Below are positions 1-46,939 of a stretch of 46,939 nt of DNA, piece after piece. The translations under genes were made by a program, and so were the position numbers. The notes beneath the pieces are model-generated. The model had not been told where the DNA came from, searched no databases, and saw only the letters and a list, made by a program, of their open reading frames with translations. How positions within the stretch are numbered: position 1 is the stretch's first letter; the number at the start of each line of letters is the position of its first letter. Origin of the DNA: a virus; the IMG/VR virus record IMGVR_UViG_3300045146_000296, positions 1-46,939 of that record, one strand, 5' to 3'.

Positions 1-519
1 CAAGGTCTTCTCTGGAGCAGAGGAGTACAGGACCTGTTCCCTCTGAAGAAATACACTCCTGTCTACGCTGCTATCACTCCAAAAGCCCGAATAGGCCGGG
101 TAACAGTTCAGCTCCGAATCTCCTCCGTCTACCGGGCCCTCTCCTCCCAGACTATCCACTTCATCTCCTTCGCGCCATACCCCGCTCTTCTCCATCTCTC
201 CATGGATTGGCCCTCCTACATGAAGCTCTCCCTGGTGAGAGCTATCGTGGCTCCTCTGGGAAAAAGACTGCCTGCTGTGGTAGGACACATCTTCTCAACA
301 CCAGAGAGCAACCCTGCCTCAGCATCTGACTCCGACCCAAATCCTGTACACTTCGTCCTGCGTTCAGACACGCTATCTGAGGCCTCTACAAGGGCCACCA
401 AGCAACTTATCAAGCAAATCCAGGAGGGAGTCCATATGCCCCTGGTTCCGTGTCGTGGGCGCGGTTCCTGCCCCCTTAGCGAGGACTGTAGAAGACAATG
501 GGCAAGGCTTTCGGGATAG
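1..519 (+). CDS. Unknown protein, 3' part of a gene cut by the window edge
   Basis: The reading frame is open from the first base, so this is the C-terminal 172 residues of a longer protein. An ATG at 202 is internal to the open frame and need not be the start. The C terminus carries three evenly spaced cysteines (Cys codons at 451, 469 and 487, a C-x5-C-x5-C pattern within PCRGRGSCPLSEDC). That could bind zinc or an iron-sulfur cluster, but no family was recognised. The stop overlaps the start of the next gene (498) by 22 bases, the tight packing seen throughout this block. An opposite-strand ORF at 216-821 is a competing reading. I prefer this strand because its neighbours are co-oriented and overlap in phage style. 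Confidence 0.6.
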   Translation, partial: QGLLWSRGVQDLFPLKKYTPVYAAITPKARIGRVTVQLRISSVYRALSSQTIHFISFAPYPALLHLSMDWPSYMKLSLVRAIVAPLGKRLPAVVGHIFSTPESNPASASDSDPNPVHFVLRSDTLSEASTRATKQLIKQIQEGVHMPLVPCRGRGSCPLSEDCRRQWARLSG

Positions 520-800
520 ACTTTGTGGTTGTGAGTGATGTACGGGGCAGGATGGATCCGTTTGTCTTTAAGGGTGGGCCGTGGGTGCATCTGGCCACGG
601 TGGTTCGTGGGTTCAGAACGTATCTTTGCGTCAAGCACTCGAAGACCCAGAAGGTGTATGTTGAAGAGTTTGATGAGCAAACAGGCACGTTTCACGAGCT
701 GCCTGATCCTGAATGGAAAGACCTGGTGGAGTTCCTCACTCGAAAGGGGATCCTCTCCTATGCTGTCGGCCATGAGTACAAAGTTGCCACGCACTCGTAG
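498..800 (+). CDS. Unknown 100-residue protein
   Basis: A small, mixed-charge protein of 100 residues that starts at an ATG inside the end of the preceding gene. Its own end overlaps the likely start of the next gene by 41 bases. The sequence looks like a compact alpha/beta domain. It has alternating hydrophobic strands in the first half (GIDFVVVSDV, TYLCVKHSKTQKVYVEEF) and an acidic helix plus aromatic tail in the second. There is no signal peptide, membrane segment or catalytic motif that I recognise. It sits upstream of two nucleases and a ClpP-like peptidase, so a role in phage DNA metabolism or late functions is possible but unproven. Confidence 0.65.
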   Translation: MGKAFGIDFVVVSDVRGRMDPFVFKGGPWVHLATVVRGFRTYLCVKHSKTQKVYVEEFDEQTGTFHELPDPEWKDLVEFLTRKGILSYAVGHEYKVATHS

Positions 801-1215
801 TCTTGTAGACTCCTGGGCCACGCAGTTCGATCCTTGTGGGGAGGGAGCTTCAGCTGCTCACCGGGAGGTAGCAAGGATTTTTGCTACTGACTCCTTCTTC
901 AGGGGGTTGCGTTGTTATCAGGAGGTTCCTGTATGCGATCTGGTTCCCGGCTATCCTCATGTGTCACATCGGGTAGACTGGTACCTTGAGGATCTGAACC
1001 TGGTGCTGGAGCTACACGGGAAGCAGCACTATCAGGTAGAGAACTTTGGTGGGGAGGAATGGGAGAGGGCCCACTGGCGCTTTGTACAAGGAGCCTCTAG
1101 AGACACAGAAAAGCAGGTAGCTCTAGAGCAAGCTGGCTACCTGTATCGGGTCATGGGTCCCACAAAGGCCTCGTCCCTGACTTCACAACTACTTAGAGAG
1201 GTGCTTCTTGGATAA
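760..1215 (+). CDS. Vsr/DUF559-like PD-(D/E)XK nuclease
   Basis: A 151-residue protein with the signature of the very-short-patch-repair/DUF559 branch of the PD-(D/E)XK nucleases. It has an Asp on a strand (HRVDWYLED) followed by a second strand ending in an acidic residue and a Gln-His pair (LVLELHGKQHYQ). An amphipathic segment then leads to ALEQAGYLYRVM, where the family normally has a final buried strand. Family members cut DNA near mismatches or act as DNA-end or junction nucleases. The open frame extends back to 535, but that part only shadows the previous gene. I chose ATG 760 because AAGGGG lies about 10 bases upstream; ATG 772 is the alternative. The end overlaps the ClpP-like gene by 8 bases. 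The exact substrate is unknown. Confidence 0.7.
   Translation: MLSAMSTKLPRTRSLVDSWATQFDPCGEGASAAHREVARIFATDSFFRGLRCYQEVPVCDLVPGYPHVSHRVDWYLEDLNLVLELHGKQHYQVENFGGEEWERAHWRFVQGASRDTEKQVALEQAGYLYRVMGPTKASSLTSQLLREVLLG
1194..1203 (+). promoter_or_regulatory. Ribosome binding site for a TTG-initiated gene
   Basis: The stretch TAGAGAGGTG contains a GAGG core four to seven bases before TTG 1208. There is no in-frame ATG until well inside the conserved peptidase domain, so this site decides that the ClpP-like gene starts at TTG. Confidence 0.6.
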
Positions 1216-1900
1216 GTTCAAGCTTCTCGCAGAGACTGAAACTGAAACTGAGGAAACTCCCCAGCCGGAGGCCCCAACAGAGGAGCTCATCGAGAGCTAC
1301 TGGACCCCTGCGACAGTAGCGTACTACGGACTGGCCTCCAGAGCGATTGCCTTGTTCGGTCCTATCGAGCCAAGGCTCTCCCTAGGCATCACCTCCCAGA
1401 TATTGTCTCTTGCTGCTGATGACCCCAAGAAACCTATCCGGCTGCACCTGAACACTCCAGGTGGCACTCTCTCCGACTGCATGCTGCTTTATGATGTAAT
1501 CAGAGCCTCTCCCTGTGTAGTGATCGCCACTGTGTTAGGGCTCTGTGCCTCTGCTGGTGTGCTGGTGCTTGCAGCTGCCGACCTGAGACTCTCCATGCCT
1601 AATGCGAGGTTCTTCTATCACCAGCTCCAGTATCTCGATCAAGATCTGACCAATCCTGAACAAGCACGGTCTCTTGCTACAGACTACCTGCAGGCACAGA
1701 CTCTGTACGATGACCTGATCAGGAAGCGGTCAGGGATCAGCAAGCGAGACTGGAAGAAGCACTTTGCCGGGAGAACAGCAAAATGCTTCGGACCTGCCGA
1801 GGCTATGCAGCTTGGGATCATTGATGCAATCCATCCCTACCCGAAGAAGCAGGTAGAGATTGCAGAGGAGAGCAAGGGGGAGGAAGAGAATGGCAAGTAG
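1208..1900 (+). CDS. ClpP-like serine peptidase (S14 family)
   Basis: A 230-residue protein with the ClpP/crotonase-type peptidase fold, preceded by an acidic Glu/Thr-rich extension of about 30 residues. The nucleophile region is GLCASAGVLVL with Ser115, following the typical IRLHLNTPGG strand-turn. The general base is His138 in FFYHQLQ. The C-terminal helix-turn GPAEAMQLGIIDAI matches the SAEEAxxYGLID segment of ClpP. Aligning on that segment, the position of the third triad residue (Asp171 in E. coli ClpP) falls on Ala187; Asp181 is the nearest acid. Phage ClpP-like enzymes are usually head-maturation proteases, but no capsid gene is visible here, and the neighbours are nucleases. It starts at TTG with a good ribosome binding site and overlaps both neighbours (8 and 11 bases). 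The family is clear; the role is not. Confidence 0.85.
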   Translation: MDKFKLLAETETETEETPQPEAPTEELIESYWTPATVAYYGLASRAIALFGPIEPRLSLGITSQILSLAADDPKKPIRLHLNTPGGTLSDCMLLYDVIRASPCVVIATVLGLCASAGVLVLAAADLRLSMPNARFFYHQLQYLDQDLTNPEQARSLATDYLQAQTLYDDLIRKRSGISKRDWKKHFAGRTAKCFGPAEAMQLGIIDAIHPYPKKQVEIAEESKGEEENGK

Positions 1901-2282
1901 AGGCAGAGGAGCAAGGCAGAAGGGAAGCAACTTCGAGAGGCTCGTGGCTGCCATGATCTCTGAGGTCACAGGACTCAAGGCCAAGCGAGGTCTGGGCCAG
2001 GCCAGAGATGGTGGGAAGGAGCGAGCCGACGTAGAGATGCCCTTCTTTCACATTGAAGCCAAGCGTCAGGCTCGATGCAACATCAAGGCAGCCATGAATC
2101 AAGCAGTCTCTGATGCAGCAGAGAAGAGCAAGATCCCTATTGTCGTGACCAAGGACGATAGATGTCCCATCCTCGTAACTCTACTTTGGGACGACTTTGT
2201 AAAGTTCCTGAATGCCTTCTTGCTCCAATGCACTCAGATTGATGTCCCCAAGGCCCACTATCCTCCGAAGCTACGTGTATAG
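1890..2282 (+). CDS. Holliday-junction-resolvase-like PD-(D/E)XK nuclease
   Basis: A 130-residue basic protein with the archaeal-Hjc-like resolvase layout. A KGSNFERLV helix near the N terminus carries a conserved Glu (Glu16), Asp47 lies in ERADVEMP, and Glu56-Ala-Lys58 sits in FHIEAKRQ. A helix then leads to a strand (KIPIVVTKDD). These are the metal-binding acids and lysine of PD-(D/E)XK nucleases. Resolvases of this type cut four-way junctions during phage recombination and before packaging. The open frame extends to 1860, but ATG 1890 is better because the purine-rich GGGGGAGGAAGAGA lies directly before it. The gene overlaps the ClpP-like gene by 11 bases. A nuclease of another specificity in the same superfamily cannot be excluded. 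Confidence 0.75.
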   Translation: MASRGRGARQKGSNFERLVAAMISEVTGLKAKRGLGQARDGGKERADVEMPFFHIEAKRQARCNIKAAMNQAVSDAAEKSKIPIVVTKDDRCPILVTLLWDDFVKFLNAFLLQCTQIDVPKAHYPPKLRV

Positions 2283-2937
2283 ATACCTGTCAGCTGAGTT
2301 GCGGCCTCTACCTCTTGAGATCACTCAGGAGGAGTTTACAACCCTCCTGAAGACGACTCTCTCTTCCCACTGGGGAGAGCTGCTTCCTTTGCTCTCTGTT
2401 CTGGATCCCTTTTTCGAGCGTTGGAAGAGGCAGTTGGAGACAGGTATCGCAGAGCACCTGGACTACATAGCTCTACACATCATGTTAGCAGCGAAGCTAC
2501 AGGAGCCTGAGGAGGCCTGCAGGGTGTGGCTCAGGAGGGTCAGATTACTCTCCTCTGTCAGGGAGGAGCTGGAATACATCTTCATCTACTCTCTCAGGAA
2601 GATGAACCGGTTTCCAGAGAGGGCAAGGCCCTATACTGTTGAGTACATCATCTCTCAGAGGTTCAGGAACTACCTCGAGATGTCCATTGAGAAGGCTTGG
2701 CGGCACAGGTCTCCTGTTGTTCAGACAGAAGAGGCGTGCTATTATCTGGAATGTCCTGACTACCTCCTACTGTCAAACCTCCACCTGAGTCCCAGGGACT
2801 CCTATCTTCTCTATCTACTTCAGCAGAACATGAACAGCGTGGAGCGTGGAGAGCTGGTTCATCTCCATCGCTTCGATCTCTACCACAAGGAGAGACCACT
2901 ATGGCAAAGACTAGGTCTGACGCAATCAGACAAGTAA
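2275..2937 (+). CDS. Helical protein with weak sigma-factor-like C terminus
   Basis: About 220 residues, almost entirely helical and rich in Leu, Arg and Glu. The C-terminal third contains LSPRDSYLLYLLQQNMNSVE followed by a further helical segment. This resembles the LSPREREVL-type helix-turn-helix of sigma region 4, and the preceding arginine- and aromatic-rich helices could stand for region 2. I cannot see a convincing -10 recognition motif, so a late-transcription sigma-like factor is only a suggestion. The start is uncertain. The frame is open from ATG 2212 and ATG 2242, but neither has a ribosome binding site. GTG 2275 would give an 8-base overlap with the upstream gene, as elsewhere in this block. 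Confidence 0.6.
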   Translation: MYRYLSAELRPLPLEITQEEFTTLLKTTLSSHWGELLPLLSVLDPFFERWKRQLETGIAEHLDYIALHIMLAAKLQEPEEACRVWLRRVRLLSSVREELEYIFIYSLRKMNRFPERARPYTVEYIISQRFRNYLEMSIEKAWRHRSPVVQTEEACYYLECPDYLLLSNLHLSPRDSYLLYLLQQNMNSVERGELVHLHRFDLYHKERPLWQRLGLTQSDK

Positions 2938-3395
2938 CCAACACCCCCATGTCCAATCAGCAGGGAGTTGTTCAGGCAATGACCGGCAGTCCAGTGATCA
3001 GCCCTGTCAAGAGGGTGATCCCTGGAGGCAAGACTCTTACACAGCTAAAGGCAGATCGGCTCCAGAGAGCAATCGGTACCTGGCTGAGAGGCTGTAGGGA
3101 GTGGACTGAATGCACACTCTCCTTCTGTGCCGATCCCTCCCAGCACAAGTGCACCACCGCCAAGGCTATTGATCTTCCTCAGGGCACTCGTCCTGCCTGG
3201 GACACCATGGGCAAGCTGTGGCTTGCAGAAAGGATCTACTCTGTCATCGAGCAGCATGGAAAGCACCTGCTGGCGATCAAGATCACCAAGGACGGGATTT
3301 TCTCCATTACAGACTCAACTGGCAAGTTCAGTTCGGAATCCTCTGATTGGGAACCCTATATTGAATTCACTCCGGTGCGCCGGTCTGCCTTCTAG
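2901..3395 (+). CDS. Unknown protein with a four-cysteine cluster
   Basis: A 164-residue protein starting at an ATG preceded by AAGGAGAG, overlapping the previous gene by 37 bases. The N-terminal 50 residues are polar and probably flexible. A central helix leads into Cys65, Cys71, Cys76 and Cys84 (pattern C-x5-C-x4-C-x7-C, with a His at 82), which could bind a metal ion. The C-terminal half alternates strands (LLAIKITKDGIFSITDS). No family was recognised. It is the last full-size gene before the terminator at 3610. Confidence 0.7.
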   Translation: MAKTRSDAIRQVTNTPMSNQQGVVQAMTGSPVISPVKRVIPGGKTLTQLKADRLQRAIGTWLRGCREWTECTLSFCADPSQHKCTTAKAIDLPQGTRPAWDTMGKLWLAERIYSVIEQHGKHLLAIKITKDGIFSITDSTGKFSSESSDWEPYIEFTPVRRSAF

Positions 3396-3406
3396 TGGAG
3401 TAGCAC

Positions 3407-3586
3407 ATGGAAAACCGTATCAAGGCACTTGAAGAGAAAGTCGCTTGGCTCCAGAGAGAGAACCAACTCCAGCAGGACCGGTACAACGGCCTCAAGGCCG
3501 AGATCGATTCCCTGCGCGCTCTCTGTGGCACTAACAGGCCCAGTCCTGAGATCTACAGAGATCAGCGACAGGGAGTCCTCTTCTAG
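3407..3586 (+). CDS. Small coiled-coil protein, 59 residues
   Basis: A short gene starting at an ATG six bases after GGAG (3397-3400) and ending at TAG 3584-3586. Residues 1-42 form a heptad-patterned helix (RIKALEEKVAWLQRENQL onward), followed by a short Pro-containing tail. The high density of Glu, Lys, Gln and Leu at heptad positions, the good ribosome binding site and the location just before a terminator support it as a real gene. It may oligomerise or act as an adaptor. It is the first of three consecutive small coiled-coil proteins. Confidence 0.65.
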   Translation: MENRIKALEEKVAWLQRENQLQQDRYNGLKAEIDSLRALCGTNRPSPEIYRDQRQGVLF

Positions 3587-3609
3587 AGCGTTTGCAGTCA
3601 GTGACTTCA

Positions 3610-3639
3610 GAGGAGCCCAGAGGGGCTCCTCAACTTTTA
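3610..3639 (+). terminator. Intrinsic transcription terminator
   Basis: A perfect 9-base-pair GC-rich stem, GAGGAGCCC (3610-3618) with GGGCTCCTC (3623-3631), closes an AGAG loop and is followed by AACTTTTAC. It lies 24 bases after the stop of the 59-residue gene and would end transcription of the rightward block 1-3586. The T-run is short, so termination may be partial. Confidence 0.75.
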
Positions 3640-3655
3640 CAGCCAGTCCCCTGTA

Positions 3656-3675
3656 TGCTACCCTATCAGGTAGCA
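3656..3675. other. Second perfect hairpin in the same intergenic gap
   Basis: TGCTACC (3656-3662) pairs perfectly with GGTAGCA (3669-3675) around a six-base CTATCA loop. No T-run follows. It sits 16 bases after the terminator and 35 bases before the next start codon. It could be an RNA processing or stability element, part of an operator, or a leader structure for the gene at 3711. The 124-base gap 3587-3710 holds no convincing promoter that I can recognise. Confidence 0.4.
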
Positions 3676-3710
3676 AGTTCTGGCCACAGGCAGAGTTAGT
3701 GAGGTAGTGA

Positions 3711-4070
3711 ATGCAAGACATGCAGGAAAACACTAGACTGCTCCTCTACCGCATGGACCAGTCTGATGCCAATGCAAGCCACATTCTAGACATCCTCCAG
3801 AGAGTAGAGGACAGGCTTACGAAGCTTGTTGCAGACCGAGCTGAGGATGCTACGAAGCAGGCTGTTCTTACTACTAACCTCTCCAGGCTTCAGGGAGAGA
3901 CACGTAAGGTAACAGAGCGTGTTGACGAGGTAGAGAAGCAGGTGGTAGGGCTTCGACTCGAGAACGCCAAGCGAATCGCCATTTCCTCCTTCGTGGGAGG
4001 AGGTGCCGGGGGACTAATCGTCTTTGCAGTACAAGCCTTCGACCTGTTGAGACTCTTTCATGGTGGGTGA
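3711..4070 (+). CDS. Coiled-coil protein with one C-terminal membrane segment (XhlA-like layout)
   Basis: A 119-residue protein. Residues 1-85 are a long polar helix with heptads (HILDILQRVEDRLTKLV, TRKVTERVDEVEKQVVGL). Residues 89-110 are hydrophobic and Gly-rich (ISSFVGGGAGGLIVFAVQAF) and should span the membrane. The last residues are short and basic. This layout matches XhlA-type holin-associated haemolysin proteins and some phage membrane anchors, so a lysis role is plausible. No endolysin gene lies beside it; the muralytic domain in this window is in the tail hub. The start is preceded by GAGG at 3700, and ATG 3720 is an alternative. Confidence 0.7.
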   Translation: MQDMQENTRLLLYRMDQSDANASHILDILQRVEDRLTKLVADRAEDATKQAVLTTNLSRLQGETRKVTERVDEVEKQVVGLRLENAKRIAISSFVGGGAGGLIVFAVQAFDLLRLFHGG

Positions 4071-4076
4071 TGAGCC

Positions 4077-4301
4077 ATGGGCTATGACCTGAGTGAAGAC
4101 CAGTACCTTCGGATCCTCTCCAGACTTACAGCTGTTGAGGAGGCCTTCAACGACCTGGCTACTGCTCTGTCCAGGTATGCCTCTGTCTCACAGGTACAGG
4201 AGCTGCTGGTGGTCAACAAGGCAGCTATCGACGAAGTAACGGAGCAGGTAGATGCCCTTGAAGAGCGTGTTACCGCGATTGAGGAAGAGCCGCTCCAATA
4301 G
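4077..4301 (+). CDS. Small acidic coiled-coil protein, 74 residues
   Basis: A 74-residue protein composed of two amphipathic helices. The second is a strong coiled coil with clean heptads (VTEQVDALEERVTAIEEE) and an acidic C terminus. It starts six bases after the stop of the membrane-anchored coiled-coil protein and overlaps the methyltransferase gene by 50 bases. The shared heptad pattern suggests that it may pair with the preceding protein, but no family was recognised. The ribosome binding site is weak, so translation may be coupled to the gene upstream. Confidence 0.65.
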   Translation: MGYDLSEDQYLRILSRLTAVEEAFNDLATALSRYASVSQVQELLVVNKAAIDEVTEQVDALEERVTAIEEEPLQ

Positions 4302-5013
4302 CGGGCTCACTACTCCAGTCAGGTATGCTAATGTAGCCCCTTATAGGGCGCTGATCGTCCGAGAGAACGGCTGGGACGAAGGCATTCTGCGCTCTATCAT
4401 TGAACATGACGAATACCTGCTCCGCCGTATTGGGGACGACATCAACCGGCCACCATTCGTAGTGGATGTGGGTGGTCATATAGGCTCCTTCGTACTAGCC
4501 GTAAAGGCCCTGTACCCTGGAGCCACTGTACACACCTTCGAGCCTCTCTTTGAGGCGTTCCAGCTCCTGAGAGCCAATACACAAGAGCTGCGAGGCGTGC
4601 ACTCCTGGAACATTGCTGTGGTCCAGAAGGGTTACGCTACTCGACCAGTAGTGACAGCCTTCGGCGGAGAGAGAGTCTTCCTCTCTGCCTCCTTCTCTGG
4701 CAGCGACTTACCCTCTGTGCCACTACAGGACATTCTCGGGATTCAGGAGGCAAGGAGCATCGACCTTCTCAAGCTCGACTGCGAAGGGACAGAAGGAAAT
4801 ATCCTGTGGCACATGCCGGACGACCTCCTGTCAAAAGTAGTCCGGCTCCGGATGGAGCTGCACCTTCCAGCAGCTCTAGAACTGTCAGCCTCGTTCAAAG
4901 AGCTGAAGGCCCGGATCCTCGACAGATTCACTGACGAGTACCCAGACAGGATTCAACTCTCTGAATTCAAGGGAGAATCCCCTCTCAATACCTTCTTCCT
5001 CAAGAGGAGATGA
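4252..5013 (+). CDS. FkbM-family SAM-dependent methyltransferase
   Basis: A 253-residue protein with both hallmarks of the FkbM family (Methyltransf_21). The SAM-binding loop is VVDVGGHIGSF (residues 70-80), followed by HTFEP with the acidic ribose-binding Glu97. The second block is IDLLKLDCEGTEGNIL (170-185). FkbM enzymes O-methylate hydroxyls on sugars, polyketides and peptides; the rhizobial fucose 2-O-methyltransferase NoeI belongs to this group. ATG 4252 has GGAG about seven bases upstream. The gene converges on the sulfotransferase, overlapping its 3' end by 14 bases, and faces the sugar-nucleotide and glycosyltransferase genes. I infer that it methylates the same glycan. The substrate cannot be read from sequence. 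Confidence 0.88.
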   Translation: MPLKSVLPRLRKSRSNSGLTTPVRYANVAPYRALIVRENGWDEGILRSIIEHDEYLLRRIGDDINRPPFVVDVGGHIGSFVLAVKALYPGATVHTFEPLFEAFQLLRANTQELRGVHSWNIAVVQKGYATRPVVTAFGGERVFLSASFSGSDLPSVPLQDILGIQEARSIDLLKLDCEGTEGNILWHMPDDLLSKVVRLRMELHLPAALELSASFKELKARILDRFTDEYPDRIQLSEFKGESPLNTFFLKRR

Positions 5014-5656
5014 CAGGTCTCTTGCCAGAAGACAATCTGGGAGGGGAATAGCCGAAGTTCTCTACATCCTCTCTGTAGAACTCTCCCACCAAGTCTCTGG
5101 TTTTCTTGTCATAATAGGTGCTGTAGGGCCTGTGCTGTGTAGCGTTGATCCGACAGAGAGGGGTCAGGGCGCGGAGTCCATGCTCCTGGCACATCCTGGC
5201 AAACTCAGAGGCGAAGTCCTCGAACCTGTAAACGGCAATTCCCTCCTCTACCCAACAGCTACAAGGCAGACCGAGGCAGGCTAGAGGACTTGCGCGTACT
5301 GCCTGTAGAGGATCCTCCATGAATCTGATTGTAAAGTCCCTGAAAGAGAACTCCTCTAGCGTCACTCCACATCTTCTTAAGTGAGCCCACAAGGACACGA
5401 ACCTGTCCCAGGGATTCCTGACGAAGGCTGCCTTGCGGACCCTCTTATAGAGCTCTGGGTACAGCTGTTTGAGCTCACAGGGCAGTACATGTGCTCTGTT
5501 GATGCGGAGATCCAGCCTGCCCCAAGTGCGCTGGTTCAGGCCAGCATAATGGACTCCCATATTCTCTTCCTGAAACCCTGCCAGAGCTGCCTCTACGGAG
5601 AACCCACCTGTCTTGGGAACGTGGAAGAACATGAACTTGTAGGCAGGGAAGTACAT
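5000..5656 (-). CDS. PAPS-dependent sulfotransferase (sulfotransferase family 2)
   Basis: A 218-residue protein with the two PAPS-binding signatures of carbohydrate sulfotransferases. The 5'-phosphosulfate loop is FHVPKTGGFS (residues 11-20), and the 3'-phosphate segment is FVRNPWDRFVSLW (78-90). The C terminus has the usual YYDKKTRDLVGEFY and ENFGY ending. The family transfers sulfate from PAPS to a hydroxyl or amine of a sugar or small molecule. There is no signal peptide or membrane segment, so it is probably cytoplasmic. Its ATG overlaps the stop of the dehydratase gene, making it the last gene of the leftward operon. Sulfotransferases are uncommon in phages. Together with the methyltransferase and dehydratase beside it, it points to a sulfated, methylated deoxysugar. 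Confidence 0.88.
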   Translation of the reverse strand: MYFPAYKFMFFHVPKTGGFSVEAALAGFQEENMGVHYAGLNQRTWGRLDLRINRAHVLPCELKQLYPELYKRVRKAAFVRNPWDRFVSLWAHLRRCGVTLEEFSFRDFTIRFMEDPLQAVRASPLACLGLPCSCWVEEGIAVYRFEDFASEFARMCQEHGLRALTPLCRINATQHRPYSTYYDKKTRDLVGEFYREDVENFGYSPPRLSSGKRPVISS

Positions 5657-6630
5657 CAGCCCTTGAGCCTCTTCAGGTCATGCTCGTACATCTCCTCCAG
5701 GAGCTTGGCCCAGGTATAGGTAGGTGTCCATCCCAGGGTTGTCTTGATCTTCTTCGGGTTCCCAAGCAGATAGGGCACATCAGATGGACGCATGAAGCGT
5801 TCATCTTTTTCGTACACCTCGTCAGGGTCCAGGTGAGCCAGCTCACACACGTACCTCAGCATCTCATCTATAGTAGCTCCTCTTCCTGTAGCCACAATGA
5901 AGTCGTCAGGTCTGGAGGCTGTGAGGATAAGGTGCATGGCTGCTACATAGTCTTTGGAGTGCCCTTCATCCCGGAAGACAGTGAGGTTCCCCATCTTGAG
6001 GGTCTCCTGTCTCCCACTCTTAATGCTGGCAACTCCATAGGTAATCTTGCGTGTAGCGAAGTCCATCCCTCTCCTCGGACTCGAGTGATTGAACAGGATC
6101 CCATTGCAGGCGAACATCCCGTAGGCCTCTCTGTAGTTCACAACAGCATGGTAGGCTGCTGCCTTGGCCATGGCGTAAGGGCTACGAGGATGGAGAGGAG
6201 ACTCCTCTGTGTAGCCGGTCCCCGGACAGGCAAGTCCTCCAAACAGCTCACTTGTGGAGGCTTGATAGAACCGGGTGTCCTTGGAGAGGAGTCTTAGAGC
6301 TTCAAGCTGAGAGAGAACGGCCTTGGCATTGGTATCGAAAGTCTCGAGTGGGGTGTCGAAGCTATGTCGAACATGGCTTTGGGCTGCGAGGTTATACCAC
6401 TCTAAGGGTTTGTATTCGTCTGCAAGCCTGTAGATGAAGGCAGCATCTGTGATGTCGCCGAACTCGAGCAGGAGTCTCCTGTTATTCAGCAGATGCCGGA
6501 TATTTGTGAGGCCATCATCTACTGACTTCCTGCGGGTGATCCCAATGACCCTGTAGTCTTTGGACAGAAGCAGCTCGGCAAGGTAGGAGCCGTCTTGACC
6601 AGCGATACCTGTGATGACTGCGTTCCTCAT
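5656..6630 (-). CDS. gmd: GDP-mannose 4,6-dehydratase
   Basis: A 324-residue short-chain dehydrogenase/reductase enzyme that converts GDP-mannose to GDP-4-keto-6-deoxymannose, the precursor of fucose, rhamnose, perosamine and related sugars. Visible motifs are the NADP-binding GIAGQDGSYL (8-17), STSELFGG (125-132) with Thr126 and Glu128, and the catalytic Tyr152-xxx-Lys156 in SPYAMAKAAAY. NHSSPRRG (181-188) and RDEGHSKDYV (220-229; RDWGHAKDYV in most homologues) follow, then RPSDVPYLLGNPKKIKTTLG near the end. Length is close to normal (about 340-370). It lies between the double glycosyltransferase and the sulfotransferase, overlapping each by about one base. No downstream epimerase or reductase (GMER, RMD) is in the window, so the final sugar would depend on a host or distant phage enzyme. 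Confidence 0.95.
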   Translation of the reverse strand: MRNAVITGIAGQDGSYLAELLLSKDYRVIGITRRKSVDDGLTNIRHLLNNRRLLLEFGDITDAAFIYRLADEYKPLEWYNLAAQSHVRHSFDTPLETFDTNAKAVLSQLEALRLLSKDTRFYQASTSELFGGLACPGTGYTEESPLHPRSPYAMAKAAAYHAVVNYREAYGMFACNGILFNHSSPRRGMDFATRKITYGVASIKSGRQETLKMGNLTVFRDEGHSKDYVAAMHLILTASRPDDFIVATGRGATIDEMLRYVCELAHLDPDEVYEKDERFMRPSDVPYLLGNPKKIKTTLGWTPTYTWAKLLEEMYEHDLKRLKG

Positions 6631-8684
6631 CAGAGTGCTCCGATCAGCTTCTGGGCTGTGAGATCCCAGGTCTCGTGATGTCTGATCCAGTCAGAGCACA
6701 TCCTACCATACTCATGTACCTCATCCGGATGATCCACAGCATGTTGCATGAGCCTCTTCAGGTCCTCGACATCTGGCTCAGCCCAGTGTCCGAAGTCTCT
6801 GCTCCCATTTTGCAAAAGATAACTAGGAATTTGGGCAAACCAATCACATGTGACCTGGGCAGACCGTAAGAGGTAGTTGAACGGAAGCCTCATGATGCTT
6901 TCCATTCCTAGCCAATCTGTGGCGATCACGGGCATTCCTGAAGCCATAGCCTCTCTGGGAGGTAGCCCAAACCCTTCCCCCCTTGATGGAAACAGGAAGC
7001 AGTCTGCCCCATGCAGCAGCCTCAACATCTCCTCGGCGGTGTATCTCTCAACAATCACCCTGATGTTAGGTCCCAGCTTGCTCTCGTCTATACCACCTGC
7101 TGCTGTGCTCTTCAAGATCAGCTCTACGTCTTTCCTCCCCCCGAACAACTCGTTGAAGCAGTCTACAACCAGAGACCCTCCCTTTCTGCCAGCACCTATT
7201 GCCGAGGCATAGAAAATAAACCGGAACGGCCTTTCCTTTTCTCTCTCCTTGTATCTCCAGACTTTAGGGTCGATCCCCAAAGGTACTACTTCAATAGGGA
7301 TCCTGACACCTGAGTCCCTAGCCACCTTTACCAGACCGTTACAGGGAACCAGCAGCTTGTCATATTGGTTGATGACTCCGAACCAGGAGGTAGGGAGCCT
7401 GTCGGTCTCCCACATGGTAAAGGCGTAACGTCTCTTGCACCTCAAAGAGATAGGATCTGGGGGAGTAGGTGGCCAGTAGATGACGCAGTAGTCGGCGGCT
7501 GGTGGCTCTATTGCGATCAGCTTGGAGAGTCCTGGTGGAGTGAGTCTCTCCCAACCAGGCTCTATGAAGGTAGGCTGGTAGAAGACTCTGTCCAGCTGCC
7601 TGCTCAAGGCGAGTACCATTTGTGTAGCTGAGTTCCCGTATCCGTCTACAGGCCTGAGATGGGATCTAAAGAGGAGACTTCTTTTGCGATCCCTATTCCT
7701 CAGCCTGATTCCACTGGGGCCGGCATATAGCTTTATGGCCTCAGTGGCTACCTCCTTGACTCCGAGATCCTTCATGCAGAGATTATCGGGGCACTCCTCG
7801 TACCAGCAGTCACGACATCTTCTGTCACTTTGTAGGGCCCTGTGTGTGGGGTAATGGTTGATCCTGCTGTCTGGAGGGATAGGCCCTGAGAGGACGAGAG
7901 TGGGTACTCCCAATGCCGCAGCCACATGCATCGGCCCAGAATCAGGGCACACAAGCAGGTCACACCTATCGATCAGAGCAGCCAGTTCCCTGAACGACCC
8001 AGGATTGAGTACCTTGATTTTCTCAGTTTGAGTCCAGCCCCTTCCGTTCTCCTCGTCGAAGACCAATACATCCATCAGGCCACTGAGTTCTACAGCCAGA
8101 GCCTTGTAGTTCTCCACAGGCCAGCAGCGCCTTGGGTCCAGAGAACGCAAGTGCAATCCTATTATCTTCCTGCTCCCAAAACCCATGGAAGATACCACCC
8201 TCTCTGCAGTGGAACTCTCAGACTCCTCTACTTCGTAAAAAGGTATCTTGTTCTCTACCTCCTTCAACCCAAGAGCCCTGGCAAAGATATCGATCCTGTT
8301 GATGAAGGGGAGTCCTCTTCCTTCATATCGAGCGCAGACACTTGACACGTCAACATACATACTATAGGCCCGTCTATCCACGAAACGGGCATCTACGAAT
8401 CTGTCGATGAAGGGAGCGTTTCTGACCACGTCCCTATAACTATCTCCTCCCCGGCTATCCCTTCCAAGAGCCAGAGTCAGCTCGGAGCTTCTAAATCTCT
8501 CTTTCAAGGCTCTCAGAGCCGGGGTCAGCATAAGGATATCCCCGATCCTGCCGTTCGATCTGACTACACAGATCTTCGCTGCCGACTCTGGAAGTTTCAC
8601 AACAGGAGCTCTGGACTGAGTCCTTATCTCCCGCTGTGGGACGACCTTCTTAGCCTTGAAGAGAGCTGGTCTCCTTCGGCGCAC
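6630..8684 (-). CDS. Bifunctional glycosyltransferase, GT9-like plus GT4-like domains
   Basis: A 684-residue fusion. After a basic N-terminal tail, residues about 36-325 resemble heptosyltransferase-type GT9 enzymes. Motifs there are VVRSNGRIGDILMLTPALRAL (40-60), DLLVCPDSGPMHVAAALGVP (242-261), and the Cys cluster CRDCWYEECPDNLCM (290-304) typical of that family. Residues about 335-684 look like a GT4 GT-B transferase, with FYASAIGAGRKGG (491-503) and FLFPSRGEGFGLPPREAMAS (563-582), the E-x7-E nucleotide-sugar site. Two transferase domains in one chain suggest sequential addition of two sugars, or one catalytic and one acceptor-binding half. It lies 12 bases downstream of the last fibre gene and abuts gmd. 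It starts at GTG 8684, with GGAG five bases before it. Confidence 0.88.
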   Translation of the reverse strand: MRRRRPALFKAKKVVPQREIRTQSRAPVVKLPESAAKICVVRSNGRIGDILMLTPALRALKERFRSSELTLALGRDSRGGDSYRDVVRNAPFIDRFVDARFVDRRAYSMYVDVSSVCARYEGRGLPFINRIDIFARALGLKEVENKIPFYEVEESESSTAERVVSSMGFGSRKIIGLHLRSLDPRRCWPVENYKALAVELSGLMDVLVFDEENGRGWTQTEKIKVLNPGSFRELAALIDRCDLLVCPDSGPMHVAAALGVPTLVLSGPIPPDSRINHYPTHRALQSDRRCRDCWYEECPDNLCMKDLGVKEVATEAIKLYAGPSGIRLRNRDRKRSLLFRSHLRPVDGYGNSATQMVLALSRQLDRVFYQPTFIEPGWERLTPPGLSKLIAIEPPAADYCVIYWPPTPPDPISLRCKRRYAFTMWETDRLPTSWFGVINQYDKLLVPCNGLVKVARDSGVRIPIEVVPLGIDPKVWRYKEREKERPFRFIFYASAIGAGRKGGSLVVDCFNELFGGRKDVELILKSTAAGGIDESKLGPNIRVIVERYTAEEMLRLLHGADCFLFPSRGEGFGLPPREAMASGMPVIATDWLGMESIMRLPFNYLLRSAQVTCDWFAQIPSYLLQNGSRDFGHWAEPDVEDLKRLMQHAVDHPDEVHEYGRMCSDWIRHHETWDLTAQKLIGAL

Positions 8685-8689
8685 TCAGA

Positions 8690-8693
8690 CTCC
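8690..8693 (-). promoter_or_regulatory. Ribosome binding site for the GTG-initiated glycosyltransferase gene
   Basis: On the minus strand GGAG lies five bases before GTG 8684. No closer ATG keeps the full N-terminal domain, so this site supports the GTG start. Confidence 0.55.
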
Positions 8694-8696
8694 ACG

Positions 8697-10457
8697 CTAG
8701 TACTTGAAGGTTACCCGTGTCCCGATAAACCAGACTGTAGCATTGTCGAGAGCGAACTCTCCTGTCTGATCAATGCCATTATAGGGTGGACCTGCTGGAG
8801 GGCTGACTCCGATCCTGATATTGATAGGACCGCTGCTGCTTGGATTGAGAGCGATAAGCCCTGAATCCAGCTGGTAGTGAGTGAGTCCTGCTTCACCAGC
8901 AGGCACTGCACTGCTTTGTTTGTCGATAGCAGGTCCCCAAACTCCTGGAGGAGCTATTGGCTCACCGTGGATCAGCAGCTTTCCATCTGGGATACAGCCA
9001 TAGGCGGCGGCCACTCCTCCCTCACCCACCTGGAATCTAAAGGCGAAGTTCCCTCCAGCGCCACCTGCCCAGGTATCGGGCAGTACGAAGTGGGCGATAA
9101 TCCTTAGGGCAGTAGCATGCAACCCACTCTCGTTACTGGAGTTGGAGATGGTTGTCATGATCCTTTCATCATGGAGATCGGTGGCGTTTGCATCTGTGAT
9201 GAAGGCTACGTACTTGAATGAGAGCTCCTCATCGTAGACTGTTCCTCCTAGGTAGTCATAGAGTCCTTGGACAATGGGGATGATTGGTGGTCCTGGATCT
9301 CTGATGTTGATAGGAGCCTCTGTAGAGCCGATGAACCTATCGGGGAGGAGGAAGTGGTAACCCATGTTCCAGGTAGGAGTCACAGCCTCCCAATTAGGTC
9401 CAACGTAAGTAAGCACCTGACCAGCGACAGGTGCTGGGGCATTTACATCAGTCAGATCGTCCAGGGCCAGACTCACATCAAGATCGATGGTGTCGGCTGC
9501 TGGAGTCAGAACGACATGTGTTGATGTGGAAGTGAGGCTCCTGAACCTGAGGAGCCATTCACAAGGATTCACGCCAGCTATTTTGTCCTTGTAGAGTTCA
9601 GCGCCACCTCCCACATTATCTCCCAGGATCGTCTCGATGCTGTTATCCAGAACAGCGACTGCCTCTTCTAGAGACATGGCATCTGCGATGTAGCAGAGAG
9701 AGGGTACCCAGTCTGTGTAGGTAGGAGAGCAGTCTCCAGCTCCTGCAGCTCCGATGAAGGTTCTGATGCAGTTCAGATCGGCAGGCAGATCAGTGATGTA
9801 GACCTGGTCGAGAGTTGTATCCAGGATGATCTGAGAGAGACGCACAGTCAGGGATAGGGCCGGATACGCCGGCTCGCCAGTGAAGGTCAGGCCGGTTCCT
9901 GGGAAGCCGTTGATCAGCTGGGTTCCGATCTCCTCGACATGCCTTGCCAAGGAGTACATCAGATCAGGGTTGCCGTCACAGGAGAGGGTATAGTCGGGAC
10001 CCAGTGTGTCTTCAGCAAGCTGAGCCAGGTTCAGGGAGAGACAGGCAATAGCTGCTGTGAGGACCGAGTCATCATAGGTAGAGCTGGTAGCCGAGACCTT
10101 GTTGATAGAGTTCTGGAGAGTAGCAATCTGGGAAAGCAGGCAGTCAAATGTCTCCTTGATGGAGGCGGGTTGGCTGATGGCGCTATTCCAGTAGCAGGTA
10201 TCGCTGTTCTCTGTGGCTTCTCCGTAGGTGGTAATGGTGCGTCCTTCGAGGCCGCATACCAGCACATCGTTCTTTAGTGGACCACTTCTCAAGGAGTAGA
10301 AGGCCGGGTAGATGATGTAGTTATAGGCATAGATCAGAGAGGCCAGATCTGTCTTCACGTTCACTTGGAAACTGGCTCTGTCTCCTTCAGTAGAGAGTCT
10401 GCCGGTATTCGCTCCTGAAGTCTGCTTCAGGGTAACAAGCATCTTGTCGAAATCCAT
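8697..10457 (-). CDS. Tail fibre / receptor-binding-type structural protein
   Basis: A 586-residue protein. The N-terminal half (about 1-300) is mainly helical and includes a serine- and alanine-rich helical stretch. At 331-362 it has the linker ALDDLTDVNAPAPVAGQVLT followed by a YVGPNW motif. This LDDLTDV...GQVLxY...W motif recurs in phage tail fibre and collar-type proteins. The C-terminal 220 residues are beta-rich, with Gly, Pro and aromatics, ending GTRVTFKY like a trimeric fibre tip. There is no signal peptide. It is the last structural gene before the glycosyltransferase, so it is a prime candidate for a glycosylated or receptor-binding fibre. Its start overlaps the upstream stop (TGATG). 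Confidence 0.75.
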   Translation of the reverse strand: MDFDKMLVTLKQTSGANTGRLSTEGDRASFQVNVKTDLASLIYAYNYIIYPAFYSLRSGPLKNDVLVCGLEGRTITTYGEATENSDTCYWNSAISQPASIKETFDCLLSQIATLQNSINKVSATSSTYDDSVLTAAIACLSLNLAQLAEDTLGPDYTLSCDGNPDLMYSLARHVEEIGTQLINGFPGTGLTFTGEPAYPALSLTVRLSQIILDTTLDQVYITDLPADLNCIRTFIGAAGAGDCSPTYTDWVPSLCYIADAMSLEEAVAVLDNSIETILGDNVGGGAELYKDKIAGVNPCEWLLRFRSLTSTSTHVVLTPAADTIDLDVSLALDDLTDVNAPAPVAGQVLTYVGPNWEAVTPTWNMGYHFLLPDRFIGSTEAPINIRDPGPPIIPIVQGLYDYLGGTVYDEELSFKYVAFITDANATDLHDERIMTTISNSSNESGLHATALRIIAHFVLPDTWAGGAGGNFAFRFQVGEGGVAAAYGCIPDGKLLIHGEPIAPPGVWGPAIDKQSSAVPAGEAGLTHYQLDSGLIALNPSSSGPINIRIGVSPPAGPPYNGIDQTGEFALDNATVWFIGTRVTFKY

Positions 10458-12448
10458 CAGATCACCCTCAACTTGAAGGAATTCACTACAGGACTCACTC
10501 TGTCATCCATAGTAACCAGATCCAGCCTTACATACAACCTGTTGGACTCGTCAGCCTGCTGTACATAGCCTACCGCAATCCTCTCACTATGCCAGGAAGC
10601 ATCAGAGGGATCTACCTTGACCTTGATGTAGAGAGACCCGTCATAGTTCTCTACCGTGTAGACAGATAGATTCCCGTCACTCTCCCCAAATCTCTCTGGA
10701 GTGACATACTCCATCCACCTGCCGTAATACTCGTCACTCCCCGTATAGACCTGATCTCCTACAAACCCTGCCAGATACCCATACCCCTCGATCAATAACT
10801 TGTGGTTATGGGGATAAAGCGGATCCTTCGTCTTCAACTCGTTCAGGTTCAGAAGCCCTGACTCTACTTCTCTCCAGTTCTTGGCATTGGTCGAGAACCT
10901 GTGCCAGCCCTCAGAGACATGTACACTCCCTGTCACCTGCCTGCCATCTACCTCAGCTGTCGAACTCCCCAGATCAATAACCCTCCCCCCAGGATGCTCA
11001 AGCCTGAAAACACAAGCATAGGTCCCAGTTGCCCTGTCAAGAGTCCACCCTGAAGGAGCACCGTATGTACGGACCTCGTCTTGTGGGGTATCTCTTTTCA
11101 GCAGGAGAGTGCGCTGTTGGAACTTAGGGACCTCGCTATCTGGGATGTACAGGTTACAGAGAGCTTCTGTCCCGTTACGCAGGTCTATGTTGGGAGGTGG
11201 AGTCCCAACGAGGGAGTCCCGGTGGCTGCTTCCTTCGACAAATTCTCCAGAGGAGCTGGAGTCTGTCTTGCTGAAGGAGACGATACTCCCAGTAGAGCCA
11301 CTGTAGGCTGCATGGTACCAGGTCTCGTCATCTTTGGAGACGAACAGGTTGACACTGGTCTTGTCAGGGCATCTGGTGCAGACCCCATCTTTGGCAGAGA
11401 GAAGAGAGAAGTAGACCGGCTCCCCGTACTCGTTCACTACCTCATAGGGACCCAGGTAGATCACGGACTCCCTGGAGACATCATATCTGCTTGTCAGGAG
11501 TTCGATTACATCGAGCCCGAAGACGTACTCTCCACTGTTCCCGAGAATACTGTCAGCAGCATCCTTGTAAAGGACGAGTCGAAGCTTCTTGACAGTCTCT
11601 CCCAGCCCGAACAGGTTCTCTCCATGCTCCAAGACTCTGCCTGTAGAGTCCTTTGTAGCATAGGACTGACCATCAACACTGTAGTACAAGAGCCCATAGG
11701 TCTTGCTATTGGCAGAAACAGGAACTCCTGTCACTCTTACATCACTGATCTCAACTCCATCTGGCTCCTTGAGGTCCAGATCCAGGGCACACCCAACCAG
11801 TCCTGAGATGTTTGTGGTCTGGATGTGGTACTCCCAGACCCGACCATCCTTCTCCTTGAGGTTGGTCAGGGGATGCAGGGAGGCAGCTGACGAGATCCCA
11901 TCCCCGAAGTGGGAGACACTGAAGGCAGTATCCTCTAGGGAGAAGAGAGAGTAATCGTTGCGCCTGACAGTGACATACCCCGACTCTACAGAGGCCGTAG
12001 TGCGGCTGTGGTCAACAAACTCATGGGTATCAAAGCTCTCACTGATCCCATAGGTAAACAGGTCCTCCCCATCCTCACTGAGAACCATGTTGTCTACCTG
12101 CTTCTCGATTCCCCTCAAGAGCTTCATCGCCCTGTCAGTAGTAGCCCTCAAGCCCCTGAAGGAATCTTCCAGCTGAGTACTCAGCACGTCAAGACGCTCG
12201 TGCAGTACCGAGATATCAGTGTCGAAGGCCTCCCGGTTTGTGTTCTCGACAGCAGATGAAGACTCCCCTCTGAAACCCGGGCATGTTACATCAGTCCCAC
12301 AGAACCCGACCTCCTCTAGAGTGGGCCTCTCAAGCAGGGCATCTCTCAATAGTTCCGTGAGCTGGTGCTTGTTCGGGGAGGCATTATTCTCCCCTACATA
12401 ATCCCTGATGAGCTTGGCTCTTAGAGCTTTCAGGTAGATCTTGTTCAT
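10457..12448 (-). CDS. Large virion structural protein with coiled coil and discoidin-like region
   Basis: A 663-residue protein. Residues about 73-120 form a coiled coil (ISVLHERLDVLSTQLEDSF). Around 200-310 is a beta region reading like a discoidin/F5-8C-type jelly roll, ending LFGLGETVKKLRLVLYKD. Further beta-rich segments up to 663 end in RLYVRLDLVTMDDRVSPVVN, a strand pattern also seen at the ends of neighbouring proteins. The architecture parallels the next two upstream genes (1000 and 748 aa), suggesting related parts of one fibre or baseplate appendage. Start and upstream stop overlap as TAATG. The precise virion position is unknown. Confidence 0.7.
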   Translation of the reverse strand: MNKIYLKALRAKLIRDYVGENNASPNKHQLTELLRDALLERPTLEEVGFCGTDVTCPGFRGESSSAVENTNREAFDTDISVLHERLDVLSTQLEDSFRGLRATTDRAMKLLRGIEKQVDNMVLSEDGEDLFTYGISESFDTHEFVDHSRTTASVESGYVTVRRNDYSLFSLEDTAFSVSHFGDGISSAASLHPLTNLKEKDGRVWEYHIQTTNISGLVGCALDLDLKEPDGVEISDVRVTGVPVSANSKTYGLLYYSVDGQSYATKDSTGRVLEHGENLFGLGETVKKLRLVLYKDAADSILGNSGEYVFGLDVIELLTSRYDVSRESVIYLGPYEVVNEYGEPVYFSLLSAKDGVCTRCPDKTSVNLFVSKDDETWYHAAYSGSTGSIVSFSKTDSSSSGEFVEGSSHRDSLVGTPPPNIDLRNGTEALCNLYIPDSEVPKFQQRTLLLKRDTPQDEVRTYGAPSGWTLDRATGTYACVFRLEHPGGRVIDLGSSTAEVDGRQVTGSVHVSEGWHRFSTNAKNWREVESGLLNLNELKTKDPLYPHNHKLLIEGYGYLAGFVGDQVYTGSDEYYGRWMEYVTPERFGESDGNLSVYTVENYDGSLYIKVKVDPSDASWHSERIAVGYVQQADESNRLYVRLDLVTMDDRVSPVVNSFKLRVI

Positions 12449-15400
12449 TACTGGAACCTGAACGTAAGCCCATACAGAATTGGGGAGAAGAAGTTGGATA
12501 GACTAGTCATGTCCTCTTCGGCAGTGCTACATGCCCACATGACTTTCACCAGACCATTGATCGGCGACAAAGACTCCGTAGGCACAGTGACAATATTCTT
12601 TCCCTCATCCAGAGTCCATCCCTCTACCACCAAGCCAATATCATATCCCATCTTGTAGCTGGCAGCCTTATAGGAGATGGGTACTCCACTGGAGATCGGC
12701 TCTGAGGTGTAGAGATGCCCTCGCTCATAGTCAACCGAGAACTTGTTCGAGGAGTCGTAGTCGGGATCTCTATAGGAGTACTGGACTTGAATGTCCGCCG
12801 GAAGAGTACCTCCCACCCCTACATAGACCGCTACATCCCCGGTCGCAGGATCTATGTAGTACCTGCCTGCTACCGTTACACCAGCCAGACTACCCATCAA
12901 AGTGGCAAAGTAAGTAGTATCCGAAAACACGGCATTGTACTTGCTATACCAAGCGGCTCCTGCCGAGAGCTTGAAGTTGGCTCTCCCGAAGGCATCAGCA
13001 GCAGTTTCAGAGGTATACTCCTCGTTCATCTGCTTGAGGCCCAGGAACTCAGAGTGTCCATCCACGAACTCTAGTTCTTCTGGAGGTGTGTGATCGGAGG
13101 TGTATCCCATCAACTCTGGGCCGACAGACACTGTACCCTTTACGACATAGGTATAGCTAAGGGTTTGACCATAGGTGCTGGTGGACAGGGTATCGGTGCG
13201 GGTCTCCATAGTTCCCGAGACGACGTTGAGTCGCTTTTTCAGGGTACCCTTAGCTGTGTCTGTCTGTTCGTGTAGCTGCAGGGCATCCCTGGAGATCCTG
13301 ACACCCACTGGAACAGCCCCATCGAAGACTACCTCAATATCCGAACGCCTTACCTTGCTGGGAGTCGAATGTGGGAAGATGGCCCGAGTGGCGTCAGGGA
13401 GAGCGGTCTTCAGGTAGAGGATTCCGCTTACGGGATCCAGGTAGTAGTCAGTATCCAGGACCAGGGAGGCACGGTCTGCTACTGCCGTGTAGGTAGTTCC
13501 GAGCTCTGTGGTGATACTGAAGTTGTCTTCGTCCAGGTACTTATATCCCAGCGGAATTACGGTACGTCCTCTGGGCAATGGGGTGCTTACTCTGAGAGGG
13601 ATGGCAGGGAGATGATGTATGGTGATGGTTTCTGGTGTGGGATCGAAGGCTTCCTTCAGGAAGCAGTAGTAGCCGTCACTTCTCTCTTCGAGGAGCATCA
13701 TTTCTTCCTTGGCACCCACTTTCACAGAAGCCTTTTCTGGGAGGTGGTAGTCAAAGGAGATGCTTTCCTGGTCATTGGCAAGGAAGTAGAACCCCTCATC
13801 AAGAGCCGACTCATCATCTACTGGAGTCCATTCCTCCCCGTTTACGTAGACAACCAGCTCATCAGGCTCGATTCCAAGACTTGGCAAGGAAGCAGGCAGC
13901 CTGAAGATCATTCCAGCATCTGTACCGGTTCCGATCCTGAGAGCATGTTGTTTGTCTGCAAGCCGCCTCATGACCTTGGGCTGGATTACGTGGACCTCTC
14001 CATTCAGAGGTTTGGAGGGCAGGGCAATGGAGAGAGGGGAATGAGTCGGCAGGGCAGTTCGCAGGATCGAGTCTACCGAGAAGCTCAGAGCTTCTCCGGT
14101 CAGAGAGCTTACAGAGCTGAAGGCAGAGTCCTTCCTCTCCAGACTAAGGTTCCACAGGAGTTCTGTAGAGTTGTCCCTTACGAGAGACAGTGGGCCTACG
14201 TCCTGTGGCAGTTCAAGCAGATCGTTAGACCAGGTATTTCCAGAGTCTGTTGAGGCCCCAACCCCTACGGCGCAGAGAATCTCATTCTTGGGGAAGATAT
14301 CTGCCTGACAGGAGAAGGCATACAGGTTACTGGGAAGCCCAACTGCCTTACTGGATAGTGAACCACTCTTGGCATACCGGCACTGCAAGACCCCCAACCC
14401 CTTCAGACCAATGGCATACCTGTGCCTCTTGGAGCTGGCAAGGTCCCGATTAAAGACATCGATCAGGTAGTAGTCCTTCTGCTGGAGCCTGATAGAGATA
14501 CTTGTACAGGTTACTGGGAGGAAGGACACCGTCCAGCAACTGTCATTTCCAGAAGACTTGATGATGAAGAAGTCGTCGGGAACGACCTGGCGCAAGGTCT
14601 CTCTCAGAGAGACTGTTTCCTTCCCCGACCTGTTGAAGAAGATATCCACAACCTCATACTGGTAACCAGTACTCAAAGAGGCAGGCCAGATGGTCAGGGC
14701 ATTGACGACAGCCTCTGAAACCAATGTGATCTTCAGGTTCAGGTAGAGAGGCCCTGAATCCAATTTCTCGTACTCAAACCAGGTGGCAGGATCGTTGTCC
14801 AGTAGAAACCTGATCTGGTTGTTGTTGGTCTGTACTACCAGATCAGAGTTGCCTGGAACCCCATTGCTTCCCTTATCGATCTTGAGGGAGGCAATCCGGA
14901 GCTCTGCCCTGGAGAGTACAGGAAGGGTGCAGACCCCCTGAACCGTGTCAATACTGCAGGCCACCTGACCTGACTTCTTGGAGTCAATTCCGTCCAGGTT
15001 CAGGAAACTCTCAGTGAAGGCCCACTTACACTCTTCTTTATTCCAGAACTTGAGAGCAGCTCTCTTCTGTCGGATCCTCCGAAGGGCACCATAGGCAGCC
15101 AGGAGAGCTGTCTGCTGGAGGTTGAAGTAGTCGATATACTGCTGGATGATCGACTTCAGTCTGGCAGCTGTTACCTCGAGTCGGTACAGGTTCATGTACT
15201 GCTCAGTATCTATGTCGTCCTTGTCGAGGATATCTACCCAGGAAAGCTCTCTATACTCGTAGGTAGAGTCCAGTACCTGTTCCAGGATTCCCAGGATCTC
15301 CGTTTCGATCCGGTTCCTTTCCTCCTCTGTTTCAGCATCTCGCCAGGGGCCACTGACCAGGGCATTCCCCTCCATCAGATCCTCAATGATCTTCTTCAAG

Positions 15401-15450
15401 GCATTTACCCTGTGAAGATAACTCAGATCTGTGGCAGTGTTAGCGGACAT
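12448..15450 (-). CDS. Very large virion structural protein, coiled coil plus beta-rich adhesin domains
   Basis: A 1000-residue protein. The first 140 residues are helical with coiled-coil character (LEVTAARLKSIIQQYIDYF). Residues about 205-340 look discoidin-like: the DNDPATWFEYEK turn is followed by LYLNLKITLVSEAVVNALTI. A long run of beta modules follows, with recurring patterns of the type DTDYYLDPVSGILYLKTALP and RYYIDPATGDVAVYVGVG. These hint at repeated beta-sandwich units. No signal peptide or enzyme motif was seen. It overlaps the 748-aa gene upstream by 11 bases and the 663-aa gene downstream by one base. A fibre or baseplate-periphery component is likely by position; homology search is needed for more. 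Confidence 0.72.
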   Translation of the reverse strand: MSANTATDLSYLHRVNALKKIIEDLMEGNALVSGPWRDAETEEERNRIETEILGILEQVLDSTYEYRELSWVDILDKDDIDTEQYMNLYRLEVTAARLKSIIQQYIDYFNLQQTALLAAYGALRRIRQKRAALKFWNKEECKWAFTESFLNLDGIDSKKSGQVACSIDTVQGVCTLPVLSRAELRIASLKIDKGSNGVPGNSDLVVQTNNNQIRFLLDNDPATWFEYEKLDSGPLYLNLKITLVSEAVVNALTIWPASLSTGYQYEVVDIFFNRSGKETVSLRETLRQVVPDDFFIIKSSGNDSCWTVSFLPVTCTSISIRLQQKDYYLIDVFNRDLASSKRHRYAIGLKGLGVLQCRYAKSGSLSSKAVGLPSNLYAFSCQADIFPKNEILCAVGVGASTDSGNTWSNDLLELPQDVGPLSLVRDNSTELLWNLSLERKDSAFSSVSSLTGEALSFSVDSILRTALPTHSPLSIALPSKPLNGEVHVIQPKVMRRLADKQHALRIGTGTDAGMIFRLPASLPSLGIEPDELVVYVNGEEWTPVDDESALDEGFYFLANDQESISFDYHLPEKASVKVGAKEEMMLLEERSDGYYCFLKEAFDPTPETITIHHLPAIPLRVSTPLPRGRTVIPLGYKYLDEDNFSITTELGTTYTAVADRASLVLDTDYYLDPVSGILYLKTALPDATRAIFPHSTPSKVRRSDIEVVFDGAVPVGVRISRDALQLHEQTDTAKGTLKKRLNVVSGTMETRTDTLSTSTYGQTLSYTYVVKGTVSVGPELMGYTSDHTPPEELEFVDGHSEFLGLKQMNEEYTSETAADAFGRANFKLSAGAAWYSKYNAVFSDTTYFATLMGSLAGVTVAGRYYIDPATGDVAVYVGVGGTLPADIQVQYSYRDPDYDSSNKFSVDYERGHLYTSEPISSGVPISYKAASYKMGYDIGLVVEGWTLDEGKNIVTVPTESLSPINGLVKVMWACSTAEEDMTSLSNFFSPILYGLTFRFQ

Positions 15451-17686
15451 GAGTCAAAATCCTCGGCCTTGCCAGCTTTACAAATCTCTTGATTCTGGGT
15501 GTTTTCCTGGTATTCTTGCGCTCCCTCTCTTGTATCAGCAACCTGTATGCCCTGACAATCGTGGTCAGGTAAGGATTGACAGCATTGGTTCTGAAGACCA
15601 GGACAGTAGAGAAAGTGCCGGCGCAGTCGGCATATTCTGTACCGAAAAGCACCCTACCATTCCGCAGACCAACTCTTCCTCCCTGAACGAGCTTCTGATC
15701 CTTCAGAACCCGGTATCTGGTCCAGTAGATGCAGTCTTTCCTGTCGATATTCGTTTCCCACTGATCGAACTTGATCCAGAAGGTACCGGCAATAGCTCTC
15801 TCATACAGAGCTGACCACGACCCATCTACAGGCCACTCACTGAGCCACGTAACCTTGTCATCTAGACTGATCTGATAGTCTGTGCCCAGACTGAGTAGCG
15901 TGGCGTTCTCAAATACCTGGATCGGAGCATCATACTCTGTGTCATAGACACAGATGCTCATGTCCTCGAGCCCATCCAGCTCTACAACCCCAAACTGAGA
16001 TCCCTTGATCTGGAAGACTGTCTCTGACACTGCAGTGTCAATCGTGTAGATGCCCCCCAGACCAGTGCTCTCAGGAGCAATGATCCCGATCTCACTTCCT
16101 GCCCCGAACCCATGAGCCTCTTCAAAGGAGAATTCGTACACCTGCTCTGTCCAGACAATACTGTTCTTGCCAACCGGCTTGGTATGAACTACCTCGATCA
16201 GCTCTATCCCCTTTACACAGTTCCGGGTGACGGTCCAGCGACAATCAGGAAAGAGCTTCACTCGCGCCTCTGTACCCAGAGGAGCCAGAAACTCAACCTG
16301 CATGGGATAGGAGTCAGGTACAGGAATAAGAGCGTTCAGCCTTTCATTCCCATCCCTGTCCCTCAACAGGGCCCCAACATATCCCTCAACAATTACCTCG
16401 TCATCAGGCAGGATATAGGTGTTGTTATAGGCATCAAAATACTCGACCGGGGTGATAGCCTCAGCTTCCTTTCTCAGATCGAGTCCCAATGGGGAATCAA
16501 CAGCCACTGGGTGCCCTCTGAAGATACCCTTGTTCTGGTACTCAACGAACCCCAGGGCAAGCCCCTTCATAGAGAAGTCATATAGCCGTCCCTGGATCTC
16601 TTCTGAGGTAGTGGGCAGTCTGACGGAGAGGCCAGCAGAGGTCAGCACTTCGTTTACAAGGCGAGTCTCTCTGTCCTCAATGTCAAGGCTGGTCTTGGAA
16701 ACAGGAGCTCTCTGCTCGAACTTGATCTTCACGTACTTTGCCAGGGCTGGCTGGAACAGGAACCTGGACAGAGTCTCTGAGGAGATGTCCATGGTAGTGA
16801 ATTCCAGTTCCTCCCCGGCCTCAGTGATGACGGAGATACTCCTGACCATTAGGGTTGAGCAGCCTAGAGGCTCGATACACAGGTAGTTCACAATAGCTGG
16901 GGAGGCCAGCTCCAACTGGATGGTACAGGTAGCCACGCAGTTGTGGGGGTAGGTATCGAAGGAGGTCTTCTGTTTGTAGAGGCGAGAGCTGGTGTCATAT
17001 TCTCGTCTCTGGATGATGTACCGGAAGACCTTGTCGGGGAGGAAGATGTTCCTTGCAGGGGAACAGAGGAGAGGTACAAGGGAATCTCCCACATCGGCAG
17101 ACTCGTCGATCACCACTGCATCTGCTAGAGGCACATCAATAATGCTCTTGATGGGAAGGGTAATGCCGGCTAGTGGATAGATATTGGCCAGGTACTTCTC
17201 TCGATAGGAAAGCCCTGTCTTGAAGTCAGAAAGCCAATTCCTGTCCTCGTACTGAAGCTGGGCATCAATGTCTCTGCAGGAGGCATTGACGTGTACCTTG
17301 GAATACCGAGTCTTCTTCTTGATTTCTTCCTCACTGATCTCAGCAGCAGCAGCTACAATCTCCCTCTGAAGGGAATGCAGGGAGGCAAAGGCACTCCTGC
17401 TCCCAGACTCTACGGCTTCCTCAAGCTTCTTGAGCTTGGCGTTCAGGGAGCCAATGGTGAACTTCATGTTCTTCAGGTATTCGGCTCTGGCAATGGAGCT
17501 GGTGGGTATCAGCCCTGAAACCCTGGGAGGAATGGCTATCTCGGGGCTTTGTTTCAGGTAGAGCAGGGCCCTCTTGTCGGCGTCAGTTCCCGAGATATCC
17601 CTGTATCTGTAGTCGCGGATACGTCTCCCTGCTACCTTCAGGAGTTCGCTTGTGAAGTCGATAGAGTCCTTGTAGCGGGGAAGCAC
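15440..17686 (-). CDS. Large virion structural protein with coiled coil and discoidin-like region
   Basis: A 748-residue protein. Residues about 65-125 form a coiled coil (SLNAKLKKLEEAVESGS and the following helix). Residues about 225-320 carry a beta domain with CTIQLELASPAIVNYLCIEP, strikingly similar in pattern to the LYLNLKITLVSEAVVNALTI segment of the 1000-aa protein. The rest is beta-rich, and the last 40 residues form a basic helix (YRLLIQERERKNTRKTPRIK). The start is GTG 17686 with GGAG six bases before it, and it lies three bases beyond the upstream stop. Its role as a fibre or baseplate protein is inferred from position and architecture. Confidence 0.72.
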   Translation of the reverse strand: MLPRYKDSIDFTSELLKVAGRRIRDYRYRDISGTDADKRALLYLKQSPEIAIPPRVSGLIPTSSIARAEYLKNMKFTIGSLNAKLKKLEEAVESGSRSAFASLHSLQREIVAAAAEISEEEIKKKTRYSKVHVNASCRDIDAQLQYEDRNWLSDFKTGLSYREKYLANIYPLAGITLPIKSIIDVPLADAVVIDESADVGDSLVPLLCSPARNIFLPDKVFRYIIQRREYDTSSRLYKQKTSFDTYPHNCVATCTIQLELASPAIVNYLCIEPLGCSTLMVRSISVITEAGEELEFTTMDISSETLSRFLFQPALAKYVKIKFEQRAPVSKTSLDIEDRETRLVNEVLTSAGLSVRLPTTSEEIQGRLYDFSMKGLALGFVEYQNKGIFRGHPVAVDSPLGLDLRKEAEAITPVEYFDAYNNTYILPDDEVIVEGYVGALLRDRDGNERLNALIPVPDSYPMQVEFLAPLGTEARVKLFPDCRWTVTRNCVKGIELIEVVHTKPVGKNSIVWTEQVYEFSFEEAHGFGAGSEIGIIAPESTGLGGIYTIDTAVSETVFQIKGSQFGVVELDGLEDMSICVYDTEYDAPIQVFENATLLSLGTDYQISLDDKVTWLSEWPVDGSWSALYERAIAGTFWIKFDQWETNIDRKDCIYWTRYRVLKDQKLVQGGRVGLRNGRVLFGTEYADCAGTFSTVLVFRTNAVNPYLTTIVRAYRLLIQERERKNTRKTPRIKRFVKLARPRILTHVR

Positions 17687-17689
17687 CTG

Positions 17690-18154
17690 CTACTCCACAT
17701 TGATGTTGATGAAGAGCCGCCTTGAGAACATGCCTGGAGGCACTTCAAGGTTCAGATAGACAGTCAGGGAAGAGCCTGCTGGGATGTCTCCTACAGAGAT
17801 CCTGTTTGAGTACATGGAGCCAACAGACCTTGTTACATAGTCATTGATCGGGTTCCCCTGCAGAGTGGTCCCCGTGACCACTAACCCTCCCCGTGGAGTC
17901 GTACCCTCTACTGTGTCGGTTCCCCACTCCAGTAGGTCCTGATAGTCGGTTGCAGGAGGAAAGTCTGCCGGGTTATCCACGTCGCCAACATCACTTGCTG
18001 TAGAGACGTACAGCCCCAGGTCAGTCAGCTCTGTAGTCCCCAGGTTATTGAGTACGATGGGGTACGGACCAGTCGAAATAAACCCACCCTCCAGTTTGAG
18101 AGGATCGTAGATCGTCTCGAGGGTTGTCCCATCAAGGAAACGGAGGGAACTCAT
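17690..18154 (-). CDS. Small beta-rich virion protein
   Basis: A 154-residue protein, low in charge and rich in Gly, Thr, Leu and Val, with alternating strand patterns (YPIVLNNLGTTELTDLGLYV, GSSLTVYLNLEVPPGMFSRR). It looks like a single beta-sandwich domain of the kind found in phage fibre and decoration proteins, and the middle of the chain is Asp- and Pro-rich. It overlaps the upstream 695-aa gene as TAATG and sits four bases before the next start, firmly inside the fibre gene run. No family was recognised. Confidence 0.65.
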   Translation of the reverse strand: MSSLRFLDGTTLETIYDPLKLEGGFISTGPYPIVLNNLGTTELTDLGLYVSTASDVGDVDNPADFPPATDYQDLLEWGTDTVEGTTPRGGLVVTGTTLQGNPINDYVTRSVGSMYSNRISVGDIPAGSSLTVYLNLEVPPGMFSRRLFININVE

Positions 18155-20241
18155 TACTTGATCCTCACTGCAATCATGGAACTGGCAGGATACTCAATGT
18201 CCTGCTCAGTAATACTCACATAATAGTAATAAGTGTTGCCACTCACTACATCAGTATCCGTGTACAAGATCGTCCCCTCTGGGGGATTGCTGAAGGTGGT
18301 AATCACCTCACCCTCTCCGCCCTCACTCTCTCTCCTGTAGAGAGTGTAGAGAAGATCCTCTCCCTCCCAGGTAATGGAGATGTTGACCTCTCCTGTCGTT
18401 ATAGACTGACAGCTGACACCAGCCTTTCTGTACACATAGTTGATGACGGCACTGGTAGCAGCCGGAAGGTTCGTCTCTAGAAGCTCCCGGACCTCTGCCT
18501 CTGACAACACCCCACCATAGTCCTTCAGAACCGTAACAGGCACATCAAGAACTACCGATCCATTTGTCGGTATCGAGGCCCCGGTCTCCCCATATCCAAG
18601 ACACGATTGAGGAATTCTAGGGTTCCGGAGAGCAGCTTCAGAGTACTCTCCCTCCTTGATGACAGCTCCTCTCTCGCGCACATCGACAATCTCTGCATCT
18701 TCCTGATAGACACGGTTTTGCAAGCTGACTTCAGCCAGGATGTAATACGCATGATCGTTACTCTCGTTGACTGTGTACTCTTTAACAAAGGTATCCAATG
18801 AGGATGTCGATCTGAACATCTTCCCGATGACAGTGCCCGAGTTATAACTACCATCAGCATTGGTGAGCTGCAGATTGGGGTAGTTCTCACCTATGGACTG
18901 GGAGCAGTAGACAATCTTCCCATCTCTGTCTACTCCCAAGACGTGGATAGCCTTGTCGTCCTCGTCTACATCCGGGATCATGTAGAAGACCCAGAGCAGA
19001 CTCTCCACTCCTGGGGTCTGTAGAGGGTTCAGGGAGAAGGAGGAGTAGGTGTAATCCCGGGCTTCCTTGTAGTAAGAGGCATAGAACTTGTACCGGGGGT
19101 CCAGGTCAACTCCCACAGACACAAACCCTCCCTGGTTGTCCCAGGAAGTGATCTTGTCAGCCTCATAAAAGACATCTGTGTCGGAGTACCTCGTTCCCTC
19201 AAGCTCATCATCGGTGGTAAGCACCCGAACCAGCACACCGTTCTCGTCCAGAAGGTATAGAGTCAAGTGCATGCTTGCTGACGGTGCAACTGCCATCTTC
19301 TCACAAGTGAAGCAGAAAACGTTCCTGTTCACCCACACAACATTGTCATAGTGACTGTAGATATACGGCTTGTAAGGGAAGAAGGGCTGGGCATCTGCTT
19401 CTGGCAGCCAGTACCTGCGAAGCCTATTGTTCACATAGGCTGAAAACTCTCCATTCGTAAACCGGATACACCAGCTGTCCTCTGGTGTCCTCCCAGAAGG
19501 CATCAGGGCCTTGACAGAACAAGCCTCAAGCGGCCTTGTATACCAGGTCTCAGCACTGTTCATGTAGAAGGTATACCCCGAACTGTTCTTCTCCCTGGTA
19601 TAGAGAGGGTAACCTGTCTTCAGAGCTCCTGTATCTGGGTCTACATCCTCCCAGTCAGCCTCCGTAGCTGCTGGCTCTGGATCCAGAAGTGCAGTAGTAG
19701 GGTTGCCGGCACTATCTGCTGAGACCACGAAATGTAGCCTGTAGGCTCCTGTGACAGGATCGTAGTGGTTCTTGTAGTTGGTGAACAAGAAACCAGCATC
19801 CAGATCTGTGAGATAGCCGTGTTCAGCATCTACAGCAGCTCCATCACTCACAATCTCCAGATGGGCCTCCACAGTGTCAGCAGGAAGCTGGTGCCTGTAG
19901 AAGAGCGGCTTGGGCAGACCAGCCAGGTCTGTCCCGAGCCGGTTCGTAATGCACACCTCCTTGAACGGAGAGGTAAAGGAACCTGACTTTACCTCTGACC
20001 AGACAAGCTCTGATCCCACAAACTCAATGTGGTTGGCTGGGATGGAGTAGGTGCGATCTACCAGATGGAGATTCCTGACAGAATCGAGCTCGTCAGCTCC
20101 GAAGTAGTAGAGAGCAATAGTATCCGATGTAATGTTGGTCCGGTACCGGAAATGCTCCACGTACTTGTGCACATGTGCAGCAATAGGTAGGTAATCTACC
20201 TTCTGCTCACCATTTGCTATAAGCTCAAGAGTGAAGCCCAT
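18154..20241 (-). CDS. Virion structural protein with C-terminal fibronectin-III-like domain
   Basis: A 695-residue beta-rich protein. The last about 85 residues read as a fibronectin type III-like module. It has VNISITWEGEDLLYTLYRRE, then a turn with ILYTDTDVVSGNTYYYYVSI and a final strand. FN3 modules are common in phage fibres and are thought to help weak surface binding. The middle region carries many aromatic residues (TWYTRP, RRYWLPEADAQPFFPYKPYI), typical of carbohydrate-contacting or densely packed fibre domains. No catalytic motif was found. It overlaps both neighbours by one base (TAATG), so translation is probably coupled. Confidence 0.72.
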   Translation of the reverse strand: MGFTLELIANGEQKVDYLPIAAHVHKYVEHFRYRTNITSDTIALYYFGADELDSVRNLHLVDRTYSIPANHIEFVGSELVWSEVKSGSFTSPFKEVCITNRLGTDLAGLPKPLFYRHQLPADTVEAHLEIVSDGAAVDAEHGYLTDLDAGFLFTNYKNHYDPVTGAYRLHFVVSADSAGNPTTALLDPEPAATEADWEDVDPDTGALKTGYPLYTREKNSSGYTFYMNSAETWYTRPLEACSVKALMPSGRTPEDSWCIRFTNGEFSAYVNNRLRRYWLPEADAQPFFPYKPYIYSHYDNVVWVNRNVFCFTCEKMAVAPSASMHLTLYLLDENGVLVRVLTTDDELEGTRYSDTDVFYEADKITSWDNQGGFVSVGVDLDPRYKFYASYYKEARDYTYSSFSLNPLQTPGVESLLWVFYMIPDVDEDDKAIHVLGVDRDGKIVYCSQSIGENYPNLQLTNADGSYNSGTVIGKMFRSTSSLDTFVKEYTVNESNDHAYYILAEVSLQNRVYQEDAEIVDVRERGAVIKEGEYSEAALRNPRIPQSCLGYGETGASIPTNGSVVLDVPVTVLKDYGGVLSEAEVRELLETNLPAATSAVINYVYRKAGVSCQSITTGEVNISITWEGEDLLYTLYRRESEGGEGEVITTFSNPPEGTILYTDTDVVSGNTYYYYVSITEQDIEYPASSMIAVRIK

Positions 20242-22043
20242 TAGAAGTCCGTATAGATCACAACATACTGGAAGGTGTAATCGTTAGCCGGGTTCCAGGC
20301 AGAGTTGACGAAACCAGGCCCTGTAGCAGCCGACAGATCCAGTCGGTAGGTATGGAGGTTGACGTATACCTCACTGAGCCCCGCATTAGTGCCTATCACC
20401 AGACTGAACGGATAGGCCCCTCCTGTGTCGGGAGTGATCCTAAAGAGGCCAACGCATGCCCACGCCATTACTGCAATTGGCTGGTGGCCGTCTATGTCTG
20501 GCAGAGAAACCACCTGCCAGGTATCGAAGGCCCAGACACCTCCTGAGAGAGTAAAGGTACCTGCATAGAACTTGAATGCGTTACCCGCGTAGTCTGTACC
20601 TGCATAGAGTCCGTCATCTAGATACACCGGGCCATTCGTGAAGCGAGTACGACTGCTTGGAAAACTCTGATTCTGGAAGGTCCAAATAGCTCCATTCTTC
20701 CAGATCCGTGCTGAGACCATTGGGTTGTCAGGGTTCCCGAATACGATCCCATAGGTCTGATCGTACTGTGGGCTAGGGGAACTGAACCCTTGTCCTGGGT
20801 CCTTTCCCTGGAGGACGAAGGCCAGCCATCCTCTCATGGCGTTCTGATCGCAGATGCTTTCGTCCACCCCACTGACCCAGCCATCTCTATGCAGGTACTG
20901 GGCAAACGGGTTATTGGGATTCTCTGAGGGGCAGAACTGGCCACTGGACCCTGGGTTTCTGTAGAGGTCGGCAAGGTCGAAGGCACTGACAGGAGCCTCT
21001 CCGAACCTGCGACTATGAGAGTGGTGGAAGAACTTCCTTCTCAGGTCGTCAACTGAGTAGGTGATATTTGTTCCCACAGTGAAGACGCTGAAGGTAGTCC
21101 CGCTATAGTCTCCCAGGTCTACATTCTGTACACTGAAGCTGCTAGAAGACTCGTAGATATAGACGGCGTCTGTATAGACCTCGCCAGTGTCATCATCTCG
21201 CAGGTAGAGAAATCCCTCTGGGATGGTCTCTCCTGCTACCAGGTTATCGGTCAGACAGTGAGGAAGAGTGAGCTGTCTTCCAGCGTTGAAGTCCTCTCCT
21301 GTGGCCAAGAGAGAGTCTGACAGGTCGTAGTCGATCTGCTGGTGAGTAATAGTAGGGAGGGTAATGGTGTAGAGACCATCAGCATCAGGCCCAGTGACGA
21401 GGATCTTTTGAGCAGAGCTGTTGGAGATCTGGTTGGAGTCCGGGATGACATTGAAGTTGGCATCCGGGTAATTGGGTCCACCCAGGAACTTCTTGGGATT
21501 TACAATGTAATTGACTGTAGAGCCTACATCGGTGGGGAGTACTGTATAGACCTTGCCAGCGTCATCAATGTAATAGTCCCCGTCTGCCTGCATGAGCTCT
21601 GGAGACGCCTTCTTTGAAGCGAAGACCACAGCATCACTGAAGTTGAAACTGGCTCCTGTAGGCTTGTAGCGCAGGGTGAATTCGTAGACGGAGTCCGGGA
21701 TAACCTCTCCCTGGACTGTAGTGTTCAGACTCAGCATCTCTGGGTTCAGAGCTGAGGCAGGACCTACCAGTCTGGCAAGGTTAGCGATATCCAGTCTGCG
21801 CTCTTCAGCTCCAGCAGCAGCTTCTCCATCGAGAATCCGTTTACCCCAAGCGTCTGTGAGGTGGGTACCCGAGGCGTCAGAGTAAGGCCAGGATTCGTCA
21901 TGGATATCCCCCGAGGCTTTCTCCAGGTTCTGGAACCCTCTATTGGACTGGGTACCAAGAGAGTTCAACTTGGCTGCTGGGGGCTGTTCTCCGTCCACGA
22001 ATGACGGGATTACCCCGATGGAGGAACGAAGTTTGTCGCCCAT
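20241..22043 (-). CDS. Tail fibre-type protein with a His-rich HHSHSR motif
   Basis: A 600-residue protein. The N terminus has a fibre-like FVDGEQPPAAKLNSLG segment of the kind that opens many phage tail fibre proteins. Residues about 331-354 contain LRRKFFHHSHSRRFGEAP, a compact cluster of histidines that could bind a metal ion. Histidine pairs of this sort line the trimer axis in some short tail fibres, but that parallel is inference. The C terminus (about 400-600) is a Trp- and Gly-rich beta domain suited to receptor binding. It begins three bases after the stop of the 840-aa gene and ends overlapping the 695-aa gene. Confidence 0.74.
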   Translation of the reverse strand: MGDKLRSSIGVIPSFVDGEQPPAAKLNSLGTQSNRGFQNLEKASGDIHDESWPYSDASGTHLTDAWGKRILDGEAAAGAEERRLDIANLARLVGPASALNPEMLSLNTTVQGEVIPDSVYEFTLRYKPTGASFNFSDAVVFASKKASPELMQADGDYYIDDAGKVYTVLPTDVGSTVNYIVNPKKFLGGPNYPDANFNVIPDSNQISNSSAQKILVTGPDADGLYTITLPTITHQQIDYDLSDSLLATGEDFNAGRQLTLPHCLTDNLVAGETIPEGFLYLRDDDTGEVYTDAVYIYESSSSFSVQNVDLGDYSGTTFSVFTVGTNITYSVDDLRRKFFHHSHSRRFGEAPVSAFDLADLYRNPGSSGQFCPSENPNNPFAQYLHRDGWVSGVDESICDQNAMRGWLAFVLQGKDPGQGFSSPSPQYDQTYGIVFGNPDNPMVSARIWKNGAIWTFQNQSFPSSRTRFTNGPVYLDDGLYAGTDYAGNAFKFYAGTFTLSGGVWAFDTWQVVSLPDIDGHQPIAVMAWACVGLFRITPDTGGAYPFSLVIGTNAGLSEVYVNLHTYRLDLSAATGPGFVNSAWNPANDYTFQYVVIYTDF

Positions 22044-22046
22044 TTG

Positions 22047-24569
22047 TTATCCGATCCCTACAGAAAGGTTGAAGGCGTTCACACCTGACGCCCTGGGGTT
22101 TATTGTAATGAAGTTGGCTCCACCCAGACCAGTACCCACATTGAAACTCTCAGTTACAAAGGTAAACCCATAGGGAATCGGCAGTGCCCCAGAGGTGTCT
22201 ACCCCAGTCAGGTATGCAGGAAGGGTGAGCCTGATCCGGAGGTCGTTAGAGACGATCACCCTTCCGGACATAGGATCTCTACCCCAGGCATAGAAAGTAG
22301 AGATTGAGGGACAGACAACAAGGTAGCCGGCCAGGTTCTCGTCATTGTCTGTCATGCTTCCCTGGGGAAGGAGCCGATTATTGTAAGTGAGAGTGGAGGC
22401 AGTAGAGCTATCAGGTCTGACAGGAGTGTATGCACCCACCTCCCCAGTCAGTGGGTGCCAGGCACCCAGACTCCACTCATAGAGGACTACCCTGACTCCA
22501 TCGTCTGTCAGGGAGGAGAAGTAGTCTGCATCCTTCTCGTAGAGCCAGCAGTCTGTGACGGTGGCTATGGGCCCGAAAGAAGGCACAGAGGCATCCAGGT
22601 AGATTGTGGTGTACTCGAGATTACCCGTGTTGTCCCAGTGCTGGGTGACTTTCTGGACTCCTCTGGAGTAGGCGATACCGTCATTACAGATGAAATAGAC
22701 AGACCCGCCCTCGAACTTAGAGACAGGATCCTCGAAGACAGCTTCTGTCCTCATGCTTGCCGGTGAGACGAAGGTCCCATCACCCAGGTAAGCAGGCTGG
22801 GCAATGGCCGTAATCTCAATCTTCATGCCTCTGGTACCGAGGATCTTGTCGTGTTTCAGTACCTGGTAGGTAGTGATCTCCTCATTTAGCAGGTCTGGAG
22901 GCAGGTCAGAGACGGAGAAGATGGTGTCGCCGCCAAGGTAGCTTATTGTATTCACTACCTTGGCAATGGAACTCCAGTCGTAGGGAGCGTTGTAAAGGCA
23001 GCTGATCTGTCCCTCTGAGTTAGTGGTGTAGGTGTAGGTGGTACCTATCCCGTTCAGGCTCCCAGGACCGGAGAGGAGAACAATCTCCAACTCGATCCCC
23101 TCCACAGGATTACCCTGTACATCATAGCCAGTAGCGGTGAGTCTGGTGCTGTCAGTCCCGTAGTAGAGAGGTCCATAGAGAGTGTCCCCGATCAGCTCGC
23201 AGTCACACTCCAGGACTACACTTGCAAGGTTCAACTCGGAGGCCGAGATCTGAACGACACTCCTGGTCTGGACATGAGAGGTGGGTCTCAGGTCAAGCCA
23301 TGAGCCATTAGCAGATCTGACTGCATCGGCTACGATCTCATAACTGACCCTGGGAACAGCAGTATAGGCCACATAGATCTCATCTGAGTCCAGGGTCCCT
23401 GCACCCTGCTTGAAACCAGTGACTGTCTCTCCCTTGCTGTGTGCTGAAGCTACTGTGCCATTACAGCCACGAACACAGTCATAGAAGGTGCTTCTACCTC
23501 TCTCGTAGTAGAAGACCTCCTCACTCCCCACCATGAGTCTCCCATATGGAGGGTAGGAGTCCGTATCCCCATGAAGGCTGTAGCAGGAGATGGTAGTAGT
23601 GTCCTCGTCTATTGCCTCAGAGAGGAAGAGAGCAGGAGGCTGGTAACCTCCGATAGTGAGGATCCCCAGATCCCTATCGACACAGAAATGGTGGTCGGCA
23701 GGTCCACTGAAGAAGAGGTTGTCTACCTCTGTCCATTCAGTATTGGTGCCGTCGATATGTCTTACGAAGACCCTTACGGGATCGTCTGAGAGGGGGAAGT
23801 ATCTTGTGTAGGCATCTCGCCCAGCGGTATTCCCAACTCCCACATCTTCAAGAAGATCCGGAATCGTAGTAGAGTCCAGAGGCAGAGTAGTTTGTCCCAC
23901 ATGGATTGAATAGTCTCCGTTCAGGTAGATCTTATTGTTGACAACCGTGTACTCATGATGTCGTGGACAGAGATTGGCCCAGATGATGTTACCACTGCCG
24001 TCTACCGTACTAAGCCGAGTATTACTTCCATCTTCGAGGATCCCGGTGAAGGTCTCGACGTACTCTGGCTTGTACTTGATTCTCCGCAACTGATCTGCAT
24101 CTCTCTCGAACAGGATGATCTCCAGAGTGCTGAGCTGGCAACTATCCGGTAATACCAGAGAGTTGACCCCGTTCTCCAGTCCAGTGCCGAATCTGGTCTC
24201 CTGACAATAGTCAGAAAGGAGATTATGTTCCTCCCAGTAGACGGCATACCTCCCAGTCTGGAACCTGGGAGTCCAGGTAAGTGATTCCCCAGTGCGGTAG
24301 CCCACCAAATCGTGCCAGCAGAGTCCCTGTACGACTCCAGACTGCCACAACTCCTGATAGGTGCCATCTCGGAGACCCACCACATGGCCACCAAGGACAG
24401 TCATGTACCTGGTGGAGTTGATGTCGAAGTCTTCCGGCAGTCTCCTATCCCAGATCCAGCCCCCAACCTTCTCATCTGCCCAAGGGCCAGTCAGGGAGGA
24501 GAGTGAGTAGTCATAGGTGACGTGCCCTGTGACTGTGAGAGTCTCTTCCTTGAACTCGTAGTCAGCCAT
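22047..24569 (-). CDS. Large virion adhesin-type protein with a bacterial Ig-like domain
   Basis: An 840-residue, beta-rich protein. Residues about 470-535 have the form of a Big_1/invasin-type immunoglobulin-like domain: TGYDVQGNPVEGIELEIVLL, a GPGSLNG turn, then TYTYTTNSEGQISCLYNAP. Such domains are common in phage fibres and bacterial adhesins. The region before it (about 330-400) contains SYPPYGRLMVGSEEVFYYE and YDCVRGCNGT. This Gly-Glu-Glu-x-x-x-Y plus RGxNGT pattern is also seen in other phage fibre proteins. The C terminus is Gly-rich. It starts one base after the upstream stop. It is probably a baseplate-attached fibre or adhesin; no enzymatic site was seen. Confidence 0.73.
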   Translation of the reverse strand: MADYEFKEETLTVTGHVTYDYSLSSLTGPWADEKVGGWIWDRRLPEDFDINSTRYMTVLGGHVVGLRDGTYQELWQSGVVQGLCWHDLVGYRTGESLTWTPRFQTGRYAVYWEEHNLLSDYCQETRFGTGLENGVNSLVLPDSCQLSTLEIILFERDADQLRRIKYKPEYVETFTGILEDGSNTRLSTVDGSGNIIWANLCPRHHEYTVVNNKIYLNGDYSIHVGQTTLPLDSTTIPDLLEDVGVGNTAGRDAYTRYFPLSDDPVRVFVRHIDGTNTEWTEVDNLFFSGPADHHFCVDRDLGILTIGGYQPPALFLSEAIDEDTTTISCYSLHGDTDSYPPYGRLMVGSEEVFYYERGRSTFYDCVRGCNGTVASAHSKGETVTGFKQGAGTLDSDEIYVAYTAVPRVSYEIVADAVRSANGSWLDLRPTSHVQTRSVVQISASELNLASVVLECDCELIGDTLYGPLYYGTDSTRLTATGYDVQGNPVEGIELEIVLLSGPGSLNGIGTTYTYTTNSEGQISCLYNAPYDWSSIAKVVNTISYLGGDTIFSVSDLPPDLLNEEITTYQVLKHDKILGTRGMKIEITAIAQPAYLGDGTFVSPASMRTEAVFEDPVSKFEGGSVYFICNDGIAYSRGVQKVTQHWDNTGNLEYTTIYLDASVPSFGPIATVTDCWLYEKDADYFSSLTDDGVRVVLYEWSLGAWHPLTGEVGAYTPVRPDSSTASTLTYNNRLLPQGSMTDNDENLAGYLVVCPSISTFYAWGRDPMSGRVIVSNDLRIRLTLPAYLTGVDTSGALPIPYGFTFVTESFNVGTGLGGANFITINPRASGVNAFNLSVGIG

Positions 24570-24570
24570 C

Positions 24571-25449
24571 TCACTCGCCCCAGTGTAATGGTGCTGCAGA
24601 GAGGAGCTCGTTCAGGAAGCCGGCTCCTGTGTGGTTCAATAGTACTCGCTCTTCCTCTCCGGTATCATCTCCGATCAGGGTTTCCTTCAGGATTACGTCA
24701 ATGTCAGGGTCGTTCAGGGGGTAGCCCCGTACAGGTTGCCACCAGAGATAGTACGGGAACTTCAGGTACTCATAGAAGGCCGCCCCATCCTGGATGTCAT
24801 AGCTGAAGACGACACCATTGGTTCTGTCTACGTAGTAGTCTCCACTTTCTACGATAGCATCTGCTGAGGCGACCAGGGTCTTGAGTCTATCGTATCTGCT
24901 GAAGTTGATGCTGACGATAAAGCCGTTCTTGAGCCTTGTGCATTGGGTTCTGTTCAGGAACTCTCCATGGGCATATCCAAGGGACTTGCCGATCTGGAGA
25001 AAGGAAGACTTCAGGAATTCACAATCAGGTTCAAGGATGCTGATGGTGAGGAAGGGAAGAGCCGAAAGCTGGGTGTAGACATCTCTCAGAAAGTACCCAT
25101 CTCCATGGTGGAAGATGTCCAGCTCTAGCACAGGGGCCGACTCATAGTTATCCCACACTCGGAGCATAGAGCTGGACACTTCAACAAAAGGATATGTCGC
25201 TACAGAAGTCCCATCTGGGTTCAGCACCAGATCAATCTGGAAGACCCGCAGATCCTGCATCCCCACCATCCTGCTTGTCGATCCTGAGAAGCTCTCCCAA
25301 GAGGGGCCAGGAGGTTTCCGGAGCTGAAGCAGGAGCCTGTTTCTGTAGTCGTCGATCTCCTCCCCATCCAGTCTCTGGAGCCCGAGACGGAGTCCCAGCT
25401 CATCTAGGGAGGTAGGGAAGAGATATCTGTCGGGGGTATAGCTAGACAT
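24571..25449 (-). CDS. Baseplate-region protein, possible gpI-like position
   Basis: A 292-residue protein two genes downstream of the baseplate J-like gene, where many myoviruses encode tail protein I or fibre-attachment proteins. The N terminus is helical (TSLDELGLRLGLQRLDGEEI and DDYRNRLLLQLRKPPG). This resembles the helical N termini of baseplate wedge proteins. The rest alternates strands and loops with several aromatic residues (FPYYLWWQPVRGYP). It overlaps the 530-aa-range gene upstream by eight bases. Identification as gpI-like rests on synteny, not on a clear motif. Confidence 0.68.
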   Translation of the reverse strand: MSSYTPDRYLFPTSLDELGLRLGLQRLDGEEIDDYRNRLLLQLRKPPGPSWESFSGSTSRMVGMQDLRVFQIDLVLNPDGTSVATYPFVEVSSSMLRVWDNYESAPVLELDIFHHGDGYFLRDVYTQLSALPFLTISILEPDCEFLKSSFLQIGKSLGYAHGEFLNRTQCTRLKNGFIVSINFSRYDRLKTLVASADAIVESGDYYVDRTNGVVFSYDIQDGAAFYEYLKFPYYLWWQPVRGYPLNDPDIDVILKETLIGDDTGEEERVLLNHTGAGFLNELLSAAPLHWGE

Positions 25450-27016
25450 AACTCACCCCAACAGAGGTAAAGGGGTCTCTGAAGAACATCCTCTGCCGAT
25501 CTACGTCTGCATAGTAGATGTCATACCTGGCATCCAGAATCGTGTAGTCCAGGACACTCACCACCACAAGCCTACCATCCTGAGCAAAGTAGATCCCATC
25601 TGCCATGAGTCCCGTGTCATAACTGGCTAGAGCCATCAGACTCTCACACATGATGGCTGTGTGGGCTGTATGGGTTCCCTCAACTCCAGAGATGACAACC
25701 GTCACATAGAGATCCCACTGCCCGAGCTCGGAGGTGACCACAGAGAACTTGATGTCCTGCCAGGACTTCTCCGGGATATCGGTGGGCTCCCCATAGAAGG
25801 TATAGGAGCTGACTCCCCAGGTAAGGTCTGCTTGGAGGTACCTCACTACTCCAGAAGGAGAGACTCTCCTGACGACAGCAGAGGCCACCCCTGCTCCTCT
25901 CAACACCCTGAACCAAGTCCAGACAGGTACCTCTGTATTCAGGGCTACCCTGGACAGAAGGGAGATCAACTCTACATAGGTCTCTGAATCAGGCTCTGTC
26001 CCTGGCGGAGAGAACGGAGTCAACCCGAGATCGTAGATATGGATATATCCATGTCTATCAAGGGTATAGAGCCTGCCATCATAGGGATTGATGGCATAGT
26101 CCTCAACGACATAGGTGACTCCAGAGGAGTCGAGTAGGGACTGGGTGCAGATGTAGTCCTCGTTCTCCGGGATCAGAGCAGCCGTCTCTGTGCGTCTGTA
26201 TTCTGTGCCTCTCAGAAGGAGCTTGGTAGTTGACTGCAACTCAGCCCCACCACCCCCATTAGCCACTCTGAGAAGCAAGGGCCCCTCTATGTCGATCCCG
26301 ACTGCAAGCCTATAGGGATCCTCGATTACAGAGGGATTGCTGGCTCCTAGCTTGATGACGATATCACCATCAAATCCGTCCCAGTCTACCTCTGACAGGG
26401 AAGAGAAGGGGTTCAGGGTCCAATAGTCGCCATCATCGGTAATGGTGATATGTTCCCTTATCTCCTGGTGGTTCATGTCCTCCCCGGTGAGGATGACACA
26501 GTGATGGCCACCAAAACTGTAGTCGAGTTCTGTCTTGTTGTAGACATCACTGTTGGAAACAGAGACCACCAGCCTTTCTGGCTTATCGATCTGGTTGAAG
26601 GCAGTGGGAGCGGCGCTGGTCCAGACAGTCCAGGTGGTGACTGTTCCAGAGCCGACATTCACCAACCTGCTGGGAACTCCATAGAGAAAGTCCTCAAAGT
26701 ACTCTGCTCTGGTCAGGGCAAAGTCGAACACATCGGTACCAACTACTGATGTGGGGTAAGTGATCTCTGTCCGACCCCCTGTCCTTGTGATTGGGTACTC
26801 GTCCTCAGCTCCCAGGTTCAAGACCCAGAGTGTACCACTCCAGACATCTCTGGTCAGAAGGTTCAGGAGATCTCCGATCTTGTGCTTCTCGATCCCAGTG
26901 GCCTCATACTGGTCTGCAAAGACAGAATAGATCCTCTGCCCCAGCGAAGAGGGATCGCTCCTGAGCTTGGTCCAGATCGGGAACCGATTGGCAAAACGCT
27001 GGGTGAGGTATGACAT
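25442..27016 (-). CDS. Baseplate-region structural protein
   Basis: A 524-residue protein. The N terminus (SYLTQRFANRFPIWTKLRSD) is basic-aromatic and followed by helices, as in phage proteins that dock onto the baseplate. The remainder is beta-rich. One segment reads IYDLGLTPFSPPGTEP after YTLDRHGYIHI, with a propeller-like strand feel. I chose ATG 27016, which lies one base after the upstream stop; the frame extends to a TTG at 27034 inside that gene. GAGG sits about 12 bases before the ATG, a longish spacing, so translation may be coupled. Function by position: link between the J-like wedge and the fibres. Confidence 0.7.
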   Translation of the reverse strand: MSYLTQRFANRFPIWTKLRSDPSSLGQRIYSVFADQYEATGIEKHKIGDLLNLLTRDVWSGTLWVLNLGAEDEYPITRTGGRTEITYPTSVVGTDVFDFALTRAEYFEDFLYGVPSRLVNVGSGTVTTWTVWTSAAPTAFNQIDKPERLVVSVSNSDVYNKTELDYSFGGHHCVILTGEDMNHQEIREHITITDDGDYWTLNPFSSLSEVDWDGFDGDIVIKLGASNPSVIEDPYRLAVGIDIEGPLLLRVANGGGGAELQSTTKLLLRGTEYRRTETAALIPENEDYICTQSLLDSSGVTYVVEDYAINPYDGRLYTLDRHGYIHIYDLGLTPFSPPGTEPDSETYVELISLLSRVALNTEVPVWTWFRVLRGAGVASAVVRRVSPSGVVRYLQADLTWGVSSYTFYGEPTDIPEKSWQDIKFSVVTSELGQWDLYVTVVISGVEGTHTAHTAIMCESLMALASYDTGLMADGIYFAQDGRLVVVSVLDYTILDARYDIYYADVDRQRMFFRDPFTSVGVSYV

Positions 27017-27017
27017 C

Positions 27018-28262
27018 TTATGCCCGGACCTCAAAGGTCACAGTCAACTCGCCAAGAGAAGCAAACTCTCCCTCAAGAAGAGTATGGGAGTTGACGATCA
27101 GTCTCTCCCTCTCAGAAGCAGAGAAGGCAGTTGTGAACCCACGCCGGATATAGGTATTGGAGAACATCAGGGACTGATCCTTGTTCTTCATGATCCCCAC
27201 CAGCCCCTGAGTGTTCTCGAGGACTCTTAGCCTCAGCTCCTCCAGATCTACTACCTCTCTAGCCTCTGCATCGCCAAGATAAGTCGCAATAGCCCGCTTG
27301 ATTCCTGCCTCATAGGACCTCTGCTGGGCATCTGTGATCTCCCTGTTGGTCACGACATTCATGTCAATGTCCACATAGACCCTGATGCCTGCCGAGACGT
27401 ACAACTTCAGTCCTGGAATCTGGATGGTGTCTACTCTCCTCTGAACAGCCCGAACCAGATCTGTGTTTGACTCTCCATCAGCCCCAAACACGAAAATGCA
27501 GGCAGTCCCAATCCCATAGTACCCCTTGACCACAGAAATGTTGACTACTCCTGGCACCTCTAGACCCATGAGTTTCGCACGAATGGCGTTGTGCGAGGAT
27601 AAAGTCTTGAAGGCATTGGCAAGCCTGTACCTGTAGAGCTTGTCGTCCTCAACATTCCTGCCATTGAGGACCGGGAAGTAGTTGGTGATTTTCAAGGAGT
27701 TATTGGCGACATCAGTGTAGCCAGTGAAGTTGTGTTCGATCAGGGACATAGCTCCCACGTTCTGGCTAGCTCCAATACTTCTTGCTTGGGCTGAGATGTA
27801 GGCTAGTTTTGAGGTGGCTGGGAGGGTAACGGCAGCTGTGGTTTCGTACTCGATGGGAGTTTGGCCGGCAGGAGTAGCTCTAACACGGATGACGGTACCA
27901 GCAGGAATTGGGATTGCTGCACCACCGTTGATAGTGCCAAAGTCTGTTTCTGTGTAGAAGGCCAGGTTGCGTTCTGAAGAGTCTACTGTAGCCCTTGTAG
28001 CCTCGAGTCTATTGTATTGCCCTACTCCAAGAGATTGACCGATAGCGTCCAGATCCCTGCCGGTAGCTGTGGGAATCTGGGAGGCGAGGAAGGCAGCCCG
28101 GGTATCTTGTTTATCCCGGTAGATCTCAGCAATAACGGCATCAATCAGGGAGCGGGCAGCAGAGTCAGGGCCGTAGTTGGTGATACCTGTACGTGTCTCC
28201 ATTCTCTCCCTGAATTCGTTGTAGAGAGTAGTAGTGTTCTTGACAGAGGGAGACGTAGCCAT
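27018..28262 (-). CDS. Baseplate J-like protein (wedge, gpJ/gp6-type)
   Basis: A 414-residue protein with the Baseplate_J layout. The N-terminal helical part includes YGPDSAARSLIDAVIAEIYR and TATGRDLDAIGQSLGVGQYN, the region where family members read LDxLGxxxGVxR. A central beta part follows with IPAGTVIRVRATPAGQTPIE and ISAQARSIGASQNVGAMSLI. Next come GRNVEDDKLYRYRLAN and a C-terminal alpha/beta part. These proteins form the inner wedges that polymerise around the hub in contractile tails and related injection machines. The position directly after the gp25-like gene is the classical W-J order. The gene starts just before the upstream stop with no gap. Confidence 0.88.
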   Translation of the reverse strand: MATSPSVKNTTTLYNEFRERMETRTGITNYGPDSAARSLIDAVIAEIYRDKQDTRAAFLASQIPTATGRDLDAIGQSLGVGQYNRLEATRATVDSSERNLAFYTETDFGTINGGAAIPIPAGTVIRVRATPAGQTPIEYETTAAVTLPATSKLAYISAQARSIGASQNVGAMSLIEHNFTGYTDVANNSLKITNYFPVLNGRNVEDDKLYRYRLANAFKTLSSHNAIRAKLMGLEVPGVVNISVVKGYYGIGTACIFVFGADGESNTDLVRAVQRRVDTIQIPGLKLYVSAGIRVYVDIDMNVVTNREITDAQQRSYEAGIKRAIATYLGDAEAREVVDLEELRLRVLENTQGLVGIMKNKDQSLMFSNTYIRRGFTTAFSASERERLIVNSHTLLEGEFASLGELTVTFEVRA

Positions 28263-28715
28263 TTAGAGGTTCCTCGCGATCAGCTTATTGTCTCTCATAT
28301 CATAGGAGAACTGCACTGCCACTGGCTGAGTAGAGTCCGGGTGTTTGGCAAGCACAATGATAGCTACAGCATTCTGGGCTGCTGGGACGATCACCACGCT
28401 GGGATTGCATCTCCGGAGCAGATCGTTCCTATTGAACTCTGACATGATGCGGTCCTTCATCTCTGTGGCCGTAGCTTTGGTGTTGGGCATGCCTAGGAAT
28501 CTTGCCAGTCCGACTCCCATCTCTTTTGCCATAGGCCAGTCTCCAGGAGAACTGGACATCAGCTTCAGGATGGTCTGTAACAGGAGTCTCTGCTCGGAGC
28601 TGGTAGTGGTTTCCAGCTCCTTGTTCTCTCCAAGCCTGAAGTCTCCGTTGCTTGTGAAGAAGAGGTCTTTCGAGTACAGATCTGATTGCAGTCCTGAACG
28701 CAGTCTGTTCACCAT
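28263..28715 (-). CDS. gp25-like baseplate wedge protein
   Basis: A 150-residue protein matching the size and layout of gp25/gpW-like wedge proteins. It has an N-terminal GDFRLGENKELETTTSSEQR segment, a helix (LLLQTILKLMSSSPGDWPMA) leading to a glycine turn, then a second helix (ATATEMKDRIMSEFNRNDLL) and a beta hairpin. The family has lysozyme-like folklore from T4 but acts as a wedge component that links the sheath initiator to the J-like protein. The Shine-Dalgarno AGGAGG (28721-28726) lies five bases before the ATG, the strongest in this cluster. The gene abuts the J-like gene without a gap. Confidence 0.78.
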   Translation of the reverse strand: MVNRLRSGLQSDLYSKDLFFTSNGDFRLGENKELETTTSSEQRLLLQTILKLMSSSPGDWPMAKEMGVGLARFLGMPNTKATATEMKDRIMSEFNRNDLLRRCNPSVVIVPAAQNAVAIIVLAKHPDSTQPVAVQFSYDMRDNKLIARNL

Positions 28716-28720
28716 TTTGT

Positions 28721-28726
28721 CCTCCT
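28721..28726 (-). promoter_or_regulatory. Strong Shine-Dalgarno site (AGGAGG) before the gp25-like gene
   Basis: A consensus AGGAGG on the minus strand ends five bases before ATG 28715 and overlaps the last codons and stop of the upstream gene. Such a full consensus predicts high translation of the wedge protein compared with neighbours that rely on stop-start coupling. Confidence 0.65.
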
Positions 28727-29063
28727 ACAGCACAAAGGCACTGCACAGAGCAGCTGTCCTGGCGATTACTGGAAGGTAAGGACCAAGAGGGATCGCAGGA
28801 AGCTGCTTGGGAGGGGCAAGCATTGAGGGAAGCAGGGAGAGGGGGAAAGGAGTGTCCCGCACGAAGGAGGCATAGATGGGAGACAGTGTGTTCAGGTTGA
28901 TTCGGGAGGGCACACCACCTGCGATAGTGACTCCATCCTCCCCAACTGAGAGGTAGGAGAAGTTCCCACATCCGATCCGTACCTCGTCAGCCGCCAGGTA
29001 CTCATAGGCCTTGCAGACCTTGTCATACCGCAGTTTCCGAACCTTGGCTTCTCTATGCTCCAT
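28725..29063 (-). CDS. Small baseplate-region protein of unknown function
   Basis: A 112-residue protein lying between the hub and spike genes and the gp25-like gene. The N terminus is a basic helix (REAKVRKLRYDKVCKAYEYL). A short beta region (IGCGNFSYLSVGEDGVTIAG) follows, and then a proline-rich, hydrophobic C-terminal tail (PPKQLPAIPLGPYLPVIART). The tail could be an extended segment that threads between baseplate subunits, which is inference. It overlaps the upstream gene by one base (TGATG). No family was recognised; a longer ORF in another frame at 28429-28971 crosses two well-supported genes and is rejected. Confidence 0.68.
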   Translation of the reverse strand: MEHREAKVRKLRYDKVCKAYEYLAADEVRIGCGNFSYLSVGEDGVTIAGGVPSRINLNTLSPIYASFVRDTPFPLSLLPSMLAPPKQLPAIPLGPYLPVIARTAALCSAFVL

Positions 29064-29563
29064 CAGGATGAACTCCCTACTGCTTCAGGATCTGACTCTG
29101 AGCCTCCAAGCAATTGTGCATGGCCACCGATAAAGATGCCAGCAATGGAGGAAATGCTGTACCCGATTGTATCAGAGTTGAGATCGAGGTGCCGAGCCAT
29201 CTCGTCTGCTTCTATGAAGGCTCTGCCATTCCTTTCTACATCATTGACACTGGTCCCGTAATACCTCACCTCACACCACATCCCCATGAGACTTGCTGGG
29301 TTGCCATATAGCTCAAACAACTCGTGGTGACTGTGCCCACATCGGACTCTTGCCTTCAACCCTCCAGGCATCTCCACCAGAAAGGTCACATGAGTCATCT
29401 CTGTGACTCTAATCGGGACTTCTTCCGTATCCTGAGGACCAACAACCCCCATCACCCTGCAACCATGAATACGCTTCTCTACCAGAGCATCAGGAAATCC
29501 TGTTCCTCTCTGTACTTTCTCTACCTCTCTGGGAAGACTGCTCCTCCTGTTGGTACGAGCCAT
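29063..29563 (-). CDS. Baseplate-region protein, possible OB-fold
   Basis: A 166-residue protein directly downstream of the giant hub gene, where contractile phages often encode the spike or a hub accessory. The middle alternates strands (KRIHGCRVMGVVGPQDTEEV, VTFLVEMPGGLKARVRCG). A helix and SLMGMWCEVRYYG follow, then GRAFIEADE. The order of strands with the LxGxWxEVxYYG segment is reminiscent of an OB fold. Spike proteins such as gp5 and gp138 begin with OB folds, and DNA ligases carry one at the C terminus. The tail is Gly- and Ser-rich (IAGIFIGGHAQLLGG). Assignment beyond a likely virion or baseplate protein is tentative. Confidence 0.65.
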   Translation of the reverse strand: MARTNRRSSLPREVEKVQRGTGFPDALVEKRIHGCRVMGVVGPQDTEEVPIRVTEMTHVTFLVEMPGGLKARVRCGHSHHELFELYGNPASLMGMWCEVRYYGTSVNDVERNGRAFIEADEMARHLDLNSDTIGYSISSIAGIFIGGHAQLLGGSESDPEAVGSSS

Positions 29564-29564
29564 A

Positions 29565-32500
29565 TTAGTATCCCTTCATCTCAGGTCCAGCAGTTCTATA
29601 ACTTCGCCAGGCAGCCATCCCGGAGTCTCTGAGCTCACTGATCAGGTCTTCTGTGCCCCCAATGGTGTCATCCACAAAGCTGGTCACATTCCCTCGGATA
29701 TGCCGCCACAAAGCCATCGGGTCCTTATATGAAAGACCAGAGACAATAGGGATGCCATTCTTCTCGAGAGGGACTACCGCTACGGCCTCATTCTCAAGAC
29801 ACTTGGCGAAGATGATCGACCCAGCAACAAGCCAGGTCAGAGAGGGCCAATGGAGCTTCTGGAGGCCAGAACTGAGTCCATAGAAGACACCCCCAAGGCC
29901 CACTCCTATGACAGGAGTTAAGAAGACGGATGCCTCCACCAGCCCGAGTGCCGTCATGTTCAGGGCTCCGGCTACCAGTCCCTTTCCAGATGACATGATA
30001 GCCCCGAACCCGCCTGTCGAACCGCGCAGGATCAGGTTTTTCTCGTCAGGGAACATCCTGCTCAGGTCTACTCCCTCTGCGAACAACTGCCCATATCTCT
30101 CTGCGAGGTGCTTCTTCCACTCCTCAGAGGCATAGTCATCTTCATTGGGGAGAACAAGGGCTACCCCATGCTCGCTGAAGGTATGAGACTCCTGAGCAAG
30201 AGCTTCTGCTCGCCTGGCACTTCCTCTGGTCTCTTTAGCAAGAGCTCCTGCTCGCTCGGCACTTGGGTCACCCCAGGCGAGTGGGGTTTTCTCATTGTCC
30301 TTGACTGCCATGATGAAGAGTTTAAGGGCCTCGATCACGGGCCAGGTGGAGATCTCGTTCCCAAAGACCAGGGCTCCGGGCTTGATCTCTGTGAGGAACC
30401 CGGTCTCGTGAGAGAACAAGTGAGTCACCCGCTGAACCTCAACAGGACCTGCCATCTGGTTATAGTCGTCCAGCAGGATACACACGTCTCCACACCGGAT
30501 CCTGGGATTTCCGTAGACCAGCAACTCCCCCCTGTACATCTCTCTGAGCTCATAGATGAGCTGCCCCATCCCGTACCGCAGAGCCATTGTATAGCCTCTG
30601 CAGTTCGGAGAGGCGAGAGTAGCAATATTAGTTTCGGCCTCCGGGATGAAGGTAGAGGCCTTGATCAGGGTGGTTCCTGCTGGAAGAGACTGTGGGTTTG
30701 TAGTCTTGTCCTCATAGTCGTAATAGGTAACGGAAACAGCATTGCCGACGTTGTGCTCTGAAGACACGATGTTGTTGCTGACGATATCCCTGTCAGAAGT
30801 AAGGAGATGATAGCGACGGAAGGGTACGAACCGGGCCTCAAGCCCCTTGAGGTATTCCTCAAGAACCCGGTTGGTGCAATAGGTGGAGACTACCTCGTCA
30901 ACAATTTGTGTATGCTCCGCCTGGACTTTTGCCATCCTCTGTGGACCCAAGGGAGACCCAGTGGTGCTGTCTACTGTCGCTCCAGGAGCAGGAGCAGGAA
31001 GTGAGATCTTCACACTATCGGCAATTCTCTTATATTCCTCCTCCCCATACAGGTAGATGAACTGCTCTCTGGTGATCATCCCCAGAACAAGCTTCTCCCG
31101 GAGATCGTTCATGCGGACGATGAATGAGTTGCTTGCCGGACAGGACCAGTATCTCTGGGAGGGAACACCAAAGAACAAGGTGTATCTGAAGGCATGCCCA
31201 TAGGGCCTCACGCCAAAAGTCCATCCAGGATGCCGCAGGGTCATCTCGTGGAAGATCTCCCAGATAGTCATGTTCATTGGAGTGAACAGGCACTGCTCTG
31301 GCTCTACCCTCTTGTCCAGGACCCAGTCGGGCTTTGTCCAGGCATCCCACCACTTGTCCAGCTGTACAGAGGAGGTAGTCGCCGCCGAGAGAACGGTAGT
31401 ACCGGCAGAGAGGGCGACCCTCCTGATCTTCTCTGTGATCGGGAGCTTTTCCAGCCGCATGTAGTCTTTGGGAGAGGGCGGATAGAGGTTGTCATCCTGA
31501 GGCGACAGGAACATGCAGCTCCTGGTCCTGGCATACCACTTCTTCAGGTTCCCGATAGAGGCGAGGTACATCGGTTCAAAGAGCTGTTCTCTGAGGGCAT
31601 CCACCACCAGGGCCCCACCAACAGCAATGCCGGCTCCCTTGAAGCCGATACTCATTGACCTCCCAGCCAGACCCACACCGACATCCCTGGCTCCCAGAGC
31701 CACACCAGTCACACTAAGATTATATCCCCCTCTATACCCTGAGAGGGCCTGTAGGTATTCCTTCCAATTAGTGGCGGGGAATTCCCGTGAGTGTGCCAGG
31801 AATCCACGAGTTCTCTGCCACGCGGCAGCACCTCCTTCTCTGAGGACAGCAGTACCCTTGCTTCCTACTCCCAACCATCTCCCGAATCTCCCGAAGACTC
31901 CCAAGGTTCCTAATCTAGCTTCTGGGATGAAGGCAGAGCCCACTGTGATGCCGAGCAGGATAGCAGCAGCAAGGAAGGGGTGGTGCAGGATAAAGTTCTT
32001 GGTCCAAGTCAGGGCGGCGAAGTTGTTCAGGAAGCTGTCTCGGTTGTAGTCAACGAAATCCAGGTGGGCGTCCTTTGCCTCTCCAAGCTGGAAGAACTGT
32101 CCCCACTCCCATCTCCCAAAGTGCTTGAGCTCGGGCTCCAACATCATGGAGCCAAGGAGCTGATGTGTAGTGTTATACCGCAATACTGCCGGCTCGTTCT
32201 CGAACTCCTGTCTTCCCTTGATCATCTGAACCAACTCTGCCCCAAAGGACTGTACCGTAATCTCAACAAGATCCCCTTGTGGGTTCCAGGCGATATCCGT
32301 CACCCTCCCCGAGATCAGCACCTCCAGCATATTGGGATCGTTGGAATACCCAGCCCTTAGCTGCACATTGAGTCCTGGTCTGATCACCACAGCTCCGAAG
32401 GGCTGGTCTATGCTGGAGAGCTCTTGGGGTCTGTGATCGGCAGTTACTGTGGAGTCAGGGTGGTCCTTCTGGAGCCTGTCTGTTTTCTTCTTGTTGAAGT

Positions 32501-35500
32501 AGTCCAGGTCCGTGATGACTCCTCTCTTGGAGCCGTCCAGGGTGCCAGAGACATTCTGTAGAGTAATGACTACAGTGTCAGCTGCCACCTCTCTATCAGA
32601 GGTGAAGGTGAACTCCTTGACTCCATTGAAGGAGAAGAAGTCGTCGAAGTTAAGCCATCTGGACTCGAACTCATCTTCCTCCACAAAGTACAACTTGAAG
32701 GTCGGATAGGCCCTCATCAGGCGCATCTTCTGTGAGATGATGTCTTGGCAAGAGTCTTTTACGAGCCTCTTCAGGGAGGAGGGATCGAAGGCATGGGTGT
32801 AGGCGTCAAGAGCTGCTACTCTGGTATCTGTGATAGAGGAATGGATCGTAGTTGCTGTTTCTGGAGTCAGGTAAAGGCCAAGATAGCCCGCTCTAGAGCC
32901 GAACATGGTTTCTACGTCACTGATCCCCTCGACAAGCCTGGTATAGGTCTCCTTGGAACCTCTTGCCGCCCACCAGTAATGAGGATAGCCGTCAGTTGTG
33001 GCCAGGAGAGGGAGTAGTGGATGCAACTCATGCTGGAGAGAGTCCAGGACTTCAAATCGCTGCTTCTTCTCTCTATACTCTGTCTCTGGCCGGGACAGAG
33101 CCATGTAGCTTACATAGGCAGGAATACCAACAATCATTAGAGCCTTTACAGGGTGCTCCTCAGCAGCACTCTTGACCTTGGTGAGAAGGCTCGTGGTGTC
33201 TACTTCCTTCTGGGCCTCTACAAGGGCGGCATTCCCTCTGGCCAGATCAGTATCTAACTGGGAGAGGTCCTTTCCCTGGCTGAAAGGGAGCCCCATGATC
33301 CCCAGATCCTGGACTGTACCATTTGGCCTCTGCCAGCCGACATTGTCAGAACCCTCTGGCTGCCAGGCGAGTCTTGTGATGTCTGGGGTGAGGTCCTCAG
33401 GATCCGTGATCTGGAGTCCCTTGTAATCCTCTGGATCGATCCCCTTTCCCTGCATGAGCTTGAGATGTTTGTAACAGCCGTCTACGATGGGCTCTGCCCG
33501 TCTCTGTACCTCCTCCAGGATCCGGGAGGAGAGAGCTGAGGGGCCATCCTCATATGGGTTCCACATATAGAAGTCAGGGGGAGTCGCATGTAGACTGTCG
33601 GGATAGTAGGGGTGTGCTGGCAACTCCAGGTCTGGGTAGCACTCCAGACCCTTATATTCGTTCTTCCCTTGATCCCAGTTGAGGATCTCCTCCAGCCCAA
33701 ACATCTCCAGGATCGCTGGCTCCTGGAGCAGCAGGTCAGCAAGTCTCGCCAGGAGCTGTCGCAGATAGGCAAGCTTGGCCTTCTCTCTCTCCCTGTCTAC
33801 AGGAAGCCGGGCAAATCTCCGGGGCAGCCTAGCAAGCAACTGCTTGGCTCCGTCCTCTGGAGTGAGAGACCCGGAGCTCACAGCTTTTCTGATCCTGTCT
33901 ACTATCTGGACAACACCATCTTCATAGGCCTGTTGCTGGAGCACCAGCTCACAGAGTCTCTCGAAGTCCTCCTTGTAGTAGATGTGATGAGGATTGAGAG
34001 GACTCCGGTCCCATGTCCCTCTTTCAACCTGTCCCTGCCACCCAATATCCTGAAGCGCCTTATCGAAGTAGGCATAGTACCCCATGGCACTGGCAGCTAC
34101 TCCATCCCTGGTGATGATGTCCTGGAGCAGAGGAATCTCTTCAACAAGCTTGTGAGGCACATCAATAGCTACTGGGAACAGGTTTGTGTAGTAGTCCACT
34201 ACCTCCTGAAGCTTAGAGAGCTGGATGGCAGCCATTTGCTCTCTTGTAATCTCAAACCCATGGAGCAGTAGGACATCACCCAAAAAGGCCAAACCAAGAC
34301 TGGCAATCTCAGCAGGGAAATCGATAACAGCCCTCTGAACGATCGCCCATGGAGCATAGAAAGCCCGCTTTCCGACTACCCATTTCTTGTCCTCGTCTGA
34401 CATCCTTCCAAAGCCAAGGGTCAGGCCGAACCGTTTGCTCTCATCTTCTGGACTGGCGAACAGCCACCAGAAGAACTCTGTGTACATGAGCGGATCTGTG
34501 TCAGGCAGGTCATAGAGCTGACTGGAGATCTCACTGGGGTCGATGGTCTCTGCATCACTGACTTCAGGCTCAGCCATCAACAGCCGGCACTGGCGCAGGA
34601 TTGCCTGGAGAGTGACGTAATAGTCTCTTACAACCTCGAAATCCAGGTCTTGCAGGCTGGTATGTACCTTGTAGAACTCTGTAGCGTCATAGACAGAAAC
34701 GGCCTCCTTGCCGGTAGTCTTGACAGTGTGGGTAGCTACCGTCCCTCCTCCCTGTACTCCTGCAGAGCCTGCAGTTGCTGCCACTCTTGGCATCTGGGGG
34801 GATTCGAGAATCCCGTATAGGATCTGGTTCAGGACATTCGGATCTGTGACGGCAGAGGACCCGAACATCTTTCCTGCACCATACAGATCGTCCAGGAAAG
34901 GCTCTCCAAGCCTTAACTCTCGTAGGAGGGCAGTAGGGTTGGCATCTCTATAGGCCTGAGCATCAGGGAGGGTCTGGTCTGTGGGTGCCAGGAGCTTGCC
35001 GGTACTGAGGGCAAGACCTAGTCTGCCGGCATCAGTCAGGCTCATGTCATAGAGGGCCCGGAGGACCTTCTTTCTCCTCTCCTCGATATCCTCTCTGATA
35101 GACTCTGAAGCCACGATGGCTTCCATGGAGTAGGGATTAGTCTCGTCCAGTACCAGAGAGAGGATGGAGGTACCTGGAGATCCTTCTACTGTCTGAGAGG
35201 AGGCAGCAGAGATGGAGGTCCGCTTCTTGATGTAGTAGGTATCCCGCGCCTCATCGAGCTCAACAGTAGTATCGGAGTCTCTGTAGGAGCCAAAGAGCCT
35301 GGTAATGAAGTGGTCTGTTGAGAGAGTCCAGTTGTCTACCACTGCCCTGAAGGACCTTGAGTTCTCCTGGAGCTTGGCCCTCATGGACTCAAGTAGCGCC
35401 CCAGCAATGCCGGTACCTGTCAGGGACGGGTCCTGATCCAGAAGGGTGAACTCCAGTCCGAAACTAGGCTCGATAGAACCTAAGTGCTGGCAGGTAGGAT

Positions 35501-37718
35501 ATTCCTGGCCAAGGATCGGGATGGCAGAGAGGATATGACGAAGGGATCCTGACACATTTGTCAAGATCGCGCCTTCTTTCATCAAGAGCTCACTCCTCCC
35601 AGCTCTCACAGCCTCATTTGCCACAGTGAGCTGGATCACTCTCCACCAGACATTCTCTACAGTTGCATCCTCCTCATAAGGGATCCACCCTGCCTGATTG
35701 AGGGCGATGAAGTAGTTCTCTACCAGCTCCCTCTCTTCAGTAGTCAAGGAGACCAACTGGCTCTTGGCAGCTGCCATCTGCTCTGGGGATGTACTCGGAC
35801 CCAGACCCTGAGCAAGCTTGTCCTCATCATCCTGGGTCAGGGCAGGAACTGTGGCGGGCTGTGGGGTCTGGAGCTGTGCCTCATACTCTGTGTAAGGCAC
35901 ACCTTGCCCCGGCCTTTCGGGGTCGATCAGCACATACGGGAGTGCCGGGTCTGGATCCAGGGAATAGACCTGCCGGATAGGAGCTGGCGGGTTAGCCAGC
36001 ACATATTGGAGCGCAGTACTCTGTGCCGTGTCTACTGTTTCGACAGCGACTACAGCTGAACTCCCCGACTGGGTAGTGAAGGAAGAGAGCCCTACTCCGG
36101 GAGGCAGAGTCGCCCGCTCTGAATGAGCAGGCTCTAGCAGGAGTACCAGGGGATCGATATCCTGTCCATACTCGAAATGGAGGTGAGGCCCTGTAGCTGT
36201 TCCTGTCTGTCCTACAGCACCCAGATTCTGTCCTCGGTCCAGGTGTTGACCAGCACGTACATCAATCCTGGAGAGGTGTGCATATAGGGAAGTCTGACCA
36301 TCAGCATGTCGGACTCTGACTGCGTTCCCATATCCACCTGAAGCCCCAGCGAATTCAACAGAACCTTCCGAGACGCACCTGACGACTGTTCCCGCAGTGG
36401 CATCCAGATCGATTCCAGAGTGCCACTTGTACTCCCCAGTAACAGGGTGTGTCCTGTAGCCGTAACCACTACTTACGACAGAGCCAGGGACTGGTGGGTA
36501 CATGTTATACAGACCAGCCTCAGAGGCCTGTGGAAGTGCAGTTCCCTCAGTACTTGTACCAGTGTTAGCCGGGTTCCTCCCTAGATAGTCTTCCTTCTTC
36601 CTCTTGAAGCTTCTTGCTTCGGCCTCATTCTGCTGGATAAGGCCCTGGATCTGTTGCTTCTGGAGATCCCGGATCTTTTTGAGGAGAGCAGGTGGCAGGC
36701 TTACCGCTTGGTATTCGTGGAATCTAAAGGTGACCTGCTCGGTGAAGGAAAGCATCCTGGTGATCCAGGACAACTTGATATTGGGAGAGACTTCCGGGGA
36801 GGAGTGTAGCCCATGTACGTGTCTTACTCTGGGAGTTCCGGCAGAGACTGACTCTCCGAGAGTGAAGTATTCCCACTTGTCCCACAAGTCTGCTGCTACA
36901 TCGATCCCGAAATTCTCGTATAGGGCTCTCTGCTGCAGAGAGTTGATGTAGCGGACATAGATATTGGATTGCCTGGGATCCCCGGTAAACTCTGTTGGCT
37001 CCATTACTGGGGGCAGAGGAAGCAGGTCGAAGACAATACCCAGGTGGGCCTTCTCCATCTCGTGGATGGTGTTTCCTCCGGGGATTGATCTCCTCTGTGT
37101 CAGTCTGTTGAATTCAGGGATACTGGGGCTGGCAGACTCGTCTTCAGGAAAGACAGTGGTAGTCTCTTCGCAGCCAGGTCCATAGGTATTGATGGTGACC
37201 TGGACAATCCTCTTCTCAGTACCAGACTCATTTCTCAGGATCTCTACAGGCTTGGTCCGCCACTCCTTCCTGAATAGGTAGTTAAAACAGAAAGGGAAGT
37301 AGTTGAACCACCGGAGATCGAGCTCACAGTTGAAGGTGCCAGGCTTGCCCTTCATAGGAGCCACAGTCATTGAGGTGACTGTAAAGGCCATCAGCTGGGA
37401 CACAGGCCAGTGAGGCACAACTGAGTCCCGGACATACTGGTTCTCTACGAGACAGAAGGGAGAGTGCTGGATCTCGACAATAAGCCGGTGCAGATCCAGG
37501 AGCAGATCTGGTGTGAAGACGATATTCACACTGACCTGGACCATCCCATGGCCACTGGGGACCTTGGTACTCTGCCTAGTGCGGAGGGTTTTCCACTGCC
37601 AGACCAGATCTTCTTTGTGGATCCCGATCTGAGAGGGAGGAATGGAGAGATCGATGTCGTTGATCTGGAAGATATTCCGTCCCTGTTCGAGGGCTCCTCC
37701 TGGGATTCCTGGCAGCAT
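29565..37718 (-). CDS. Giant baseplate hub-like protein with an internal M23 peptidase domain
   Basis: A 2717-residue protein. The N terminus (FQINDIDLSIPPSQIGIHKE, then TLRTRQSTKVPSGHGMVQVS) resembles LysM-region baseplate proteins that join hub and tail tube. Residues about 410-525 are an M23 (lysostaphin-type) metallopeptidase with all expected residues. His433 and Asp437 lie in WHSGIDLD, His481 in YAHLSRI, and His512 and His514 in GPHLHFEY; these enzymes cut peptidoglycan cross-bridges. A long helical section of over 1000 residues follows. Residues about 1770-1830 (VVIRPGLNVQLRAGYSNDPN) and about 2296-2456 (including RCGDVCILLDDYNQMAGPVE) match the gpD/gp27-type hub pattern. Hydrophobic segments lie near 1910-1930 and 2576-2641. 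It likely forms the tail tip that locally opens the cell wall during injection. Typical hubs are under 400 residues, so the size is exceptional. Confidence 0.85.
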   Translation of the reverse strand: MLPGIPGGALEQGRNIFQINDIDLSIPPSQIGIHKEDLVWQWKTLRTRQSTKVPSGHGMVQVSVNIVFTPDLLLDLHRLIVEIQHSPFCLVENQYVRDSVVPHWPVSQLMAFTVTSMTVAPMKGKPGTFNCELDLRWFNYFPFCFNYLFRKEWRTKPVEILRNESGTEKRIVQVTINTYGPGCEETTTVFPEDESASPSIPEFNRLTQRRSIPGGNTIHEMEKAHLGIVFDLLPLPPVMEPTEFTGDPRQSNIYVRYINSLQQRALYENFGIDVAADLWDKWEYFTLGESVSAGTPRVRHVHGLHSSPEVSPNIKLSWITRMLSFTEQVTFRFHEYQAVSLPPALLKKIRDLQKQQIQGLIQQNEAEARSFKRKKEDYLGRNPANTGTSTEGTALPQASEAGLYNMYPPVPGSVVSSGYGYRTHPVTGEYKWHSGIDLDATAGTVVRCVSEGSVEFAGASGGYGNAVRVRHADGQTSLYAHLSRIDVRAGQHLDRGQNLGAVGQTGTATGPHLHFEYGQDIDPLVLLLEPAHSERATLPPGVGLSSFTTQSGSSAVVAVETVDTAQSTALQYVLANPPAPIRQVYSLDPDPALPYVLIDPERPGQGVPYTEYEAQLQTPQPATVPALTQDDEDKLAQGLGPSTSPEQMAAAKSQLVSLTTEERELVENYFIALNQAGWIPYEEDATVENVWWRVIQLTVANEAVRAGRSELLMKEGAILTNVSGSLRHILSAIPILGQEYPTCQHLGSIEPSFGLEFTLLDQDPSLTGTGIAGALLESMRAKLQENSRSFRAVVDNWTLSTDHFITRLFGSYRDSDTTVELDEARDTYYIKKRTSISAASSQTVEGSPGTSILSLVLDETNPYSMEAIVASESIREDIEERRKKVLRALYDMSLTDAGRLGLALSTGKLLAPTDQTLPDAQAYRDANPTALLRELRLGEPFLDDLYGAGKMFGSSAVTDPNVLNQILYGILESPQMPRVAATAGSAGVQGGGTVATHTVKTTGKEAVSVYDATEFYKVHTSLQDLDFEVVRDYYVTLQAILRQCRLLMAEPEVSDAETIDPSEISSQLYDLPDTDPLMYTEFFWWLFASPEDESKRFGLTLGFGRMSDEDKKWVVGKRAFYAPWAIVQRAVIDFPAEIASLGLAFLGDVLLLHGFEITREQMAAIQLSKLQEVVDYYTNLFPVAIDVPHKLVEEIPLLQDIITRDGVAASAMGYYAYFDKALQDIGWQGQVERGTWDRSPLNPHHIYYKEDFERLCELVLQQQAYEDGVVQIVDRIRKAVSSGSLTPEDGAKQLLARLPRRFARLPVDREREKAKLAYLRQLLARLADLLLQEPAILEMFGLEEILNWDQGKNEYKGLECYPDLELPAHPYYPDSLHATPPDFYMWNPYEDGPSALSSRILEEVQRRAEPIVDGCYKHLKLMQGKGIDPEDYKGLQITDPEDLTPDITRLAWQPEGSDNVGWQRPNGTVQDLGIMGLPFSQGKDLSQLDTDLARGNAALVEAQKEVDTTSLLTKVKSAAEEHPVKALMIVGIPAYVSYMALSRPETEYREKKQRFEVLDSLQHELHPLLPLLATTDGYPHYWWAARGSKETYTRLVEGISDVETMFGSRAGYLGLYLTPETATTIHSSITDTRVAALDAYTHAFDPSSLKRLVKDSCQDIISQKMRLMRAYPTFKLYFVEEDEFESRWLNFDDFFSFNGVKEFTFTSDREVAADTVVITLQNVSGTLDGSKRGVITDLDYFNKKKTDRLQKDHPDSTVTADHRPQELSSIDQPFGAVVIRPGLNVQLRAGYSNDPNMLEVLISGRVTDIAWNPQGDLVEITVQSFGAELVQMIKGRQEFENEPAVLRYNTTHQLLGSMMLEPELKHFGRWEWGQFFQLGEAKDAHLDFVDYNRDSFLNNFAALTWTKNFILHHPFLAAAILLGITVGSAFIPEARLGTLGVFGRFGRWLGVGSKGTAVLREGGAAAWQRTRGFLAHSREFPATNWKEYLQALSGYRGGYNLSVTGVALGARDVGVGLAGRSMSIGFKGAGIAVGGALVVDALREQLFEPMYLASIGNLKKWYARTRSCMFLSPQDDNLYPPSPKDYMRLEKLPITEKIRRVALSAGTTVLSAATTSSVQLDKWWDAWTKPDWVLDKRVEPEQCLFTPMNMTIWEIFHEMTLRHPGWTFGVRPYGHAFRYTLFFGVPSQRYWSCPASNSFIVRMNDLREKLVLGMITREQFIYLYGEEEYKRIADSVKISLPAPAPGATVDSTTGSPLGPQRMAKVQAEHTQIVDEVVSTYCTNRVLEEYLKGLEARFVPFRRYHLLTSDRDIVSNNIVSSEHNVGNAVSVTYYDYEDKTTNPQSLPAGTTLIKASTFIPEAETNIATLASPNCRGYTMALRYGMGQLIYELREMYRGELLVYGNPRIRCGDVCILLDDYNQMAGPVEVQRVTHLFSHETGFLTEIKPGALVFGNEISTWPVIEALKLFIMAVKDNEKTPLAWGDPSAERAGALAKETRGSARRAEALAQESHTFSEHGVALVLPNEDDYASEEWKKHLAERYGQLFAEGVDLSRMFPDEKNLILRGSTGGFGAIMSSGKGLVAGALNMTALGLVEASVFLTPVIGVGLGGVFYGLSSGLQKLHWPSLTWLVAGSIIFAKCLENEAVAVVPLEKNGIPIVSGLSYKDPMALWRHIRGNVTSFVDDTIGGTEDLISELRDSGMAAWRSYRTAGPEMKGY

Positions 37719-40700
37719 TAGTCTCCCATCAGTCTTTCTGTATAGGCAGTCGTGATCGGGCGTCTTGTATCATTGATTCTAACGGAGGCACTTCCGCCAA
37801 CGCCATTCAGAAATTGTGTGATGGGAGTCATGCCACTGAAATTCTTGACTTCTCCCCGAATCTGGAAGGCATTTCTCCTGGCAAAGTAGCTTTCCCCAGG
37901 AACCAAGGGCCTTTGCATCAGACCAGCAACCTCATCCTGCCGCTGTACATCCTCCGGTGTCGGGCCAACAGACTCTTGACTGAACAGAGTCCCATTATGG
38001 ATTGCCTTCGTAACCCTGGGGCTTACTACCTCCCCGGGCATGATCATCGCGTCAGGAGAATACCCCTCCCTACCCAACAGAGACCCCAGAGCCATTGTTC
38101 CCAGGGCTCCTAGGGCAATTGGAGTGATGAGCCGCCTGTCAAATCTCGATGTAGCCGCCTTGATCTGGCCCAATCTCGAAGAGACTACCTCCGACAGCCT
38201 CTCCCCTACATCCTGTGGGATTTCTGCCAGTGCAGCAGCTACTTCCGGCGAACCCCTCTGCCGAAAGACGTAGTCATAGGCCTGACGACTGGAGACATTG
38301 CTCCTCTCTACGATGGAGGCAATACCTGCTGCTGTGGTTGAGTAAGCTGCGTTCCTCTCCGCTGTGATGTTTACTACTCTCTGCAGCATCTCGTAGATGG
38401 GCTCAAGACCGAGTTCGTGTCCTTCGAGAGCCCTGAAGATATTCTCGGGGAGGGTCACCCCTGCCTCCTTGAGATATCCAGCCACTTCAGCTCTCTCTAC
38501 CCGGATCCCTCTCAGTAGAGGACTCTCCTTGAACAACAGGTCGTTGAACAGATTCCTCAGCCCGGCGATATCCCTGGTATTGATAGCGTTCTCAACAACA
38601 TCAGAAATCTGCCTTGCATAGTCGAAAGCAATAGGCTGCTTCTTGGCCTTGATTGTAGTGGCTTCCTCAACAGCTCCCAGGAGGTCTAGCAGGTGCCGGC
38701 CAGCCACCTCATCTTCTCCACCGAAACTCATGGTTCCAAGCCTGAGTTTCCCCAGGGCAATATTGATAGGGCCAACCTCCTTGGCGAACTGTTCCTTCAG
38801 AGCTCCCTGTTCGATCTCTCCGATGACATTCGGGGAGATACCAGCTGCCAGAGCCTCCGCTCTCTGTCGCTCCATGCCTCTCTTGGTTTCCTGCAGGAAG
38901 GCAGAGTACGAGAAGGCTTGTCTTATGCGAGAGACAGCTGCATTGGTCAGTGCATCTCTGCCAGCTAACGCCCTTGCTGCCGATTTCCTCCCTGTATTGG
39001 GGAAGAGAAGCATATAGGTATCTTTATCGAAGTCACCCAGCATGTTGGCGACGTTAGAGAGATCGACAGAGTACTTACCACCTCCGTAGTGCACATCTAC
39101 AGGCATGGAAGGAAACCAGAGATGTCCTTCTCCAGCACTCCCAGTGAATTGGGAGATATTCCTGGCCATCTGCCGGAAGAAAGATCTCCGCAGGCCTGCC
39201 CCCTCTCTCCCTGCAAGTCTTGCGATGTCTCCGAATCCGGCGATTGGTGCTCCGGCGAGGGCCTCCATCCGTCCCAAAGTGGATGCCATAGCTGGGACTC
39301 GTCTGACCTCTCTGAACACCTCGTCTGCAGTCCCGAATGCCTGTGTTTCTCCAGGATGTCTGAAGACCTGAACAGGACCAATGTTCCCAGGAGTGAGTGC
39401 TGGGTATCTTCCAGAGAGGGCCACAACCCCAGCCCCCTTTCCTGTCTCCATGCCTGTGAAGAACCGCTGTAGGTTCTGGGCAAGTCCCAACCGAGCTAGG
39501 GTTGTTGCTGCTGGAGGACGAGTACCCTCTGCCAGAGCACTCTCATAAGCCCCCTTGGTATAACTCTTCATGATGTCTATGAAGCCACCAGCATCCATGA
39601 ACAAGGCGCTGCCCTGAGTCCTTGTAAGCACCTCTCCTACTCTTCCCAGACCAGCCTCACTCACCAGATCCAGTCCCAGTCCTGCTGTAGCTCCTGTAGT
39701 GGCAACCCGCATACTTCTGCCAACCAGGAAACCTGTACCGGCCATCTTCCCTCTGAAAACAGAAGCATGTACCTCTCCCAGCAATCCAGCCATCCCCTCC
39801 TTCCAACCGCGCAGAGTACGAGTCATGTGCCCAACGTTCTCGGCATTGACCACACTCATAGAGGAGATTCTGGTCAATATCTGCATCAGATCGTGCATGC
39901 GTCTGACATACTCTGGGAGCACATGAGTAGTGGTACCGCCGGCCCCCTTGATGTTGATTCCAACAGTGTCCCGCAAGAACCTGCCTCCAGGAACGTGGAG
40001 AACGGTCCCCCCAAACACGTCCCTGACGATCCTGCTGAGCACTGTGTTCTCACCAGCCAGATCGAGAAGGAACCCCTCTTCATACTGAGCCAGCAACCTC
40101 CTTGCATTCATGCTGTCAGTGGACCTGATAAACTCTTGCCAGGGCACCCTGGGAAGCCTTCCAGAGAGCTCCAGGTCCACAGGCGACCGGTTCCCCGAGA
40201 TGACTCCCATCATGCCCTGTAGGCTGCGCAGAGCACTCAGCTTGCGTGCCATACCAGGTATCCGGGCAGCAAATCCTCCCACGATTCTGTTGGCCTCCCT
40301 GGCTTCCAGACCCATTCCCATGAGACTGGCTCTGAACATGTTCCTCATCTGAGGCTCCATGGAGGCCCGGATGACACCCCAAGGAGCAGCACCTGGAGAG
40401 AGAGTGGAGGCTCCTACTCCGAACCCTCTTCCTAGGGTCCTGAAGAACTGTCTGTAAGTCGAGTTTTGCGGGCCGCCCCACTTGGTCCTGGCACCAGCAG
40501 TGATCTCTCTTCTCAGGTTCCTGCCCAGACCTGCTCCAAGCATCCCAGCTCCACCCCACCAGACGTGAGCCACAGTCTGAGCGGCAAGAACGGGGTTCTC
40601 AAGTCTTGCAAGAGCTTCCAGTCCGGCACTAGTCATGTAACGGGCACGCACCACATCCGGCATGAGACCAGAGACACCACCCATTCTGGTAGCAATGGCA

Positions 40701-42811
40701 GAACCCATGCTTGCAAAGAAGTCCTTTACATTTACAGGCCCTGTTGTCCCTCTAGCAGTGCCGGCTACAGTCTGTTGGACGAGGAACTGAGCACTCTTGG
40801 TTACGGTATCTGGACCCGTCAAGAGCAGAGCCGCTGGATTGACTCCAAGGGCCTGGACGTTCATGCCCATCCCTCTAAGAATCAGTTCGGCAACCTGCTC
40901 CTCTGTCTGGACGTGAGCCAGAGCTTTGCCCACTGGAGAGAATATCTTCTCTGAACGACGAATTCTCCTCCTCAAGGTCCCCGTGATCTCATAGAAAGTG
41001 GAGCCACTCTCCTCCTCTGCCCTCCTGACTACACCCAACTCAAGACCTGTAACGTCCCTGCGGTTTGGGAGTTTGACAACGCCATTCCCCGAGACCCCCA
41101 AGACTCGTCCGTACTCCCTCATGAACCTTCTTGCCTCTTTGCCTGAGAGAGAGACTCTCTGGTTGGGAGCAGAGAGAAGAGCGTTCAGCATCTTGGTAGG
41201 GGAGGTCTTCATCATGGTAGGGTCGAAGATCTTCTTCTCGATCACCTCTGCCATCTCGATGTTCTGGCCAGTAATGATCGCCTCACCCAGTCCCTTCCCA
41301 AGACCCCACCTGCTTCCCCCTCTCAAGTAGTCAATTATGACTGCCCTGTTGATCCCCCCGATATCCTGAGACCACTCAATCGGCTCTGCCCCAGAGAGAA
41401 TGGAGCCCGAGAAGAGAGGCCCTATCTCCGGCTCCAGAAACAGAGTCTCTCTGCCAACAAACTGCTCTGGTCTCGCTGTTACAGGGACACTGGTCCTGTT
41501 CACAAACCCAGTGTTCCGCATGAGACTCAAGGGATTCAGACCCACATTGCCCAACTTGACGAAGGCTCCACCATGCGGAAGCCTTGTGATAGCTGCATCA
41601 GCTCCTGGATCAAAACCCGGAACATGAGCAGCCGCAAAGGCCCTGAGCCTATGGATCTCGGCACTGGAAAGCCCCTCCCTGGCCATCAGTGTAGTACCAG
41701 CATGCTTCAGAGAGACATTGCGCTGAAGCTGAGCCCGCATGGCTCCACCTGCAGTAAGAGCCGCCTGAGCTCCTCTCGGGAGAACAGCTCCCAACTGCCG
41801 GAGATTCTGTCTGAAAAGCCTTGGATCTACGTGTTCAACCCCACCAGTAGCAGAAGACATCCTCCTGAGCTCCAAGAAGGCAGCATCATAGATATCCCCC
41901 ATCTGCGAACCAGCAGAATTGGCAGCGGCCTCCAGGTCCCCATAAAACCTGTCGAAACTGTAGGCCGTTGAGGTCCCGATCCTGGTGACTGGTGCTTCGC
42001 CAATGCGTTGTGCGTGGACAGGCACAGAGACAAACTGGTTCCCTCGGACACGGACTCTTGCATGTAAGCCCAGGAGGCCTTCTCCTGTGATGTCGGCCTC
42101 TTGTAGGAGCTCTGGAGCCACACCAGTCAACTCTCTGAGCCTTCTAATCCTTCCTGAGACTTCAGGTCCATACACCTCTCCCACGTTACCAGTGAAGGGA
42201 GTAAAGAGCCTGGTAGCAGGAGCAGGAACTGCTGTGATTGGAGCGATCTGCCCCATGAGGCCCCGGGCTCTTTTCCTTGCCTCCACGAAGGCGAGTCTTC
42301 CTGCTGGGGTACTGGTATCCATGAGCTGTCTGACAGTCTCGGACACCATCTGGGTCATATTCTCGCTTACTTTCTGGCCGCTCTCCTGGAAGGCATTATG
42401 GAGTCTGCTCTTCAGGGTGACTCTGGCATTTTCACTCAGATCAAGTTCTGGCGAGTCTAGAGTCTCTATCAGGGAGGAGACGAGGACGTTGAACTCGTCT
42501 GCATTCTTGGCCTCGATGTCCCTGATGTAGTTGCCAGACTGCAGAGCCTCCTGGAGTCTTTCGATGGTGCGCTGGTGGATCCTTTCTTTCGCACGACTTG
42601 AGGTAGAGATCATCTCTCCGACTGTCTCACCCATGTCGCGGAGATGGTTTGTAGACCACCCCATGAGCACTCTGGCATCATTCGACCAGAGTCCTCTCGC
42701 TCCTCGGTAGGCACCATAGGCAAGTGGTGCGGCACTGAGGATGCCAACCATTGTATTGGCGGTACTCGACGCCAGGCCCTCAGGCTCGTCGAATAACCTA
42801 TTCAAGAGCAT
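37718..42811 (-). CDS. Giant virion protein, tape-measure-like by position (second of two)
   Basis: A 1697-residue protein rich in Ala, Gly, Arg and Leu, mostly helical. It has a hydrophobic stretch near the N terminus (VGILSAAPLAYGAYRG, about 22-37), a second near residues 1559-1577 (PIALGALGTMALGSLLG), and many arginine-rich helices. Immediately upstream of the hub gene is where the tape-measure protein is encoded in most tailed phages. Its length would set tail length at about 0.15 nm per residue if it were fully helical. The scarcity of long coiled coils makes an internal ejected protein an alternative. It overlaps the hub gene by one base (TAATG) and the upstream giant gene by 14 bases. 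Confidence 0.72.
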   Translation of the reverse strand: MLLNRLFDEPEGLASSTANTMVGILSAAPLAYGAYRGARGLWSNDARVLMGWSTNHLRDMGETVGEMISTSSRAKERIHQRTIERLQEALQSGNYIRDIEAKNADEFNVLVSSLIETLDSPELDLSENARVTLKSRLHNAFQESGQKVSENMTQMVSETVRQLMDTSTPAGRLAFVEARKRARGLMGQIAPITAVPAPATRLFTPFTGNVGEVYGPEVSGRIRRLRELTGVAPELLQEADITGEGLLGLHARVRVRGNQFVSVPVHAQRIGEAPVTRIGTSTAYSFDRFYGDLEAAANSAGSQMGDIYDAAFLELRRMSSATGGVEHVDPRLFRQNLRQLGAVLPRGAQAALTAGGAMRAQLQRNVSLKHAGTTLMAREGLSSAEIHRLRAFAAAHVPGFDPGADAAITRLPHGGAFVKLGNVGLNPLSLMRNTGFVNRTSVPVTARPEQFVGRETLFLEPEIGPLFSGSILSGAEPIEWSQDIGGINRAVIIDYLRGGSRWGLGKGLGEAIITGQNIEMAEVIEKKIFDPTMMKTSPTKMLNALLSAPNQRVSLSGKEARRFMREYGRVLGVSGNGVVKLPNRRDVTGLELGVVRRAEEESGSTFYEITGTLRRRIRRSEKIFSPVGKALAHVQTEEQVAELILRGMGMNVQALGVNPAALLLTGPDTVTKSAQFLVQQTVAGTARGTTGPVNVKDFFASMGSAIATRMGGVSGLMPDVVRARYMTSAGLEALARLENPVLAAQTVAHVWWGGAGMLGAGLGRNLRREITAGARTKWGGPQNSTYRQFFRTLGRGFGVGASTLSPGAAPWGVIRASMEPQMRNMFRASLMGMGLEAREANRIVGGFAARIPGMARKLSALRSLQGMMGVISGNRSPVDLELSGRLPRVPWQEFIRSTDSMNARRLLAQYEEGFLLDLAGENTVLSRIVRDVFGGTVLHVPGGRFLRDTVGINIKGAGGTTTHVLPEYVRRMHDLMQILTRISSMSVVNAENVGHMTRTLRGWKEGMAGLLGEVHASVFRGKMAGTGFLVGRSMRVATTGATAGLGLDLVSEAGLGRVGEVLTRTQGSALFMDAGGFIDIMKSYTKGAYESALAEGTRPPAATTLARLGLAQNLQRFFTGMETGKGAGVVALSGRYPALTPGNIGPVQVFRHPGETQAFGTADEVFREVRRVPAMASTLGRMEALAGAPIAGFGDIARLAGREGAGLRRSFFRQMARNISQFTGSAGEGHLWFPSMPVDVHYGGGKYSVDLSNVANMLGDFDKDTYMLLFPNTGRKSAARALAGRDALTNAAVSRIRQAFSYSAFLQETKRGMERQRAEALAAGISPNVIGEIEQGALKEQFAKEVGPINIALGKLRLGTMSFGGEDEVAGRHLLDLLGAVEEATTIKAKKQPIAFDYARQISDVVENAINTRDIAGLRNLFNDLLFKESPLLRGIRVERAEVAGYLKEAGVTLPENIFRALEGHELGLEPIYEMLQRVVNITAERNAAYSTTAAGIASIVERSNVSSRQAYDYVFRQRGSPEVAAALAEIPQDVGERLSEVVSSRLGQIKAATSRFDRRLITPIALGALGTMALGSLLGREGYSPDAMIMPGEVVSPRVTKAIHNGTLFSQESVGPTPEDVQRQDEVAGLMQRPLVPGESYFARRNAFQIRGEVKNFSGMTPITQFLNGVGGSASVRINDTRRPITTAYTERLMGD

Positions 42812-45800
42812 CGCGCACCAACCTCATGAGTTCTGGTTCTCTGTCATCATTATAGTAAAGCTGTGCGTTTGTATTTGCGAAGCTTTCCTCTGTATTGACA
42901 CTTAATTCAGCAGGTTGTCCATTGGGCCAGAGATGTCCTGACCTGAACATGAAAGAGAACAGGTTGTTCCTGGTGACACCCGGACCCTCGTAAAGGAAGT
43001 CCGTGGTACCTTCCAGGTACGGTTTCCTTGCGAGGTCTCTCTCCTGGGATTCCCACATCCCAAAGTCGTGGATATCCTGGCCCAGAGTCTCGATGTACTT
43101 CAGCTTCACATCATTGACATCCACTGCCTGGTTCCATCCGATCCAGTCAGGTCTCGGAAAGGAACGTCCCTGAAAGTAGGACTGAGCATCTGCATATCGA
43201 GCTGCCAGATACTGATCTCCAGCTGCCGTTGGAGAGCCTGCATATAGGGTCTGGTCCTCGGCATCGATCCTCTGCCAGATGGTCTTATAGAGCTCTACCT
43301 GATCTGCTGGGACCATGTCCAGGATCCGGTCTCGATCCCTTCCCTGAGCAGCTGCAAAGGCATCAAAGAACTTCTTCTCTCCTGCAGGCAAGGCCATGTA
43401 AACAGACAAGGGGTCACCCTTTGGGTTGACTCCCTGAACTGTACTACCTGCCCTGTCCTTGGCCTGCTGAGCCAGATACGGGTTGTGAGCCAGTTCTGCC
43501 TGCTTGGCCACGATCATCCACTTGACGAACTCCAACCTATCGAAATACTCCCCTATCTCATCAGCTTCCTGTCTCCAGGCCGGTTTTCCTCGCATCCCAA
43601 TGAAGTGTGCAGCACTGTAGAATGCCGGCCTGAACCAGTCCCTGATAGGTTTGTTCCAGAAGGACATTGGGGTTCCATAGAGCCGCTCGTACTCATACTG
43701 CTCTATTGGCTGTCTGTTAGAGAAGAGTTTCTGGACAGGTCTGAAGCCCATTGGGATCATGTACTCAACAGGAGCTACCGCCTCCCGGAACAAGCCTGTT
43801 GCGGCAGCCCAAGCTCCCTGAGTCTTGGGCGAGATCCCTGGGATCTCGATAGCCCTGGGATCGGCCATTCCCATGCCCTGGCCGACCATCTTCTTGTTCA
43901 GGTCCTTATCGACCTGATCCATGAAGGCGTTCTCTCTCTCTGTGGTCTGCCCGGCCATGCGAGCCTGGTAAAGCTGTTGTCTTGTGCGCTGGGTCTCATT
44001 GGAGTAGGGGGCTACATCAGTGAGGATGGAGTACTGGTAGACAAGAGGATACTGCTCTGGCTGGATGTCCCGAAGCTCAGGATGAATTGCTGTATAGCCA
44101 GGTCCTGGGAGTCTTACATCTCCTTCGTGGATGAGTTTGTAGGGATCGCCATAGTGGAACTTCGTAGGAAGCCACTCTGGCATGGTATTTTCGATAGGGT
44201 TGTACTTTTGCTCTTCGCTCCTGGGCCTTGGCAGGAACCTTCTCAGGACTTCTGTTTGTCCGAAGAAGCCACCCAGGTTCATATCCCACCATGCCTCTAC
44301 TGGAGAGGTGAGGGAGGCTGATGTGGCGAGTATCGGTCTCTGGGCAGCATAGACCTGAGAGCCAGTGATAGTCTCAGTAACCAGGTTGGCGAGCCATCCC
44401 CACATACCAGAGAGCTCTTTGAACTGGTAGTCCATCCTTGCCAGCTGAATAGCAGAGGTATAGGGGCTCTTGGGTTTGCCCGGAACCAGTCCCCCTAACT
44501 TGTATGCCGGCTTATCGGGTTCAGGTGGGTAGGCAAACTCGATATTTCCCTTGCTATACCTTGCCCAATCTCCAACATGCATGAGTCTTGGGGGCTTGAT
44601 GAATCTGCCAAGGGTGGAGCCTAGAAGACCACCAATAACCGGGATGTTCTCGAAGGCAGTACCTGTGATCGGGTAGGGTCTGTCAGTATAGGTTCTCCTC
44701 TCAAGGCCATAAGTGAAGTTCTCGATGAAGAACTTCCTGATGGGAGAGATGGCGTCTTCGTCCTCTCCCCAGATCGCTCTCTCCTTGGCCCGAGTCATGG
44801 ACAGGACATAAGAGTGTGGTCTGTAGTAGAGGGTGTCAGTGCCCTCGAAGGGAGTACCACCTCCCTCCCAATAACGACCACGCTTTACAGGCACCATCTG
44901 GCGACCAGCATAGATGTCTGATAACTCTCCAGGTCCCTCCATCGATCCTAGAAACCCACCCGTCAGGATCCCATGTGCCGCAAAGCCAGCAGCGAATAGG
45001 AGTCCTGTACGCCCCAGGATCTTCCTGAACCCATGGGCGCGCATGACTCCCTGGTACTCCCGTCCCTCGAAAGGAGCTCCCAGAAGCCCGTGCCAGATCC
45101 GGGTGCCAACTTGCTCCATCTGGCGGCCAATAGTTGCCCAGATATCAGTCCTGCCTCCCCACCTGCTTCCAATCTCGTCCAATCTAGCGACAAGAGACTG
45201 AGTCAGGGCGTTATTCTCACTCCATTCTCTGTGCCCCTGAAGCGCATGCTGCCACATGGCAGCCATCTGATCCATCCTGGTTCCCCAGGTGCCAGCTTGT
45301 ACTGCTCTTCCCTGGAGAGTAGCCATCAGCTGCTGACGCTTCAGGAACCTCCCGGGCAGACGAGAATGTCTCATCTGGTTCAGCTCTGTCGAGCTTATTT
45401 CTGGAAATCCACCCGCCTCGACAGCCTGCCCTATAGACTCCCAGAAGATATCCCTCGCAGAGATAGGGGCACGGAATTGGGCCCTCTCCCCCATGACCCC
45501 AATCCTACTCTCCAAAAACTGAGGCAACCTGAAGTCGAGCCTTCTACCCGTCCTGTACCCGAACCTGGAGTATCCGGCAATGGCAGTTCCAAGACCTACA
45601 AGGGCTCCAGTCTTCCAGTCAGTGACACCTGGAAACAGGCCCTCAAGCAGCCTTCTGTAGGCGCTCATGCCCGTAACGGCACCTACTCCTGCCCTCCCTA
45701 TAGACAGGTAGGTCCCTGAGGTCCTGATCCCGGGCCAGACACCCTCCCTGAAACCAGGGAGGACAAGCTGTCCCCCGAAAGACAGTAGTCCTGCAACCAG

Positions 45801-46916
45801 ACCTGGCCTTACTCCCCTGGAGAACCGATTCACTAGAGCCATCACACCCAGAGAGGTAGCCCCAGAAGCCAGGATATTTCCTGGCAGACCCCAGTTTCTT
45901 CTGGCCCAATCTAGTTGTTTGATACCAAGAACGATAGCCCCGATACCAGCAGCTTTCAGTCCGTATCTGACGAACATCCTATGAGCCATGCCGGGTTGCA
46001 CACCCATGGCATGGATGAGCTGTCTCTGGAAGGTCTCCGAGATACCAGAGAGGAAGGGGAGCTGTTCGGCCGTAACCTGGATGAGTCTGTTCAGGCGTTC
46101 CATGCCGAAAGCAAACGGAGCTCCAACGGTAGTACCTCTTCTAAGGGCCTCATCAATGGACCGGATCTCTCCAGAGAGAGAGGGTACGGGAATGAACCTT
46201 TCTCTCCCTACAATCTCTCCTGAGGGACCTCTCTGAGTGAAGAGGAGGTTCGCTGCCTCGTAGGCTCCTGTGCCGTATCTGTCAGCAAGTCCGAGGCTCT
46301 GGAAGAAGCTGAAGGCTACACGGCTGACAGCTGGAACACGGGTAAGCCCCGGCCTAGCCTCCATTACCTCCTGGAGCTTGACTGAGTCGCTCAGTAGCTC
46401 CCAGGGAGTACCTTCAGCAGCTCCGGCGAGTCTCTGATACAGCCGTCCTCTACCAGAGGACTCGAGATTCCTCTCGAACACCAGGTCAAGTCCAGTGGGA
46501 CGGACATCCCTCCCAGTCACTGCACGCAGATAGTCTCTTGTGCCTGCCCCTCCAAGGAATGCCGGATCAAACCTATACTGATATACCTGTCTCGCAGCAT
46601 CAACAACAGAGGACCGGGTCCTGGCTACTCCACCCTCAATATATGGAGACAGGGTATAAGGACTCAGCCAGTCTGCAAACCCAAAGGTATTCAGGATTGA
46701 GAAAGGGGACAGGTTCCCTGTGAACCTGACAAGTCTCTGAAGCTGGTCGAGTCCAGATGCGGTACCGAACCGCATTCTGGACAACCCATACAGCCCACCC
46801 CAAGTAAGCCCTCCAGCAGCTACCCAGGAGAGAAGTCTTCCTGCTGGAGGATTGTACGGATAGGCTTCTTGTGAGCTCCAGGTCTGTCCAGGACGGCCTG
46901 CATATGCAACTGCCAT
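42798..46916 (-). CDS. Giant virion protein, tape-measure-like or ejected internal protein (first of two)
   Basis: A 1372-residue protein with several hydrophobic, Gly-rich segments that could cross membranes. They lie near residues 28-45 (LLSWVAAGGLTWGGLYGL), 320-337 (GIGAIVLGIKQL), 435-452 (GALVGLGTAIAGYSRF) and 634-655 (GLLFAAGFAAHGILTGGF). Around 899-947 it carries YNPIENTMPEWLP and GDPYKLIHEGDVRLPGPGY. From memory, similar N-x-MPxWLP and GDPY...RLPG blocks recur in giant proteins of other large phages, but I could not check this. The C terminus is acidic. It starts after a consensus AGGAGGG and directly follows a TAA in another frame. Tape measure, membrane-penetrating ejection protein, or both are possible. 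Confidence 0.72.
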   Translation of the reverse strand: MAVAYAGRPGQTWSSQEAYPYNPPAGRLLSWVAAGGLTWGGLYGLSRMRFGTASGLDQLQRLVRFTGNLSPFSILNTFGFADWLSPYTLSPYIEGGVARTRSSVVDAARQVYQYRFDPAFLGGAGTRDYLRAVTGRDVRPTGLDLVFERNLESSGRGRLYQRLAGAAEGTPWELLSDSVKLQEVMEARPGLTRVPAVSRVAFSFFQSLGLADRYGTGAYEAANLLFTQRGPSGEIVGRERFIPVPSLSGEIRSIDEALRRGTTVGAPFAFGMERLNRLIQVTAEQLPFLSGISETFQRQLIHAMGVQPGMAHRMFVRYGLKAAGIGAIVLGIKQLDWARRNWGLPGNILASGATSLGVMALVNRFSRGVRPGLVAGLLSFGGQLVLPGFREGVWPGIRTSGTYLSIGRAGVGAVTGMSAYRRLLEGLFPGVTDWKTGALVGLGTAIAGYSRFGYRTGRRLDFRLPQFLESRIGVMGERAQFRAPISARDIFWESIGQAVEAGGFPEISSTELNQMRHSRLPGRFLKRQQLMATLQGRAVQAGTWGTRMDQMAAMWQHALQGHREWSENNALTQSLVARLDEIGSRWGGRTDIWATIGRQMEQVGTRIWHGLLGAPFEGREYQGVMRAHGFRKILGRTGLLFAAGFAAHGILTGGFLGSMEGPGELSDIYAGRQMVPVKRGRYWEGGGTPFEGTDTLYYRPHSYVLSMTRAKERAIWGEDEDAISPIRKFFIENFTYGLERRTYTDRPYPITGTAFENIPVIGGLLGSTLGRFIKPPRLMHVGDWARYSKGNIEFAYPPEPDKPAYKLGGLVPGKPKSPYTSAIQLARMDYQFKELSGMWGWLANLVTETITGSQVYAAQRPILATSASLTSPVEAWWDMNLGGFFGQTEVLRRFLPRPRSEEQKYNPIENTMPEWLPTKFHYGDPYKLIHEGDVRLPGPGYTAIHPELRDIQPEQYPLVYQYSILTDVAPYSNETQRTRQQLYQARMAGQTTERENAFMDQVDKDLNKKMVGQGMGMADPRAIEIPGISPKTQGAWAAATGLFREAVAPVEYMIPMGFRPVQKLFSNRQPIEQYEYERLYGTPMSFWNKPIRDWFRPAFYSAAHFIGMRGKPAWRQEADEIGEYFDRLEFVKWMIVAKQAELAHNPYLAQQAKDRAGSTVQGVNPKGDPLSVYMALPAGEKKFFDAFAAAQGRDRDRILDMVPADQVELYKTIWQRIDAEDQTLYAGSPTAAGDQYLAARYADAQSYFQGRSFPRPDWIGWNQAVDVNDVKLKYIETLGQDIHDFGMWESQERDLARKPYLEGTTDFLYEGPGVTRNNLFSFMFRSGHLWPNGQPAELSVNTEESFANTNAQLYYNDDREPELMRLVRDALE

Positions 46917-46939
46917 TTAGGCCCTCCTGGATAGTCTCC
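46917..46939 (-). CDS. Possible 3' end of the upstream minus-strand gene
   Basis: On the minus strand a TAA at 46917-46919 abuts the ATG at 46914-46916. The preceding bases read as codons for RLSRRA. The stop directly before a start matches the packing of the rest of this operon, so the end of another late gene probably lies here. Only six codons are visible, so this is a guess from spacing. Confidence 0.3.
46922..46928 (-). promoter_or_regulatory. Consensus Shine-Dalgarno site (AGGAGGG) for the 1372-aa gene
   Basis: On the minus strand AGGAGGG ends five bases before ATG 46916, spanning the presumed end of the upstream gene. It fixes the start of the giant protein and predicts strong translation. 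Confidence 0.65.

Follow-up and report, generated by a model that had tools for sequence, protein, structure and literature searches.

A giant phage baseplate hub protein with an M23 peptidase between two tube-like domains

A single viral open reading frame that appears to join a tail hub to a cell wall peptidase raises the question of what such a protein builds, and of whether its parts remain together. The frame, P0001, lies in IMG/VR record IMGVR_UViG_3300045146_000296, a metagenomic fragment of a virus; the window analyzed here is the whole stretch of 46,939 nt. An earlier note on this DNA had proposed a hub protein with a complete M23 peptidase embedded near its N terminus.

The gene and its neighborhood

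The giant hub gene extends over 29565..37718 on the minus strand, the strand being absent from the earlier note. It begins with ATG and contains no internal stop in 2,717 codons, a length over which random codons of this composition should include about 110 stops. The single chain of 2717 residues that had been described is thus borne out. The start codon shares bases with the stop of the upstream gene (TAATG), which encodes a 1697-aa protein (37718..42811, minus strand). This protein is in the tape-measure position, directly before the hub like orf146 of 0305phi8-36, and was matched only in contig L005. Beyond it is a 1372-aa homologue of a virion structural protein of the ME3_35 type (42798..46916, minus strand). 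Directly after the hub, in the position of a spike, is the gene of a 166-aa protein (29063..29563, minus strand), which is assigned by position and had no family match in Pfam or PHROG. Downstream are a gp25/W-like baseplate wedge (28263..28715, minus strand; phrog_25235, E 1e-8; phrog_43, E 4e-5) and a J-like baseplate wedge (27018..28262, minus strand; PF04865, E 3.7e-18). The position between the tape-measure-position ORF upstream and the gp25-like and J genes downstream is that of a hub gene. P0003, P0002, the J gene and further baseplate genes are common to this window and L005. A 112-aa protein encoded at 28725-29063 (minus strand), after the 166-aa protein, has a glycine-rich, spike-like middle (VRIGCGNFSYLSVGEDGVTIAGG) and no family match.

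A gp27-type hub fold

Two parts of the protein were modeled with AlphaFold, residues 1-960 (whole model pLDDT 57.4, pTM 0.53) and residues 1600-2500, the latter from an alignment with 12 relatives (pLDDT 57.5, pTM 0.57). Both models have low mean confidence (pLDDT 57, pTM 0.53-0.57) and shallow alignments (14 and 13 rows); the modest overall confidence of the 1600-2500 model is due to long inserts that are poorly modeled. Its significant Foldseek matches were hub, VgrG and tail-tip proteins, and the VIA matches listed for it were likewise hub, spike or tail-tip proteins, with Z scores from 24.0 to 10.0. The best VIA-align comparison was with the Milano hub 8fqc_C1 (Z 24.0, 319/326 residues, 3.4 Å), followed among other hubs by those of Mu (9ki1_G, Z 23.7), HFTV1 (9h4p_BD, 23.0) and T4 (gp27, 1k28_D, 17.2). 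Domains 1 and 3 of a gp27-type hub were recognized as two tube-like domains over residues 1671-2451 (30366..32708, minus strand), a hub of the gp27/gpD/gp44 type. Hub-like segments had been proposed earlier, and a check for a hub fold in 1770-2460 returned these matches. A hydrophobic insert at about 1885-2140 lies within the hub and is common to P0001 and L005. P0001 is best read as the hub protein in the baseplate of a phage with a contractile tail, of the 0305phi8-36/ME3 type, and would presumably be a trimer in the virion.

The M23 peptidase

Peptidase_M23 (PF01551) is the sole Pfam family in P0001, found at residues 433-519 (E=1.8e-27, 95.8 bits, cut-off 28.7). From the Pfam match, the alignment to solved enzymes, the fold match and the site residues, the peptidase fold was placed at residues 411-526 (36141..36488, minus strand). 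The five site residues named beforehand, H433, D437, H481, H512 and H514, are all present at exactly those positions, so that the complete M23 domain near the N terminus is confirmed. They fall in the HxxxD and HxH motifs, which line up with those of solved M23 enzymes, and the fold is of the LytM type (Z 15.3, 109 aa, 2.3 Å), which is consistent with zinc geometry at the level of sequence motif and overall fold. The core has a pLDDT of about 84-90 in the model of residues 1-960, and low-confidence linkers lie on either side of it (378-409 and 530-657). Judging from its sequence, this domain would cleave peptidoglycan. By sequence, the best solved relatives, 3slu and 6muk, come from Neisseria; by fold, the matches include StM23, LytM, lysostaphin and EnvC, an inactive LytM domain. 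Since Gram-negative and Gram-positive type enzymes both match well, the host and its wall chemistry are not readable from the M23 domain, and its proposed value as a clue to the host wall did not hold. The designation "M23 tape-measure protein" was considered and rejected, since the only part matched by tape-measure families of the PHROG list is M23.

Two tube-like domains flank the peptidase

The remaining matches listed for the model of residues 1-960, besides many M23 enzymes, span residues 15-864 and skip the M23 domain. They are proteins of the tube type, and in most of them one chain holds two tube domains. The first tube-like domain, D1, comprises residues 12-151 (37266..37685, minus strand) and is defined by profile (E 7e-41), fold and a pLDDT mostly of 84-93; the second, D2, comprises residues 692-860 (35139..35645, minus strand) and is defined by profile, fold and homology to D1. 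With deep profiles the two domains were homologous (hhalign probability 93.8, E 1.7e-7); the comparison with shallow profiles of seven and six rows was not significant. D1 and D2 together best matched HFTV1 9fkb_BA (Z 14.3, 256/284 residues, rmsd 5.3 Å), with further matches to P74-26 (Z 11.2), T5 (11.1), DT57C (11.0) and SH-Ab15497 (10.5). The tube identity of D1 and D2 rests on these folds, since a search of solved structures with the D1 and D2 sequence profiles found no relatives.

Chain 9fkb_BA comprises residues 2-285, in keeping with the length of HFTV1 gp41 (285 aa). Gp41 is the baseplate-tail connector, a pseudo-hexameric trimer whose chains have two homologous domains each, and it lies between the trimeric hub and the last ring of the tube (PMC12494034). 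The HFTV1 gene order of tape measure (gp40), connector (gp41) and hub (gp44) parallels the order here of tape-measure-position protein, D1-D2 and hub. Thus, P0001 probably unites a connector ring and a hub ring in a single chain. This reading of the models draws on fold, internal homology and order, since the sequence comparison with gp41 was uninformative (D1 and D2 profiles against the single gp41 sequence by hhalign, E about 0.5, a weak value). The N-terminal adaptor of the earlier note is present and is now read as this tube-like connector ring. D2 overlaps weak matches to DUF6046, a Pfam family of unassigned function, in three relatives (protein residues 947-989 of L018, 942-987 of L070 and 1113-1156 of L082), and this family may be a tube-like connector domain.

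A conserved frame with exchanged enzymes

No matches were found when viral contigs were searched with the whole of P0001 as a single sequence. Scans of IMG/VR with hub alignments gave 59 and 18 loci, with a few contigs recurring, and one further family contig was found in a Clostridiales genome. ORF lengths in the family run from about 1,160 to 4,026 aa, and truncated or split copies are among the short ones. Among cultured phages, the best relatives are ME3_37 of Acinetobacter phage ME3 (2329 aa, annotated "baseplate hub protein"), CDS0032 of Moorella phage MTATph1 (2225 aa, "endolysin") and gp35 of Bacillus phage KLEB27-3 (2326 aa, "putative baseplate protein"); no literature on MTATph1 or KLEB27-3 was found.

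Profiles of D1, D2, hub domain 1 and hub domain 3 were compared with 72 family proteins, some of them from duplicate contigs. All four parts were found in 57 of the 72, and in 56 of these 57 the order was D1-D2-hub1-hub3; the exception, L038, appears to lack a true N terminus. The profiles were built without MTATph1, KLEB27-3 and most of L068-L085, which nonetheless gave strong matches; L074 and L075 duplicate the contigs L018 and L013, which did enter profile building.

The enzymes attached to this frame differ among relatives. The hub of L005 (2959 aa), the closest relative, aligns with P0001 in blocks 16-323 and 642-945 at 38% and 31%, and in the M23 slot it has a weak Phage_lysozyme2 match (422-572, E 0.0036; 17.9 bits, below the Pfam curated cut-off of 28.2). 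An M23 domain lies between D2 and the hub in L006, L007, L008 and ME3. SNase or LysM stands ahead of D1 in L013 and L018, and SLT lies within the hub in L034 and L060 (L060 residues 2438-2513). MTATph1 has a weak match to VanY at its C terminus. The differing enzymes, together with the low-confidence linkers, fit a tethered and exchangeable M23 domain.

Several further observations concern individual members. In L026, L027, L043, L044, L046 and L052 and in L012, L016 and L062, the hub ORF stops a little past hub domain 1 or begins just ahead of domain 3; the giant hub of those contigs may be encoded by two genes or broken up by an insertion. A subfamily of the L014 type (for example L014, L017, L031 and L036) has hubs of about 3,400-4,000 aa in which an insertion of some 1,300-1,600 residues separates hub domains 1 and 3; an SNase-like motif near the C terminus is present in many hubs of this type. 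The hub ORF of L060 (4109-15955) contains two intein-like insertions (LAGLIDADG/Hint) at residues ~1288-1940 and 2917-3177.

The insert and the C terminus

Between D2 and the hub is an insert of residues 865-1650 (32769..35126, minus strand), delimited by sequence; L005 aligns over 1255-1959. A YPDLELP...PDFY stretch near 1370-1400 of the insert is also present in relatives. A helical insert of more than 1000 residues had been proposed; an insert is indeed present, but it is about 790 residues long, because residues 692-860 are a beta-rich domain.

The hydrophobic segments of P0001 lie at 2588-2616 near the C terminus (29871..29957, minus strand), at 1908-1934 in the hub insert and, weakly, at 1134-1152. 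In P0001 alone their count does not exceed that in shuffled sequences (mean 3.9). The C-terminal segment recurs at the same place family-wide. Nearly all members with an ORF reaching the end have a PLxxxGxPxxxGL-like motif, in P0001 PLEKNGIPIVSGL at residues 2650-2662 (29733..29771, minus strand), and a hydrophobic, often Ala/Gly-rich stretch stands at most 115 residues before it. Among 24 selected members, no other part of the protein is more hydrophobic than this stretch in 14, and it ranks in the top tenth in 21. Of the plural C-terminal hydrophobic segments suggested earlier, that at 2588-2616 is retained; the others are internal. Possible contacts of this conserved hydrophobic module are the tape measure, the lumen (as a plug) or a membrane.

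Comparison with known systems

Giant hubs that carry wall-degrading domains were already known, since the lineage of P0001 was described in 2007: gp147 of 0305phi8-36, with homologues BtI1 and BwK1, was presented as a "hyperplastic" gp27 hub, a giant hub with fused transglycosylase, NLPC and M23 domains (PMC2147016). P0001 belongs to this lineage, as far as the published domain description allows comparison; the relation runs through that description and through ME3_37, which P0001 matches at E 3e-7 and which is annotated as a homologue of the 0305phi8-36 hub. The hub takes up 781 of the 2717 residues in P0001 and about a quarter in the gp147 type, and an M23 domain is present in addition. As in gp147, gp27 domains 1 and 3 lie in a far larger chain with wall-degrading domains attached, the hub follows the tape measure gene, and enzymes are exchanged between relatives (PMC2147016). 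The transglycosylase of gp147 is N-terminal and its NLPC and M23 domains C-terminal according to that account, whereas the M23 domain of P0001 lies between two tube-like domains. No mention of D1 and D2 or of the C-terminal module was found in the part of the gp147 description available (PMC2147016). The 2007 idea of conserved assembly domains combined with exchangeable domains fits these data and is extended here to defined positions. With gp147 as precedent and a family of dozens of proteins that reach about 4,000 aa, the joining of a giant hub to a wall enzyme is less unusual than had been supposed.

ME3_37, MTATph1 CDS0032 and KLEB27-3 gp35 have the D1-D2-hub1-hub3 frame and a similar gene neighborhood, with 20-30% identity in shared blocks. 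Unlike P0001, ME3 has SNase and M23 between D2 and the hub, MTATph1 has the weak C-terminal VanY and, by eye, an SNase-like N terminus, and KLEB27-3 has an SNase-like N terminus. HFTV1 gp41 and gp44 resemble P0001 in a homologous pair of tube-like domains, in the fold of the hub and in the order of tape measure, connector and hub; however, they are separate proteins with no M23 domain reported in either, from a virus with a non-contractile tail and an archaeal host (PMC12494034). In the T5 tail tube protein pb6 a duplicated tube domain likewise gives a pseudo-hexameric trimer, but it repeats along the whole tube, with no hub fusion and no enzyme between the domains (PMC5717097). A hub fold and a wall hydrolase also share one chain in phi812 ORF56 (9euf_E, C51 peptidase) and in the tail-associated lysin Gp16 of NF5 (9m7n), both of which are shorter than P0001 at about 800-915 aa. 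The NF5 enzyme is likewise M23, but lies at the C-terminal end (chain 776-898).

A two-ring tail tip and its alternatives

Taken as a whole, P0001 is in our judgment quite probably a two-ring tail-tip hub of a contractile phage with an exchangeable M23 cassette and a C-terminal module. D1 and D2 of three chains would form a pseudo-hexameric connector ring docked on the last tail-tube ring, and residues 1671-2451 a gp27-type hub ring beneath it that would serve as the attachment site of the spike. The M23 cassette would hang on probably flexible linkers between D1 and D2; once sheath contraction has driven the tip into the envelope, it could cut peptide cross-links locally, while the hydrophobic C-terminal module would touch the tape measure, the lumen or the membrane. 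We infer the stacking of the rings, their position in the virion and the timing after contraction. The earlier proposal that hub, intact M23 site, adaptor and hydrophobic C-terminal segment are combined in one chain stands, shorn of its claim to unusualness and of the host-wall clue.

Other explanations bear on whether the chain is genuine and stays whole. Because the window is a metagenomic fragment, P0001 could be two adjacent genes fused through an assembly or frameshift error, but this is contradicted by independent contigs with the same single ORF and the same order and is extremely improbable; in particular L005, an independent contig with like architecture and another enzyme, speaks against an assembly chimera. 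A genuine chain might still be a precursor, fused only before assembly and then cleaved into connector, free tail lysin and hub. The low-confidence linkers beside M23 and the 790-residue insert that parts D2 from the hub would suit such processing, and ORFs that end after hub domain 1 or start before domain 3 indicate that separate parts are possible, but no cleavage site was identified and the linked order is kept in nearly all members with the four parts. We regard cleavage as quite unlikely.

The identity of the domains can be questioned as well. It is unlikely, given the evidence from fold and order, that D1 and D2 are generic tube-like decoration or wedge domains with no connector ring between tube and hub: the best match does have an rmsd as high as 5.3 Å and lacks sequence support, but the non-M23 matches listed are tube-type proteins spanning both domains, the two are mutually homologous, and HFTV1 has the same succession of tape measure, connector and hub. 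Degenerate LytM domains do not retain all catalytic and zinc-site residues. With all five retained in P0001, and with other wall-degrading enzymes in the same protein of relatives, it is very unlikely that the M23 domain has lost its peptidase activity and persists as a relic with a structural or regulatory role, as the occurrence of inactive LytM domains such as EnvC among the near fold matches might suggest.

If the two-ring reading of P0001 is true, a connector ring and a hub ring are fused in one gene with defined slots for lysin exchange, and the large size of proteins of this type is partly explained. The fusion of a connector ring to the hub, the placing of the enzyme between the two connector halves and the C-terminal module seem to be new, as we did not find them described in the open literature. 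A more speculative and rather doubtful extension is that the one chain is a nearly self-contained penetration device, with two rings, a swappable lysin between the connector halves and a C-terminal module that enters or seals against the membrane, and that the lineage changes its attack on the wall by swapping cassettes in a fixed scaffold.

Genes of the P0001 type are often annotated "endolysin" (phrog_20474, MTATph1), yet their conserved part is a tail-tip scaffold. Phrog_20474, labeled "endolysin/lysis", matches the hub part of P0001-family proteins, as in CDS0032 of L003, so that hubs of this family are being annotated as endolysins.

Sugar-modification genes in the window

A group of sugar-modification genes at 4252-8684 adjoins the tail genes. 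It encodes a fused GT9/GT4 glycosyltransferase (6630-8684), a GDP-mannose 4,6-dehydratase (5656-6630) and a sulfotransferase (5000-5656), all on the minus strand, and an FkbM-type methyltransferase (4252-5013) on the plus strand. The products of this group may act on tail fibers or on the host surface.
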